Source: Polytrichum commune (lineage: Eukaryota > Streptophyta > Polytrichopsida > Polytrichales > Polytrichaceae). Taken from it: a DNA stretch of 64,000 nucleotides. The number at the start of each line of letters is the position of its first letter. The first letter of the stretch is position 1. The translations under genes were made by a program, and so were the position numbers. The DNA is taken from contig OX485805.1 of the NCBI GenBank assembly GCA_950295325.1, positions 52,848,758-52,912,757 of the forward strand. Reading direction: 5' to 3'. A model generated the notes under the pieces. The model was not told the DNA's origin and searched no databases. It worked only from the letters and a program-made list of their open reading frames with translations. Shown piece after piece: positions 1 to 64,000 of the stretch.

Positions 1-724
1 TTTGTTCCGCCACTTGACTCGTCTACAAGGAGGCTTGTGGATAGTTATGAGCTCGAATCATAACCACTGCGACACGGAGCAACCAACACATGCACCAAAA
101 CTGCCCAATGGCAATCATACAAAAATCCCCTTATGCAAAACAAATCATTTAGCTACAACACTCCAAAATGCACCACTAATAAACCCTTGCCTTAACTCCC
201 CCAACACCGCCTCCATCCAAGAAAATTATCAAAGAACAAATTGTAGACACTAGGTTGTGAAACCGATGCCTCCAGGCATCCATCACGCATAACATATCAC
301 GAGTACAAGAAGTCCAAAGCACAAGCACACCAACACTGCCTCTATCCACGAAAAATCGCAACAAACTCCAAACCTCATGAGCGTGCACGAAGTGCTCACC
401 CTCAGCGTCACGCGGCATGAAATGCATGTTAGACTGTTACTCTTTTAATCTTTTCTAGTCCCAAGGACCCTGTGGATTCTTCCCAAAACCAAGTTGCCAC
501 TGTGGATCTTGGGGCCAATGGCTCCTTCCAAAATTAGTGCATAAAGGTCTCAAGAATGCCACCAACAATCCAATGCCATTGTCCGATCAACAATCCGATG
601 ACGGACTAGCAAGTATTGTTGCCTCAAAGGCACTGGACCCTGAAAAGCTCTTCATTGCAGCTTCAAAGCCTTCAGAGCAACATTCGACTTGTTGTCCAGC
701 TGCTAGGTGCCCGTTGCGAGAGGC
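1..724. other. Intergenic, no gene recognised
   Basis: Several short open frames on both strands, none resembling a known family and none with convincing splice borders. The right end is the insertion site of the family A element. Confidence 0.4.
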
Positions 725-726
725 TA

Positions 727-1039
727 AGGTAGAGGGGCACATTCCCGCTCGGGTCCTTAAACCGCTCACTAGACCTATCCAAACAAGAGGTACATTATAG
801 CTTCGTACCTCAAATTTCTATGTAATCATGGTGTACATTTTTGGGGTGAGTGGTTTTGGGTACCCCTATGAGTTCTCCTTCCAAAATTCATAACTAATTC
901 AATATTAATCCAAAATTAATTATTCCAATTGGTCCAATTTCCAATGTACTTTGCACATCTTCCAAGACTGATTCCCCCTTAATAACTCCCCAATGAACAT
1001 GCCAATCTGAAATTCGAGCGGGAATGTGCCCCTCTACCT
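727..1039. mobile_element. MITE family A, copy 1 (TA-flanked)
   Basis: Non-autonomous DNA transposon of 313 bp. The two ends are perfect inverted repeats of 25 bp, starting AGGTAGAGGGGCACATTCCC. It is flanked on both sides by TA (725-726 and 1040-1041), as expected for a Tc1/mariner-type TA target duplication. A second copy of identical length lies at 19451-19763 with only a few internal differences, so both insertions look fairly recent. No transposase is encoded; it must have been moved by an enzyme supplied elsewhere. The superfamily assignment rests only on the TA target. Confidence 0.85.
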
Positions 1040-1374
1040 TAGTTGTTGTTGGCATCCCTGATGATAGCTTTAACTTCCTGGGTGGCCCAACATCAACCAA
1101 GAGCTTCGATGCAAGGTGCGTTGGCATATCGATGACATCTTTGTGAAGTTAGCATTGTTCACACAAATTTGAACTGTTCGTGTGTCCAAAAATGGAAGAT
1201 TACTAATGTTATGTTTGCATAGATAGGCGCCTGGGCAAAAACATCTGCGTTGACCTATATTGGTAACATCATGTACACAATTAATATAAAGCCAACAATT
1301 CCAAAGTTGTGACTATTGGATTCTTTTTTAAATGCGATCATGAGGGGGGCTATGAGTGATTATAACATAGACAT

Positions 1375-1735
1375 GCCTAAATCAAACATAACAATAATCT
1401 AGACATTTCTGTTTGAGTGGTATGTGGTTGGGTGTGGAGCAAAAAACTAGCACCAAAAAGACATGTGTTCAAAAGAGATTGGACTATGTGCTCAAAATAT
1501 GCTAACCAATTTTGGACATGGTTGGGGGACCAATTAAGACCATTTCATGAGCATAGAATCTTCACTTTGTTCATGAATAACATATTCATATGAGCTTCAA
1601 AAATTTATGAAGCAAAGGGTTGCATGTACAATGTGGATTTGTTAATCATCTTGCACTAATTGCATGTTCCATATCCTATGAGAAGTGAGTGCAAGGAAAA
1701 AAGTGTCCCTCTAAGGCACATCTACCTCAAGGAGA
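1375..1735 (+). mobile_element. MITE family B, copy 1
   Basis: Recognised by comparison with the other B copies: TTTGAGTGGTATGTGGTTGG, then a block containing GACATGTGTTCAAAAGAGAT, then a right end running to CACATCTACCTCAAGG. Degenerate at both ends, so the target duplication is not visible. Family B is the commonest repeat in this window. Confidence 0.7.
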
Positions 1736-1739
1736 CGTG

Positions 1740-4725
1740 AACAATTTAAGAAGCTAGGTAGTTTGAATGATATTTTAGCTCTTGCAAGTTGCTACATGTG
1801 AATTCCGTATAGGAAGGAATATCCAACACATTGATTTTGCTAACTACTTTTTGGTGCAAAAGAGGTCCAATACACATGGATCCTTTTGTTTTGGCCAAAA
1901 TGACCTCTAAATCAAGCCTAACTTGAAGACCACACCATTTTACTTTCATCTGCACGCAATTGATCTTGAGCATGGAACCTTGCATGGCACCACATCTTGA
2001 GCCCGACAACCAAATTGGACACCCTTGGAGTATATTTTGCATTTTAAATGTATTATTGTTGATATTTTAAGAGAAAAAGTCCCAGATGGGTAAGTTTATA
2101 TACATGACTAGAGTATTCTCTATCCTTTCGGTGAGCCCATTACGCACCTCATTTTTGCCCCAGTGTAGAAAACTACTTCAACGAATGTACAAGTACATGT
2201 ACAATGTAGAATTCTATGCACCATCTATTATTCAACACCATATTCATAAGCATTTCCACACACTATGATGGTTTCTATTTTTATTCCTTCAAAACTTGTT
2301 GTACATATGTTAGTTTTGAGTCTGGCGGCACAAGTTCGCTATATAATACCTTGATATGAATTGTTTATGAATATCTACAATCAAAATCTTACACATGAAT
2401 CCAGAGCATGTTAACTTGATGTTAAATCAAGATTTCAACTGTATGAATAGTGTAGCAATCCTTCTTCTCAAATGGTTGAAGAATATTCAGAAATTTAAAG
2501 TCTTATCGCTTTTCAAAAACATCTTGTAACTTCTAAGAATTAGCATGCGGCTCTTGTTGTGAGTGTGAATTATCTATCATCAAAAAATTGAAACCCATGT
2601 AACTTTTGAATATGGAATTCAAATAAGCTCACTTTGATGCGTTGGAATTTGCTTTCAATTGCCAACCAGCAACTTGTAAATAGTACAGTGATGCTTGGCG
2701 CTAAATGCGATGATATGAATAATTGAGAAAAGGCCACAAGCACAAAGCTCATGAATTCATCAAGGCAGAAAATGAAGTGTTGGTGGAAAGAATGGTCACT
2801 CTCTCCTTTTGCGTTCACTCCACAAATTTAACAATCAGGGCAGAATACTTGGAGTAAAGTATGTAAAGTAGGAGTCAATGGGCCCTACTGTGATGCTAAT
2901 GTTTGTGGCTCCTCCGGACTCTCTTTCCAGTTTATTAAAGCCACAATACTAGAGCACGTTGGTAAAGCTGTGCTTTAGTTGGCAAGATGTGAAGCGTGAT
3001 GTGGCATTCACCCACCTAATGACATGACATGGCACTAGAGGACTTAATAAGTTCTCTCTCCAGCCAAGTTGCTTTGGAAGAGGGCCATAACTTAATAACA
3101 AATTATTGAGACAAAGGCACAACTTTCATGTGCTCATCTTGAAGGTACAAATTGAAGGATTGGTGCACGGGACGGTCACTCTCTCCTTTTGCTTGGGCGG
3201 TTGAGCTCGACCTCTAAAGCTGACCCATTGATTATGAATCATGCTATGAATGGGCGTCTTTGATAGGAACGTTTGAGGCTCCTTCTCACCTCTACCCCGT
3301 TCATGGCATTTAGTGGCACATACATTGTTTGCGAAGGGCCTAAACTAGATGCCTAGAGGTCTCAAAGTGTCACGCCTATTAATAGCCAATATGATTTCAT
3401 TTGTCAACATAAGTAACTTTTTTAAGTGAAAAATATCTACATTAGCACATCGGGATACGTTAGATGATAGTCTTGCGTTTTAGTATGTAAAGAGAAGAAT
3501 TTTTTTAGCGTACTAATGGCAAGTGTCATGTGTTTAAATTTAGTATGCAAGAGGAAGATATTCTTGAGCATACTAATGGTAATTATCAATTGTGTACACT
3601 TTTGTCAATTGGTAGAGCATTATAAAACATAGACATGCACCTCATAACACTATTGAACATGGTCAGGCCAATATATTAGTAAGTGCACTTCAATGCCAAA
3701 TGTCATGAGGTGACAATCAAGGTGAAGTTCTTAATCAACAATGTAACCTAACATACGCCTCAAAATAAGGTAAGTGACACTATTACGCATGTGACACTAA
3801 ATACTGTAAACGGTAAACTCATGCACGACATGGGTGAACGGAACTCCCCCTGCCAAGACATAGGAGATGAAAGTAAGGTGTGGATTCTCATCCAACTTCA
3901 TCTTCTACCCGGGTCTCTCACATACTATTTTCCCAACCGTATTTTTATAAAATTTTGAGTTGGTTGGAATTTCATGTATTGTACCCCTCCAATTTAAACT
4001 TTATCATTCCCAACCCCACCTTTAAGCAACATTCCATGATCTCTAATCTTCTTGACATTGTCAAAAGCCTTCTTTCCATCATTTATAATAGTTTTTACTA
4101 TTAATTCTTGGGCTTCTGTAAATCATTTTAACCCCACAATATATTCTTTGCAAGCCATTTCTAAATAGTGAAGACTCTTTGGGGGTAGAGCTCAAGGTCT
4201 ATTTCTTTGGGAGGGCACTCAATGTTGCATGTACATTACCATGTAGGTCCACAAAAAGATGGCCGCGAAGAATTTGAATTACAATTAAGTATACATATTG
4301 GGTGGGTATTGTTCCTTCTAGTGCCGTGGATATAAGTAGGTTACTATGAGTTATGAGGGAGAGGTAAGCGTATACCAAGGGCCCCCTTTGGTTTCTCGCA
4401 TGAGGAGTTTATTTCATCCACATATACTTTTCCAAGGGTCCACTCTTATTACCAAGTACAACCTAGTAACATAAAATACTAAAGGAAGTATAATTACTTG
4501 AGGTATAAGCAAGACGCATTATTTTTCTATAGTGTGTACAAATGAAAAGGCTATTCATCATTGCTTTTATCAATAGATGTGTTTTGTAGGGTCAAATTAT
4601 TATAGATTACATCCTATGGAAGAAATATATTTCAATGAAAGGGGAACGTACCAGTGTTTTTTCATAACTTATGTTTTGTGTATGTAGTGCACTTAAGGCA
4701 TTTACCACATTAAATTTTAACCTTA
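1740..4725. other. Intergenic with small local duplications
   Basis: No gene recognised. A motif GGTCACTCTCTCCTTTTGC occurs near 2795 and again near 3175 in related surroundings, a degenerate duplication about 380 bp apart. At 3478-3596 a 61-bp unit is present twice in tandem (TTTAGTATG...ACTAATGG). A fragment related to family G (GTGACACTAAATACTGTAAA) lies near 3800. Confidence 0.4.
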
Positions 4726-4726
4726 T

Positions 4727-4730
<4 letters not shown>

Positions 4731-4760
<30 letters not shown>
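4731..4760. repeat. (AT)n microsatellite
   Basis: Uninterrupted alternation of A and T over about 30 bp. Confidence 0.95.
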
Positions 4761-4763
<3 letters not shown>

Positions 4764-5379
4764 TCTATGAACTAAGGTACCATTAGAACATATGCCTATG
4801 TTGTCTCTATATTAAGTTTTTCATATATAGGGGTTTCTATTTCAAAGTCACCCGCACACATCATTTAGAGTTCAAATAATCTGTGAACGCCATGGCTATA
4901 TTTATACCCCCCCTCCCAAATTCTTGTATTTTCTATCATGATATAATGTGAGTCACCCCCATGTCATATTTCAATGTGTTTGTTAATAAATAAATATATT
5001 AATTCATGAGCAAATGTGGAAAGGTTGCCTAATTTGCTCTTCACCTAATATGTTTAAGACACGATAAACACTTGTGTAACATACTTAATTTCAAGAAAAT
5101 TATGTCATCTCTTATCTATGAAGATTCTTATTAATCTCTCAAATTGCTTGCATGGAGCGCATTACCTTACATTGAAGGTTCAACCATATGATGCCATCTT
5201 CGTTGTTCTTTGAACAGTTTGTCTTAAGGAATGAGTTACAAATCAAGCTTTCAGAGCTCGCTTTCTAAACAAGGTCTTGAAAATGTAGAAAGAAACTCTT
5301 AGATAAGAAGGAGTAGTTGATGAGCCCAATGTGATCCATGATGTCATACATCTATAGGTGTAACCATAAAGAAAGTAAA

Positions 5380-6240
5380 GAATTGCATCGTGAATGGGCA
5401 GCCTCATGCACTTGTACTTGGTGCGGAAACTTCGGTTGCCCTAACATTGGCTGCACTATATAACACGATGCCTTCAGAATAGTTTTCCACAGTTGAGTAG
5501 ATGATCTATGGAGTCTAGACTCCGAAGCTTTGACGTTGCCTGAGGTGCCACCTTCCATTGTGTCAAGAAGTGACAGACCTCCTTCGCCTTGGCAATGGTG
5601 CAAGAGACCATAGTTGCACTCAGTGATGATGGAGTGGCTACCAGGCCTCTTTCAACACTGTCAAGGGAAGGAGGCCTGTCATTTCTTGCGAAACTCGACT
5701 TATTTGCATTCACCAACAATTCCAAGCCAGTTGCGGACCGACATTGTTCACATATTCCACGCCCAAGTTTGCTGATCTCGGAAGAAATGACATCACCCAC
5801 ATTCGGTTGCACTCTGTAATGTAAGTGGCACGCTTCGTACCTTTTGAAATCCTACAAGGCAGGCTGCTTGGGAGATTTCTAAGGGTGTGAGGCCTGTCAC
5901 TTACATGACAGGGTTCAATCTTGGCCCGTTGGTTGCAACTCCAGCCATGGATCGATGTTGTCTTGTTGGTGCCTGGAGATCTGTGCCTGTTGTGGAAGTC
6001 GAATGGCCTTCGTTGTGTAGTGACAAACCTCCTTTTCCTTTGAAAATCTCCAAAATGACATGCTTCTTAGGAGATTTTAGAAGGAGAAGGGACCTGTTAC
6101 TACATCACCAAACTCACTCTTTGCGTGTTGGTCTCAACCGCAGCCAAGGATGTTGCCTTGTTTGATTCCTGGAGGTCTAAATACCTGTTGCTGAAGTTTG
6201 CAAGGCTCTGAATTTTGAAATACAAAAGTCTTCTTCTACA
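5380..6240. other. GC-richer block with degenerate internal repeats
   Basis: This stretch is richer in G+C than its surroundings. Phrases recur in modified form: GTGACAGACCTCCTTCGCC near 5570 and GTGACAAACCTCCTTTTCC near 6020; GAGATTTCTAAGGGTGTGAG near 5874 and GAGATTTTAGAAGGAGAAGG near 6071; CAGCCATGGATCGATGTTG near 5943 and CAGCCAAGGATGTTGCC near 6142. Open frames exist on both strands, but none resembles a known protein. It could be an old tandem duplication or a decayed gene fragment. Confidence 0.35.
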
Positions 6241-6297
6241 AAACCTAGTAGAGTCTAGGGCCAAGAGATGATAAAAGTTTGGAACTCGGACTATTGT

Positions 6298-6485
6298 CGA
6301 TTATGTTGGCCCTAATTATGTTTACTGTTGAGCCTAGAATGGTTAGCATATTTGGAGCATGTAGTCCAATCTCTTTGAAACACATGTCTTTGGGGCGCTA
6401 ATTCTTAAATCCACACCTACATTCTAACCACATTCCACTCAAATATGAAGGTGTCCAGATTGTTGTTGTGTTCGATTTAGGCATC
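6298..6485 (-). mobile_element. MITE family B, partial copy 2
   Basis: Reverse-strand fragment with the family landmarks: ACACATGTCTTTGG, CCACACCTA and CCACTCAAATATGAAGG. The outer part of the element is missing. Confidence 0.6.
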
Positions 6486-6670
6486 AAATCTATCATACTT
6501 ATTATAATCGTCATTTTAAGCACTTGAACACGATTGATATTGTTAGATTCAAATATGGAATTTTTTGGGGCCTTTTTGGTAAGATGGTTTCAACACAACT
6601 TAGTATGCCAACCCACACTATAGGATTGCTCATGGTGAATCACATTTTCTGTCTACCCACATCACGGTTG

Positions 6671-6753
6671 GGGCAAACCAACCTCCACATTGGTTCCTTG
6701 GAGGCAAGGGTTTAGGCATCCAACAAGGAACGAGTGTATGGGTTGGTTCGCCC
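6671..6753. mobile_element. Short inverted-repeat element, family D copy 1
   Basis: An 83-bp element. The left end GGGCAAACCAACC pairs with the right end GGTTGGTTCGCCC. A copy of the same length at 36546-36628 shares almost the whole interior (CCTTGGAGGCAAGGGTTTA, CATCCAACAAGGAACGAGTG). Similarity extends several bases outside both ends, so the true termini may lie slightly further out. Confidence 0.75.
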
Positions 6754-7339
6754 AAATCTCCGCATCACTCACTAGACTTCTAATTGAGCGTTGTCCTTAA
6801 AGATACACTAGAAGCCTCATGAATCTCTTCAACTGACAATCCTGGATTCATTTAAAAAAAATTATACCTCATTTGTTGCTAGCTTGACATGTTCAAAGCA
6901 AAACCATCTGAACTTGTGTTAGGAAGCTCTGTCTAGCCTCACATGAAAATAGTTGTGCACTGACAGTGACTCAGAATTATGCTTATGAAGCCTGATTCTA
7001 CACCCATACACGACATAAGCTTTATACTTGTGATTTGACTAAGTTGTCATAAAAGGACTTAGATGGTTGTTGTTCTTCAGTTGTGTGAGAGCACTTGGAG
7101 AACTCTTGAATTGTATTTGTGTCTCCTTGCATAACGATACACAAGCATAGGTCCTAGCATATATGGTCACTTCACCAATTTTATTTTGTTTGGACAAAAG
7201 TCTCGTAGCCTATGAAAGACCCCATTCTCACAAAGTACCACCATAAGAACACTCAAATTGCTTTCTAAACTGCTGAAGCCTCTAACTTACATATCCCTTA
7301 CAAAGTTCTTTTAATACATACCATACTTACTTAACACAA

Positions 7340-7897
7340 GTGTCGTGTAAACTAAGATCGTTAAACACAACAGATCGAGTGTCGTCATCAACATCAATTA
7401 GCAAAATAAACATAGCAAACTAATATGCTAAACAACTACCTCTTCAAGTAGTATGAGAGTTTCTCTCTCAAAGCTCAAGAAACTAAGAAGTCTTCCTACA
7501 AAGATTAAGAAACTCTGAAATTCACACACAAGAGTCAAGCTATCTCTCACTCCACGAAGGGAGGATCCAAGAGCGCAAGTGATGGAGAAAGAATGCAAAG
7601 GCTTTATTCATGATCTACTACACCATAGCCATAAGATAGCAACAACAAGCTCTCTCTCTCTCTCAAAACACACTCACAAGACTTGACTTGACAACAATGG
7701 CAAGTCAAGATGCCTTCCTCTCCACATAACCCCAATCCTATGTGGATTTCATCCATGGAGTGGATGAACAACTAACTAGGACTCCCAATGGAGTCCATCA
7801 CTCATCCAAACACACATGGACTCCTAATGGAGTCCATTTACTCCTAATTCGACATGACTTAGCCCCCGATGTCAACTCACGTGACACAGGGGCAACA
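7340..7897 (-). mobile_element. Probable LTR fragment or solo LTR (reverse orientation)
   Basis: Read on the minus strand, the right edge begins TGTTGCCCCTGTGTCACGTG. It continues with repeated GGACTCCATT..GGAGTCC motifs, a (GA)n run, an AATAAAGCC signal and a T-rich downstream part, the usual layout of a plant copia-type long terminal repeat. No primer-binding site, internal coding region, partner LTR or target duplication was found, and the left limit is approximate. The family G hairpin begins just beyond its right edge. Confidence 0.4.
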
Positions 7898-7904
7898 CAC
7901 TACA

Positions 7905-8118
7905 TTAACCCTGATATTTAGTGTCACTTATTATTTGGAGTTACACAATGCTATATCTCTTGACTGTTGGTGTAATGTTGTTACCGAGTATAGTTGTAAT
8001 TGTTATGTAATGTCCATACAACAAATTTAACATGTGTTGGTAAAATATGAGACATATTGTGAATAGATATAGCATTGCGTAATCTCAAATAGTAAGTGAC
8101 ACTAATTACATTATTTAG
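7905..8118. mobile_element. Hairpin-forming MITE family G, copy 1
   Basis: Two arms of about 45 bp in opposite orientation: the left includes TTTAGTGTCACTTATTATTT and the right AAATAGTAAGTGACACTAAT. A related element lies at 9446-9678. No coding capacity. Confidence 0.65.
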
Positions 8119-8119
8119 T

Positions 8120-9440
8120 TTAATTATTAGACAAAGACAAATAACCATCATACTAAAATCGATAGAACCGGAAAAATAATAGATAAGTTAGTAGGTGCAC
8201 CAATTAATCCTATTGTTGTGGCCACTGCAATTTTCTTTATACCAGGATACGTTGATATGTTAATACATTTGATAAGTCAATGTAATTTTTTTTACTCACG
8301 CCATTTTCATACCCACAATTTTATAGGTTCAAAACTAAGGTTATGGGATCATTTACATGAATATGAATTATTGTGGTTTAATTTAGAATATCAATATAAC
8401 ATCAATGTTGTATCATTCTTATATCAACAAAATTAATATTTTATCATTTTACACTTGAATAATAATAGACTTAAATGGATTTTATAAGCCACCTTAATTT
8501 TTAATCTACACAAAAAATACAATGGACTACGGTATTTTCTACCCACGCTGACTTTCCATCCCACCAAATTAGGTCGCATAAGAGGTGTAGTCGCAAAAAC
8601 TTGAAGAAAGTAAACTTCCAATAATTGTAGATAGTAATTCATTTTAACTTTCCATACAAATACTGAATTGATTCAACAAATAATGTCTTGAAAACAAACA
8701 TTTCACACAATTCTAGATTATTAAATACCCCTCAAATCATGTCGTGAGCTAATATTTAGCTCAACAATGGGCTTCATTATATATTTGAAACGAAACATCA
8801 AGGTATTTCAACACGGGGGTATACCTTTCAATAAGACGATGTGTCATGTGTATGTCATCTTCATATTAATATCTCGAGTATGCTTGTGTATCATTATGCA
8901 CATAGAGGAGGCATGCTAAAAACACTTAAAAGCAATCCAAAAAATCTCAAATGGTTGTGTGCCACTAATTGTGACCAGAATTCATAATTTACATTGGTGT
9001 GGTACTAGGGCTTACTGCTTACCTCAACAAACTTTTGACCAAGTGGAAAAATAGGTGATTAATACTTGTCTTTGTAATCTGGCCTCACACTATGTCCATT
9101 ACTAGATAAACATGTGACTTCGTCAAATCATACATATTTGACTCATTTATGGTCAACCAAATCCTACATATCCATAAATATGTTACTTAAGCCAGTCATA
9201 CAAACCTCACCAATATCAATAACACAACTCAATCATATACATACCACGTGACTATACAAAGTAAGCCAAATATTATTGATTGAAGTGGACTTTACATCCC
9301 TTATTGGGAATGCATCACTCAACATAGTAAACTATATATCACTAAGTATACTCAATATTTTGTGATGGTCTCTTATAATTTACTATGTCATGTCACATGA
9401 GCTTACTATGTACACTTATTAACAAGTCTCATTTTTACCA
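8120..9440. other. Intergenic, nothing recognised
   Basis: AT-rich sequence between the two family G hairpins. Short open frames only; no repeat or gene that I can name. Confidence 0.4.
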
Positions 9441-9445
9441 GGGTT

Positions 9446-9678
9446 TACTAGAAATACGCCGTTTGTGGTATTTAGTGTCATTTACTATTTGGAGTTACGT
9501 TGTGGTATAACTTTTGACTATAGATATCATTTCTTGCTGACAAAGGTCGAATTGGTTGTTTGGACGCTATGCAACGTTAAAACCTTTACTTGGTAAAAAT
9601 ATATATCAACAATATAATGTCATCGCAATGCATAACTCCAAGTAGTAAGTGACATTAAATACCATAAATGGTGTAGTG
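9446..9678. mobile_element. Hairpin-forming MITE family G, copy 2 (CACTA-like right end)
   Basis: The left arm contains GGTATTTAGTGTCATTTACT; the right arm contains AGTAAGTGACATTAAATACC and ends TAGTG, the complement of CACTA. The left end reads TTTACTAGAAATACG, one or two changes from a CACTA start. This suggests a small non-autonomous CACTA (CMC) derivative. No clear 3-bp target duplication. Confidence 0.6.
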
Positions 9679-9699
9679 ATGTGGAGAGTAAAGATCAAA

Positions 9700-11715
9700 T
9701 AATGTTAGTTGTTTGAACTATCTTTGTATATTAACCATATTGTTCTTTATTGATTGTTGTTGTGGTTGGTATATTTGTGCATTCTTCATCATATGACAAC
9801 CTGTTGTGAAATGCATATTATCTTAGCCTACATTTATGACTTGTGCTAGTGCCTTGACATCACTTCATTCATCAAATGTACGTGTAGTAAGCTAAACTTC
9901 ACTACCATTGGGAACGTCCTGTCCAACACGACTAGGCCCATACTTCATTGGTTGTCTAAAGCGGCAAGTCGTTTTTAACGGCAACAAATGTCTATGTATT
10001 CTCACTTGTAGAAGTATATTAAAACCAAGTCAAGAAATATGTGTTTTGGTTTAGTGACCCTACAAGTGGTAGCATGTGCAATTAGGCTGGCCCACACTAA
10101 TTTATCAACATTCCACACTATTTATTACTTCGGAAACAAAATACAAATATTTAAGTTCTACTATGCTATGAAAATCTCCCAATTATAGGGATACACTAAT
10201 TGAAGTACCAAGTACACGATGCCTAGTTTTGGGTTGCTTGGAAGCCACTGCGAAAGGCTAACGTAACCTTGTCCTATTTCCCAAGGGGTGCCGTTTCATT
10301 GAACTCTAGGGAACAAATTCAAAAAATACGGTCCTTGGGTTCTCAAAGTTCCCAATGCAGTAAAAAAACGAGGGAGGGGAGGTGTTGGAATTAGGTGTAG
10401 CCCATCTTCATGAAGGAAATTTAGAAGCACTTAAGGTTGAGGCATCCATAACGGATAAAACAAGAGAGTTTGCATTTGCTTGGCTGTGAATTATATTTCT
10501 CATGAAGAGAAACATATTCTAAGGAGAATGCACTTTTTCTTTATTTCATGAACACGGAAATTGCTAGAAATTTTGAAGCGGTAAAGTAAGGGTAACACAT
10601 AGTCCATGCATAGGTTAATCCTCAAGCGCTCATCTAAATGCTAATGCTTGGCTACGACGATTGTCCAAACTCTGATGAGTGTAATCAATCAAGAGCCGCC
10701 ACCACATAAGCCTCAACTCCGCTTGCCTAAAATCCATGCCGGCATTACATGACCTGGTGAGTGGTTAAATGGACATGGTTGACTGTGGATGCATCGACCT
10801 TACATGGGAGAGGCAAGTACCAAATATAAAGATCAACATCTCTCTAAATATGACAAGGTAAGCATGGATTCAAGGACAAGAAAACTCCTTTCCCACTCCT
10901 TTGCTATGATTGGTTGGCTAGGGTGTCAGATGTAGGACACTTGGTGAGGATATTTAGAACCAAGTTAGTGTGTAATTAGCTCATTAGGTGTCGGGGCCAA
11001 GACACGTGATGAGTGTGTAAAGAGAAACTAAGAGGTAATAATTATAGACAAGGTTTGATTCTATAATAGGAGTTGTTCAAGTCTAAAATGAAACATGTTG
11101 AACTCTATTATAGCACAATCTAGTATGATACTTTGAAATCTCATAGCTAATTCAAAAATGATAGATTAGACTCAAAACAATGATGGCATGGTTTTGTTTA
11201 CTTCCTCTACATAGGAACAAAAATTCCATACGAGGTGCCAATGTACATAAAAAGAAAAATTGCATAAAAATGGCCACCTATTTATTAAAATTGAGTATTG
11301 CTCTTATACCTTCACTTTGACATCTCTATGGTATAAGAATCATCTAAAAGACCGGGCTAAAAATAGATTATAGCCCAAGATTTATGTAACCAAATGTTTA
11401 ATTGCTAAGTGTATTTGAGCCATGCATTTCATTGACACGTATATACACGAATATACTTTCAAAATATGTTCTTCTACTAGAGCATTTTGATTTTATGTAT
11501 TATAGGGGAATAATAAACAATGCGCATACTGAATACTCATAATACATATATGCAATTTCGTTGACATTGAAATAATAGGGTGCTCCAATAGTAAAATGTG
11601 TAGAGTTATTGGACCAACAATCATGAAAGTCAAAGATGTTGTGCTTCAAGATAGACTTGAGCAAAGACATTTTTATAAGCAAGTTCAAGGCATGTCTTTA
11701 TCATAATTATGGCAG
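9700..11715. other. Intergenic, nothing recognised
   Basis: About 2 kb of low-GC sequence without a convincing coding frame, splice-bordered exon or repeat shared with the rest of the window. Confidence 0.4.
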
Positions 11716-11720
11716 TTAAT

Positions 11721-12090
11721 ACCAAAGGTGCCTAATTCAAATACTTATCTTTATTGGACACCTATATTTGAGTGGTATGTGATTAGTTGTGGCTCCAAGA
11801 ATGAATACCAAAAAGGCATGTGTTCAAATGAGATTGATTTATGTGCTCAAAATATGATAACCATTCTAAGCTCAATTCAATATATTTGGGGGAGTCTATA
11901 TGACCATTTAATGAGGAAGAGAATCTTTACTTTGATAATGAATAAGAAATTCATGTGAGCTCCAAACAGTATGAGGAAAGAGTCTCCAACCTCGGTTTGG
12001 ATTGCTAACTATCTTGCACTAATTGCGTGTTTCATATCCTAGGAGAAGTGGGCTAGTTGGAAGAAGTAACCATTTAAGACCCATCGACCT
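11721..12090 (+). mobile_element. MITE family B, copy 3
   Basis: Nearly complete copy: left part GGTGCCTAATTCAAATAC, middle GGCATGTGTTCAAATGAGAT, and a right end CCCATCGACCT followed by TA (12091-12092). The left terminus is degenerate. Confidence 0.75.
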
Positions 12091-12099
12091 TAGTTGATT

Positions 12100-13404
12100 A
12101 CCAAACATGATTCATTTGTGAGTGCAAAGCTGAGATGACAAAGGCAGGTTTGGCGCTTTTGAAGCACTTTTACTGCTGCTCACACACAGCTCTTTGGTAT
12201 CTGTTGAGAATTTTGTACTTCAGAGCAGTCATTCCTCTATAAATCCTTCCTCCAGCATAGGATTTTTCGACAATTGTGCATTGACATTGAACTTTGCAGC
12301 CTCTATTTCCGTGCAGTTACGTCTGTGCATTCACATGACAATTGCCACTCTTACATTTCTATTTCTTTCTTTGATTAAGGTGGAACATGTTTACAGTGCT
12401 CACCAAATGTGCCATATATGCAGGCATTTTTCAGAAATTTTCACACTAAGCTACTTGATTTCAAGTTTGTGAAAACCAAAAACCACCAGGTGGACAAGCT
12501 AGAGACATTATACCCTGTCCAACTGGATAATCTGGAGTCCTGGTGGTGAAATTTGCAAAGTACCAAAACCTTTCATTGGCTTATGTTGTAAGTGGGCAAA
12601 CAGCCCAAAGGCATCTAAGGCCTTTGCTGTTGAATATGCAGCATTATCCTCATTGCGTTGGACACAAATATGACCCCGTGTTTCTCAAATTTGCTGCAAT
12701 TATCACTGCCAGCATAACTACCTCTGTCCTCGAGTGTGATCAAGGCAACTCTGATTCATTTGGAAAACCTGGCCCACCTTGACAGAGTATGTTATCAACA
12801 ATTTACAGAGATTTGTATTTTCAGATGTGAGATTGATAGAAACACACATGGTAGATCTGTCAAGACATTAATTTATGTAGCATACAGAAACATGCATTTC
12901 ACTCCTTTCCTTCCTTGGACACTGAACGTTTCTCTGATACAGCACTCTGGAGGCAAATCCAAGTTGACTGGCAGTCCCGACTGAATCCACTAGCATACAA
13001 ACACTTTAAATGTAAATAAAAAAGATTGTAAGCTGGGAGATAGATATTGAGAGAAACACTGGAGATTTTGCAAATTTTATTGTACTCCAGCTTGAGTAGA
13101 GACAAGCTTCAATTTCTTTCTTGGTTGTTTACATTGTACAGCAGGAAAAGACCTGAAGGAGGTCAACTAATAACACGACTGGAGTCCACAAGAAATGTCA
13201 GTGATGTGATTGAGTGCAAGATAGGTGGAAAATTGGAACAATGTACATGGTCAGTGCCAGAACCTGGCTTTTTAAAACACAACCTCCCGCGGAGCTCTTC
13301 CAGAGGTTAACTCAAGAGTAGGGAAAATGGTAAATGCAGTGAACCTCACTCCATGGATGTTGCTGGAATGCTGGTGACTACAAGACGATGCAATTTCTGC
13401 ATTC
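12100..13404 (-). other. 3' flank of the 491-aa protein gene
   Basis: Single-copy-looking DNA between a family B element and the stop codon of the minus-strand gene. The part nearest the gene probably holds its 3' untranslated region. Short open frames on both strands do not resemble known proteins. Confidence 0.4.
13076..13081 (-). terminator. Candidate poly(A) signal AATAAA
   Basis: AATAAA on the minus strand, about 325 nt past the stop codon of the 491-aa protein gene. Position is plausible; function is not shown. Confidence 0.3.
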
Positions 13405-14880
13405 TCACTTCAAAGAGCGCTCAGTTAAGCCTCGAGCCTTGGCTCCAGGCTCCCCAGTGATAGAAAGACTATCACCAGGCAAGTTGAGGAAAAGTGTATC
13501 CTGAGCCTGCTCACCATGGGCTCCTTTCATGTCACCATTGCGATCCTTCTGCCCATTTCGTGACCCAGTTGTCTTCTTCTGCAACTCATCAAACAATTGT
13601 GAGCGAATTGAGTTCTCATCGAGTGTTGTTGTAGGCCAATTTTGGGGTTTTGCAGGAGGAGCTCGGTTTCCTAAGATCTCATTCTTCAAGTCCTCCAGGT
13701 TTTTTTTCAACATTCTGCTCTCTGTGTGCAGATTGTGAATCTGGCTCCGCATGGAATAGCACATGGAGGCTAGAAGACCCACTTGAGCTCCACCATCCAT
13801 GGAGTCATTGAATGAACTTCCAAAGTTCAGAGGCTCTCTCTCCGGGAGAAAGTTGCTGCTATGGATCTTCTTGCAAGTATCAATTCTGCCAATGCTAATC
13901 TTATCCAACACAAGTACAGGAAGTTTGAAACCATAGAAAGTACCACCACCATCGTCAAATGGATTGGAAGGTAGTCGCATTCCCCATTGTACACGACCCG
14001 CTGCGTGCTTGCCAAATGGTATCACGCTGTTTACACTCAAGCTCCATGAGCGTGGGTCAGAGCCTGCACTTTGCAGACATCTTCTTCTATGATTTTCCGC
14101 ATCCGAATTTGAAACCATGATTGCATTCATGTGAGAAGGCTCCGTCACATGAAGAGATTGGTCTCCGTTCTCCAAAGGGCGATGCTTCAAAACTTCCATG
14201 CTCACTGATGGCGAGCCCACCTCCACTCCTCCTTGTGTCTCCATCTCCATTTCAGGATGCGGCAATAGACCATTGCCATTGGCCTCACTGTGAATGTAGC
14301 ATTCCTTCTCCCTCACCTTCAATCCTGAACCCTGACCTAATCCAAGAGGACTGAGCCCGCAATCATACCTGAAGTCATCGTCAGTAGCACCAGTGGCACC
14401 ATTGCTCTCCATGTGGATTCTCTCCGAGGGTGCAATATCCTCCTCCACTGTGGCTGCATGGCTATGCAGGTCCGGTGTGGGACGAGAGCTTGAGTTTGTG
14501 GTGGTGCCACTGCAAAAGTGCTTCCGAAAGCTGAAGTTTCCAAGCCTCGGTTTAAGGCGGAGTGTGAAGGAAACATTTTGCTCCCGGCGAGGGGCAATAT
14601 TGAACTCTGCTGCGATGGTGAAGGGTGAACCATGAGGAGAGCCCCAGAGACCAAATCCTGTCTTAAAAAGTACAGCGAGCGGAGTGTGGGAATCGTTAGG
14701 CCTGTAAGACAAACGGCAAGACGGTCCTGTGTCCAAGTCGGAGCCTACATGCAATGCCAGCTCCCGCTCATTGCCAATGGTGATACCCGAGAACAGGGGC
14801 ACGCCACAGAAGAAGCTGACTGGCACCTTGGCTCGTACCAGCGGCCGCTGACCCTCCCTTACCTTCACCGATGCCTTCAT
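13405..14880 (-). CDS. Conserved plant protein of unknown function, 491 aa
   Basis: Intronless frame of 491 codons plus stop. I place the start at 14880 (MKASVKVREGQRPLVRAKVP), because the frame upstream runs into leader tandem repeats and gives unrelated peptide. I recognise the N-terminal pattern (MKA..K.RE.Q.PL.RAKVP, then a GPS..L.YRPNDS segment and a GSP....AEFN segment, about residues 1-120) from uncharacterised plant proteins; I cannot give a function. The N-terminal part looks beta-rich. A middle block (WSLSVNSVIPFGKHAAGRVQ, later GFKLPVLVLDKISIGRI) is followed by a likely coiled coil near residues 370-405, and a polar tail rich in K, R, G and N. There is no signal peptide or membrane segment. 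GC content is clearly higher than in the flanks. The continuous frame fits either an intronless gene or a processed copy. Confidence 0.8.
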   Translation of the reverse strand: MKASVKVREGQRPLVRAKVPVSFFCGVPLFSGITIGNERELALHVGSDLDTGPSCRLSYRPNDSHTPLAVLFKTGFGLWGSPHGSPFTIAAEFNIAPRREQNVSFTLRLKPRLGNFSFRKHFCSGTTTNSSSRPTPDLHSHAATVEEDIAPSERIHMESNGATGATDDDFRYDCGLSPLGLGQGSGLKVREKECYIHSEANGNGLLPHPEMEMETQGGVEVGSPSVSMEVLKHRPLENGDQSLHVTEPSHMNAIMVSNSDAENHRRRCLQSAGSDPRSWSLSVNSVIPFGKHAAGRVQWGMRLPSNPFDDGGGTFYGFKLPVLVLDKISIGRIDTCKKIHSSNFLPEREPLNFGSSFNDSMDGGAQVGLLASMCYSMRSQIHNLHTESRMLKKNLEDLKNEILGNRAPPAKPQNWPTTTLDENSIRSQLFDELQKKTTGSRNGQKDRNGDMKGAHGEQAQDTLFLNLPGDSLSITGEPGAKARGLTERSLK

Positions 14881-15600
14881 TGCTACTGCATGCTCCTGCT
14901 CATATAAGCGCAGACATAATTTCAATATGTAGCACAAAAATGACTCAGAAGCATTAACACAGAGGAATCGAGTACAAGAAATGGCGGTAATATGTTCAAG
15001 CTTTAAAGAGTATGTAACAGAACAAGAGAGATAATATAATAATGGCACTCAAAATCAAGCTACGAAGCAAAAGAAGGAAAATGCAACCAGACAACAAGAC
15101 AGAGGATAAGAGATTGAAATCATTGCTACTGTATGCACCCTGCTCTTATTAAAAAAGACCAGACCAAATTTCGATATGGAGCACAAAATCACTCGGAATG
15201 CATGGACACAGAGGAGTCCAGTACGAGAAATAGGCCATCAAATGTTTAAGCTCTAGAGCAAATGTAACAGAACAAGAGATGGCGTTCAAATTCAAGCCAT
15301 GGAGCAAAAGAAGGAAAAGGTAACCAGACAACGAGACAAAGCATAAGATATTGCGTTCATTGCTAGTGCATGCTCCTGCTCTGATAAGAAACGCAGACCT
15401 AATTTCATTATGCAGCGCAAAATCACTCAGATGCATTGACACAGAGGAATAGAGTACAAGAAATGGCGGTCACATGATTAAGCTCTAGCGCATATGAAAG
15501 AGAAAATGAGAGATTATGTAATAGACGACATTCAAATTTCAAGCTATGGAGCAAAAGAAGGAAAATATAACCAGAAAACGACACAGAGCATAAGAGATTG
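14878..15600. repeat. Three ~240-bp tandem copies of the 5' leader
   Basis: Units start at 14878, 15121 and about 15358 (spacing 243 and 237 bp), each beginning CATTGCTA and sharing GGAAAATGCAACCAGACAAC-like and GAAATGGCGG-like blocks. More decayed copies may continue to about 15800. On the gene's strand each unit ends in TAGCAATG, so the start-codon context is copied in each unit and upstream ATGs result. The first unit abuts the real start. Confidence 0.8.
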
Positions 15601-16500
15601 CGACCAAATGCCAAAAAAAAGGAAGAAAGTAACGACAAAACGAGATAGAGCAGAAGGAATGGAGTTCAAATGTTGAAACTCTAGAGCAAGACAAGGAAGC
15701 ATGCAGACTATCCATAAGAAATGGCGATGAAATACAAGCTGTAGAATCACTCCGGATGTATCCAGAGAGGGAGACAGCACAAGAAATGGCAATCAAAGAG
15801 TTTCGACAGTCAAGGTCTCAGGCTATAGAAGGAGAACACGACCAAAGAGGGAGCAGCAGAAATTGCGTTCAAATTGCACGAGCAAAAAACAGGGAATATA
15901 CCTAAATAGACATAGACGCAAAGATAAGAGACAGGAGACATCGATCGGGGACCGGTGTGACACGCACCCGCAGGTACAGCAACCAACTCCAATATCAAAA
16001 ACACAACAAACACGGAAACATTGACATTCTTTAGGAATAAATTCTTCACCATAAGACTCAAATTCTCAATCCAAAAACAGTCATGTCCGAAAAACCAGAC
16101 AACAACGAATCCAAGTGAGTGAGCGAGAGAGAGAGAGAATCATATCTACAGAGAGCGAGCGGATGGCAGATTGCGGAGTAACCTTACATCAATGTGAAGA
16201 AATTCCCGTGGTGCCGATTCGCATGATTAAGCGTTCGTTTGAGTGGGATTCTCCACATGCGCCACCATGGCGCGTAAAGTGGCTGGGTGAGTTAAGTTAG
16301 CGGCAACTGCGCATGGTGCGAAACGGCAGGGATGAATCGGTCGACAACGATGAAGGTGGAGAAGAAATTGGTGTGGCGGAATGTAACTGAAGAATGAATT
16401 GGGAGGAGCTAGGGTTTCGGGGGCTTGCTGCTTCTTTTTGGTGGTCTTGGTCCCTGGTGTTGGTCCTTGGGCCCTGGCCCAACCAGAAAGACAGCCTCAC
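15600..16500 (-). promoter_or_regulatory. Upstream region of the 491-aa protein gene
   Basis: GC-richer sequence continuing from the tandem leader repeats, with a (GA)n tract near 16123-16137. It probably contains the promoter and possibly a non-coding first exon: on the minus strand a GTAAGG donor near 16185 and a TGCAG acceptor just before the start ATG would allow a 5' UTR intron. This is inference. Confidence 0.3.
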
Positions 16501-16575
16501 TCAGTGAATAGATACCCCATGTCAAGGGGTGCCACAAGGACGAAGGTCACCGGGCCTTGTTGCTGATTAGTTACA

Positions 16576-17945
16576 CATAACTTACATCCATTTGAGTGGT
16601 GCGGGATTAGGTGTGGATCTAGGAACGGAATTCAAAAAGACATGTGATGAAAAGAGATTGGATTGCGTGTTCAAAACTTGTTAATCAATTTGGGTTCAGT
16701 ACTTAGCATAACTGGGGGGGTTCTTATATGGATTATTTATTGAGGAAGAGCATCCATATCTTTATAATTATATATAAAGACTCCTTGATCCTCCACCTAG
16801 CCATTGACGACGATACGATTTGGGTATCGAAAAATAAAAATAAAATGATATTGGTATGTTTATTGAAGAGTTTATGATTTGTATTGTCAAATGTGTATAA
16901 ATTTAAATTTGGATGTTGAGATCATCTATAATTTTTTTACTTGAGTATTGACATGCACCATGGGGAGGGGGCACTAAAATTTGTCCACGGGTAGATCACT
17001 CTAAGGCATTTTTGTGCACCACGTGCAGCTGGGGGTTTTTTGTTTTGGGGCTATTTACCTTCAAGGGTTGAATTAAAGCCTCCCTATAATTACTTAAATT
17101 TCAAAAATGGCCCATTTGTTTGCACCCTTCCATTACTTATATTGTCCAAGTCACTGCAATTTTTTGTACTCTATATTCCTTTTAAGTAATTTTGGACAGA
17201 CGGAAATCCCAATTATCATCCATCCCCGTGAGTCCTAAACCCATTTACATACCATACTAAACATACCTTCTGTGATCCTTATCTTCAACCCCTATATTAA
17301 TTTTACTAAAAAATAATGGCCCACGTTTTATGTCCATCTAACTTACTTATAATGGGATTGTCTACATTTAATGTCCCCTTCATTATTTGGAATTCCTTTA
17401 TAATTTTTATTTCAAATGATTTTAATCCTCTCTATATTATGCCGCACGTCGTTTTTAAAATGCACTAAGTGATCTACCCGTGAATTTGTCCCCTACATGT
17501 TTTCAAGAATCACTTTGAAGGATCATTTTCATGATAATACTTAAACATCATGTTTCATGATATTACTCAAATGGAAAAAAATAATAAGGTGAAATGATTA
17601 TTTTAAAAGCATTGGAGTTCCAAGTCAAATCAAAGATGTACTAAAAAATTAAAGTTAATCATTTCAAATTTTGAAATGTACGTGTATAGGATACATTGAC
17701 CAATAATGGCGGTTGAATTTTTTTTTAATGGTTGAGCACTTTGGAGTTCATCACAAAAGCATAAGCCATCTCCAACTTTAATCATCAATGGAGTGAGCAT
17801 GTTTCTTGTATGAACTCCAAGAATTATGAAGAAATTGGCATGCTGGTTTGGATTTGCTAATCATCTTGTAATAAAAATTGTGTGTTTCCTATCCTATAAG
17901 AAGTGGATGTAGGAGCTACAAGTGTTTGTCTAAGGCGTGTTTCCC
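16576..17945 (+). mobile_element. MITE family B copy 4, split by a later ~1-kb insertion
   Basis: Left half at 16576-16783 (TTTGAGTGGTGCGGGATTAG, AAGACATGTGATGAAAAGAG, then GAGGAAGAGCATCC). Right half at about 17790-17945 (TGAACTCCAAGAATTATGAA, TTGGATTTGCTAATCATCTT, CCTATCCTATAAGAAGTGG). The two halves join in the order of intact copies. The DNA between them, about 1 kb, includes the complete family C element at 16986-17482. Confidence 0.65.
16986..17482. mobile_element. hAT-like MITE family C, copy 1
   Basis: A 497-bp element starting CACGGGTAGATCACT with the same sequence inverted at the right end. It is flanked by a perfect 8-bp duplication AATTTGTC at 16978-16985 and 17483-17490, typical of hAT transposition. 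Subterminal CACGTGC on the left and its ACGTGC counterpart on the right form part of the inverted repeat. No transposase frame. Confidence 0.85.
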
Positions 17946-17949
17946 TTAA

Positions 17950-19440
17950 ATTGGCTCACCTGGATCCCCATCACCATTCCACCCTTGCTTCAAAAGGTAA
18001 GTGGGCTTATTTTGGTTACTTATCTTAATCGGGCAACTATATTTGAGGATATTTGAGTGGTGTGTGGTTAGGTGTGGATCTAAGAACAAACATCTCTCTT
18101 ATACATGGAGGAACGGTGTTTTTTGTCTACAATGAATGGGGGGATTTTTATGCACCTCTCAATATTTTTTCCCTCCCTATTTGTAGATAAAAAACTACTT
18201 TTATGTATTTTTAGCACCCTATATTTATTTGTAATTTTTAGAGGGGCTAATTTTTGGCACACTATTTTTTTATGAATTGTACAAACCAAAAGGTGGACGG
18301 AATATTATGGCATTGTGATACCGACTATGTGAGCAAACAAACATTTCATACCATTCAAATTATAATTCATTTGGTTTCAATTAGTAATACCAATCCTAAA
18401 TCATTCAAAGTGCCATTCAAAACACACCCAATAGTGCTTGGATATTGGTTAAAGGGTTACCAATAAACATGGGTATATCAAAATATACAAGCTGAAATGC
18501 ACAAGTTGTAAACACAAATAGGACAAAACAAGAAATACAATCAGTTGTGACAAGACATACAATTTGGCACAACTACCTACTCCAAAAAAACAAGGTTGCA
18601 TTCAAGTACAAGAAAGCTAAATACAAAAAATTAAAAACACGTACTTTAATTGTGTTCACAAACACATTCAACTATAGTCCCATTCAAACTTTGTAACAAA
18701 CAACTATAATGTGAAGGGTTAGGATACAACTATGCACCCTCCAATACTATCAATATACATGTTCAACATCCTCTACAATGTCATGATAAGACTAATAATT
18801 TGTGAGAGGTTTAGCACTAATGACAACGAATATCTAAAACTAGTTGATGGCATGAGGGGGGGGGGGCAACCTTTGAAGTCTTCAACGACTCCGCCTTGTC
18901 TTCCTCCCAAAAATCCCATGACATTTCCCTCGATACTACACACTTCTTCATCCAAGTAGTCAAACCCATAATTATCTTAATGATTCTGCTACACACTTTT
19001 AGAGGGATCCTATGTATGTGACCCCATTTTTTTTTCTACTGATTACTAAAATGGAGGAATTATTCACCACCCTATTTTACATATATCATGTAGGGGACAT
19101 ATTTCCAATGCTATGGTAGATCTAACAAAATTATAAATTTTATCCTAAACGAATTAAATTGACCCTAATTTCTACCTCACATGGTTTTTTAAAATTCCGA
19201 TAATCACTTCCCCGAGACTAATTGTAAACCTCGGTGTAATGTCACCAACACTAAATGTTAACCCAACATTATTTGTCATTCCTTGTAAAATAAGCAGAAG
19301 GGTGTGAACTTCAAATTAAGAGTTCTTTCTGTAAGTAGATCACGGAACTAGAGCAAACTCTCTCATGAGCACAATATTGACTTATACTGGAATAAAATTT
19401 ACACACTCCAGTAGCCAATGGCTCCCAACCTTCACAACAC
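17950..19440. other. Intergenic with a family B fragment and a poly(G) run
   Basis: 17999-18095 resembles the left part of family B (TTTGAGTGGTGTGTGGTTAG). An 11-G run lies at 18856-18866. No gene recognised. Confidence 0.4.
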
Positions 19441-19450
19441 AATCTTTCTA

Positions 19451-19763
19451 AGGTAACGGGGCACATTCCCACTCGGGTCCTTAAACCGCTCACTAGACCT
19501 ATTCAAACAAGAGGTACATTATAGCTTCGTACCTCAAATTTCTATGTAATCATGGTGTACATTTTTGGGGTGAGTGGTTTTGGGTACCCATATGAGTTCT
19601 CCTTCCAAAATTCATAACTAATTCAATATTAATCCAAAATTAATTATTCCAATTGGTCCAATTTCCAATGTACTTTGCACATCTTCCAAGATTGATTCCC
19701 CCTTAATAACTCCCCAATGAACATGCCAATCTGAAATTCGAGCGGGAATGTGCCCCGTTACCT
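19451..19763. mobile_element. MITE family A, copy 2 (TA-flanked)
   Basis: 313 bp, the same length as copy 1 at 727-1039, between TA dinucleotides (19449-19450 and 19764-19765). Its termini read AGGTAACGGGGCACATTCCC at both ends, differing from copy 1 at two adjacent bases that are changed identically at both ends. The interior is almost identical to copy 1. Confidence 0.85.
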
Positions 19764-19765
19764 TA

Positions 19766-20180
19766 TGCCACACAAATCTAGACCCCAACTTTGAAACCCT
19801 ACTGACATCGATCCAATCCGAACAGAGAATGCGTAATCAGATGACCTTTGGCGAAGAGAATCGGCAAAGAAATCGTAATCGGGAAGGTGAAGAGAGTGAG
19901 TGTTTGTCTGTCTTCTCTGTCTGTATGTCTGCACACGCAGTGGATGAGTGGTGGCAGGAACGGAAGAGATCAAGGGAGGAGGGTTACATTGGTCAAATCC
20001 GACGGTTGAGAAAGCACAGACAACGTGGCCTCACCAGAAGCCATAAGTTGCTTTCATCGCCCATAGACTTCTTCTCGACAAGGCAAGAAAATATGAGTGG
20101 TTCAATGGAGAACCAATCGCAAAAACCCGAGTATAGTGTTTATAGGAAGCGTGGCTTGTGCCCCCTCCCCACATGACTTT
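19766..20180. other. GC-richer, exon- or promoter-like block beside MITE A2
   Basis: On the minus strand there is a TATAAAC motif near 20140, then a pyrimidine-rich stretch, then an ATG near 19973 opening about 71 codons that run into the MITE. On the plus strand an open frame of about 140 codons runs through the same bases. Neither resembles a family I know. The layout would fit a minus-strand gene start cut off or displaced by the MITE insertion, but this is inference. Confidence 0.25.
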
Positions 20181-20199
20181 AGCGAAGCCTAAAAAGTTG

Positions 20200-21342
20200 G
20201 TTCTAAAAACACGGCCTCTACACCATCAACATTATCTAGTGCCGAGCCCCAGTTGGCAAATGATGTGGCATGGCTTAAAAGTGGAGGTCTTAAGCCCCAA
20301 GCAGTGGTGATTTTTCACAAGGTCCCTAACATGTCTAGGGACATGTTCATAGAAAAAAAACATTTCCAATGGATGGGTTCTTAGAAAATGAACCGGTTTT
20401 TGGATGTGTCAAATTCACTTTGGACGGGTTCTAAAAATAACAATTTGTTTGGTAATTTTTTCCAAAAAAAATTAATGGTACAAACATCAATTACATTATG
20501 TCATATATGACATGTGAATATAAGCATAATGCAATCAAACCACTAATACCCAATCAATATATCAATCTTGAAGTGCTTGATTCGCCTACATACATTAATT
20601 CATCAACCACAAAATTTAGAATGGGGTGTACTGGAAAGATGCGAATCGACAGCAAAAGACAAATAACTGACGAACATTGAAGGCATAATTTGTCAAGATC
20701 CTATTGTTTCCAAGTGCAACCAGTCACATGTTGACATCTTTCGGTTTTTTTGGTTTTTTTTTCCTAATTTTTTACCAACATTGTAAGAGACTTATTTATA
20801 CCTCTTGCGGGACGGGTATTTTCCTTTTCAAACTGATTTTGGGACAGGTTGCAAATTTTTTTGCCTTTCAATTCAAGGTTTTTGGACATGGACGGGCAAA
20901 AAAATTGTGAAAAATCAGCCATGGCCCCAAGCACCGACCCTCCCATCAATACTTAGACATGAGCCAAGAATATAGGACTTTTAAAAGTGTCGCCTCCCGC
21001 CCTTGTGATTGGATGCTTTTTAGTCTTAGCTATGAGGGCACGAGGAGCTCCATTAACAAAAACCAATGGTAAGATAGATGACTAGTAAGGCATTTGGGGA
21101 TGGGACAAAAACTATCCAACATTCATTGCTTGGTAGATAAAACCATGAACATGTGTGAAAGCTACTTAACTACAACTTACTCAAAAATATCTGGAGTAAG
21201 TTCTTGTAGGTGCATTGGATAGCCGGATGCCTCCCCTATAACCAAGGGAGCTTTACCCGGGTTTTAGGAAAGACTTTGGTCATTTGGTAAAGTCAGGTAG
21301 GCAGGGGGAATTGGAATCATTTTTTTCTCATCTCTCCAACTA
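20200..21342. other. Intergenic, with a family E fragment
   Basis: 20705-20760 resembles the left part of repeat family E (CCAAGTGCAACCAGTCACAT, TTGACATCTTTCGG). Otherwise nothing recognised. Confidence 0.35.
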
Positions 21343-21510
21343 AGGGCCACTTCACACATGAGACTGAGAGCCCGTGACCATTACACTTCAAGCACTCTCA
21401 TTGATGGAAAAGGGGGACCCTATCCAAGGTCGCTTCACACTACGCTTGAGGGACCAACAGAGTATATTTGTGAATGCACGATGAATGTAAAGTCTTCTTG
21501 TGCCTTTGGC
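21343..21510. mobile_element. Truncated family F (Harbinger-like) fragment at the outer left junction
   Basis: Begins AAGGGCCACTTCACACATGA and carries GACCATTACACTTCAAGCAC and ACTACGCTTGAGGGACCAAC. These match, inverted, the right half of the intact element at 28870-29361. The fragment stops just where homology between the two large inverted arms begins. Confidence 0.6.
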
Positions 21511-23592
21511 ATGTCCACAAAGCCACCCATTCCCATCCTACTAAGTTTACATCCATGTCACTGCTCTCCTTGCATTGTCCACATCCTCACTTGAAAACTA
21601 TTACTGGCCTGTGAGTTACACAGTTACATGCACAATAAGAATAATGCTATAGGACAGTCTTCCACGGTCTTCGGACTTGTATAAAAGTTATATGCTATGA
21701 ACTTTGTGTGATACCAACCTTCTTCTCTTATATCCCAAAAATCTAGGAACCGGATGTTCCCAGCTTAAACCTCACTCCTTGTCGTCACATTTCTCTCCCA
21801 TATATCGTGGGTTTTGACATTAAAACGAACCACAACAGAATTCCAACCACACGCTCGAATACATCATGTTGTCATTATTGCAATGTTGATTTTATGTTAT
21901 TTCATAATGTCACATGCTACACTAATTCTCCTTTATCAGGCATCCATGTGAACATTACATAACTCCTTAACATCACGTGCACTTTGGTTGCCGGGGGCGT
22001 GATATTACAGGGTTTAGGGTTTCATTTGGTAAACTTAACATGGAGATCTAAGGCAGGGCTACTATGTGTAAGGTGAGTGCACCTATCATGGACAATTTCA
22101 ACATATGTAGGTGTTTTCATAACATGATCAAAATAATAAGAGCACATTAGCGAATCCAAATGAGGATCTCTTTGGAATTTGTTTGGATAAAAAGTCATTA
22201 AGGATTTATTATAATAATATTTTCTTCCATATATGTAAATTTCATTACTTAGATATCACTGCAAGTATATGGGATTGGGTCCTAGGCAATTGTCATGCAT
22301 TATCCAAAACTTGTCATGCATCACTAGAAAATATGAAAACCAACCACATGCAATGATAAATTTGCATTGTTCTTTCGCCTACATAGGACAATTGCCTCAA
22401 AATCAAAAGTTGGTAATGTAAAATACCTACATGTTGGAATCCGCCATAAATCATGGTTTCATGATTGGTCCTCTCACCTTAGTAATTCAATGAGATCATG
22501 CGATGCCTTTTGGTCACTCTTGAATACTTTCTATGGATGTTTTATACTTTTCTCTACAACAAAATTTGCACGCTCTAGATGCCCAAGGATTCGAAATGTC
22601 CACATCAGCTCATCAGGTAACAAAACCAGATTCAGGTCATCAAGTGGGTGGGATGGAGCTTATTTTGGAGGGTAGTTTGCAAGTTGGCATGTAGGCCTTC
22701 ATCATGTCAATCTCAAAGAAATTAGGAAAACATGTGGACATGATGTTTGTTTTCTTCACACCCAATATGATGTTGCAGAGATATTGCAAAACCCAAGCCG
22801 GTCTACACTGATATCAAAACGAGACTGATGTGTACAAAACACAACAGACACCATTTCAGCCTTATCAACTCCATGGACCCCGAAGTTCAAAACATATCAC
22901 AGGCTAGTTATCATCTCATTCTCACATACAATTGCTAGCACATCTATTCAATAACCAAATACATTGTCTAAGCAAACAAATACAAAATTGTGTTTACATC
23001 AGCAATATTTTCTGACAAAGAGGGAATACCAAATGTGCTCCTTTTAAATGACCATGCATTTGTCCAAGAGGAATGGATGCAGGCCTGCCCTGCACAAGGC
23101 CAAATTTTGGAATCCTCTACCAGAAAAGCATTTGCATCAATGGTCAAGGCGCAAGGAACACCAAGTACAACGTGACTGACGGAATACCACTTAATGTACC
23201 ACTACATTGCATTACTTGCTATTTCTGCAAATCCTCATCCAGAACAAATCTCACTTATTGTTTCCATTTGTTTACAACCTTGAAACTACCTAAATGACAA
23301 CCTATTGCCAAGAGGAATTGAAAGTGCGGCCATACACGACTAGAGTGACCAAATTTGCTCATTACACATTTAAATCTGGGTCGCACCTATATACATGTCT
23401 TGTCCTAAGGTAGAGTGCAATTGATGAATGAGGCCTCTGTTGACATGGCTAGGTAAAAAATGGTAGCATATAGCTCTAATGAGCACTATTGTGCATCTTG
23501 GAGACCTTGGGAGACCTTCATGACCTTTTCCGGGTTCATCCATTTGCCAAAAAGTACAAATCAGGTACATGTAACCTTGCAGCTGCTTTTAT

Positions 23593-26500
23593 TTACCAAG
23601 AACCCACAGCTCCAGCAGTTGGGTTCTGGAAAGCTTTGAACTGCCAGTTGGTCTGTAATGCATAAGGCTCTGAGATTGTTACACCAGCTTCTGTGCAATT
23701 CGCCACCTGTGCCAAAGTCCAACAACGTCCCAGGATCAAAAACTTTGTACCAAAGAAAATAAAATGAAACTGCACTCTTTTACAAACTGTAGGTACGACA
23801 ATGAAAAACTGGAAGTACAGTTGCTTGATTTTAGAATTTCTCTGGTCTTGAGACCTTGGTGTAAACCCATCCTTAAAAAGTAACCTACGAAGAGACAAAC
23901 CTGGAATTTGTTGATTGCAGAGCGGTCCCGGTAAAACAAGACCAGCATACACTTCTCCAGCAGCTTCATGCCCTCCTCCAGAGTCATGTCTTCCTTCCAC
24001 TCATCACGAAAGATTGGGCGAGCAAGATGGTTTCCAAATCCGGTAGCCACGTGATCATCCACATAATGCACACCAATCATGGTGACCTGAACACAAAACC
24101 ATGTGTCAAAAATATGGAGAACTGTCTAACATCACCTCACAAGAAGACATTAGTCATGACAGGTGTCACCAAGTTGAAAAACCACCAAACTCATCCCCCT
24201 CTGAAACAACATCTAAGTCTGTGTCTCTTTTTGACACCCTCCATCTTTGGAATCCAATAGTGAAAAGATGCGGAGAGCAATAGAGGATACGCTAATACAA
24301 GTGCAATGATGCACTAGTCAAGCCATCAACATGATCAGCACCATGAAATTGTATATAAAATGAAGCCAATGAAGTCCATGTTATCCTAATAAAATGATAT
24401 TCTGTGAGGTGAAGTGCCAAGGAAGCATCTTAAGGAACGATAACATACCACACCCAGGTATTTTTTGCCATTTTTCACTCCACCAAGGACAAGGCTATTC
24501 CAGAGAGGATCAAACTTGTTGCGGCGTTGATACATTACACGGTTGAGATAGTTGTGAATTTCCACAGGTCCAAGGTTGTTACCGTCGTCCCACATGTAAT
24601 CAGTGGTTCTGACATTCAAGATACGATTCATTGTCCAACTCATAGTCAATAGTCAACTTCCTCATCCATTTCTTAGCACTCAACTATTCAAATCAAAAAG
24701 CACCACAACACATCTAGCAAGAAATACACGAAATTTATGAATCGTCAAGAACTTCAGGAAAAAACCAGATGTCTAGATGTGCATCTCTGTGCCAAGAACT
24801 TACATGAGCTGATCTAGGATTTGCATAATTGCTTGAAAGTCACTGACTTCACCGCTGGCGCCAAGAACGGTGCTCTTGCCTACACTTCTCAAGCGCTCCA
24901 CACTTTTGTACCTCACAGTTGACCCATATGAACCTGAAACAATCAAACAGAATCAAACTTGTGAGCAATTTCATTTTGCATGGATTTTTCTGAACTAACA
25001 TTTGTGCTGAAAGAAGGGGAAAGAAAGTTACTTGTGCAATCCATCGGATGCAGATACAGTTCTGGAAAGCATAAATTACTGCAAGTTATATATTCTCAGT
25101 CTCTGATTATTCAGTCACAGGAGGTGAGAGCTACTGAGGCTCATGTTTATCATCTCCAGATATGTCAAACCTTCATTTATTTCTGTGCCACACCATGTTT
25201 TTCACGGGTTTCAATCAATAGCTTTACAAAATCTGAAGCTTTCATAGATTAGTGTCGAAGCTGCCAATGGCACTCTGAAACCAACTGAGTTATCACTTTG
25301 GACCTAGGATGCTCAACACCCTCTCCTGTTTGCATTTGATTCTGCATGTACACTTCTTTCTGCCTATGCTCACCAAACCCTATTCAATCCTTAGCTGCTG
25401 ATCCCCATGCCTATATTCATATGACCTGTGAAGGTTGCAAGAGGAACAAAGCAACTTCCTCTTTCAAGGGCAGTATGTAAAGACTGGAATGTGTCTTGAT
25501 TAGCAAAACCAAACTTAAGCCGAGCTCATAATAGGACATGGCGTCCGAAGGTGATAAGTGATATATGTCTTACTGATAACACTAATATTACTTCTGAAAC
25601 TCAGTACATTGAATGATGTTTTCGTTGCCATAGGATAATTATTTTAATTTGCAGGTTGCAAGCATGCAGTGAGGAGGGCCACACCTGCTGTGTCAGAAGC
25701 TAAGAGAATCCCATCCTTATACTTTATGCCAAGGACCGATGTCCCTGTGACATATGGATATCTGTCACGATAGAATACAAACATTTCAAACTGTCAGCTG
25801 ATGCACACAAAATGCAAAGAAAATGCAAAATGAAAATTGGGGGGCAAAAATAGGGCCACATACTGGGTGTGCTTGGCTGGGCTTGGCATCAAGCTGAAGC
25901 TGTGGTTGGGCCCCATCAGTGACCGGTCCACATAGTGCGCCTCTGCACCATCTAGCTTCTCCGCACTTACCTGCAACTCCCACCAACCACCTTCAAATTC
26001 AAAACTCCCCCCAAAAGACCTCGACGGCAGTGCCAATCAGCTACACCCTAGAAAATTCCATGGGGACCCCCAGCTCATAATTCACCTGCATTGCTTGTCA
26101 AATATGAAATTTACAGATCATAGACTACCAGCTCTAAAATCAAAACTCCTCTAAAAAGAGCAACGCCGCTTCCACCATCAGCGCCGATCGTCAAACCCAG
26201 GAAAGTCCCATGAGTACCCCCAGCTCACTCAACCCATAATTAACCTACATCGCTTGTGAAATTAGAAAATTTACGGATCATAGAGTACCACCTTCAAAAT
26301 CAAAACTCTCCATAAAAACACAACACCATTTGCACCCTCAGTACCACTCTCCCCGATCCTAGAACGTTCCATGAGTAACCCCCACCTCATTCAACCCATA
26401 ACAAACCTACATCGCTTGTGATATTTACAGATTATAAGGTACCAGCTTCAAATTCAAAAAACACGACACCACTTCTAACATCGGTGCTAATCACCCAAAC

Positions 26501-26849
26501 CCTTAAAAAATCCCATAAGTGCCTACCCCCACTTCACCCAACACATAAAGCATCTGCATCGCTTATGAAACTTGCAGATTATGTGGTGCCCGCGCCAAAT
26601 TACAACACGACCTAGAAATTTTCACTCTAGACACTCAAGGACTGGACCCGGACAGAAAGGCATCTTCTTGGGCACATTGAGGATCGTGTGAAAGTTTTGT
26701 GGAATGAGTACTTATTAGCTTCGAGATCACCAACTTGCAAGAACCACGACACCATCCAGAGTCTCTATCAATTACCCGAACCCTAAAGAATTGGCAGTTT
26801 CTAAGTAAATGCAAGTGCCGCAACTTACTTGACCCAGAGAGAACGGCAT
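23593..26849 (-). CDS. PBG1: 20S proteasome subunit beta type-4 (beta7), left copy
   Basis: Non-catalytic beta7 subunit of the 20S proteasome core. Exons, in coding order, are 26829-26849, 25864-25970, 25685-25761, 24804-24933, 24449-24608, 23901-24086 and 23593-23706; all introns have GT...AG borders and the frame closes at 795 nt (264 codons plus stop). Family landmarks are QYPYVTGTSVLGIKYKDG at the propeptide-mature junction (Thr42 is the expected mature start), GSYGST, DDGNNLGPVEIHNYL, RRNKFDPLWNSLVLGG, DDHVATGFGNHLARP and a NPTAG...GSW C-terminus. The short first exon (MPFSLGQ) is inferred; the alternative is Met26 in exon 2, giving 239 aa. The product appears identical to the right copy. 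In exon 4 the Gly codon at the splice is GGT here and GGG in the other copy. Confidence 0.9.
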
Positions 26850-27022
26850 CGTTGGAGAGAGCTGGAAATCGGATGGTCTGTGAGGATGAGTAAATCAAGT
26901 GCAAGTAGAATGAACGAATTAGCAGCAATCTAGCGGGAGCGATGGTGCAGTGTCGACGAAGGCAGGTGAAGAAACATGAGCAATGGCAATGGCACAGCAA
27001 TTAGGGCATGGATTCAGGTCCC

Positions 27023-27067
27023 GAACGAGGTTCTGAGTGAGGGCCCACCTACTTCAGGACCTCGTTC
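27023..27067. repeat. Imperfect hairpin upstream of the left proteasome gene
   Basis: GAACGAGGTTCTGAGT (27023-27038) pairs with ACTTCAGGACCTCGTTC (27051-27067), with one mismatch and one bulge. It lies about 175 bp upstream of the inferred start codon. The same structure is in the other arm at 30887-30931. Confidence 0.6.
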
Positions 27068-28869
27068 CGTCTACTGAATGTCTACCGAACCTTGTCACTT
27101 AAAGTGATGTGGCCCGATGTTAAATCAGCACACTAATTTAAGTTTCATTTTAGACTGACAAAGACAATTTCAAGTTGTAAGTCACAAAAATTATAACCTC
27201 AATGTTAATGAGGATTTTGTAATGTTTTTGACCTCCAAGTTAACTACAAGTTTTATTTATGGTTTACTTTCAAAATGAAATCCCAATCAATTGTTTGTTT
27301 ACTAATTGGAAGTGTACATATGTGTTGGATTTTAGACCTTGAAGGTGAAGTGCACTCAATATGAGATTTATAATCAAGCGGCCCTCAAGAATGAAAAGGC
27401 AATATTTTTTCAAAGTTGAGCAGGGCAAGCAACAATTTTTGGTCAAGTTCAAAAATTAACCCAAAAAATAAAACTTTGGGGGACTTTGCTACCAAATATT
27501 GTGTGCCCATATTTGAGGTAGTAATTTTGGTTCATAATCACTTAGCCGCCCCCAAAAAGTTTGAAATAAATGTATAGGGTAATGTACGGGCCTCCTAATA
27601 CCCTTTCATGCATAAGTAACTCCCAATGACTAGTGTTTTTTTGTGACAAATTGGACTCATAAGCAATGCAATTCTTAAGAGTTCCAAGCTACTATTGCCA
27701 TGGTCTATGTGACAATTTATACAAACCCCCATCAAGTATTAAAAATGTTTTTTCATTTGGTTTGTGAGATTGAAACTAAACTTTACATTTTCCATTGCAT
27801 AGAGGAAGTGAAATTACAGATATGTGTTGTGGTGATCAAATGTATACAATGTGTATTTAAATAAATATAATTTTGTTTGAGCCCAAATATCTCTATTTTA
27901 CCTTTCAAACATGTGTTGGTCCAACTAGGAGAATGCAATGGATTGTAATGTTGTGGGTACACCATTTGATTTGATGAACTAATGGTTGAGATGGGTAGTT
28001 TTGTCCAAGATGTTGTGTTGGGATGATGGGTGTCTAATGTGGTTGTGGTTGTTTAGTAGATAGATGATGTTTAGGTTGTTTATCAGTATGAAGAAATCTT
28101 GATGTTGTTGGCGTGTTGCAGTGACAACTAGAAGCAAGACGTATAGTTTTGCTTTGAGCATGTTTTTTAGGCCAAGGAGGCACTCCATGATTCAAAGGTT
28201 GTTGGTTAGACTATAAATGCCGGGGCCAACTATTTTTCCTACGTTGTTTTCATTAGGGGGTATGAATGATCCGTTTGTGTATGTGCAATGTTGCGGGCTA
28301 TATTTAAAGGGTGAGGGGAGCCTAGGGAGTATAGCTTGAAGGGTAATGGGGGGATGGGGTGTGTTGTCGTCAAGGTGGATGCTTTTGGGGGCTTTGTGTG
28401 CCATGCATGGGAGCAGTTGACTTTGTATATGGGGGCATGCCTTCGATGGTTCGGGTTTTTATATGGACATTGTATAAGTCTAATATGTTGGTTGTAAGGC
28501 CATTGACCACGTGTGGTTTTTGGGAGGAGTGCGTTGGTTATGTATGCAAATATTCGATATGTAAGAGGTTTCATGTTGGTGGAGGTATTTTGGGCCATCC
28601 TGGTGAGGGGTTGTATTTGAGGGTGTGTTGGTGGGATGGTCATGATGGTGTGGGTGTCGTTATAGTTAGTTGGTTACATGTCTTCTTTGTGGGTGGATAT
28701 GATGATGGTGACATTGTTGATGTTTGCATGGGCGGCCATCCTTGCTTGGCGGGCTGATTCCATGGTGGATTGCAATTTTGTTGGATGGGCGAGGCCTATT
28801 CCTTCCCATTTCAATGATTGGGTGAGTCCGGATGAGCCAAAGATTATGTCACGGGTGTGTGGGGAATTA

Positions 28870-29361
28870 GGGCCACTTCACACACGGTCCAAGAGCCATG
28901 ACCATGAAATAGTGAGAGCCCAAAAGAAAGTGTTCAAAGGTTGTCCCAAGACACCTCCAAAATCATGTAGTGTGGTCATAGATCCTCAAGTGTAGTGTGA
29001 AGCCATATGTGACCTCAACCAAATGCTACTTCAATGAATTTCTCTTCATGTGGGTCCTCATACATGATAAAAATAGAATAAATCAACGGCTGTGAGCATT
29101 TAGAGTGCCATGGTCTCCTAGTTTGGTGTTAAGCCTACCTCCAAAGGTGGTTTTTGAAAATAATGCAAGTGACCATGAACATAATCCATTTGATGCCATG
29201 TAGGAATACATGTAAACTTTACTTTTGTCTTGCATTCACATACTCCGCTTGTCCCTCAAGCGTATTGTGAAGTGAACTTGGACCGGCTCTGCCTTCTCCA
29301 TCAATGAGAGTGCTTGAAGTGTAATGGTCATGGGTTCACAATCTCGTGTGTGAAGTGGCCC
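28870..29361. mobile_element. Harbinger-like MITE family F, in the spacer
   Basis: 492 bp with perfect terminal inverted repeats GGGCCACTTCACACACG (17 bp). It is flanked by the direct 3-bp duplication TTA at 28867-28869 and 29362-29364, the signature of PIF/Harbinger insertion. No transposase frame. Relatives lie at 21343 (truncated) and 48975-49474. Confidence 0.8.
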
Positions 29362-29767
29362 TTATAACGGGTGAATGTTGTTGGCACATGAGTGGTGAGG
29401 AGAATTAGGAATGGAATATATAGAAGGCCTCTATTAGGATGTGTAGGGTGGTGGGATGTAGGGTTTGGTGGTTGTTGATAGGGTTGAGTTTTCGGTTTGT
29501 TTCCAGGGGAGGATGGTCACATGTCTTTGTGTGAGCCATAGGATTTTTATGACTAAGTCTTGGGGTGGGTGTTGTAGGAAGTTGGTCAAGGGGTGGTGGT
29601 GGTTCTCGTTGAAGCGTTCGCATAACCATTATAGTCTTGTGAGTGGGATAGTGGCAAGGTGGTCGCTAGTTTGGTAAAAATGTTTGCTTCAATTGCTTGT
29701 ATGAATGGTGGTATTTATATCTTTGTTTGGGTTGCATTCTTTGATAAAGAGGGTTAGGTTGGGGGTA

Positions 29768-30460
29768 TCAATGAGTGGGAGGATGAATCTTTTGTCTTTT
29801 GATTGGGAGATATTGATGCATGAGTCGCACGAGATTGTTGTGTTTTTTTTTTCCATATTGGGTTCGAGTGAATTGGTTGAATAGGAGGAGGTTGTGTGCG
29901 AGGGTGGCGTTGTCCAGTTGAAAATGTAGGGCCTCATCACCCCATTTGGTGGTGGTGTATGTGGGTGTCGTCCATTGGTAGCAAAGGTATTGCCTTTTGA
30001 TACTTTGTGCACCCCATTTATCTTTGCTTGTGCGGGTTTTGGTGTTGATGATAGATTGGATTGGGGGGGGGGGGGGGGCGCGTTGTAGGAGGTGATCAAT
30101 ATGCGAGTTTGGTATGGGTGAGAAGTGGTGATGACTTGTTGGTTGTTGGGCGGGTTTATGGAGAAAATGTGGTGGGTTAGTTGGAGGACATTTTTGATGA
30201 ACTTTGGGGTTGTTTTGTATGTGTGTTTGAATTCCTCGGGGGAGAGGATTTGGTGTGTAGTGGGGTGTTGGATTTGTCAAAGGATGGTGATGTTGGACAT
30301 GTATAGCTTGCGAAAGGTGTTTTTTGGAGAGTTGTTGTTGGTTGGGGGTTATTGATATGTAGTTTGGTGAGTTTCTCCAAGCAAGTTCGATTTGGGTTTG
30401 CATTATGGAGAAATCTTGGTTACGTGTGCTTATGTGTATTTCGTAGTCCACTTCAAACAT
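29768..30460 (-). CDS. Unidentified 230-codon open frame in the spacer
   Basis: Continuous minus-strand frame rich in Pro, Thr, His, Asn and Gln, as expected from A+C-rich sequence. It includes less biased stretches (KWGDEALHFQLDNATLAHNL, then NQFTRTQYGKKKHNNLVRLM) that look protein-like. A neighbouring frame at 29689-30099 overlaps it. No known domain, zinc-finger pattern or catalytic motif is evident. It may be transposon-derived, or an accident of composition: few stops arise where the opposite strand lacks C and A. I would not call it a gene without a homology hit. Confidence 0.2.
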   Translation of the reverse strand: MFEVDYEIHISTRNQDFSIMQTQIELAWRNSPNYISITPNQQQLSKKHLSQAIHVQHHHPLTNPTPHYTPNPLPRGIQTHIQNNPKVHQKCPPTNPPHFLHKPAQQPTSHHHFSPIPNSHIDHLLQRAPPPPPIQSIINTKTRTSKDKWGAQSIKRQYLCYQWTTPTYTTTKWGDEALHFQLDNATLAHNLLLFNQFTRTQYGKKKHNNLVRLMHQYLPIKRQKIHPPTH

Positions 30461-30802
30461 GAACGTGGTTTGGGTGATGGGTGATCGTGAGCATGCTTGG
30501 TATTTGAAATGTGGTAGATAATGGGATCTTTCATACCTGGCGGTGATATGTTTTATGAGGCCTTAGTATATATATCCGAGTTGACCTTGCTTGTTAAGTG
30601 CATGTAATAATTGCTTGCCAATGCAATTCACGTAGTTAGTTGGTGGGATGTGTTCTATGTGGGTGGATATGATGATGGCAACATTGTTGTTGTTTGCCTG
30701 CGTGGCCATCCTTGCCCGGTGGATTGGTTCCATGTTGGAATGTGGGGGTCTGTTAGGTGTGAGCATCTCTACCATCGACTCTGGAAGGTTAATTATTTTC
30801 AA

Positions 30803-30865
30803 TAAAGTTTTCCTTCAAGAACAGTGGGACCTAAAATCGGGCCACATCACTTTAAGTGACAAGGT
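30803..30865. repeat. Dispersed repeat I crossing the inner right junction
   Basis: TTCCTTCAAGAACAGTGGGA and the bases that follow, to TGACAAGG, resemble 52630-52690 (TTCCTCTCAAGAACATTGAG... to GAGAAGGCCAAGG). The similarity spans the point where arm homology starts (30836), so the right junction lies inside a repeat. Confidence 0.5.
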
Positions 30866-30886
30866 TGGGTAGACATTCTGTAGACG

Positions 30887-30931
30887 GAACGAGGTCCTGA
30901 AGTAGGTGGGCCCTCACTCAGAACCTCGTTC
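30887..30931. repeat. Imperfect hairpin upstream of the right proteasome gene
   Basis: GAACGAGGTCCTGAAGT (30887-30903) pairs with ACTCAGAACCTCGTTC (30916-30931). The same structure is at 27023-27067 in the left arm. It lies about 175 bp upstream of the inferred start codon. Confidence 0.6.
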
Positions 30932-31104
30932 GGGACCTGAATCCATGCCCTAATTGCAGTGCCATTGCCACTGCTCATGTTTCTTCACCTGCCTTCGTCG
31001 ACACTGCACCATCGCTCCCGCTAGATTGCTGCTAATTCGTTCATTCTACTTGCACTTGATTTACTCATCCTCACAGACCATCCGATTTCCAGCTCTCTCC
31101 AACG

Positions 31105-34100
31105 ATGCCGTTCTCTCTGGGTCAAGTAAGTTGCTGCACTTGCATGTAACTAGAAATTGCCAATTCTTTAGGGTTCGGGTAATTGATAGAGACTCTGGAC
31201 GGTGTCGTGGTTCTTGCAAGTTGGTGATCTCGAAGCTAATAAGTACTCATTCCACAAAACTTTCACACGATCCTCAATGTGCCCAAGAAGATGCCTTTCT
31301 GTCCGGGTCCAGTCCTTGAGTGTCTAGAGTGAAAATTTCTAGGTCGTGTTGTAATTTGGCGCGGGCACCACATAATCTGCAAGTTTCATAAGCGATGCAG
31401 ATGCTTTATGTGTTGGGTGAAGTGGGGGTAGGCACTTATGGGATTTTTTAAGGGTTTGGGTGATTAGCACCGATGTTAGAAGTGGTGTCGTGATTTTTGA
31501 ATTTGAAGCTGGTACCTTATAATCTGTAAATATCACAAGCGATGTAGGTTTGTTATGGGTTGAATGAGGTGGGGGTTACTCATGGAACGTTCTAGGATCG
31601 GGGAGAGTGGTACTGAGGGTGCAAATGGTGTTGTGTTTTTATGGAGAGTTTTGATTTTGAAGGTGGTACTCTATGATCCGTAAATTTTCTAATTTCACAA
31701 GCGATGTAGGTTAATTATGGGTTGAGTGAGCTGGGGGTACTCATGGGACTTTCCTGGGTTTGACGATCGGCACTGATAGTGGAAGCGGTGCTGTGCTTTT
31801 TAGAGGAGTTTTGATTTTAGAGCTGGTAGTCTATGATCTGTAAATTTCATATTTGACAAGCAATGCAGGTGAATTATGAGCTGGGGGTCCCCATGGAATT
31901 TTCTAGGGTTTAGGTGATTGGCACTGCCGTCGAAAGTGGCGTCGTGGTCTTTTAGGGTGAGTTTTGAATTTGAAGGTGGTTGGTGGGAGTTGCAGGTAAG
32001 TGCGGAGAAGCTAGATGGTGCAGAGGCGCACTATGTGGACCGGTCACTGATGGGGCCCAACCACAGCTTCAGCTTGATGCCAAGCCCAGCCAAGCACACC
32101 CAGTATGTGGCCCTATTTTTGCCCCCCAATTTTCATTTTGCATTTTCTTTGCATTTTGTGTGTATCAGCTGACAGTTTGAAATGTTTGTATTCTATCGTG
32201 ACAGATATCCATATGTCACAGGGACATCGGTCCTTGGCATAAAGTATAAGGATGGGATTCTCTTAGCTTCTGACACAGCAGGTGTGGCCCTCCTCACTGC
32301 ATGCTTGCAACCTGCAAATTAAAATAATTATCCTAGGCAAGGAAAACATCATTCAATGTACTGAGTTTCAGAAGTAATATTAGTGTTATCAGTAAGACAT
32401 ATATCACATATCACCTTCGGACGCCATGTCCTATTATGAGCTCGGCTTAAGTTTGGTTTTGCTAATCAAGACACATTCCAGTCTTTACATACTGCCCTTG
32501 AACGAGGAAGTTGCTTTGTTCCTCTTGCAACCTTCACAGGTCATATGAATATAGGCATGGGGACCAGCAGCTAAGGATTGAATAGGGTTTGGTGAGCATA
32601 GGCAGAAAGAAGTGTACATGCAGACTCAAATGCAAACAGGAGAGCGTGTTGAGCATCCTAGGTCCAAAGTGATAATTCAGATGGTTTCAGAGTGCCATTA
32701 GCAGTTTTGACACTAATCCATGAAAGCTTCAGATTTTGTAAAGCTATTGACTGAAACCCGTGAAAAACATGATGTGGCACAGAAATAAATGAAGGTTTGA
32801 CATGTCTGGAGATGATAAACATGAGCCTCAGTAGCTCTCACCTCCTGTGACTGAATAATCAGAGACTGAGAATATATAACTTACAGTAAATTATGCTTTC
32901 CAGAACTGTATCTGCATCCGATGGATTGCACAAGTAACTTTCTTTCCCCTTCTTTCAGCACAAATGTTAGTTCAAAAAAATCCATGCAAAACGAAATTGC
33001 TCACAAGTTTGATTCTGTTTGATTGTTTCAGGGTCATATGGGTCAACTGTGAGGTACAAAAGTGTGGAGCGCTTGAGAAGTGTAGGCAAGAGCACCGTTC
33101 TTGGCGCCAGCGGTGAAGTCAGTGACTTTCAAGCAATTATGCAAATCCTAGATCAGCTCATGTAAGTTCTTGGCACAGAGATGCACATCTAGACATCTGG
33201 TTTTTTCCTGAAGTTCTTGACGATTCATAAATTTCGTGTATTTCTTGCTAGATGTGTTGTGGTGCTTTTTGATTTGAATAGTTGAGTGCTAAGAAATGGA
33301 TGAGGAAGTTGACTATTGACTATGAGTTGGACAATGAATCGTATCTTGAATGTCAGAACCACTGATTACATGTGGGACGACGGTAACAACCTTGGACCTG
33401 TGGAAATTCACAACTATCTCAACCGTGTAATGTATCAACGCCGCAACAAGTTTGATCCTCTCTGGAATAGCCTTGTCCTTGGTGGAGTGAAAAATGGCAA
33501 AAAATACCTGGGTGTGGTATGTTATCGTTCCTTAAGATGCTTCCTTGGCACTTCACCTCACAGAATATCATTTTATTAGGACAACATGGACTTCATTGGC
33601 TTCATTTTACATACAATTTCATGGTGCTGATCATGTTGATGGCTTGAGTAGTGCATCATTTCACTTGTATTAGCGTATCCTCTATTGCTCTCCGCATCTT
33701 TCACTATTGGATTCCAAAGATGGAGGGTGTCAAAAAGAGACACAGACTTAGATGTTGTTTCAGAGGGGGATGAGTTTGGTGGTTCTTCAACTTGGTGACA
33801 CCTGTCTTCTTGTGAGGTGATGTTAGACAGTTTTCCATATTTTTGACACATGGTTTTGTGTTCAGGTCACCATGATTGGTGTGCACTATGTGGATGATCA
33901 CGTGGCTACCGGATTTGGAAACCATCTTGCTCGCCCAATCTTTCGTGATGAGTGGAAGGAAGACATGACTCTGGAGGAGGGCATGAAGCTGCTGGAGAAG
34001 TGTATGCTGGTCTTGTTTTACCGGGACCGCTCTGCAATCAACAAATTCCAGGTTTGTCTCTTCGTAGGTTACTTTTTACAGATGGGTTCGCAAGACCAGA

Positions 34101-34629
34101 GAAATTCCAAAATTAAGCAATCATATTGGTGGAGAGGAAAATTTGAACTGGAGGAGTTGCACTAGTGTTTGGGTCCAAGGTTTGAGTAAAATGAAACGGC
34201 ACCAATGCGGCGTCGCTTTCTTGCCAAATCTGGCAGTCCCAACTCAAGAAAATGCTACTCCCAAGTTTGAGAAACCAATCCTCAAGCTTGGGTCCAATCA
34301 CGATTTCAAGAACAGTGTCCATTAAGGGTGTTTTAGACCCTGACTTTCTTGGACCCGGACCCTAATGTAGAACCCGCCCTAAGAAGTCTGGCCTATATTG
34401 TCACTCTACTCTGTTATCCGGTACTTTCAGTTTTTCATTGTTGTACCTACAGTTTCATTTTACTTTCTTTGGTACAAAGTTTTTGATGCCGTGACTTTGT
34501 TGGACTTGGGCACAGGTGGCGAATTGCACAGAAGCTGGTGTAACAATCTCAGAGCCTTATGCATTACAGACCAACTGGCAGTTCAAAGCTTTCCAGAACC
34601 CAACTGCTGGAGCTGTGGGTTCTTGGTAA
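31105..34629 (+). CDS. PBG1: 20S proteasome subunit beta type-4 (beta7), right copy
   Basis: Second, head-to-head copy of the beta7 core subunit gene. Exons are 31105-31125, 31996-32102, 32205-32281, 33032-33161, 33357-33516, 33866-34051 and 34516-34629; lengths (21, 107, 77, 130, 160, 186, 114 nt) equal those of the left copy, and the frame closes at 264 codons plus stop. Mature protein would start at Thr42 of KHTQYPYVTGTS, giving about 223 residues, close to the usual beta7 size. By family knowledge this subunit is structural, with no active-site role. An AATAAA overlaps the stop codon (TGGTAAATAAAAG), unusually close to act as a poly(A) signal. The last intron is about 300 bp longer than in the left copy because of an insertion. 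Both copies look functional; expression of each cannot be judged from sequence. Confidence 0.9.
34119..34421. mobile_element. ~300-bp insertion in the last intron of the right proteasome gene
   Basis: Absent from the matching intron of the left copy, where AAGCAA is followed directly by CTGTACTTCCAGTTTTTC. The extra DNA has GTTTGGGTCCAAGG near its left side and CTTGGACCCGGACCC near its right side, a candidate terminal inverted repeat. No clean target duplication is visible; the class is unknown. Confidence 0.6.
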
Positions 34630-36545
34630 ATAAAAGCAGCTGCAAGGTTACGTGTACCTGATTTGTACTTTTTTGCAAATGGATGAACCCCGAAAAGGTC
34701 GTGAAGGTCTCCCAAGGTCTCCAAGATGCACAATAGTGCTCATTAGAGCTATATGCTACCATTTTTTAGCTAGCCATGTCAACAGAGGCCTCATTCATCA
34801 ATTGCACTCTACCGCAGGACAAAGACATGTATATAGGTGCGACCCAGATTTAAATGTGTAATGAGCAAATTTGGTCACTCTAGTCGTGTATGGCCGCACT
34901 TTCACTTCCTCTTGGCAATAGGTTGTCATTTAGGTAGTTTCAAGGTTGTAAACAAATGGAAACAATAAGTGAGATTGGTTCTTGATGAGGATTTGCAGAA
35001 ATGGCAATTAATGCAATGTAGTGGTACATACGTGGTGGTCCGTCAGTCACGTTGTACTTGGTGTTCTTTGCGCCTTGACCATTGATGCAAATGCTTTTCT
35101 GGTAGAGGATTCCCAAATTTGTCCTTGTGCAGGGCAGGCCCGCATCCATTCCTCGTTGACAAATGCATGGTCATTTAAAAGGAGCACATTTGGTTTTCCC
35201 TCTTTGTCAGAAAATATTGCTGATGTAATCACAATTTTGTATTTGTTTGCTTAGACAATGGAGTTGGTTATTGAATAGATGTGCTAGCAATTGTATGTGA
35301 GAATGAGATGATAACTAGCCTGTGATATGTTTTGAACTTCGGGGTCCATGGAGTTGATAAGGCTGAAATGGTGTCTGTTGTGTTTTGTACACATCAGTCT
35401 CGTTTTGATATCAGTGTAGACCAGCTTGGGTTTGGCAATATCTCCGTAACATCATCTTGGGTGTGAAGAAAACAAACATCATGTCCACATGTTTTCCTAA
35501 TTTCTTTGAGATTAACACGTGGAAGGCCTACACGGGAACTTGCAAATTACTCTTCAAAACAAGCTCCATTGCACCCACCTGATGACCTGAATCCGGTTTT
35601 GTTACTAGATGAGGTTATGTGAACATTTCGAGTGCAAATTTTGTTGTAGAGAAAAGTATAAAACATCCATAGAAAGTATTCAAGAGTGACCAAAAGGCAT
35701 CGCATGATCTCATTGAATTACTAAGGTGAGAGGACCAATCATGAAACCATGATTTATGGCGGATTCCAACATGTAGGTATTTTACATTACCAACTTTTGA
35801 TTTCGAGGCAATTGTCCTATGTAGGCGAAAGAACAATGCAAATTTATCATTGCATGTGGTTGGTTTTCATATTTTCTAGTGATGCATGACAAGTTTTGGA
35901 TAATGCATGACAATTGCCTAGGACCCAATCCCATATACTTGCAGTGATATCTAAGTAATGAAATTTACATATATGGAAGAAAATATTATTATAATAAATC
36001 CTTAATGACTTTTTATCCAAACAAATTCCAAAGAGATCCTCATTTGGATTCGCTAATGTGCTCTTATTATTTTGATCATGTTATGAAAACACCTACATAT
36101 GTTGAAATTGTCCATGATAGGTGCACTCACCTTACACATAGTAGCCCTGCCTTAGATCTCCATGTTAAGTTTACCAAATGAAACCCTAAACCCTGTAATA
36201 TCACGCCCCCGGCAACCAAAGTGCACGTGATGTTAAGGAGTTATGTAATGTTCACATGGATGCCTGATAAAGGAGAATTAGTGTAGCATGTGACATTATG
36301 AAATAACATAAAATCAACATTGCAATAATGACAACATGATGTATTCGAGCGTGTGGTTGGAATTCTGTTGTGGTTCGTTTTAATGTCAAAACCCACGATA
36401 TATGGGAGAGAAATGTGACGACAACGAGCGAGGTTTAAGCTGGGAACATCCAGTCCCTAAATTTTTGGGATATAAGAGAAGAAGGTTGGTATCACACAAA
36501 GTTCATAGTGTATAACTTCTTTCTATACAAGCCAAAAGACGGCTG

Positions 36546-36628
36546 GGGCGAACCAACCTGTACACTAGTTCCTTGGAGGCAAGGGTTTAAGCATCCAACA
36601 AGGAACGAGTGTATGGGTTGGTTCGCCC
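36546..36628. mobile_element. Family D element, copy 2 (right arm only)
   Basis: 83 bp with GGGCGAACCAACC at the left and GGTTGGTTCGCCC at the right. The left arm has an uninterrupted version of this site at about 21668-21676 (TCTTCGGAC). Flanks AAAAGACGG and AGAAGACCG could be an imperfect 9-bp target duplication. Confidence 0.8.
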
Positions 36629-37019
36629 AAATCTCAGAAGACCGTGGAAGACTGTCCTGTAGCACTATTGTTATTGTGCATGTCACTGTGTAACTCACAG
36701 GTCAGGACACTAATAACTTAGTAGTTTTTAATAAGTGAGGATGTGGAGAAGGCAAGGAGGGCAGTGACATAGATGTTAAATCAGTAGGATGGGAATTGGT
36801 GGCTTTGTGGGCATCACACACTTGCCATCCTCTTTTGGCTGCCACATGCCATGTATGCATCTGCACTTTGAGGGCGGTAGCATGCCCTTTTTGTTAAAGT
36901 GCCTCCAACCCCTCAATTTCGCCCGGCTTGGCTCCACACAATTGATATTATAAGTTATGTGTCGACTCTTTCTTAATCTCTTAAAGTAGAGTTGTTCCAC
37001 GCCTCTACTAAAGAAGAAC

Positions 37020-37389
37020 GTATGTTATTTAACTATTTTTCGCAATGCACGCACTTCTTGTAGGCCCAAGAAACACACAATCATTGCAAGGTAGTTAGCA
37101 AATCCACATCGTCTCCGTAGCGATTGGCCTCATAATATTCGGAGCTTGCATGAACATCTGCCATTCATTCTTTAAGCGAAGATTCTCGCAATGCACCAAG
37201 TGGTCATATAAGTCTCGCCAATCGTGTTGACCATTGAGCTTAGAATGGGTAGCACATTTAGAGCATGCAGTGCAATCTTTTTCAAATACATATTTTTTTC
37301 GGTTCTGTTCGTAAATCCACACGTGATCACATACCACTAAGATATAGGCGTCCGTATTATTGTTGTATTAGAATTAGGCAAGTCCACCT
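37020..37389 (-). mobile_element. MITE family B, copy 5
   Basis: Reverse orientation: ends ATTAGGCAAGTCCACCT followed by TA (37390-37391), with AGCACATTTAGAGCATGCAG and CCACACGTGATCACATACCA inside. The left end is approximate. Confidence 0.65.
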
Positions 37390-38037
37390 TAGTAGGCATG
37401 GACTTCTGAGAAGTGTTGTTTCAAGCATGTTTCTTGATCATGAAGAGCATGCCTACCTACTGGGTCTAAGTTACAAGTTGCTACAAGAGCAACCATTTAT
37501 GCTATTTATTTGGAAGCATGACGTCCTCGCCGTGTAAATGTATTTGTATGTGCAATTACGAGCATATTTTTTATTTTGCTAAAATATCTAATTTCAATGC
37601 AACTGAAATGACCTTTTAACATTGAGCAAGAAGGATGGTTCACTTTGAGTTACTTCTAGTGCAAGAGATATTAAACTCTAGATTCAAAAATTATAGCTAC
37701 AAATGTTCCTTCCTTAGAGCAATTTTCTAGTTTTGATTTTAGGGTAAAAGACGTTCTAGACTATGATTCCTTTGGAACAAACCATGCATGTTTGTTATAG
37801 GATGCAAGATCCAAGAGGATGGTACATTGACAACTTAACAAAATCGTCAATTTTTGGGACCAATGTGAGCCAAAAACTAACACCAATGGGAAATTGTTAG
37901 ATTCATCTAGAATGTAGCAAGTCTATGCATTTTAGTATGCATATCCAAGAAGGTGGCACATTCCTAAATGGCCTCAAAAAAAGAAAGAATACTATGAGTT
38001 TTAGGATCACATGACTTACTAAACTTAAGGTAGGCAT

Positions 38038-38372
38038 GCCTAAATCAAACATAACAACAATGTAGACACCTATACATGAGTGCTACTGGATGTGGATCTA
38101 AAACTAGCACCGAAAACACATGTGTTCAAAAAAATTTGACTGTGTACTCAAAATATACTAACCATTCTAGGTCCCATAGTCAGCATGAATGGGGGACCTG
38201 TAACCACTTAATGAGCATGATAATCTTCACTTTGATAATCATTAAAATATCACGAGATGCATGGCTACGGGCACGATTTGGAGTCACTAATCATCTTGCA
38301 CTAATTGCTTGTTCTATATCCTACGAGCCATGGATGAAGAGAGAAAAGTATCCATGTAAGACCCATCTACCT
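38038..38372 (+). mobile_element. MITE family B, copy 6 (TA-flanked)
   Basis: 335 bp, starting AGGTAGGCATGCCTAAATC and ending ACCCATCTACCT, between TA dinucleotides at 38036-38037 and 38373-38374. One of the best-defined copies. Confidence 0.8.
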
Positions 38373-38749
38373 TAGTGGTAATTCTAGCACAAAGATGACG
38401 ATGTCATCATAGTATCTAGGTTGGAGAAGACGCATCAAGAGCCAACTTCAAACTGCCCTCTACTTAGTGTGAAATGAATTTGAGATTTATTGAGGCGCGC
38501 AATTGATCAACTTGAAGTGCACCAAAACATGGCTCAGATATTGGGCCCGGATTTGCAGTAAGTACCGTGATCACAATGGTGGGACCTCTCCATGTAGAAT
38601 GCAAAGCGGGGGTTGATTACAATATTGTTATTACGATGGAATTTATCACAATGTGACTCCCATGACACTTTCCCTCTTGTGAACACCCATGCAAAGCCCA
38701 GGAGTAGCATTGTTTTCATGCAAGTGTTTATTTTGTATAAAGTAGACGT

Positions 38750-39100
38750 GTGTTATTTTCCCTCTACACTCTCTTCTCGGAGGATATGAAACACATAATC
38801 AATGCAAGATATGTAATTAGCAAACCTAAGTTGTGTATGTAGCCATGCACCTCGTGGTTTCCGGAGCTCATATGAAGAGTTTGCTTTTGTAATCAAAGTG
38901 TTGATTCTTGAACTCATCAAGTGATCATGTAGGTCGCCCAATCATGTTGACCATTGAACCTAGAATGATTAACACATTGTGAGTATTTTAGTTCGATCTC
39001 TTCTAAACACATGTCTTTTTGGTGTCCGTTCTTAGATTCACACCTAACCACGTACCACTCAGATTATTGTTGTGTTGGAATTAGGCACGGCAGCCTTTAA
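38750..39100 (-). mobile_element. MITE family B, copy 7
   Basis: Reverse copy containing ACACATGTCTTTTTGGTGTC, CACACCTAACCACGTACCAC and GGAATTAGGCACGGCAGCCT. Ends approximate. Confidence 0.65.
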
Positions 39101-39311
39101 TACGCATTCTCATCAGTTAAGCCATGTTTGGGTAGTAAAGCTGGTGAGCGAGCGATTGTGACATGCTATCTCGGAGCACCGAGTTGAAATGCATGCCTCT
39201 GACATATTTCACAATTCTTACCACTACGAGTCGCAAATTCGGAGAAGAAGAATCTTACCACGCCGGAGAATTTGGTGGCGCTGTGCAAGTTGGTGAGCAG
39301 GAGATTGGAAA

Positions 39312-39680
39312 TTTTGATGCTCTTGCATCTGCTGCTGCTGTGAAGCTGAAGAAAAATCCTTGCATCTACTGCTGCTGTGAAGCTGAAGATAATTTGTAGG
39401 CTCCGTTCTGTTAGAGATTTTGATGTTCTTGCATCTGCTGCTACTGTGAAGCGCAAGAAAAAAATTGTGGGCTCCTTTTCTGGGAGATTTTGCTCATGCA
39501 TTTGTTGCTGTGAAGCTGAAGAGAATTTGTGTGCTCCATTCTTTGGAGATTTTGGTGTTCTTGCATCTGCTGCTACTGTGAAGCTGGAGATAATTGTGTT
39601 CTCCGTTTTGTTTTGGAGACTTTGATGTTCTTGCATCTACTGCCGCTGTGAAGCTCAAGAAAAATTTGTGGGCTCCATTT
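39312..39680. repeat. Degenerate tandem repeat just upstream of the cyclase-like gene
   Basis: CTTGCATCTGCTGCTGCTG followed by TGAAGCTGAAG recurs in variants near 39325, 39360, 39428, 39492, 39560 and 39630, mostly about 65-70 bp apart. Intervening parts share GGGCTCC and GGAGATTTTG. The last copy ends about 120 bp before the start codon, so the array probably lies in the promoter or 5' UTR. On the minus strand it gives a repeated peptide (FTVAADART), which I take to be incidental. Confidence 0.75.
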
Positions 39681-39797
39681 TCATGGAAATTTTGTATGAA
39701 CATAAGATTTTCATGAATTTGTAGTTGCCAACCAATTCGATTACTTCCTTGTTGGGTTGCAGAGTGGTGGCGACCTAAGGTTGCATTTCCGGTGACG

Positions 39798-42700
39798 ATG
39801 GATTCGATTTGCAAGGCTCGTGCCTTGCAATGTAGCTCACCAGGCGTGGCGGCCATCAGTTTGGGATTGTGTGGCGGAGCGGGAAGGCCATTTTTGAACT
39901 CCAAGTTCGCGAAATCCAAAATTGTGACCCAGAAATCGGTGGCTTTGGAATGGGGCGGTGGCAAGGAGAGGAGGAGGCTGTGCCATAGTGTGAGGTGTAC
40001 CGCTCCTTCCATCACCACTCCACCCAATGCCAACCCGTCCACAGCTCCCACATCTCGCACCCAGGTAGGTTTGTTCGTTTGCCTATAACATCCACTTGCT
40101 GCTGGAAATCTTGGATTCATCAAGTACATCTTCCACTGCATCGAGTTCCTATTCTCGTCTCACGAATTTGTTATGCGTCTAGTTCGTAAGGGACGATTTT
40201 GGGTTCGACATGCGAACATCCGAAAGAGGAGCTTCAGAAACCTGGTCGTTCTATTTCCTTTTTTTCCTCTCACGAATTCATGACTCACCTAGTTCACAAG
40301 GAACAATCTCTGGTTCATGTTGAAAAGCCGAAAGGGCTTCGTAAACCTGTTCATTCCATCTTTTTATCCCCCTCTCAAGAATTTGTTACGTATCTAGTTC
40401 ATAAGGAGCACTCTTGGGTTCATATTGAAAAACCAGAAGTCGAGCTTCACAAAACCTGTTCAATCCATTTTTGGGCCAAAGGGATAGGGTCGGGATAGAA
40501 TGCTGACTTAAAATTTTCTCATAGTGTCTGTTGCTGTCATAAATCAAAAGAAAAAGAACATGCAACTCAGCACTAATACAAAATTAGGCAGTTTACACGG
40601 ATTTCTTCAATTCGGACCTTGCGGATCCTTGTATGCAGAGAGCCCTCGTAGGCATTAAACGCCAAAATCTTATAAAGTGACATACGAGGTCACCATACAA
40701 CCAATACCAAGCACCGGAAAATGGCGCACTTCAAATCTGAATTTCGAAATTGCTCAATCGCAACCAATAAGTACATTTTTGCAGAGAATAATGGAAAGCA
40801 TACCCGGGACAGCGGAAGCAAGAGGGGCAGGGGGGGCCTCCTCATACCAAGCTCTCAAACGACTAGATCAACAATGGCTCAAAATGCGCTCACAGACACG
40901 TGGTAAGGTTCAGCAATTTGGCTTTTGAGGTTTTTTTAATATGTATGACAGCATGCTCATTGTTCCTCTGTTTGTAACCAAAAATGCTCATTTTAATCTT
41001 GTAGAGGGCCTCTCTTGTTCTCATATTTACCCACCCAAGACCTCCAGAGAGACTATTTACCATAATTGGTAGGTAACGAAAGATTTTGCTTATATTATGG
41101 TGAGACAATTATGCCGCCTAACCTTTTAAAGCTCAAAGAGCCAATGTCACGAAACATTTGCCCATATGCTCTAATGTTATGCTATTTGTGAACCGAAACT
41201 TGCTGAGTATTATATCATCTGATGTTGCTGAGTAGGTTTTTGTCGGAACTCTGGAATGGCTTGATCTGTGGTTGCATATTGTTTCTACATGATTTTAAGT
41301 GGCTGTATCTACTACTCTGGCAGTGACAGGGCCAGCTCCTGAGGTGGTAAAGCGGCAGGAAGGAAAATGGGCGGACTCCGGGCTGGCTGACAGGAATCAA
41401 GCTGTTTTTGATGTAGTTGTCTGCGGAGGCACACTGGGAGTCTTTCTCGCCACCGCCCTTGCACTTCGAGGATTGAAGGTGGCCGTTGTCGAAAAAGGTC
41501 CACTTCGAGGGGTACAAATCCGCCATAGCCAAACCTATTTTGCAACCCTAACCTAACCTGACCTGACCAACCCATTTTTTGTTCAAATCAGAGACAAAAG
41601 CGCTTGGCTACTCAACATTAACGGATGGATGTGGCTCTATTGTGGGCACTTCCAACTCCATAGACAATACTGACTGTTGGATCAACTCTGGATCAAAGTG
41701 GGAATTGTCTCATTCTGTTAGCGATTGCAAATGACGAAGATTAAGATTTTGGTTTCAAGTTGAGAATCGGAGTTGAGATGCAAAACTTATAAGAGGTCAA
41801 ACTGAACATACCCTTTCTTTTCAAACAATCACATAGGCCCTCCCAATTGCGTTGAATTTTTTTACCCATTATGGTGACTATGTTCTGAGCACATAGTCCA
41901 ATCTCATTGTAACACGTGTGGTTCAAGTGTCCGTTTGTATCTACAACCCGTGCCATATACACAATCAAATATAGGTGTCTGATTAAGAAGAGCGACCACA
42001 TAAGGCCCACATACTTTAGTCTTGGGACAGGGTTTTGAATGGAAACCTGCTGTTTGGGTGACCAGCGTGTGCAGGAGTGGAACGTGTCTAGGAAGGAATT
42101 GCGGGAGCTTGTGGAGGCAGGGGTGCTAACCGATGCAGAGCTTGAGGAAGTCATTTCCATCGAGTTCAATCCTGTAAGTATATCTACTGCAGAAATTGCA
42201 CATCTCATCTTCTCTGTTTTTTTAAGTGAAGTGGCCTATTCAAATCGCCTTACAGACTTGGGAGAGTATTACTTACGGATGGCTCATTTAAGGCATCTTA
42301 TCTTGTTCATCATTTGGACAGTTTGTTTGCAATATTTATAGAGTGCGAGTTTGGCTAGTGGCGTATAACCACACACAAGCATTCGATAAATAAAGAAGAA
42401 CTGAAGGCCACAGGCACTAAGCAGTGGATAAAGAATGAATATGGACCGGTAACCAATGTCCTTCGGTTTTATTCTCTTTGGGCAGTTTAATCTCAGGCCC
42501 ATTGTTTTAATAAAGCATGCATAGCTATTCATTATCAAGGATTTTATATGCCTAAAATTAGTAAAGCAGCTAGAAAATTCTGAACAAATATAGGATTTTG
42601 CCTGCTTATCCCCAGTAGAGTATTCTTGAATTGTTCGCAATTAAAACCTTCTGTATTTTGGAGGTGTGAATTGGCAGTCAGTCATATCTGTTTCACTGAT

Positions 42701-45700
42701 AATCTGCATATGATCAGAGCCGAGTCGGATTTGTTGGAGGACAGGATCTGTGGGTAACTGACATCCTTAACCTTGGTGTATCGTAAGCACATTCACTTTA
42801 TATACTGGTCTTTCTTTTGAAGGTGGCCAGAGAATTGTAATAAGAATTCGACTTTTTGTGTGTATGTTCAATACATAGAGATAGTCATTGTTGATGGCCG
42901 ATTGACATTTGATGGGGTGGGTATCATACTTCAGCTTCCTCCTAAGAATGACTAGACCTTGAGCTAGGTTGTCTTCAAAAGTATGCTGACAAATGCAATT
43001 CAATCTAAGAATATAGGATGAGAGAGTTCATAGTCATATCTTGTACTGTATTGAAATGGGCTGATTGAACCCTAGAAATGATCACCATGGAGGCAGTCAA
43101 TTGAAGTTATGATGTGATTATAAAAAAGGCAGAAGGTAGCCAAGTTGGATTTGCACCTGGGGTTGATAAGTTTGGTTGTTTCGTGACATGGCAGACCGGC
43201 AAAGCTGATTGAAGTTTGTAAGGAAAGGTTTCTGAGTGTTGGAGGTGAGGTCCTTGAGTTTACTGGACTCTCCAAACTGAACGTCTTTGATGATGGAGCA
43301 GTAAGTTCAATTCAATCCTTAGTTGAAAAATTCATTTTCTTTTCTTTTCTTTTCTCATTTCAATCGGCAATTTCAGTTCATTCTGTGACTAACCATTTGC
43401 ATCCTGCTTGGTGGGCATAGGTTGTGTCACTTGATAATGGAAACGCACTTGTTGGTCGCCTCCTCCTCGATGTCATGGGAAATGCATCACCTATAGTGCG
43501 TCAGGTGGATTATCTCATTATCTGTGATCCATTCATTTATGTTGATAAATAATCTCTAAATTGAGGCTTTGCAAATTGTGACAGAGAGTTCGACTGCGAA
43601 AAGTTATCCCACTATCCAGTTATAGTAGGAAAGCCAATTTAATTATATAGCAAGGTTTAGTTGGAAGTGGTTGCGATTGTTGTAGTATGATTTCTTTGGT
43701 TCTGTTGTGTTTGTAGTTACTATGCAGCAACTGCGTGAGAACTTCAAGGCCAAAGCATGGGAGAAGATTTGTAGAATGCAATCACTCATACACAAGCTTT
43801 CGACTAAAATCCATGCATTGTTTGTCTTCACTCCACGAATTGCACCAACAGGAGGGATGATAGTTGCGGTCAAATCCACTATTCAACAAGTACTAGGTGT
43901 CTGTAAACAAAGATGTTTGTAGTTGTGGTTGAAAGTGGGCTTGAACACAACCATATCCACTCGAGTACTTGTGACGTGTAAATGCCCTTTTCAGGTAGAG
44001 CATTAATTTCTGTGGTCTCTGTTTTTTTTGAAGGATACAGATACGATGGGGACAACACCCAGATGGGGTTTGTTTGGTGGTCGGCGCATGCGCTCGCGGA
44101 TTTGAAAATAACACAACAAGCGATCTCATCTATACAAACACTCCTGTGACCCCAGTTGGCAGTTCCAAAACACAGTACTTCTGGGAGGTATGCAAACATA
44201 TGTCATCAATAAAACTCGTTTGGTATTAAGGTAGACGTGCCTATTTTTGTTACTTTTCTTAATCGGACACCCAACTTTGGTGTTATGTGGTTAGGTGTGG
44301 GGTTAGGTTTGTGCAGAGGCTGTCAATAATTGTCTTTGTATATGTGTCCGCATACAGAGTTTTTTCTCCTCAACAAGGCTTGAGCAAAGATTTTGTCTAG
44401 TTGTTGCTGGCAAACATGGACACAGTTGGTCAATAGAGAAGGTTGGACCATTGTTTTGCTTCTACAAAGTGTAAATTTCTACTAGTGGCAGCATAGCTCT
44501 TTGATGCTCTTCAATCATTGCATATGGTGGATAGCCTTGAAGGAAATACGAACTATGGACTACAAGTAGACTATTTTTCGATTTCTGAGCATGAGGCAAT
44601 CTGTCTTTTTAAAAGCCTTGTAGCCTTCTTTGGTTTTATTTTGTTTTAGTTTGTAACTATTCATGCACTCAGCTTTCCAAAGAACTATTTTACATGAATT
44701 TTCTGTCGCCCTGCAAAGTCAGATGACAATGTAAATGGTCCAATAAGAGATGTATTTTTACTCATTTTTATTCTTGTACACAATACCGCTGAAATATTTT
44801 TTAGACCAGCTAACTTTCAATTGTTGTAAAATATGTAAATAGGCATTTCCAGCTGGCTCAGGACCTACAGATCGGACCACGTACATGTTCAGTTACTTGG
44901 ATGCTACGCCCACTCGACCGTCAATTGAGGAGATGCTGGAGGATTACTGGGACCTTATGCCTGAATATCAGGTCCACTTCAAAAGAAATTGCCTTCAGAT
45001 TAAGGGTTTATGTTAGTCTGATGTGGCACATCCATGACCTTGAAAAATATGCCTCAAATTGCTTGTTTTCATCATTCATTTAGTGCACATTTGTATATTG
45101 TTAGAATAAGGGCTGTACACTATGGAAGGTTGTGGAACCGGTTCTTATTTGTGAAAGCCATTGTACCTGGAACCAGACATCATAAGTTTCCAACCAACTA
45201 TGAAAAATGTTAAACCATTTTGAAATCAAGGCAGTGTTGTGCATTGACAGGGTGTCAAACTCGAGGACCTGGAAATACTTCGAGTACTTTTCGGATGCTT
45301 TCCCACATATAGAGCCAGGTTCTTCATCACCCACTTGCTCTATTCTTATATTGTAAAGCCTTAAAGAACTTTGTTGGCAATTTGTCAAAACCTGTAATGC
45401 TGCTTGTATATCCTCACCTTTGAGGATGCTAATCGATGTTTACATGTTTCTTTGCAGCCCTTTGCCCTCAACTTTTGATCGTGTCTTGCAGGTGCCATTC
45501 CCACCATCCACACTTGCAACTGATGTCTCTGACCATTTGAGGGCTTATTATCAGTATGGAAAGGATATTGAAATGGTCTTCATTTCAGCATTGAACTTAG
45601 GATTTAATATGGATAAATTGGGCATTCTGAATTCACATGGACGTCATTATATGAGGCTCTAGAATATTGTTTTCCAGCCTCTGACTGGTCAATACTATGT

Positions 45701-48700
45701 GTGGGACCAGGATAAGCTTAAGTGCACTTGATTGCATCTCCCCAAAAAACTGTTATATAACAGAGATAAAGTTTTCTTTGGTTTTAGTCAAATATCTTCC
45801 ATGGAAGGGGCTTGAGATCTTGCATGTGGAGTGTCTGGACGATTGCATACAAAACTGCATTTGTAGGCACAGTCTCTTAATTAAGAAGCAACTGTCGTAA
45901 CAAAGTAGAGGGCTGGTGCAGGTGGGTGATGCTAGTGGTATCCAATCGCCCATCTCATTTGGTGGATTTGGTGCCATTACTCGGCACATCAGTCGCCTTT
46001 CCAATGGTATTATTTCTCTTTCCTTCTCACTCTGGTGCAAAGGACATTGTAAGGTAAGGTAGACGTGCCTAATTCAGTTACTGATCCTAATTGGACATGT
46101 ATATATAAGTGGCATGTGGTATGGTGTGGCTCCAAAATATGACACTCTTTCTAAATTCATTAGTTAACATAATTGTGGGGACCTACATGACCATTTAATG
46201 AGCATTTAAGAATCTTCACTTTGATAATGAATAAGATATTCATATGAACTCTGAAAATTATGAGAATGTGGCTACAGCCTTGATTTGGATCATGCTAAAC
46301 ATCTTGCGTTCTTCATATCCTAGGAGAAGTGGGCTAGTCAGAAAAAGTTAACCATTCAAGATCCATCAACTTTAGTCTGCATTAATTCATGTAGAACCCT
46401 TTGCCTTTGGCTTTATCATTACAGCTGGTGTTGCATGCATCCTAAACTGCAAGAGTGGCATTGTTCAATATGCAGGGATTTATGAGGCATTGGAGGCAAA
46501 CCTACTTGACAAGAAAAGTTTAGCTCTATTAAATCCATATCTGGTAAGTTATACAGTCCTACCCCTTTAATATGACACATTTGGAAAATGAGAAAACTGT
46601 CGTATTATCTAGGTGTCAAAAATTCAATAATATGATCAAATGTACCTCTTTGTCATAATAACGAGGTGCTTCATGAAAATACATGCATTTGATATTTGGC
46701 CACATATGTAAATAAATATTATTTCAAATGTCTTTACAAATATGTAGATTTCTCTCATGAAATTTATGTGGACTTGAAGGAATCAATAGTCCGCTGATGT
46801 TGCCACTTCAATTAGCAACAAACATCTTATTGAGCTCCTTTGATATGGCGTGCAATTTCATCATGTTTGCAGGAGTACAATCTAATGGGTTGTCCGTAAA
46901 TAATGTAGCTAACAATTGAGCATGATGTTGAGCATCTGCCAGTTTTATAGTAGATGGAGGTCAATCAACTTCTTTTACAATCAACTTCTAAAACTCAACC
47001 AACCTCCAAACGGTCATATCTTTGCCAATATAACTCAAACTTGAGCAAAACTACCACCAAAAGAAATGTAATTTTAATACCTTTCCAACAATATGCACAT
47101 AAGAATGATCGGATTAGATTTGACCTCAAAATGTGCAAAAGAACATCAAAGTCTTGAAATCAACTCCTAATACTCAACCAACCTTCAAAGAGTCATAATT
47201 TTGCCAATGCAACTTAGACTTGAGAAAAACTACCACTAAAAGAAGTGCAATTTTAATAGCTTTCCAGCAGTATGCACATCAGAATGATTGGATCATATCT
47301 GACCTCAAAATGTGCAAAAAAACATCAATGTCTTGAAATCAACTTCTAAAACTCAACCAACCTTCAAACGATCATAACTCTGTCAATACAACTCAAAATT
47401 GATAAAAAACTACCACCAAAAGAAGAAGAAATTCAATAGCTTTCCAACAATATGCAGTATAAAGTAATATGATAAATATTGAGTTCAAAATGTTGGAAAA
47501 CAAATTGTGCACCTTTGTGCGGGGTTTAGGTGAAAAAATTGATGCGAAAGAGATAGAAACTAATGAGTGTCTTTGATTAGGTTTTGAGGTAGAGAACCTA
47601 GTTTCCTTAGTTCCCATGTTTTAACATCATTTTACATTAAAATTTTCTTTTACACACATGTGCGGAACATAAATTTCATATTAACTATGTAGTTGTACAT
47701 GTGTGGGACCTGTCATATTTTCATTTATTACCTTTGTAATATGACATTTGGGGGGTCCAGGAGTGTCGTATTAACAATGTCACAAATTGTATTGTAGAGG
47801 TAGATTCTGACTAGAAAGTCCGGTTTACAAAACTTGTGTCATTGTATCAAGGTTATCATATTATCGAGTGTCGTATTAAAGAGGTAGGACTGTATGGTCC
47901 TCTTTCTGGGATCTACATTGAGTCTATCTTCTGATGAAGACATAAAACAATGTGTAGTATTTGAAAGGTAAATACAGTGGTTCTGGAAGAAACCACCTAG
48001 TCCGGGGAGGATTTTGGCCATTCATAATCGGTTGAGATCCTAGTGTTTGCAAGTCCAACCGGTTACATGTTGACAGCCTTCGGTTTTCCTTTATTAAATT
48101 GGGGTATATTCTATAGATTCCTCTAAAATGATCGGTAATTTTCCTGCAGTCTTGAACTTCAACCGGTAATTTCTCAAACTCAACCAGTTCATGTGTAAGT
48201 AACTGCCGGTTCTCCCTGATCATAGACCTAGTCTATGCTCAGCGCGTTGATGAAAATGTACCAGTACACATAGCATTAGACAATTTCTATTCAAGTGACT
48301 TGAATCTGACGTGCTTAAGTTCTTATGGTGGCCAGCCCAATCTGAGTGGAGTCTGGATGTATCAGCGAGCTATGTCGGTGCGCCTTGATATAGAATCATC
48401 TCCAGATTTCATCAACGATCTTCTTTCCATTAACTTTAGGTGTATGGAGGTTGTTACTACCCCAAAACCAATACATTTGTTGCTCATTTGACTACTTTGG
48501 CATTCCTGTGGAGGTTCGAAGTCTGCTATTAAGAACTGAATGAATCAGGTGATTCTGTTGGAACCTCATTTGAGAAATTGATTGCCATGAAGATTGAAAG
48601 GTTTAGGACCTAAGAATCACACGTCTCAATTTTGTACATTGTTGGTGCAGAGGCTTGGGGATCCTGTGATTAGGCCATTCCTTCAGGTGTCTACGAAAAC

Positions 48701-50399
48701 CTGAGCAATTCCATTTTCGTTGACTGCTTGTTATGCTCTGTGGATACTGAGCCATGATGTTTCTGACAAAAATGTCGTTGTGCGGGAACACAGGATGTTG
48801 TCCAATTTGTGCCGCAGATAAGGTTGTTGACATTAATCATGCTGACCAAACCTCTCTTTATTCCCCAAATATTCCGACAGGTAGCACTTTCTTCAGAACT
48901 CCATTTTCTATTCTCGCATTGCACTCCACAAAAAGCTTCTAACTTGGTAGAACCCACAGTTGGACTCTCGCACTGAGGGCCACTTTTCATTATGACCAAG
49001 GTCCTTGACCATGAAATTGTGTGTACCCTTCAACCTAGTCCAAAGGCCTTACCATGGAAAATTAAGTGGAATTTTGCGGGGTCACAGGCCTTCGAGTGTG
49101 ATGTAAAGACACCCACAACCGGGCTTTCAACCAAATGCTATTTCACTACCATCATATTCATGTGGGCCCTTCTACACAATAAGTCAAAATTAAAGAAAGG
49201 GTGATGATAATTTGAAATGTCACGGTCCCTTGGTTTTGTGTTAGATCCACCACTTGAGGTGGGTTCAACACAAAACCCGATAGACTATGAAACAAACTTA
49301 GCCATTGCATGCCATGACATTGAATAGGACTCCATGTAGGCTTTTCATCCATTCAAACTTCATTGGTCCCTTTAGTATAAAATGAAGTGATTTGGTCTTT
49401 GCATTTTCCACCAATGAGAGATTTTGGATTTCAAAGGTCAGAGGCCCTCAAGCTCTAGCTGTAAAGTGCCCCCTCAATCATATGTATAGAATAGAGAAGA
49501 AGCGCCCCTTCAAACATTTGTAAAGAATAAAGTGCCCGCTCAATCATAGTAGCGCACGGCCTGTCACCTTGAATTCGAATTGCATAACCCTACACACTTT
49601 TCAATTCCAAACAAAACCTAAGGAATTCCAAATGACTTTTTTTTTTGGTTAAAATTTTCCTCCAAATTCATGCAGGTGGGTCTTTTCCCTCTCTTTGATT
49701 GGACACAGCACTTTGTAGCTCTGGCGGTATATACAGTCTTGTGGCTCACAGTTGGCAAGAAACTCAGGTGTGTTGAGACTCACCACTCAAATCCATATCC
49801 TTATCTATAGTTTCTGAATTTCATCTTCTTGTATAATGTCAATCATCATGTAGAGTTTTCACTATGTTAAGGTAGATGTAGATGGGTCTTGAATAGTTGC
49901 TGTTTCCGACGAGCCTACTACTCCTAGGATATATAACACGCGTTTCGTAAGAGATAGTTAGGAAAATCTGAATCAGACAGTAGGCCACTTGCCTCATAAC
50001 TTATAGGGTCCATATGAATATCTTACTCATTCTGAGTGTGAAGATTCTCGTGGTCATCAAAGTGGTCATAGAGGTCCCCTAATTATGTTGACTATCAAGT
50101 TTAGAACAGTTCTCATATTTTGAGCACGCACTCCAATCTCTTTTAAACACATATCTTTTTGGTAACCGTTCTTTGAGCCACAAACATACAACTCAAATCT
50201 AGGTGTCCGATTAAGACGAGTTACCAGATAAGACTTGCCTAGTCTCATCTACCTTAGTTTGCCAAATCCATCATACTTAATGCATTGGAGAGTTGTTGAC
50301 AGGTCTTGGGTGAATAGCTTGCCGAAGGACGAGCAGTACAGGTGGCATCGCCGATTTGAAGCCTGGCAATACGGCTCTGGCCTCGATTACCATTCATAA
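39798..50399 (+). CDS. Plastid lycopene beta/epsilon cyclase-like FAD-binding protein
   Basis: Seventeen exons, 592 codons plus stop: 39798-40068, 41324-41511, 42066-42173, 42718-42782, 43195-43300, 43421-43504, 44041-44187, 44843-44971, 45251-45318, 45458-45491, 45922-46006, 46476-46543, 48336-48449, 48651-48686, 48794-48880, 49676-49767 and 50303-50399. All borders are GT...AG and phases close. Residues 1-90 are rich in S, A, R and K, like a plastid transit peptide. A dinucleotide-binding fold follows: DVVVCGGTLGVFLATAL at 120-136, with Glu147 ending beta2. Then come EWNVSRKELRELVEAGVLTD, a D-x-M-G motif near 263-266, PAGSGPTDRTTYMF, a second flavin motif GDASG at 402-406 and GGFGAITRH. A hydrophobic segment lies near 542-557 and the end is WQYGSGLDYHS. 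It matches the Arabidopsis At2g32640 type; to my knowledge its substrate is not established. The exon 1/2 junction (phase 1) is the least certain. Confidence 0.9.
41790..42016 (-). mobile_element. MITE family B, copy 8, in cyclase-like intron 2
   Basis: Reverse copy: TGAGCACATAGTCCAATCTC, ATATAGGTGTCTGATTAAGA, then GCCCACATACTTTAG. It lies wholly within the intron and ends about 50 bp before exon 3. Confidence 0.6.
44228..44315 (+). mobile_element. MITE family B, left-end fragment in intron 7
   Basis: Begins TAAGGTAGACGTGCCTATTT and continues to TGTGGTTAGGTGTGGGG; the rest of the element is missing. Confidence 0.6.
46057..46372 (+). mobile_element. MITE family B, copy 9, in intron 11 (TA-flanked)
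   Basis: 316 bp, left end AGGTAGACGTGCCTAATTC, right end ATCCATCAACTT, with TA at 46055-46056 and 46373-46374. It starts only about 50 bp after exon 11. Confidence 0.75.
46981..47500. repeat. 179-bp satellite-like tandem array in intron 12
   Basis: Three units start at 46981, 47160 and 47339, each opening with TCAACT.CTAA.ACTCAACC and carrying AACTACCACCAAAAGAA-like and TTTCCAACAATATGCA-like blocks. The spacing is 179 bp both times. Units differ by roughly a tenth of positions by eye. The array lies inside the 1.8-kb intron 12 of the cyclase-like gene. Confidence 0.85.
48041..48180. repeat. Dispersed repeat E, copy in intron 12
   Basis: Shares GATTCCTCTAAAATGATCGG and CTTGAACTTCAACCGG-like text with 63319-63460, and its left part with 20705-20760. 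ACCGGT or close variants occur several times here. Confidence 0.55.
48975..49474. mobile_element. MITE family F, diverged copy in intron 15
   Basis: Left end GAGGGCCACTTTTCA, right end GTAAAGTGCCCCCTC, with internal similarity to the spacer element at 28870-29361 (GACCATGAAAT, TCAACCAAATGCTA). No clean target duplication. A short AAAGTGCCC.CTCAATCATA motif is repeated just downstream near 49530. Confidence 0.6.
49870..50254 (-). mobile_element. MITE family B, copy 10, in intron 16 (TA-flanked)
   Basis: 385 bp, starting AGGTAGATGTAGATGGGTC and ending GTCTCATCTACCT, with TA at 49868-49869 and 50255-50256. It ends about 50 bp before the last exon. Confidence 0.8.
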
Positions 50400-53300
50400 G
50401 TTATTGATCACTAACTACAAGAACATTTTTTAAGTGCTGGGGAGTTTGAGTCATCGAGCAGCTGAATCATTCCTTACAAAAATCCCATAATCCTAAACAC
50501 ATGGCAGATATATCAGTAAGCTTAGCTTCGATCAATGGGCAGTCACTCAAGGGTGGTCATTCTATCTGTACAGTTGATATGTAAATCTCATTTTTCTCAC
50601 CATTGCTTGAATGATCTCTTAGCCCTCAAAGGATGTAGAGGCTCAATGTATGACATATAAGGTATGCATAATTTCTACGAGCCTTGCCAAGTCTTGAAAT
50701 GATTATTTGTTTATTTTTTCAAATTTTCAAATTTGGTGGTTGAAACTTCATTTAATACATACTCTTATGTCGAGGATAACACAATTGTTTTTTTACCTCA
50801 TGTGTGACATTGATGATCAAAATTACAAGTGTGTGTTTGTACCAAAGGGCACTCAATTTGTATTTTCAAACTTGTCTTCAACAATCTTGAGGTGTTGAAC
50901 CGAATTGGAAAGTGTACTCGAAGAATAAGTTTGCTTTAGATAGGGTCACATTAGACATAATTAACTAGAAATGTAATAATGTAGTTCAAGCCTCGTATCC
51001 ACATTTTTGTGCATGCAGAGAGGCCCAGTTTGGGCTTCTTGGATATTTGAGGGTTAGCATCTAAATGCTTTGGATGTCATGAAATGACGAGTTGTTTTAC
51101 TTTGAGGTCGTGGATGGGAGGGATGGTTTGAATGGATTGAGGCAAGATTTGGATCATGTGTAGGGGAATTCTTCACGGAGATAGTGTAAATTCATTTTCT
51201 TGAAAAAAATAAAATATAATGCTTGTTGTCTATAATTTTTTGAGTGAGTTACGCCTCTTTGTGAACTTTCCCACTAAAAGTAAACGTATTGTTATAACTT
51301 TGGAATGGAACTTTTATGGTGTGGAGATCCTTTCATAGATTGAAAGCACATGATTTTGCAGTAACTTTGATAGAATTTGGACCCACAACTATACTATGTC
51401 ATTATCTTGTAGTGATTGGTGAACTATAGTGGTAACACTAGCACGGCTTGAATTCTAGTGGAAATTGTAACCCCCACCACTTGCAAAATGGAGAGAATTG
51501 ACCACTCATGCTCTTGGCTTTATGCTTAACGACTTCAATAAAGAAATAAAAAGTTGGTTGCAACTTTAATTTGTCAAGATTTACACAGATTTGATACCCA
51601 TGGGTAGGTTATTTGATACATTTATTGATGTTGATTATGGATACCATGTATTCACATGTATACTAGACCAACATTGGAGCATACCTCTCATCCATCCAAT
51701 AAATATGGGTGTCAAATGAAATGAAAAAACTAACCTTTGTACTACATACTATTTCGAGACTTTATGTTTCATGAAGGAGAAATATGCTCATATGTGATAA
51801 TTCCTTCTTGCCATATTGGACATACTCAATTAAGGTCAATTATCTTATAGCATGAGAAGGATGCAAGACAATTATATAATTACACCCTTTACACGTATTA
51901 TTGTGGTGTACCATTTGGAGATATATGTTGCCCTAAGTTTTCACCAATTGCAACCATTTTTCTATTCATGTTATGTAAATAAATAATATGCACATCGAGA
52001 AACATAATATGTGTTCCTTGATTTTTTTTAAATGATACTCTCAACAATGCTTGATTCCAAATGGTAAACCACAATAATAGGTGTAAAAGGTGTTGCTAGG
52101 ATAAACATGTACCTATAAGCATATATTCTTACATTATCAAGTCAAAACCACATGATTTGTGGGTGCCAAGACAAATGTAGTTAAGTGATGAAGATCAGTC
52201 TTGTCCTGTATTTTTAGCTTGTTGTGATCTCTTGATAGCCTTATATACATTCATCTCTTCTTATAACCTTACGAACTTCAATTGAATTGATTGGTCTTAT
52301 GTTCAAGCAATTTCTTCTTCTTTAATTAGGTCCACTTTACACTCGGGGTGAGATTGAGGGCCAACTCGCACTCTAAGATTTTGAACCAATAGGATTGTTT
52401 GGTTTCATCAAATCCAACTCAAGGGTTTTAAGCTAGGGTTGGGCCCGAACATTCACTCATCCTATGTGGTGTCCTAGGCAAAAATTTGGCGCCAAACCTT
52501 CGGGCCATCTTGAAAAAATTAGAACAAGGTCTTCCTTGGCCCCAACTCTCAACATGGGTTGGATTGGGCTCATGTGTTGGATAATGATAATCTCTATCAT
52601 TGATTTATGTAAGGTCACTTCTCTCACTAAACTTTCCTCTCAAGAACATTGAGATCTAAAATCAAGCCTCATCACTTTACATGTGAGAAGGCCAAGGATT
52701 TCACATCATGTGACATTGACATGACGCCATACCAAAAAACATCACATTCAGGGGGGGGGGGGGGTTAAATCTGACAATGTACCCATGAGTAAATTGACGC
52801 GATCAACATCCTGGTCAAGACTATGGTTGATTGCTACTTTGTAGTTGACATGATAGTCGACTACAGAAGAGAGAAAATTTTAGAAATTCCAAAATTCTAA
52901 ACCATTAGTTCTTGTTGGCTCCAAAATTTACAGGTCCGTATTTTTTGGGGATATTTTAGATTTTTGGTAAGCAATTTATTGTTGTGATCTACTACATCAC
53001 ATCGGTGTGCACATCCTTGGACAAGGTTGGACATGAAAACAGTTGATAAACTTGGGCCGGATTGAGGGCTTACTCTTTGAGGATTAGGTTGGTGCTTGGG
53101 CCAGCCCCAAGCCGTGTATAAAGTGGGCCTTAGTAAGATTGAATTATGGACTTATTATCTCAGCTAGATGGATGAAATTGTTTAATCATTCAATGATATT
53201 TTAAGTGTTTTATATTAAGGATATAATATGGGAATATGATCACGATTGGAAGAGGCAATTAGAGGTCTTTCTTGAAGGTAGGTTTTGGTGGTGAGCACCA

Positions 53301-53870
53301 CCTTCAGTAAGCATGTGTTCACATCATGGACATGAAGTCATTTTTTGATTGAATAAACATCACAACACATAATATTTCTAATCCAATATAGGAAGATAGT
53401 CTACAATGTGGACTTGTGATGTTCAACATTGTAGGTTGGTAAATAATGCGCACTCACATTGTCATTCTCAATGTTGTGTAATGTGGATATAAGCAAAAAT
53501 AATGTGCCCCACAATATTTATCATTGTTAGTGGAGCTTCTTTGTGGTTGTTTCAATATCCTTTCTCCTCTATGCCTTCATTTCTTCAACCATGATGTGCA
53601 CTAAATTATCCTAATTGTGTGGACTACAATAGTTCTCTAGTACCCACATCAACCTATTATTGTCACTGAGAGTCCCATGGGTTATCTCTACCAAAAAGAG
53701 AAGCCAACATGGCGCCACATCATATCTTCATATCCCCCCCCCCCAAAAAAAAAGAAGAAGAAAAAGAAAACTTCATATGGACATTCTAATATGTTTCAAG
53801 AATAGGTAGGTACAAGTCCTAGTCAATTTGCTATAATTTAAAAGAGATCAATGCTCCAAAATATTTTTGA
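50400..53870. other. Intergenic, no gene recognised
   Basis: AT-rich. A 14-G run is at 52751-52764 and an 11-C run followed by A-rich sequence at 53734-53744. 52630-52690 matches dispersed repeat I at the inner right junction of the inverted duplication. Confidence 0.4.
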
Positions 53871-53873
53871 AGG

Positions 53874-54272
53874 CACGGGTAGATCACTCCATTGTCAAGT
53901 TGAACACCACGTGCGACCAAAAAAAATCTTCTTTTTGGTAAGTTGCATCACCAAAATGGGTCAAATTTTTTTCATGAGTAGATATACACAGTACCTATGA
54001 CATAGGTAAAAGTGGTAACTAAATTTGATGATTTGTTTTTTTCATAAAACATACCGTTTCTAACTAGAATGACACAGAATTGAACTAAAACATTTATTAA
54101 AAAAATAAAGATGACTAAAAATTTCAAAAAAATATACAAAAGATACTATCAATGGTTATGTATATGTAGAAAAAATATCATAAATTTTAAAATTATATAT
54201 GGCATGTAATATAGGGTTAGCAAACTTTGTCCGCACGTGGTGTCAACTTGACAATGAAGTGACCTCCCCGTG
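53874..54272. mobile_element. hAT-like MITE family C, copy 2
   Basis: 399 bp. The left end CACGGGTAGATCACTCCATT and the right end (reverse complement CACGGGGAGGTCACTTCATT) continue as an inverted repeat of about 45 bp that includes GTCAAGTTG and ACCACGTGCG. A perfect 8-bp duplication TTTGAAGG flanks it at 53866-53873 and 54273-54280. Confidence 0.9.
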
Positions 54273-54280
54273 TTTGAAGG

Positions 54281-57200
54281 TTGTGAAAGGTCATTAAGAC
54301 TTGAATGAGCAAGAAAATTCTCTTGCCTGGGGATGTTGCCAATTGTGAGGATCAACTATGTTTAGTAATATGGGCAACACCCCAAACCAAACATGTCTCA
54401 AAATGGCATTAAAGCTCATTGTGAGAGACACTCATCAGTTGGTCAATGAACTTTGACCACCACTAGAGTAGGCATATATGCTCCAAATTTGGAAACTAAA
54501 ACCCTCAAGTATGTATATATGCATCTATATGTATATGTTTCTATAGATACCTATCCCACATGTCATCCAAATTTAAACAAAACAAAATTTACTCTAGTTC
54601 TTTCAGCTTGGAACTACAACTTTCCGACAATCAGATCAAATCTTCTCAAATTTGTGTTGGAAAGAAGAAACACTTCTTCTCATATCCTCACAATGGAGTT
54701 GGTTTCCACATACAAATGGTTGATCATACCATAGAATAGTTGGTGACAATGGGTTGAATTCGACCCCATGATGCACCAATGTATGCATATAATAAACATG
54801 CACCGCAAAAAAATTAGTTTTAAAATTTAAAATCTTGTTATAAAAACACAAATAAAAGATCACATGTATTTTTCAATGTTTTCTTACATCCATTGCCAGT
54901 TTGATGTTCTTTTTTCTAGTAAAGGTAGCACTACCTTTGAGTTTTTCTTAGGCTACTTTGAATCTATTTGAGTAGTTACTTTCACTACTTAAAATTAATT
55001 ATGTCCGTTTCTAGGAAAAAACTAATGCCAAGTTGTAATCTAGGCTAGATTAGAATCTAAACAAATCTAATAGCCAAAAAGCAACAAAAAAGTTGGTGGG
55101 TCAAAAAGGTAGTTGCACTTTTTGGAAAAGTATTCCAAAACCCGCACTGGAAACCATTTGGACACATTTTTAAACCTATTATTTTTGAATAATTCCTCAT
55201 TCATTCAGCCTTGCTTTGCAAGCTTTTCCTTAGTTCTTGTTAAGGTAATATTGCAAGTTCTCAAAGGGTACCTCACTAGTATTATTACTTAAATTTGTTA
55301 TGCAAAAACACAATTCTTTAGGTCAAACTTTAACAAAACATTCAACTAACAAATTTATTGATTGATTAAAATTTCCTTGCCTTGTTATTCAACTGACAAA
55401 TATATACACATTAACTAATTTAAAAAATGCACTAGAAAAGAAGATGACAAAATGGCCGACTACATATAAGTTATTGCTATCACTACGCACCCACACCTAC
55501 CTTGAGTATATTCTTTGGGAATTGCTCTCATCATCACAGATGTGTTAGAAATAGAGATAGAAAAAGAAGCTTGATAAAGGCTCTCCACCCAACCGTAGAG
55601 AAGGAAGTCACATAAGTTGATAACTAGTTGATAGTCTTCCTCTCACCCCCAACTTCCTGAGCCTCTTTATCGATATATGGATTATACTTGTAGTCTCTTG
55701 ATCCTTTAGGTAAAGATACCATAACACCAATCATTTGGTTGTTAAATTACTCAACTCAAACACTTGAGGTCACTTGAGGCCTTTTAGTTTCAACCACAAC
55801 ACTCTATTCAAATTCCAACATGATGGCAATGCCATGAGACAAAATCCGTGTTGAACAAAGGGCAAAACTACATTATCTATGAATAATTGTGGCATAAAAT
55901 TTGATGGGCCAAGTTAAACAAGATGACCTCCACGATGTGTCATGTAGCAACACTGGCATAAACCCATGCCATCTCGGTCCTTTCCACCCATGCATATGAC
56001 ACAATACTTTAGCACGGATCCCTCAACTTTTTGGAACATTGTGGAATGGCAAGGTGATAGGTGAAACTACCACCACCACCACCACGTTCTTCCATTGTAC
56101 TGTACATAGTTGTGTTCTGTGCCAACTTGTCTTCTTTTGTTGCCACCAAATGATTGCAAGATCATCCATGTTGGTCGATGTTGATGAATAGTGTGGGCCA
56201 CACTAAACTGGATGTATAGTGTACTATCTATGACATATTGGAGGAAGCGGTGCACATGCATGCGACCATGGGTGCGCTATTTAGGGCATGCAAATCATGC
56301 CTTGAAATCTACTCTAATGGTCAACTATGTTAATGATGTTACATGAGCTCATATTCATTTTACTTCTCATGAATAACTTTATGAAACAAATTGAAAAAGG
56401 TGAATGGTGATCTCATGGGATGGTCACACAATTGTGGAGCCCACCTCCAAGAAGGTAGGAAATACCCCTTCTATGGCTCTTGGTAAATGGGTTCAAAGTA
56501 AGGAAGAATAGGCTCCCATTCATGTTCGTGCAAAATAAAAGTAGCGATATTAATTCTATTTATTTATTACAATCATACAATTTGTCATCTATGATGGTGG
56601 GAGTTGTGGCCAATGTGGGAACTATAGTGCAAATCGGGCATCATGGTCTACATTAGGACTTGCTCATAAAGGCTCCCAAAAGCTCAAAGCCCTATAAGTT
56701 AACTCCCCCCCACCCCGCAAGCCTCTTTGGATAGAAAGCTCACAAAATGGGGGGTCCTTTGACCGTACTATTGGCGTGGTCAACCTTAACCACAAAATGT
56801 AGAGTCTTGATTGATTTATAGCTTAGAGGTAAAATAAAAAGTTGTGTAGGCAAAATATTGTGTGTAGGCCAAATAAAATAAATATAAATATAAAAATCAA
56901 AATTTCAAAATGTCAAAATTTCAAGAGAGAATCAATGGCTATAGTCATTTGAGTAATGAAGCCACATAAGATTAATCTAAGGGGGGGTAGTCATTGGTTG
57001 GAGTAGCAATATACGTGCGAACAAATGATAGGGTATTTTAAAAACATGGGGGCTAAAAATTATAAATGGACTTAAGAGTAATATAGGGTATCAAAAATAG
57101 CACTAGACATCTTTAAAGTACTATAGGGTATGGAATAATAGGTAATTTGGAATTATAAGTAATGCAAGCCATTTTTCTATTAACCCAAAGTAGAAATTTA

Positions 57201-59960
57201 CATAATGATAGCATGTGAAAAAAAGAAGAGAATTGAAAGTAATACCCCCCTATAAAATAGTGGTTGTTCGCACCTACATCCTTAACTTTTTAACACACTT
57301 GCCCCCCCCCCCCCCCCGAGAGATTAATAAGACATTTTTCATCCAAATTTGTACATATTCATCCCAATTCGATGACTTTATCCATTTAAAAAGGGGAACA
57401 TTTATTAATATTGATTTTTAGAATTGCAAATTGATGATAGATTGTCAAATTTATAGAAAAAATGTTGATGTGTATGTGAAGAAAATGAGGATAAATTGTA
57501 CATTGTCACACAAATGCCCACCCGCTTGCATGAGAATATTCTTAGAACTTGCGAGTTGTGAGGTCATGGATGAAGGGGGAGGGAAGCATTTTTAGGTACC
57601 AAAAAATGCTTGTGACCCCCCCCCCCCTCTTGCATGAAAGTTGACCCCAAGGTTGAGGGGAGGGTGGGCTATGCCCCGGCTATGGGGATAAAAGGGGTGT
57701 GTGTGTGTGTTTAATTTTTAATTTTACAAATTTTATTAAAATTATTAACAATTTTAAGATCACATTTTATACTTCTTTATGATTAAATTTACTTAATCTA
57801 GAGACTCCTAAAAGTCTTTTCTACACACTAGAATACATATTATTCTTTTCCTATAAAATTAGTTTGCAAGGCTAGAGAGTTTAAACATGTCAATATCATT
57901 TTATTGGCTCTATCCTATGGGAAAGAGACTTAGTGGTGATATTTGAAATGAGCCAAAATTTGGCTTCTATCTTTAGGGAGTTAAGTAAAGTTCACTCAAT
58001 TAAAAGTCATACTCTTATTATAAGTAAAGGTAAAATCTATCTTATTACCTTGAACGTTAAAAATGTTATATATATGAGAACTCACAAATGCATGCAACCA
58101 CCACATAACTTGCGGTTTTAGGCAAGCACAACGCATACCCATTCTTTCTTAAGATAATACTAGGGCAGAGCACTCTTGCAACTAGCCGCTTCTTTAAAAA
58201 ATCATGTCAATACCATTAGTGTGCTCAAATAATCTGAGGATGTCCATGTAAGCTTTTTTTAAAACTTTTTTTTATATAGTTTTTTTATTGATCATCTTGT
58301 ATCAATGTTACATATCAATATTACATAGCTTGGGGTTGAAACTTTTTATGTCAAAAGTGATTTCATTTGCATCTTATCTACTCTTCCAATATTTATTATT
58401 TGGACACAAACATCCATTAGGGGTATGAGGGTTTAGCATGTGAGCATCAAACTACATTTTTGGATTGAACCTTTTTCAAGTATTTTGTGACTGACCAACA
58501 TACCTATCCACCTACCCACCCATTTATGTACCACATGGCACGATTGTGTAACATACACAAACCAAGCTAAAGATTGGTAAGAGGTGTTGTGGAGGTAACA
58601 AGGACCACACTACAAACTTGCTAAAACCAATCACACATCACTAGTAGGGCACAATTCCCTTGGCACACTTGCTGCGTCAAAATGGCCGGTGCATGGGAGT
58701 CTACACTTAGTTCTCAAACCTTACCAATTCATGATTCATATGCATGGGTGTGACAAAGCGAAAAGGCATGGGCCCAAGCTCATCTCATACATCTCATGCT
58801 ACGTTGTAGGCTACACTATCCATCATCTACCCAACACAATGAACACTATAACTAATTATTATTGGCCACATTCTTATTCTAGTATCATCCTTCATCCTAA
58901 TACTCATTATTGTGGGTGACATGGTCTATAATGAATGTAGATCAACTCAGATTGTTACTATCGTGATTTTAATTTTAGTTGTTACTTTGACAAAGGAGTT
59001 TTAGTCTTTTGGTTTAGGAAAACAACACATTTAATATTTTAAAGAGTTTGAATATTAATGTGACACATTAATTTCAATGCCACCACACTAAACCATAAGA
59101 AAAGAAAGACAGAAAGAAAACTAAACATCGGTGTAGTCCACTGAGTTGAATTTGAGCTCATTGGCCCTCCTATGAACAAGAGTCCCCCTGTTACGGAGAT
59201 AGAGTTTATTGCCCTATACTTGAGGTAGGTGGGCTCATTTTGAAAAGTTATGTGGTTTTAGAATATAGCCCTTATGCGGGTGGTTGGATAGGCACTTGTT
59301 TATTATCTCGTTCCCTTTTGTTGAGGACTAAATATGATAGGTATTTGTGGCAATATTGTGGATGTTTTTCACAATTTCACTGATAAGGTTGGGGAAGATG
59401 CATAAATTTGTAAGTAAGTCAATGATATGTGTATAGTCGGAGTTGCGTATTCATGCGGTGATGATTATGAGTGGGTTCATTATACAACCTTGTGCATAAT
59501 TTTGGTCAAAGGGTGTTATATTTGTCTTGTTTAGTTTTAAAGGCTCGGTCCATTTATCTACCTTGGGTGGACACTTAGTGTGACTTACGGGAATCATGTG
59601 TGGCAAAGGTATAATTATTTGGGGGTTATTACCTTGGCGACTAGCAACTAAATGACCCATTCAATTAGGTAATTTTCTAATTGTGCATAGACTGTAGTAC
59701 CTTTTAATTCTCTAAACTAGGGTGAGTCATTTTCATGTACCTTATGCTAATTATAAATCAACAAGTGGTTTGTCGCAAGAGTGCTACGTCTTATGATTAT
59801 CCTCCACAAATGGCCAATTCTAGTTGGTTGTCCGACCGAGGACAAACTTTGGCTCATTTCAAAAACCATCTCAAAAGACAAAACCAATAATTCATTACAA
59901 TGTGGTTTAGCCACAAAACAACTTCAAAAATCCACGATACAAACTAGACATATGTAAACT
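54281..59960. other. Intergenic, no gene recognised
   Basis: AT-rich, with a short (CAC)n run near 56070, a 16-C run at 57302-57317, a 12-C run at 57616-57627 and a (GT)n run near 57696. From about 59150 to 59680 the plus strand is G+T-rich, much like the spacer of the inverted duplication, with a 69-codon minus-strand frame at 59451-59660. I see no family match. Confidence 0.35.
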
Positions 59961-61500
59961 CAATTTTTGGGCTATCGCCTAGCTTGAGAGCTGAAACTAC
60001 TAAATTAGTGACAATTAGCAACGATAGTCACTTAGGGGCAAATTGCCAGTGTGAATAGAGGGCTATAGCCGTTCCGCAGACGGTTGCAACCGCCTTCGTC
60101 TCCCCCGCTGTTAAGGAGGAGGCCGGCCATGGTCGAGGTAGGCTATTTTTAAAGTATAGAATTAGACGTAGTCTCACAGAAGCAATAGGCTTGTAGCGGC
60201 ATCAGACCTCAGTGATTGAGGTTGAGAGCAATTAGTCTTTCTCCGAGAAGGAGAAGTAACAATAGATATATGAGAACTGAGTGATTTAGTCTCTGACAAT
60301 ATTACATTTGAATATGAGCGACGCATTATTTCAATGAGCAATAGTCTTGTGTGTGTGTAATGTGATTGTGATGTAGACGTAGTCGTCCGGTACCAGGGCG
60401 AGTTGTCTTGAGTCCATGGCAAGCAGTAAAGTGGGTATGTTTTGATATGAAGGATAGCCATGAGGGCAAGTATACCCTGAGACATTCTGGCAATAGCCGT
60501 GAGCGTTGAAATAGACGAATCATCGGCCAAGAGGGCGAGGAAGAAAGAAGCAATGTCTTTGTAATAGCAATGGTCGAAGTTTGAATATGGCCATAAGCAA
60601 GAGAGAGACTTCTCTCAGTCTCATGTAGAAGTTAAGGGCTATCTGCCATGAAGGAGAGTAAGGGCAATGGCCGTAAGAATGACAGAGAGTGCTGGCAATT
60701 AGGCGAGTGTGTGGAAGAGTCTTGGAAGATGATAGTGTCATAGAGGCAAGGCCTTGGACAATAGGTTGTGTCGAGAGAAGTCGGACAGTTGGAAAGAAAT
60801 CAGAGAAGGCAAGTAGCCGAGGTTAGGGCCATCGCCTGCAAGGACAGAGAGCCGAAGCGTTGGAGAAGGGCTATCGCCTATGACCTTTGGCTATCGCCAG
60901 CCTGTAAACAGAGAGGTGATTAGCGAGAGTGTCGAGAGAGGTAGAGTCGATAGAAGAAGGCATGCTAGGCTATAGGCCAGGCAACTGTCAACCTGAGGGA
61001 AGCCGAGGGAAGCACATAGAAGGGGAGAGAGAATGCAAAGAGGCAAGTTTGACAGACAATAGCCTAAGCATTGTTATTGGACATTACCTGGTGTGAAGCT
61101 AATGCAGTAGTTGCAGAGACAAGGATATAATTAGTAGCAGGCCGTGAGCTACAAAAGACATTACCATCTCAAGAAAGAGACGTTACCTGATTAGTGTAAG
61201 ACATTACCAAACGCAAACCACCTTGAGATTATAATGGACTAAGGCTTTAATCAAGGAATATTGCCTACATTGTTGATGCTTTGATTATATATGATCTTGT
61301 GGATGTGTGTGGTGACAAGTTGCTAGATATGTTGAAGATGAAGATGATGATTACAGTTTTGAGAAGATTGGCCGAACAACTATAAGTCGAATTAAAATGA
61401 ATTAAATTGAAATTATTGCAAAGCTTAATGTTTGAGATGCAAAGACGATGCGGTTACAAAAAGACATTACCCCGGACTATGTCTTGACAACTTGCCAAGC
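59960..61500. repeat. Purine-rich block with recurring short motifs
   Basis: GCTATCGCC or GCCATCGCC occurs near 59970, 60828, 60870 and 60890. GACATTACC or GACGTTACC occurs near 61079, 61158, 61180, 61200 and 61463. AGAG- and GAAG-rich text fills the space between. No protein family recognised; it may be non-coding transposon sequence such as an LTR or leader region. Confidence 0.35.
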
Positions 61501-62182
61501 TTTTGAGCTTCACGATTGAAATAGGTCAAGACATAGAGTGATAGAAACTTACCTAAAGATAGGACGAAATCACTCGTGACGGAGAAAGCACAAAAGAACC
61601 ATAAGAGTGGGGAATAAGTGGAATTAAGAAGGGATGAAGGGAGAAAGACCCTAAGTTGTTATTGTGATCCTTAATCCAATGTGACATTAACCCTTATAGA
61701 CACTATCTCAGTCTTCCTGGAGACTTAGTTCCATGAGTTTGTTATTTTGAGTCATCGCAAAAACCTTACTACAACATACACAAAATCCATAGCTTGGAAG
61801 GTTTATGCACTCAAGGACAACAAAAATTGCTTTGTGGTGGATGATCTTCCATATGTGAGGTATTTATGAAAGTATTGGACCTTGATGATTAGTGATGAAG
61901 AGGCTTTTGTAGAGGTCCGGAAGAGTCGTGGCAAGAATTTGTGTGATTGCATGAAGTCATTGTTGTGACATTTGGAACTTTGTAACCATGTTTCATAGGA
62001 TTTTATGGATGTTGGAGGTGTGACGAGTTAGGGTGTTAGTTACAGCCTCTATCTTTGTATTGGTATTGTGGTTGATTGAGGCGATTTTTTTTTGTGAATT
62101 GATCATCAATCTTCTCATCCCATTCTTACATGGCCTTAAAAAGTGTTTCTCCATTAAGGCCGGATTAGTGTTAGCATAGATT

Positions 62183-62686
62183 ATGATTTCCAAATTGTTG
62201 AGTTTATTGGCTACCTTATCAGTGCTTAAGCTAGGCAAAGTGCGATCTTGTTGGGGTTCACATTATCAATATTCCTTTATGAGAGATGAAGTTAATACAC
62301 CTATGAAACATATAAATGGTCTTGTGAAACCATTTGGTGTAGCCGGTGGCGTTGGCACCATCATGTCTGCTTATTTTGCATGATTTGCGAAGTTGAACCC
62401 TACTATGTTGTCATCACCAAATTTCTTCTTGATGGCATTGACAATAGATGTTTGTATTTTTTTGGGAGAGTTTGTTGATTACAAGAGTTGTACTAATGCG
62501 GAGATCCAAAGATACAATGCACTTTTTGTTTCTCGTGATGCTTATTTTAAACTTATCATGGTGGTAGATCATCCCTTGACTCAAGATGGAGTATTGGCCT
62601 CTTCAGTGATGAGAATAGGAAATGCAAAGTCTTTGAAATACTTCAAGCTTGGAAGGTTTATGTACTCATGTTGCAATCTGGTGTAA
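62183..62686 (+). pseudogene. Possible disrupted coding frame
   Basis: One reading frame stays open for about 167 codons apart from a single TGA at 62381-62383. The peptide has ordinary composition, including VKPFGVAGGVGTIMSAYF before the stop and AEIQRYNALFVSRDAYFKLI after it, unlike the biased shadow frames elsewhere. I do not recognise the family. The phrase AGCTTGGAAGGTTTATG occurs both near 61793 and near 62646, hinting at a duplication. It may be a decayed gene or a transposon relic. Confidence 0.25.
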
Positions 62687-63318
62687 TAACTTTTCTTACA
62701 ATTGTTCTAAAGATGCTATGTGCATGGGTATCTCTTAGTACATTTCCTGCTTCCCTTATGTTTATGGATTTGAAGCCGACACCAAAGCAGATTGTGATTT
62801 ACAAATTTGTTGGATATACCCATCTTTTAGTTGATCTTCTGGTAGTGTGAGAATTTTGTAGAGTGAAAGAATTGCCTGAGTGTTACATATGAATGTTTAT
62901 TGGGATAGCATCATTAGGCGACTCTTAAGGGTGCGAAGCTTTGTAGCTTCATTTTGGGGTGTACCTAGATATTCAAATTCGTAGTTAGTATGTTTTTCTT
63001 TTAAGGGTAGCTAACCCCTTTTAAGTGCAATTGCCTAATGAATTGGGAAGCCAAACCACATTTATACGATAATGTCAATATCAAGCACGGATCCTTTGCT
63101 CTTAGTCTGCTGTGTATTGTCGTCTTCAGATTGCATGTAGGTGGAGTGTTTCTCTATGAAACCTATTTTGCTTAGCAAAGTTGTGTTTCTCAATTCAAAG
63201 GAACTCCATGCGCTTTCCAATAAAGGAAAGAAGAAACAATAGTGTGAGCATTAGGCAACTCAAGTGCGATTTGAAGCAGTGTCCGGAGAGATGTATTGGC
63301 ACAATCAGTGAAAATCTT

Positions 63319-63460
63319 AGTGTTTCCAAGGCCAACCATTTCCATGTTGTGATCTTTGGGTTGATCGTCATTAATTTACGATATACAGCAGATTCCATAG
63401 ATTCCTCTAAAACGATCGGTAAGTTTGCTGAAGTCTTGAACTTCAACTGGTTATTTCTCA
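63319..63460. repeat. Dispersed repeat E, copy 3
   Basis: Matches 48041-48180 in stretches, the best being GATTCCTCTAAAACGATCGG and GTCTTGAACTTCAACTGG. Confidence 0.5.
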
Positions 63461-63870
63461 CACCCAAAGCGGCTCATTTGCAACGACTAGCTGTCGGTTC
63501 CCCGTTCATTGCTTCGAGGAGGCCCACGAGGCACCCGCTACCCAAAAGGGTTTTCAATCAGAAAGATAAGCCCTGTTCCAAGTGCCGAGCGAGGTTCCCT
63601 AATGCGACTAACTTCGTCGAAGCATCCGTCGTATTTGGTCTTGACTTCCAGCCTCCGAAGTCTAACTTACACTAAGAAAGCGCTGGATCTCAACTCCGCC
63701 ATCAGTCCACGCTGCGTCCCTCTACAATTTCAACCCCTCAGCTACTCCTCATAAGAATGGTGCCTTGCCACGCTCTTTTTCGAGCCAGTCGGTGTGAAGA
63801 ATGGTCTAGAGTTGAGCAAGGTACGTAGGGCGAAGAAACTGGCCTGTGCACACTTGGACAATGGAAGTAT
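63461..63870. other. GC-rich block, possibly organelle-derived
   Basis: Base composition changes sharply just after the repeat E copy: about half G+C, against roughly a third nearby. The text (for example CGAGGAGGCCCACGAGGC, GTGCCGAGCGAGGTTCCC, GAGCCAGTCGGTGTGAAG) has the look of plant mitochondrial DNA, but I cannot name a gene in it. An open frame of 164 codons (63181-63675) crosses the boundary and so is probably not a real gene. Confidence 0.3.
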
Positions 63871-64000
63871 TATTAGTGTTGTGCACAAGAGCTTTTACTG
63901 GAGTGGCTGTGGGTTATGTGCGAAGGATTTCTGTGAATATTTCCAAACCTGGCGCAGGCAGGAAGTGAGCAGCTCTGTCGTGGGTTTGTTGTGATTTTTG

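Follow-up and report, generated by a model that had tools for sequence, protein, structure and literature searches.

The 64,000-nt window, that is, the whole stretch of DNA analysed here, carries two complete genes for the proteasome subunit beta7 in the arms of a large inverted repeat. Very probably, a fairly recent inverted segmental duplication at the DNA level formed this locus in a plant nuclear genome; both beta7 copies are most likely transcribed and interchangeable, and patches of the arms appear to have been converted. Gene duplications of this kind are ordinary. Its new point is that the two predicted proteins, 264 aa each, are identical, and that the coding differences between the copies are only synonymous.

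Self-BLASTN of the window returned one dominant inverted repeat, 21511-27122 versus 36814-30832, while a single shuffled window run with identical settings gave no match. The arms of 5612 and 5983 bp and the spacer of 3709 bp agree with the sizes given in the initial annotation, which had also described a reverse match over the whole length of the arms. The latter holds in so far as three collinear inverted pieces make up the repeat (21511-21675/36814-36634, 82% identity; 21685-23772/36518-34450, 96.0%; 23864-27122/34088-30832, 97.6%), but identity drops to about 82% in the outermost 165-180 bp. The aligned core (right arm 30838-36518) comprised 5245 matches, 123 mismatches and 375 gap columns, corresponding to an identity of 97.7%. 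Private indels were found in both arms when small, and in the right arm when large; together with the mismatches, they bear out the earlier statement that the repeat is not a simple mirrored assembly. The proposed 2 kb or so of 3' flank in each arm likewise holds. Upstream of the start codon, the two genes have about 270 bp in common, beyond which their sequences differ. All features are listed in the table.

Table. Coordinates of the inverted duplication, its genes and associated elements in the window
Feature	Position	Strand	Description
Left arm of inverted duplication	21511..27122	- (gene sense)	Inverted self-match to 30832-36814
Right arm of inverted duplication	30832..36814	+	Inverted self-match (BLASTN)
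Spacer	27123..30831	.	Strongly G+T-rich on plus strand in 28001-28866 and 29366-30740
Left beta7 gene	23593..26849	-	Seven exons, GT-AG introns, 264-aa reading frame, PF00227 4.6e-33
Left beta7 exons	26849-26829, 25970-25864, 25761-25685, 24933-24804, 24608-24449, 24086-23901, 23706-23593		
Right beta7 gene	31105..34629	+	Seven exons; predicted protein identical to that of left copy
Right beta7 exons	31105-31125, 31996-32102, 32205-32281, 33032-33161, 33357-33516, 33866-34051, 34516-34629		
TGGGC motif (PRCE core)	30907..30911	+	Upstream of right beta7 gene
TGGGC motif (PRCE core)	27043-27047	-	Upstream of left beta7 gene
Extra intron 6 sequence, ~300 bp	34121..34420 (ends approximate)	+	Right copy only, absent from left
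Mismatch-free noncoding tract, 620 columns	35805..36424 (right arm); 21779-22398 (left counterpart)		Conversion-like
MITE-like element in spacer	28867..29365	.	Terminal inverted repeats GGGCCACTTCACAC, flanked on each side by TTA
Truncated copy, spacer-MITE family	21341..21501	.	One end only, ~10 bp from outer edge of left arm
Foldback element, 97 bp	36539..36635	.	Right arm only; 93% identical copy at 6664-6760

A complete seven-exon beta7 gene had been annotated in each arm, and both models stood up to inspection. GT donors and AG acceptors were present at all six introns (6/6), the reading frame of 264 aa was intact, and exon lengths were equal in the two models (21, 107, 77, 130, 160, 186 and 114 nt). 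The exon models are based on splice signals and protein homology, except that the first exon, of seven residues, was placed from splice signals alone. The predicted protein matched the Pfam proteasome subunit domain PF00227 over residues 48-229 (4.6e-33, 114.9 bits versus a cutoff of 22.4). Its assignment to beta7 (PSMB4/PBG1/PRE4) was borne out by the best 60 of 147 PDB matches. The top match was chain u of 7qve (7.6e-117), presumably the spinach proteasome, with the C-terminal tail included in the likeness, which points to a plant; PSMB4 chains lay at 1e-65 to 1e-60, and yeast beta7/PRE4 chains at 1e-45 to 1e-43. Among these 60, the best 32 had E values of 1.7e-27 or lower, and every one of the 32 that names its subunit is PSMB4 or beta7/PRE4. 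Again among the best 60, chains whose names give another beta subunit matched at 1e-11 or weaker; for two named just 'Proteasome subunit beta', E was 1.7e-14 and 1.4e-13. We take the human 'beta type-7' in the match list to be a different subunit under another numbering. In the alignment, the predicted Thr42 falls on residue 1 of mature chains (e.g., 1iru_N); in Arabidopsis, processing of PBG1 leaves a threonine at the N terminus, according to a section of PMC3594244.

The start codons face each other 4255 bp apart and transcription would run outward, which is the head-to-head arrangement reported initially. Given the 4255 bp that separate the start codons, a shared bidirectional promoter is unlikely. 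The TGGGC motif upstream of each gene (PRCE core, a motif name taken from a section of PMC6568242) is weak evidence, because chance alone would give 0.38 occurrences per 267 bp.

Next, we compared the coding and noncoding differences between the copies. Of 795 coding sites, 2 differ between the beta7 copies; both changes are synonymous and none is a replacement. Noncoding columns of the arms differ at 112 of 4499. The noncoding count, like the clustering and conversion tests described below, was made on gap-free noncoding columns outside the diverged block of intron 6 (right arm 34080-34450). If one copy had been free to change, then 7.7 changes would be expected at the 616 replacement sites under the noncoding rate (probability of none 0.0005), 5.9 under the intron rate (0.003) and 3.5 under the synonymous rate (0.03, only marginal). 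Since the absence of replacement changes is improbable with even one free copy, both beta7 genes look maintained, and the sequence comparison speaks for purifying selection acting on each of them rather than for the loss of one. Strong conversion could also have held one otherwise dispensable copy identical. Synonymous divergence was not significantly reduced relative to the intron rate (P = 0.35) or to that of the noncoding columns (P = 0.19); thus, exon-specific conversion is not needed.

The differences between the arms were not spread evenly. In 29 blocks of 150 columns, the variance-to-mean ratio of the number of differences was 4.5, a value reached in none of 5000 permutations. The longest noncoding run without a mismatch was the tract of 620 columns in the 3' flank, and none of 20,000 permutations gave a run as long. 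The same flank contains one block of 150 columns with 19 differences. Taken together, the patchy divergence and the 620-column tract make gene conversion between the arms the simplest reading, and such conversion may have made the identical tract. Regional constraint or an uneven mutation rate could also have left it, and these are not separable from conversion with two sequences. Palindromes of the Y chromosome, whose gene pairs are homogenised by conversion in the account given in part of PMC3403216, are likewise inverted and resemble the beta7 arms in their conversion-like identical tracts; the difference is that homogenisation is patchy in the beta7 arms.

We propose the following course of events. 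A segment of about 5.7 kb, consisting of the whole beta7 gene with about 270 bp upstream and about 2 kb downstream, would have been copied in reverse orientation 3.7 kb away. The duplication was a DNA-based copy, because all six introns sit in both genes. Each copy would then be transcribed outward from its own core promoter; both are most likely transcribed, since the promoter-proximal sequence and the 264-aa protein are alike in the two. The 20S core particle would receive interchangeable beta7 from both. Divergence of the arms has come about through substitutions, indels and a transposon-like insertion, whereas patches appear to have been homogenised by gene conversion.

To our knowledge, PBG1 is a single gene in Arabidopsis. 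Paralogous proteasome genes are common in plants, as stated in part of PMC6568242, and the Arabidopsis pair PBE1/PBE2, described in a section of PMC3594244, is an example of duplicated plant proteasome subunit genes. PBE1 and PBE2 differ in sequence, however, whereas the beta7 pair is a local inverted copy with identical predicted products. Among the matches listed in the open-licence literature, in those parts of the papers that the search covered, no earlier report of a beta7 duplication or of such an inverted duplicate in plants was found. As had been suggested for this locus, doubled beta7 could alter subunit balance, a hypothesis that gains some plausibility by analogy with yeast. According to passages of PMC8961534, beta7 recruitment drives the dimerisation of half-proteasomes in yeast, an Ump1 truncation is suppressed when beta7 is overexpressed, and the rate of 20S formation in the wild type is stated to be limited by how much beta7 is available. 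Small-scale duplications of genes with multicomponent interactions are reported, in part of PMC9252495, to be under-represented. A core proteasome subunit that has been duplicated locally, and of which both copies seem constrained, is a natural test of that rule, and the test is sharper for beta7, which is stated to limit 20S formation in yeast (the same passages of PMC8961534). One might go further and suppose that the pair was kept since doubling beta7, the subunit that brings half-proteasomes together, increases the assembly of 20S particles, while conversion between the mirrored arms keeps the products identical. This would be a small-scale duplication of one rate-limiting subunit, selected contrary to the usual dosage-balance rule. 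We give this idea a small chance of being right.

An assembly artefact would have to join both haplotypes of a single locus head to head, or stem from a fold-back chimeric read. The arm divergence of 2.3% with indels fits the allelic range, since allelic differences in outcrossing plants can reach such values. Fold-back chimeras typically give head-to-head palindromes, the shape observed here. However, the mirrored homology stops at the arm ends: the 21.5-kb left flank and the 27.2-kb right flank showed no mirrored continuation, just 35 short matches of 42-377 columns and 64-86% identity, which lie in both orientations and are mostly copies of dispersed repeats. Reverse-complementary arms with introns and flank, but without mirrored homology outside them, are what is expected of an inverted segmental duplication. 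In addition, the arms are separated by 3.7 kb of different sequence, each has indels that the other lacks (the large ones are in the right arm), and the window contains no N. Because the mirrored homology ends with the arms, there are no N and the indels are private, an artefact is quite unlikely.

Another route to the same arrangement starts from a direct tandem pair whose left copy was inverted later, via two oppositely oriented MITEs at 21341-21501 and 29208-29364. The MITE-like element in the spacer is presumably Tourist/PIF-Harbinger-like, and the two MITE ends are indeed mutually inverted and bracket the left arm. But the spacer element retains both termini and has TTA on each side, as an undisturbed insertion would, although the three-base match alone is weak, and the G+T-rich composition runs on across it, again as with an undisturbed insertion. 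Inversion of a tandem pair was thus judged very unlikely. The truncated MITE about 10 bp off the outer edge of the left arm suggests a rearrangement breakpoint there; on that reading, the derived copy may be the one in the left arm. The foldback element is probably mobile, because a 93% identical copy lies elsewhere in the window; it probably entered the right arm after the duplication, or dropped out of the left arm.

The repeat resembles, as an inverted duplication of an endogenous plant gene, the Arabidopsis PAI1-PAI4 locus, an inverted duplicate that silences in the Ws strain (as described in part of PMC3203196). It is extremely unlikely that the beta7 repeat is such a silencing locus, in which transcripts across both arms would give double-stranded RNA and methylation or silencing of beta7: the arms are long and 97.7% alike, but the genes diverge head to head around a 3.7-kb spacer, so that neither gene's own transcript enters the other arm, whereas PAI1-PAI4 are tail to tail, one gene's transcript runs into the other and silencing acts via fold-back RNA (same part of PMC3203196); moreover, silencing of an essential subunit should be costly, and both beta7 coding frames look conserved. 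An outside or cryptic promoter could still read across both arms.

Finally, the neighbouring sequence was scanned for further features. Six-frame Pfam scans covered 2000-21301, 27123-30832 and 34600-56151, minus two 48-base gaps. The E cut-off was 0.1 in the spacer and in the 3' flank of the right gene, and 0.01 elsewhere; positions 1-1999, 21302-27122 (mostly left arm), 30833-34599 and 56152-64000 lay outside these DNA scans. The spacer gave no Pfam match at E 0.1. A gene hidden behind the identical 3' tract was considered and rejected, as 34600-36902 gave no Pfam match at E 0.1 and the longest stop-free stretch in the tract was 77 codons. Rfam gave no match at the gathering score across the whole window, and ARAGORN found no tRNA. 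Besides the beta7 protein, the sole Pfam match in the scanned ranges was ASMase_C at about 46134-46319 (20.0 bits versus a cut-off of 23.7), which is probably spurious because it is below the cut-off and lies on a dispersed repeat. At the loose settings used for the flanks, a single match linked spacer and arms, a weak one of 27715-27862 to the 3' flank of both arms (157 columns, 62%). A diverged member (62%) of the spacer-MITE family is present at 48976-49472.

The spacer between the arms of the inverted duplication is strongly G+T-rich on its plus strand (~34% G, ~36% T and ~10–12% C) in two stretches, 28001–28866 and 29366–30740, in which a six-frame scan returned zero Pfam matches. A further part of the spacer, 27715–27862, weakly matches the 3' flank of both arms (23221–23375 and 34848–35002), at 61–62% over 157 columns. 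Repeats within the spacer and across the window are listed in the table below.

Direct, dispersed and tandem repeats by window position
Feature	Positions	Identity	Method
Direct repeat in spacer, 110 bp	28663–28772, 30633–30742	83%	
Direct repeat, 318 bp, copies 18.7 kb apart	724–1041, 19448–19765	97.5%	BLASTN, window against itself
Dispersed family, units up to ~350 bp, both orientations	1363–1727, 11729–12094, 37037–37391, 38026–38376, 38756–39087, 41769–41988, 46133–46376, 49875–50221		
Tandem array, 179-bp units	46979–47456		
Tandem array, ~70/132-bp units	39359–39694		

The sub-threshold match to the Pfam domain ASMase_C (20.0 bits against a cut-off of 23.7) is sited on one copy of the dispersed family and is probably spurious. 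To the left of the arms, a minus-strand stop-to-stop frame of 547 codons (13408–15048), which had no match in a Pfam scan, overlaps direct repeats at 14872–15602. Intron 1 of both beta7 proteasome subunit copies contains a tandem repeat with a period of ~160 bp, at 26084–26425 in the left copy and 31382–31980 in the right.
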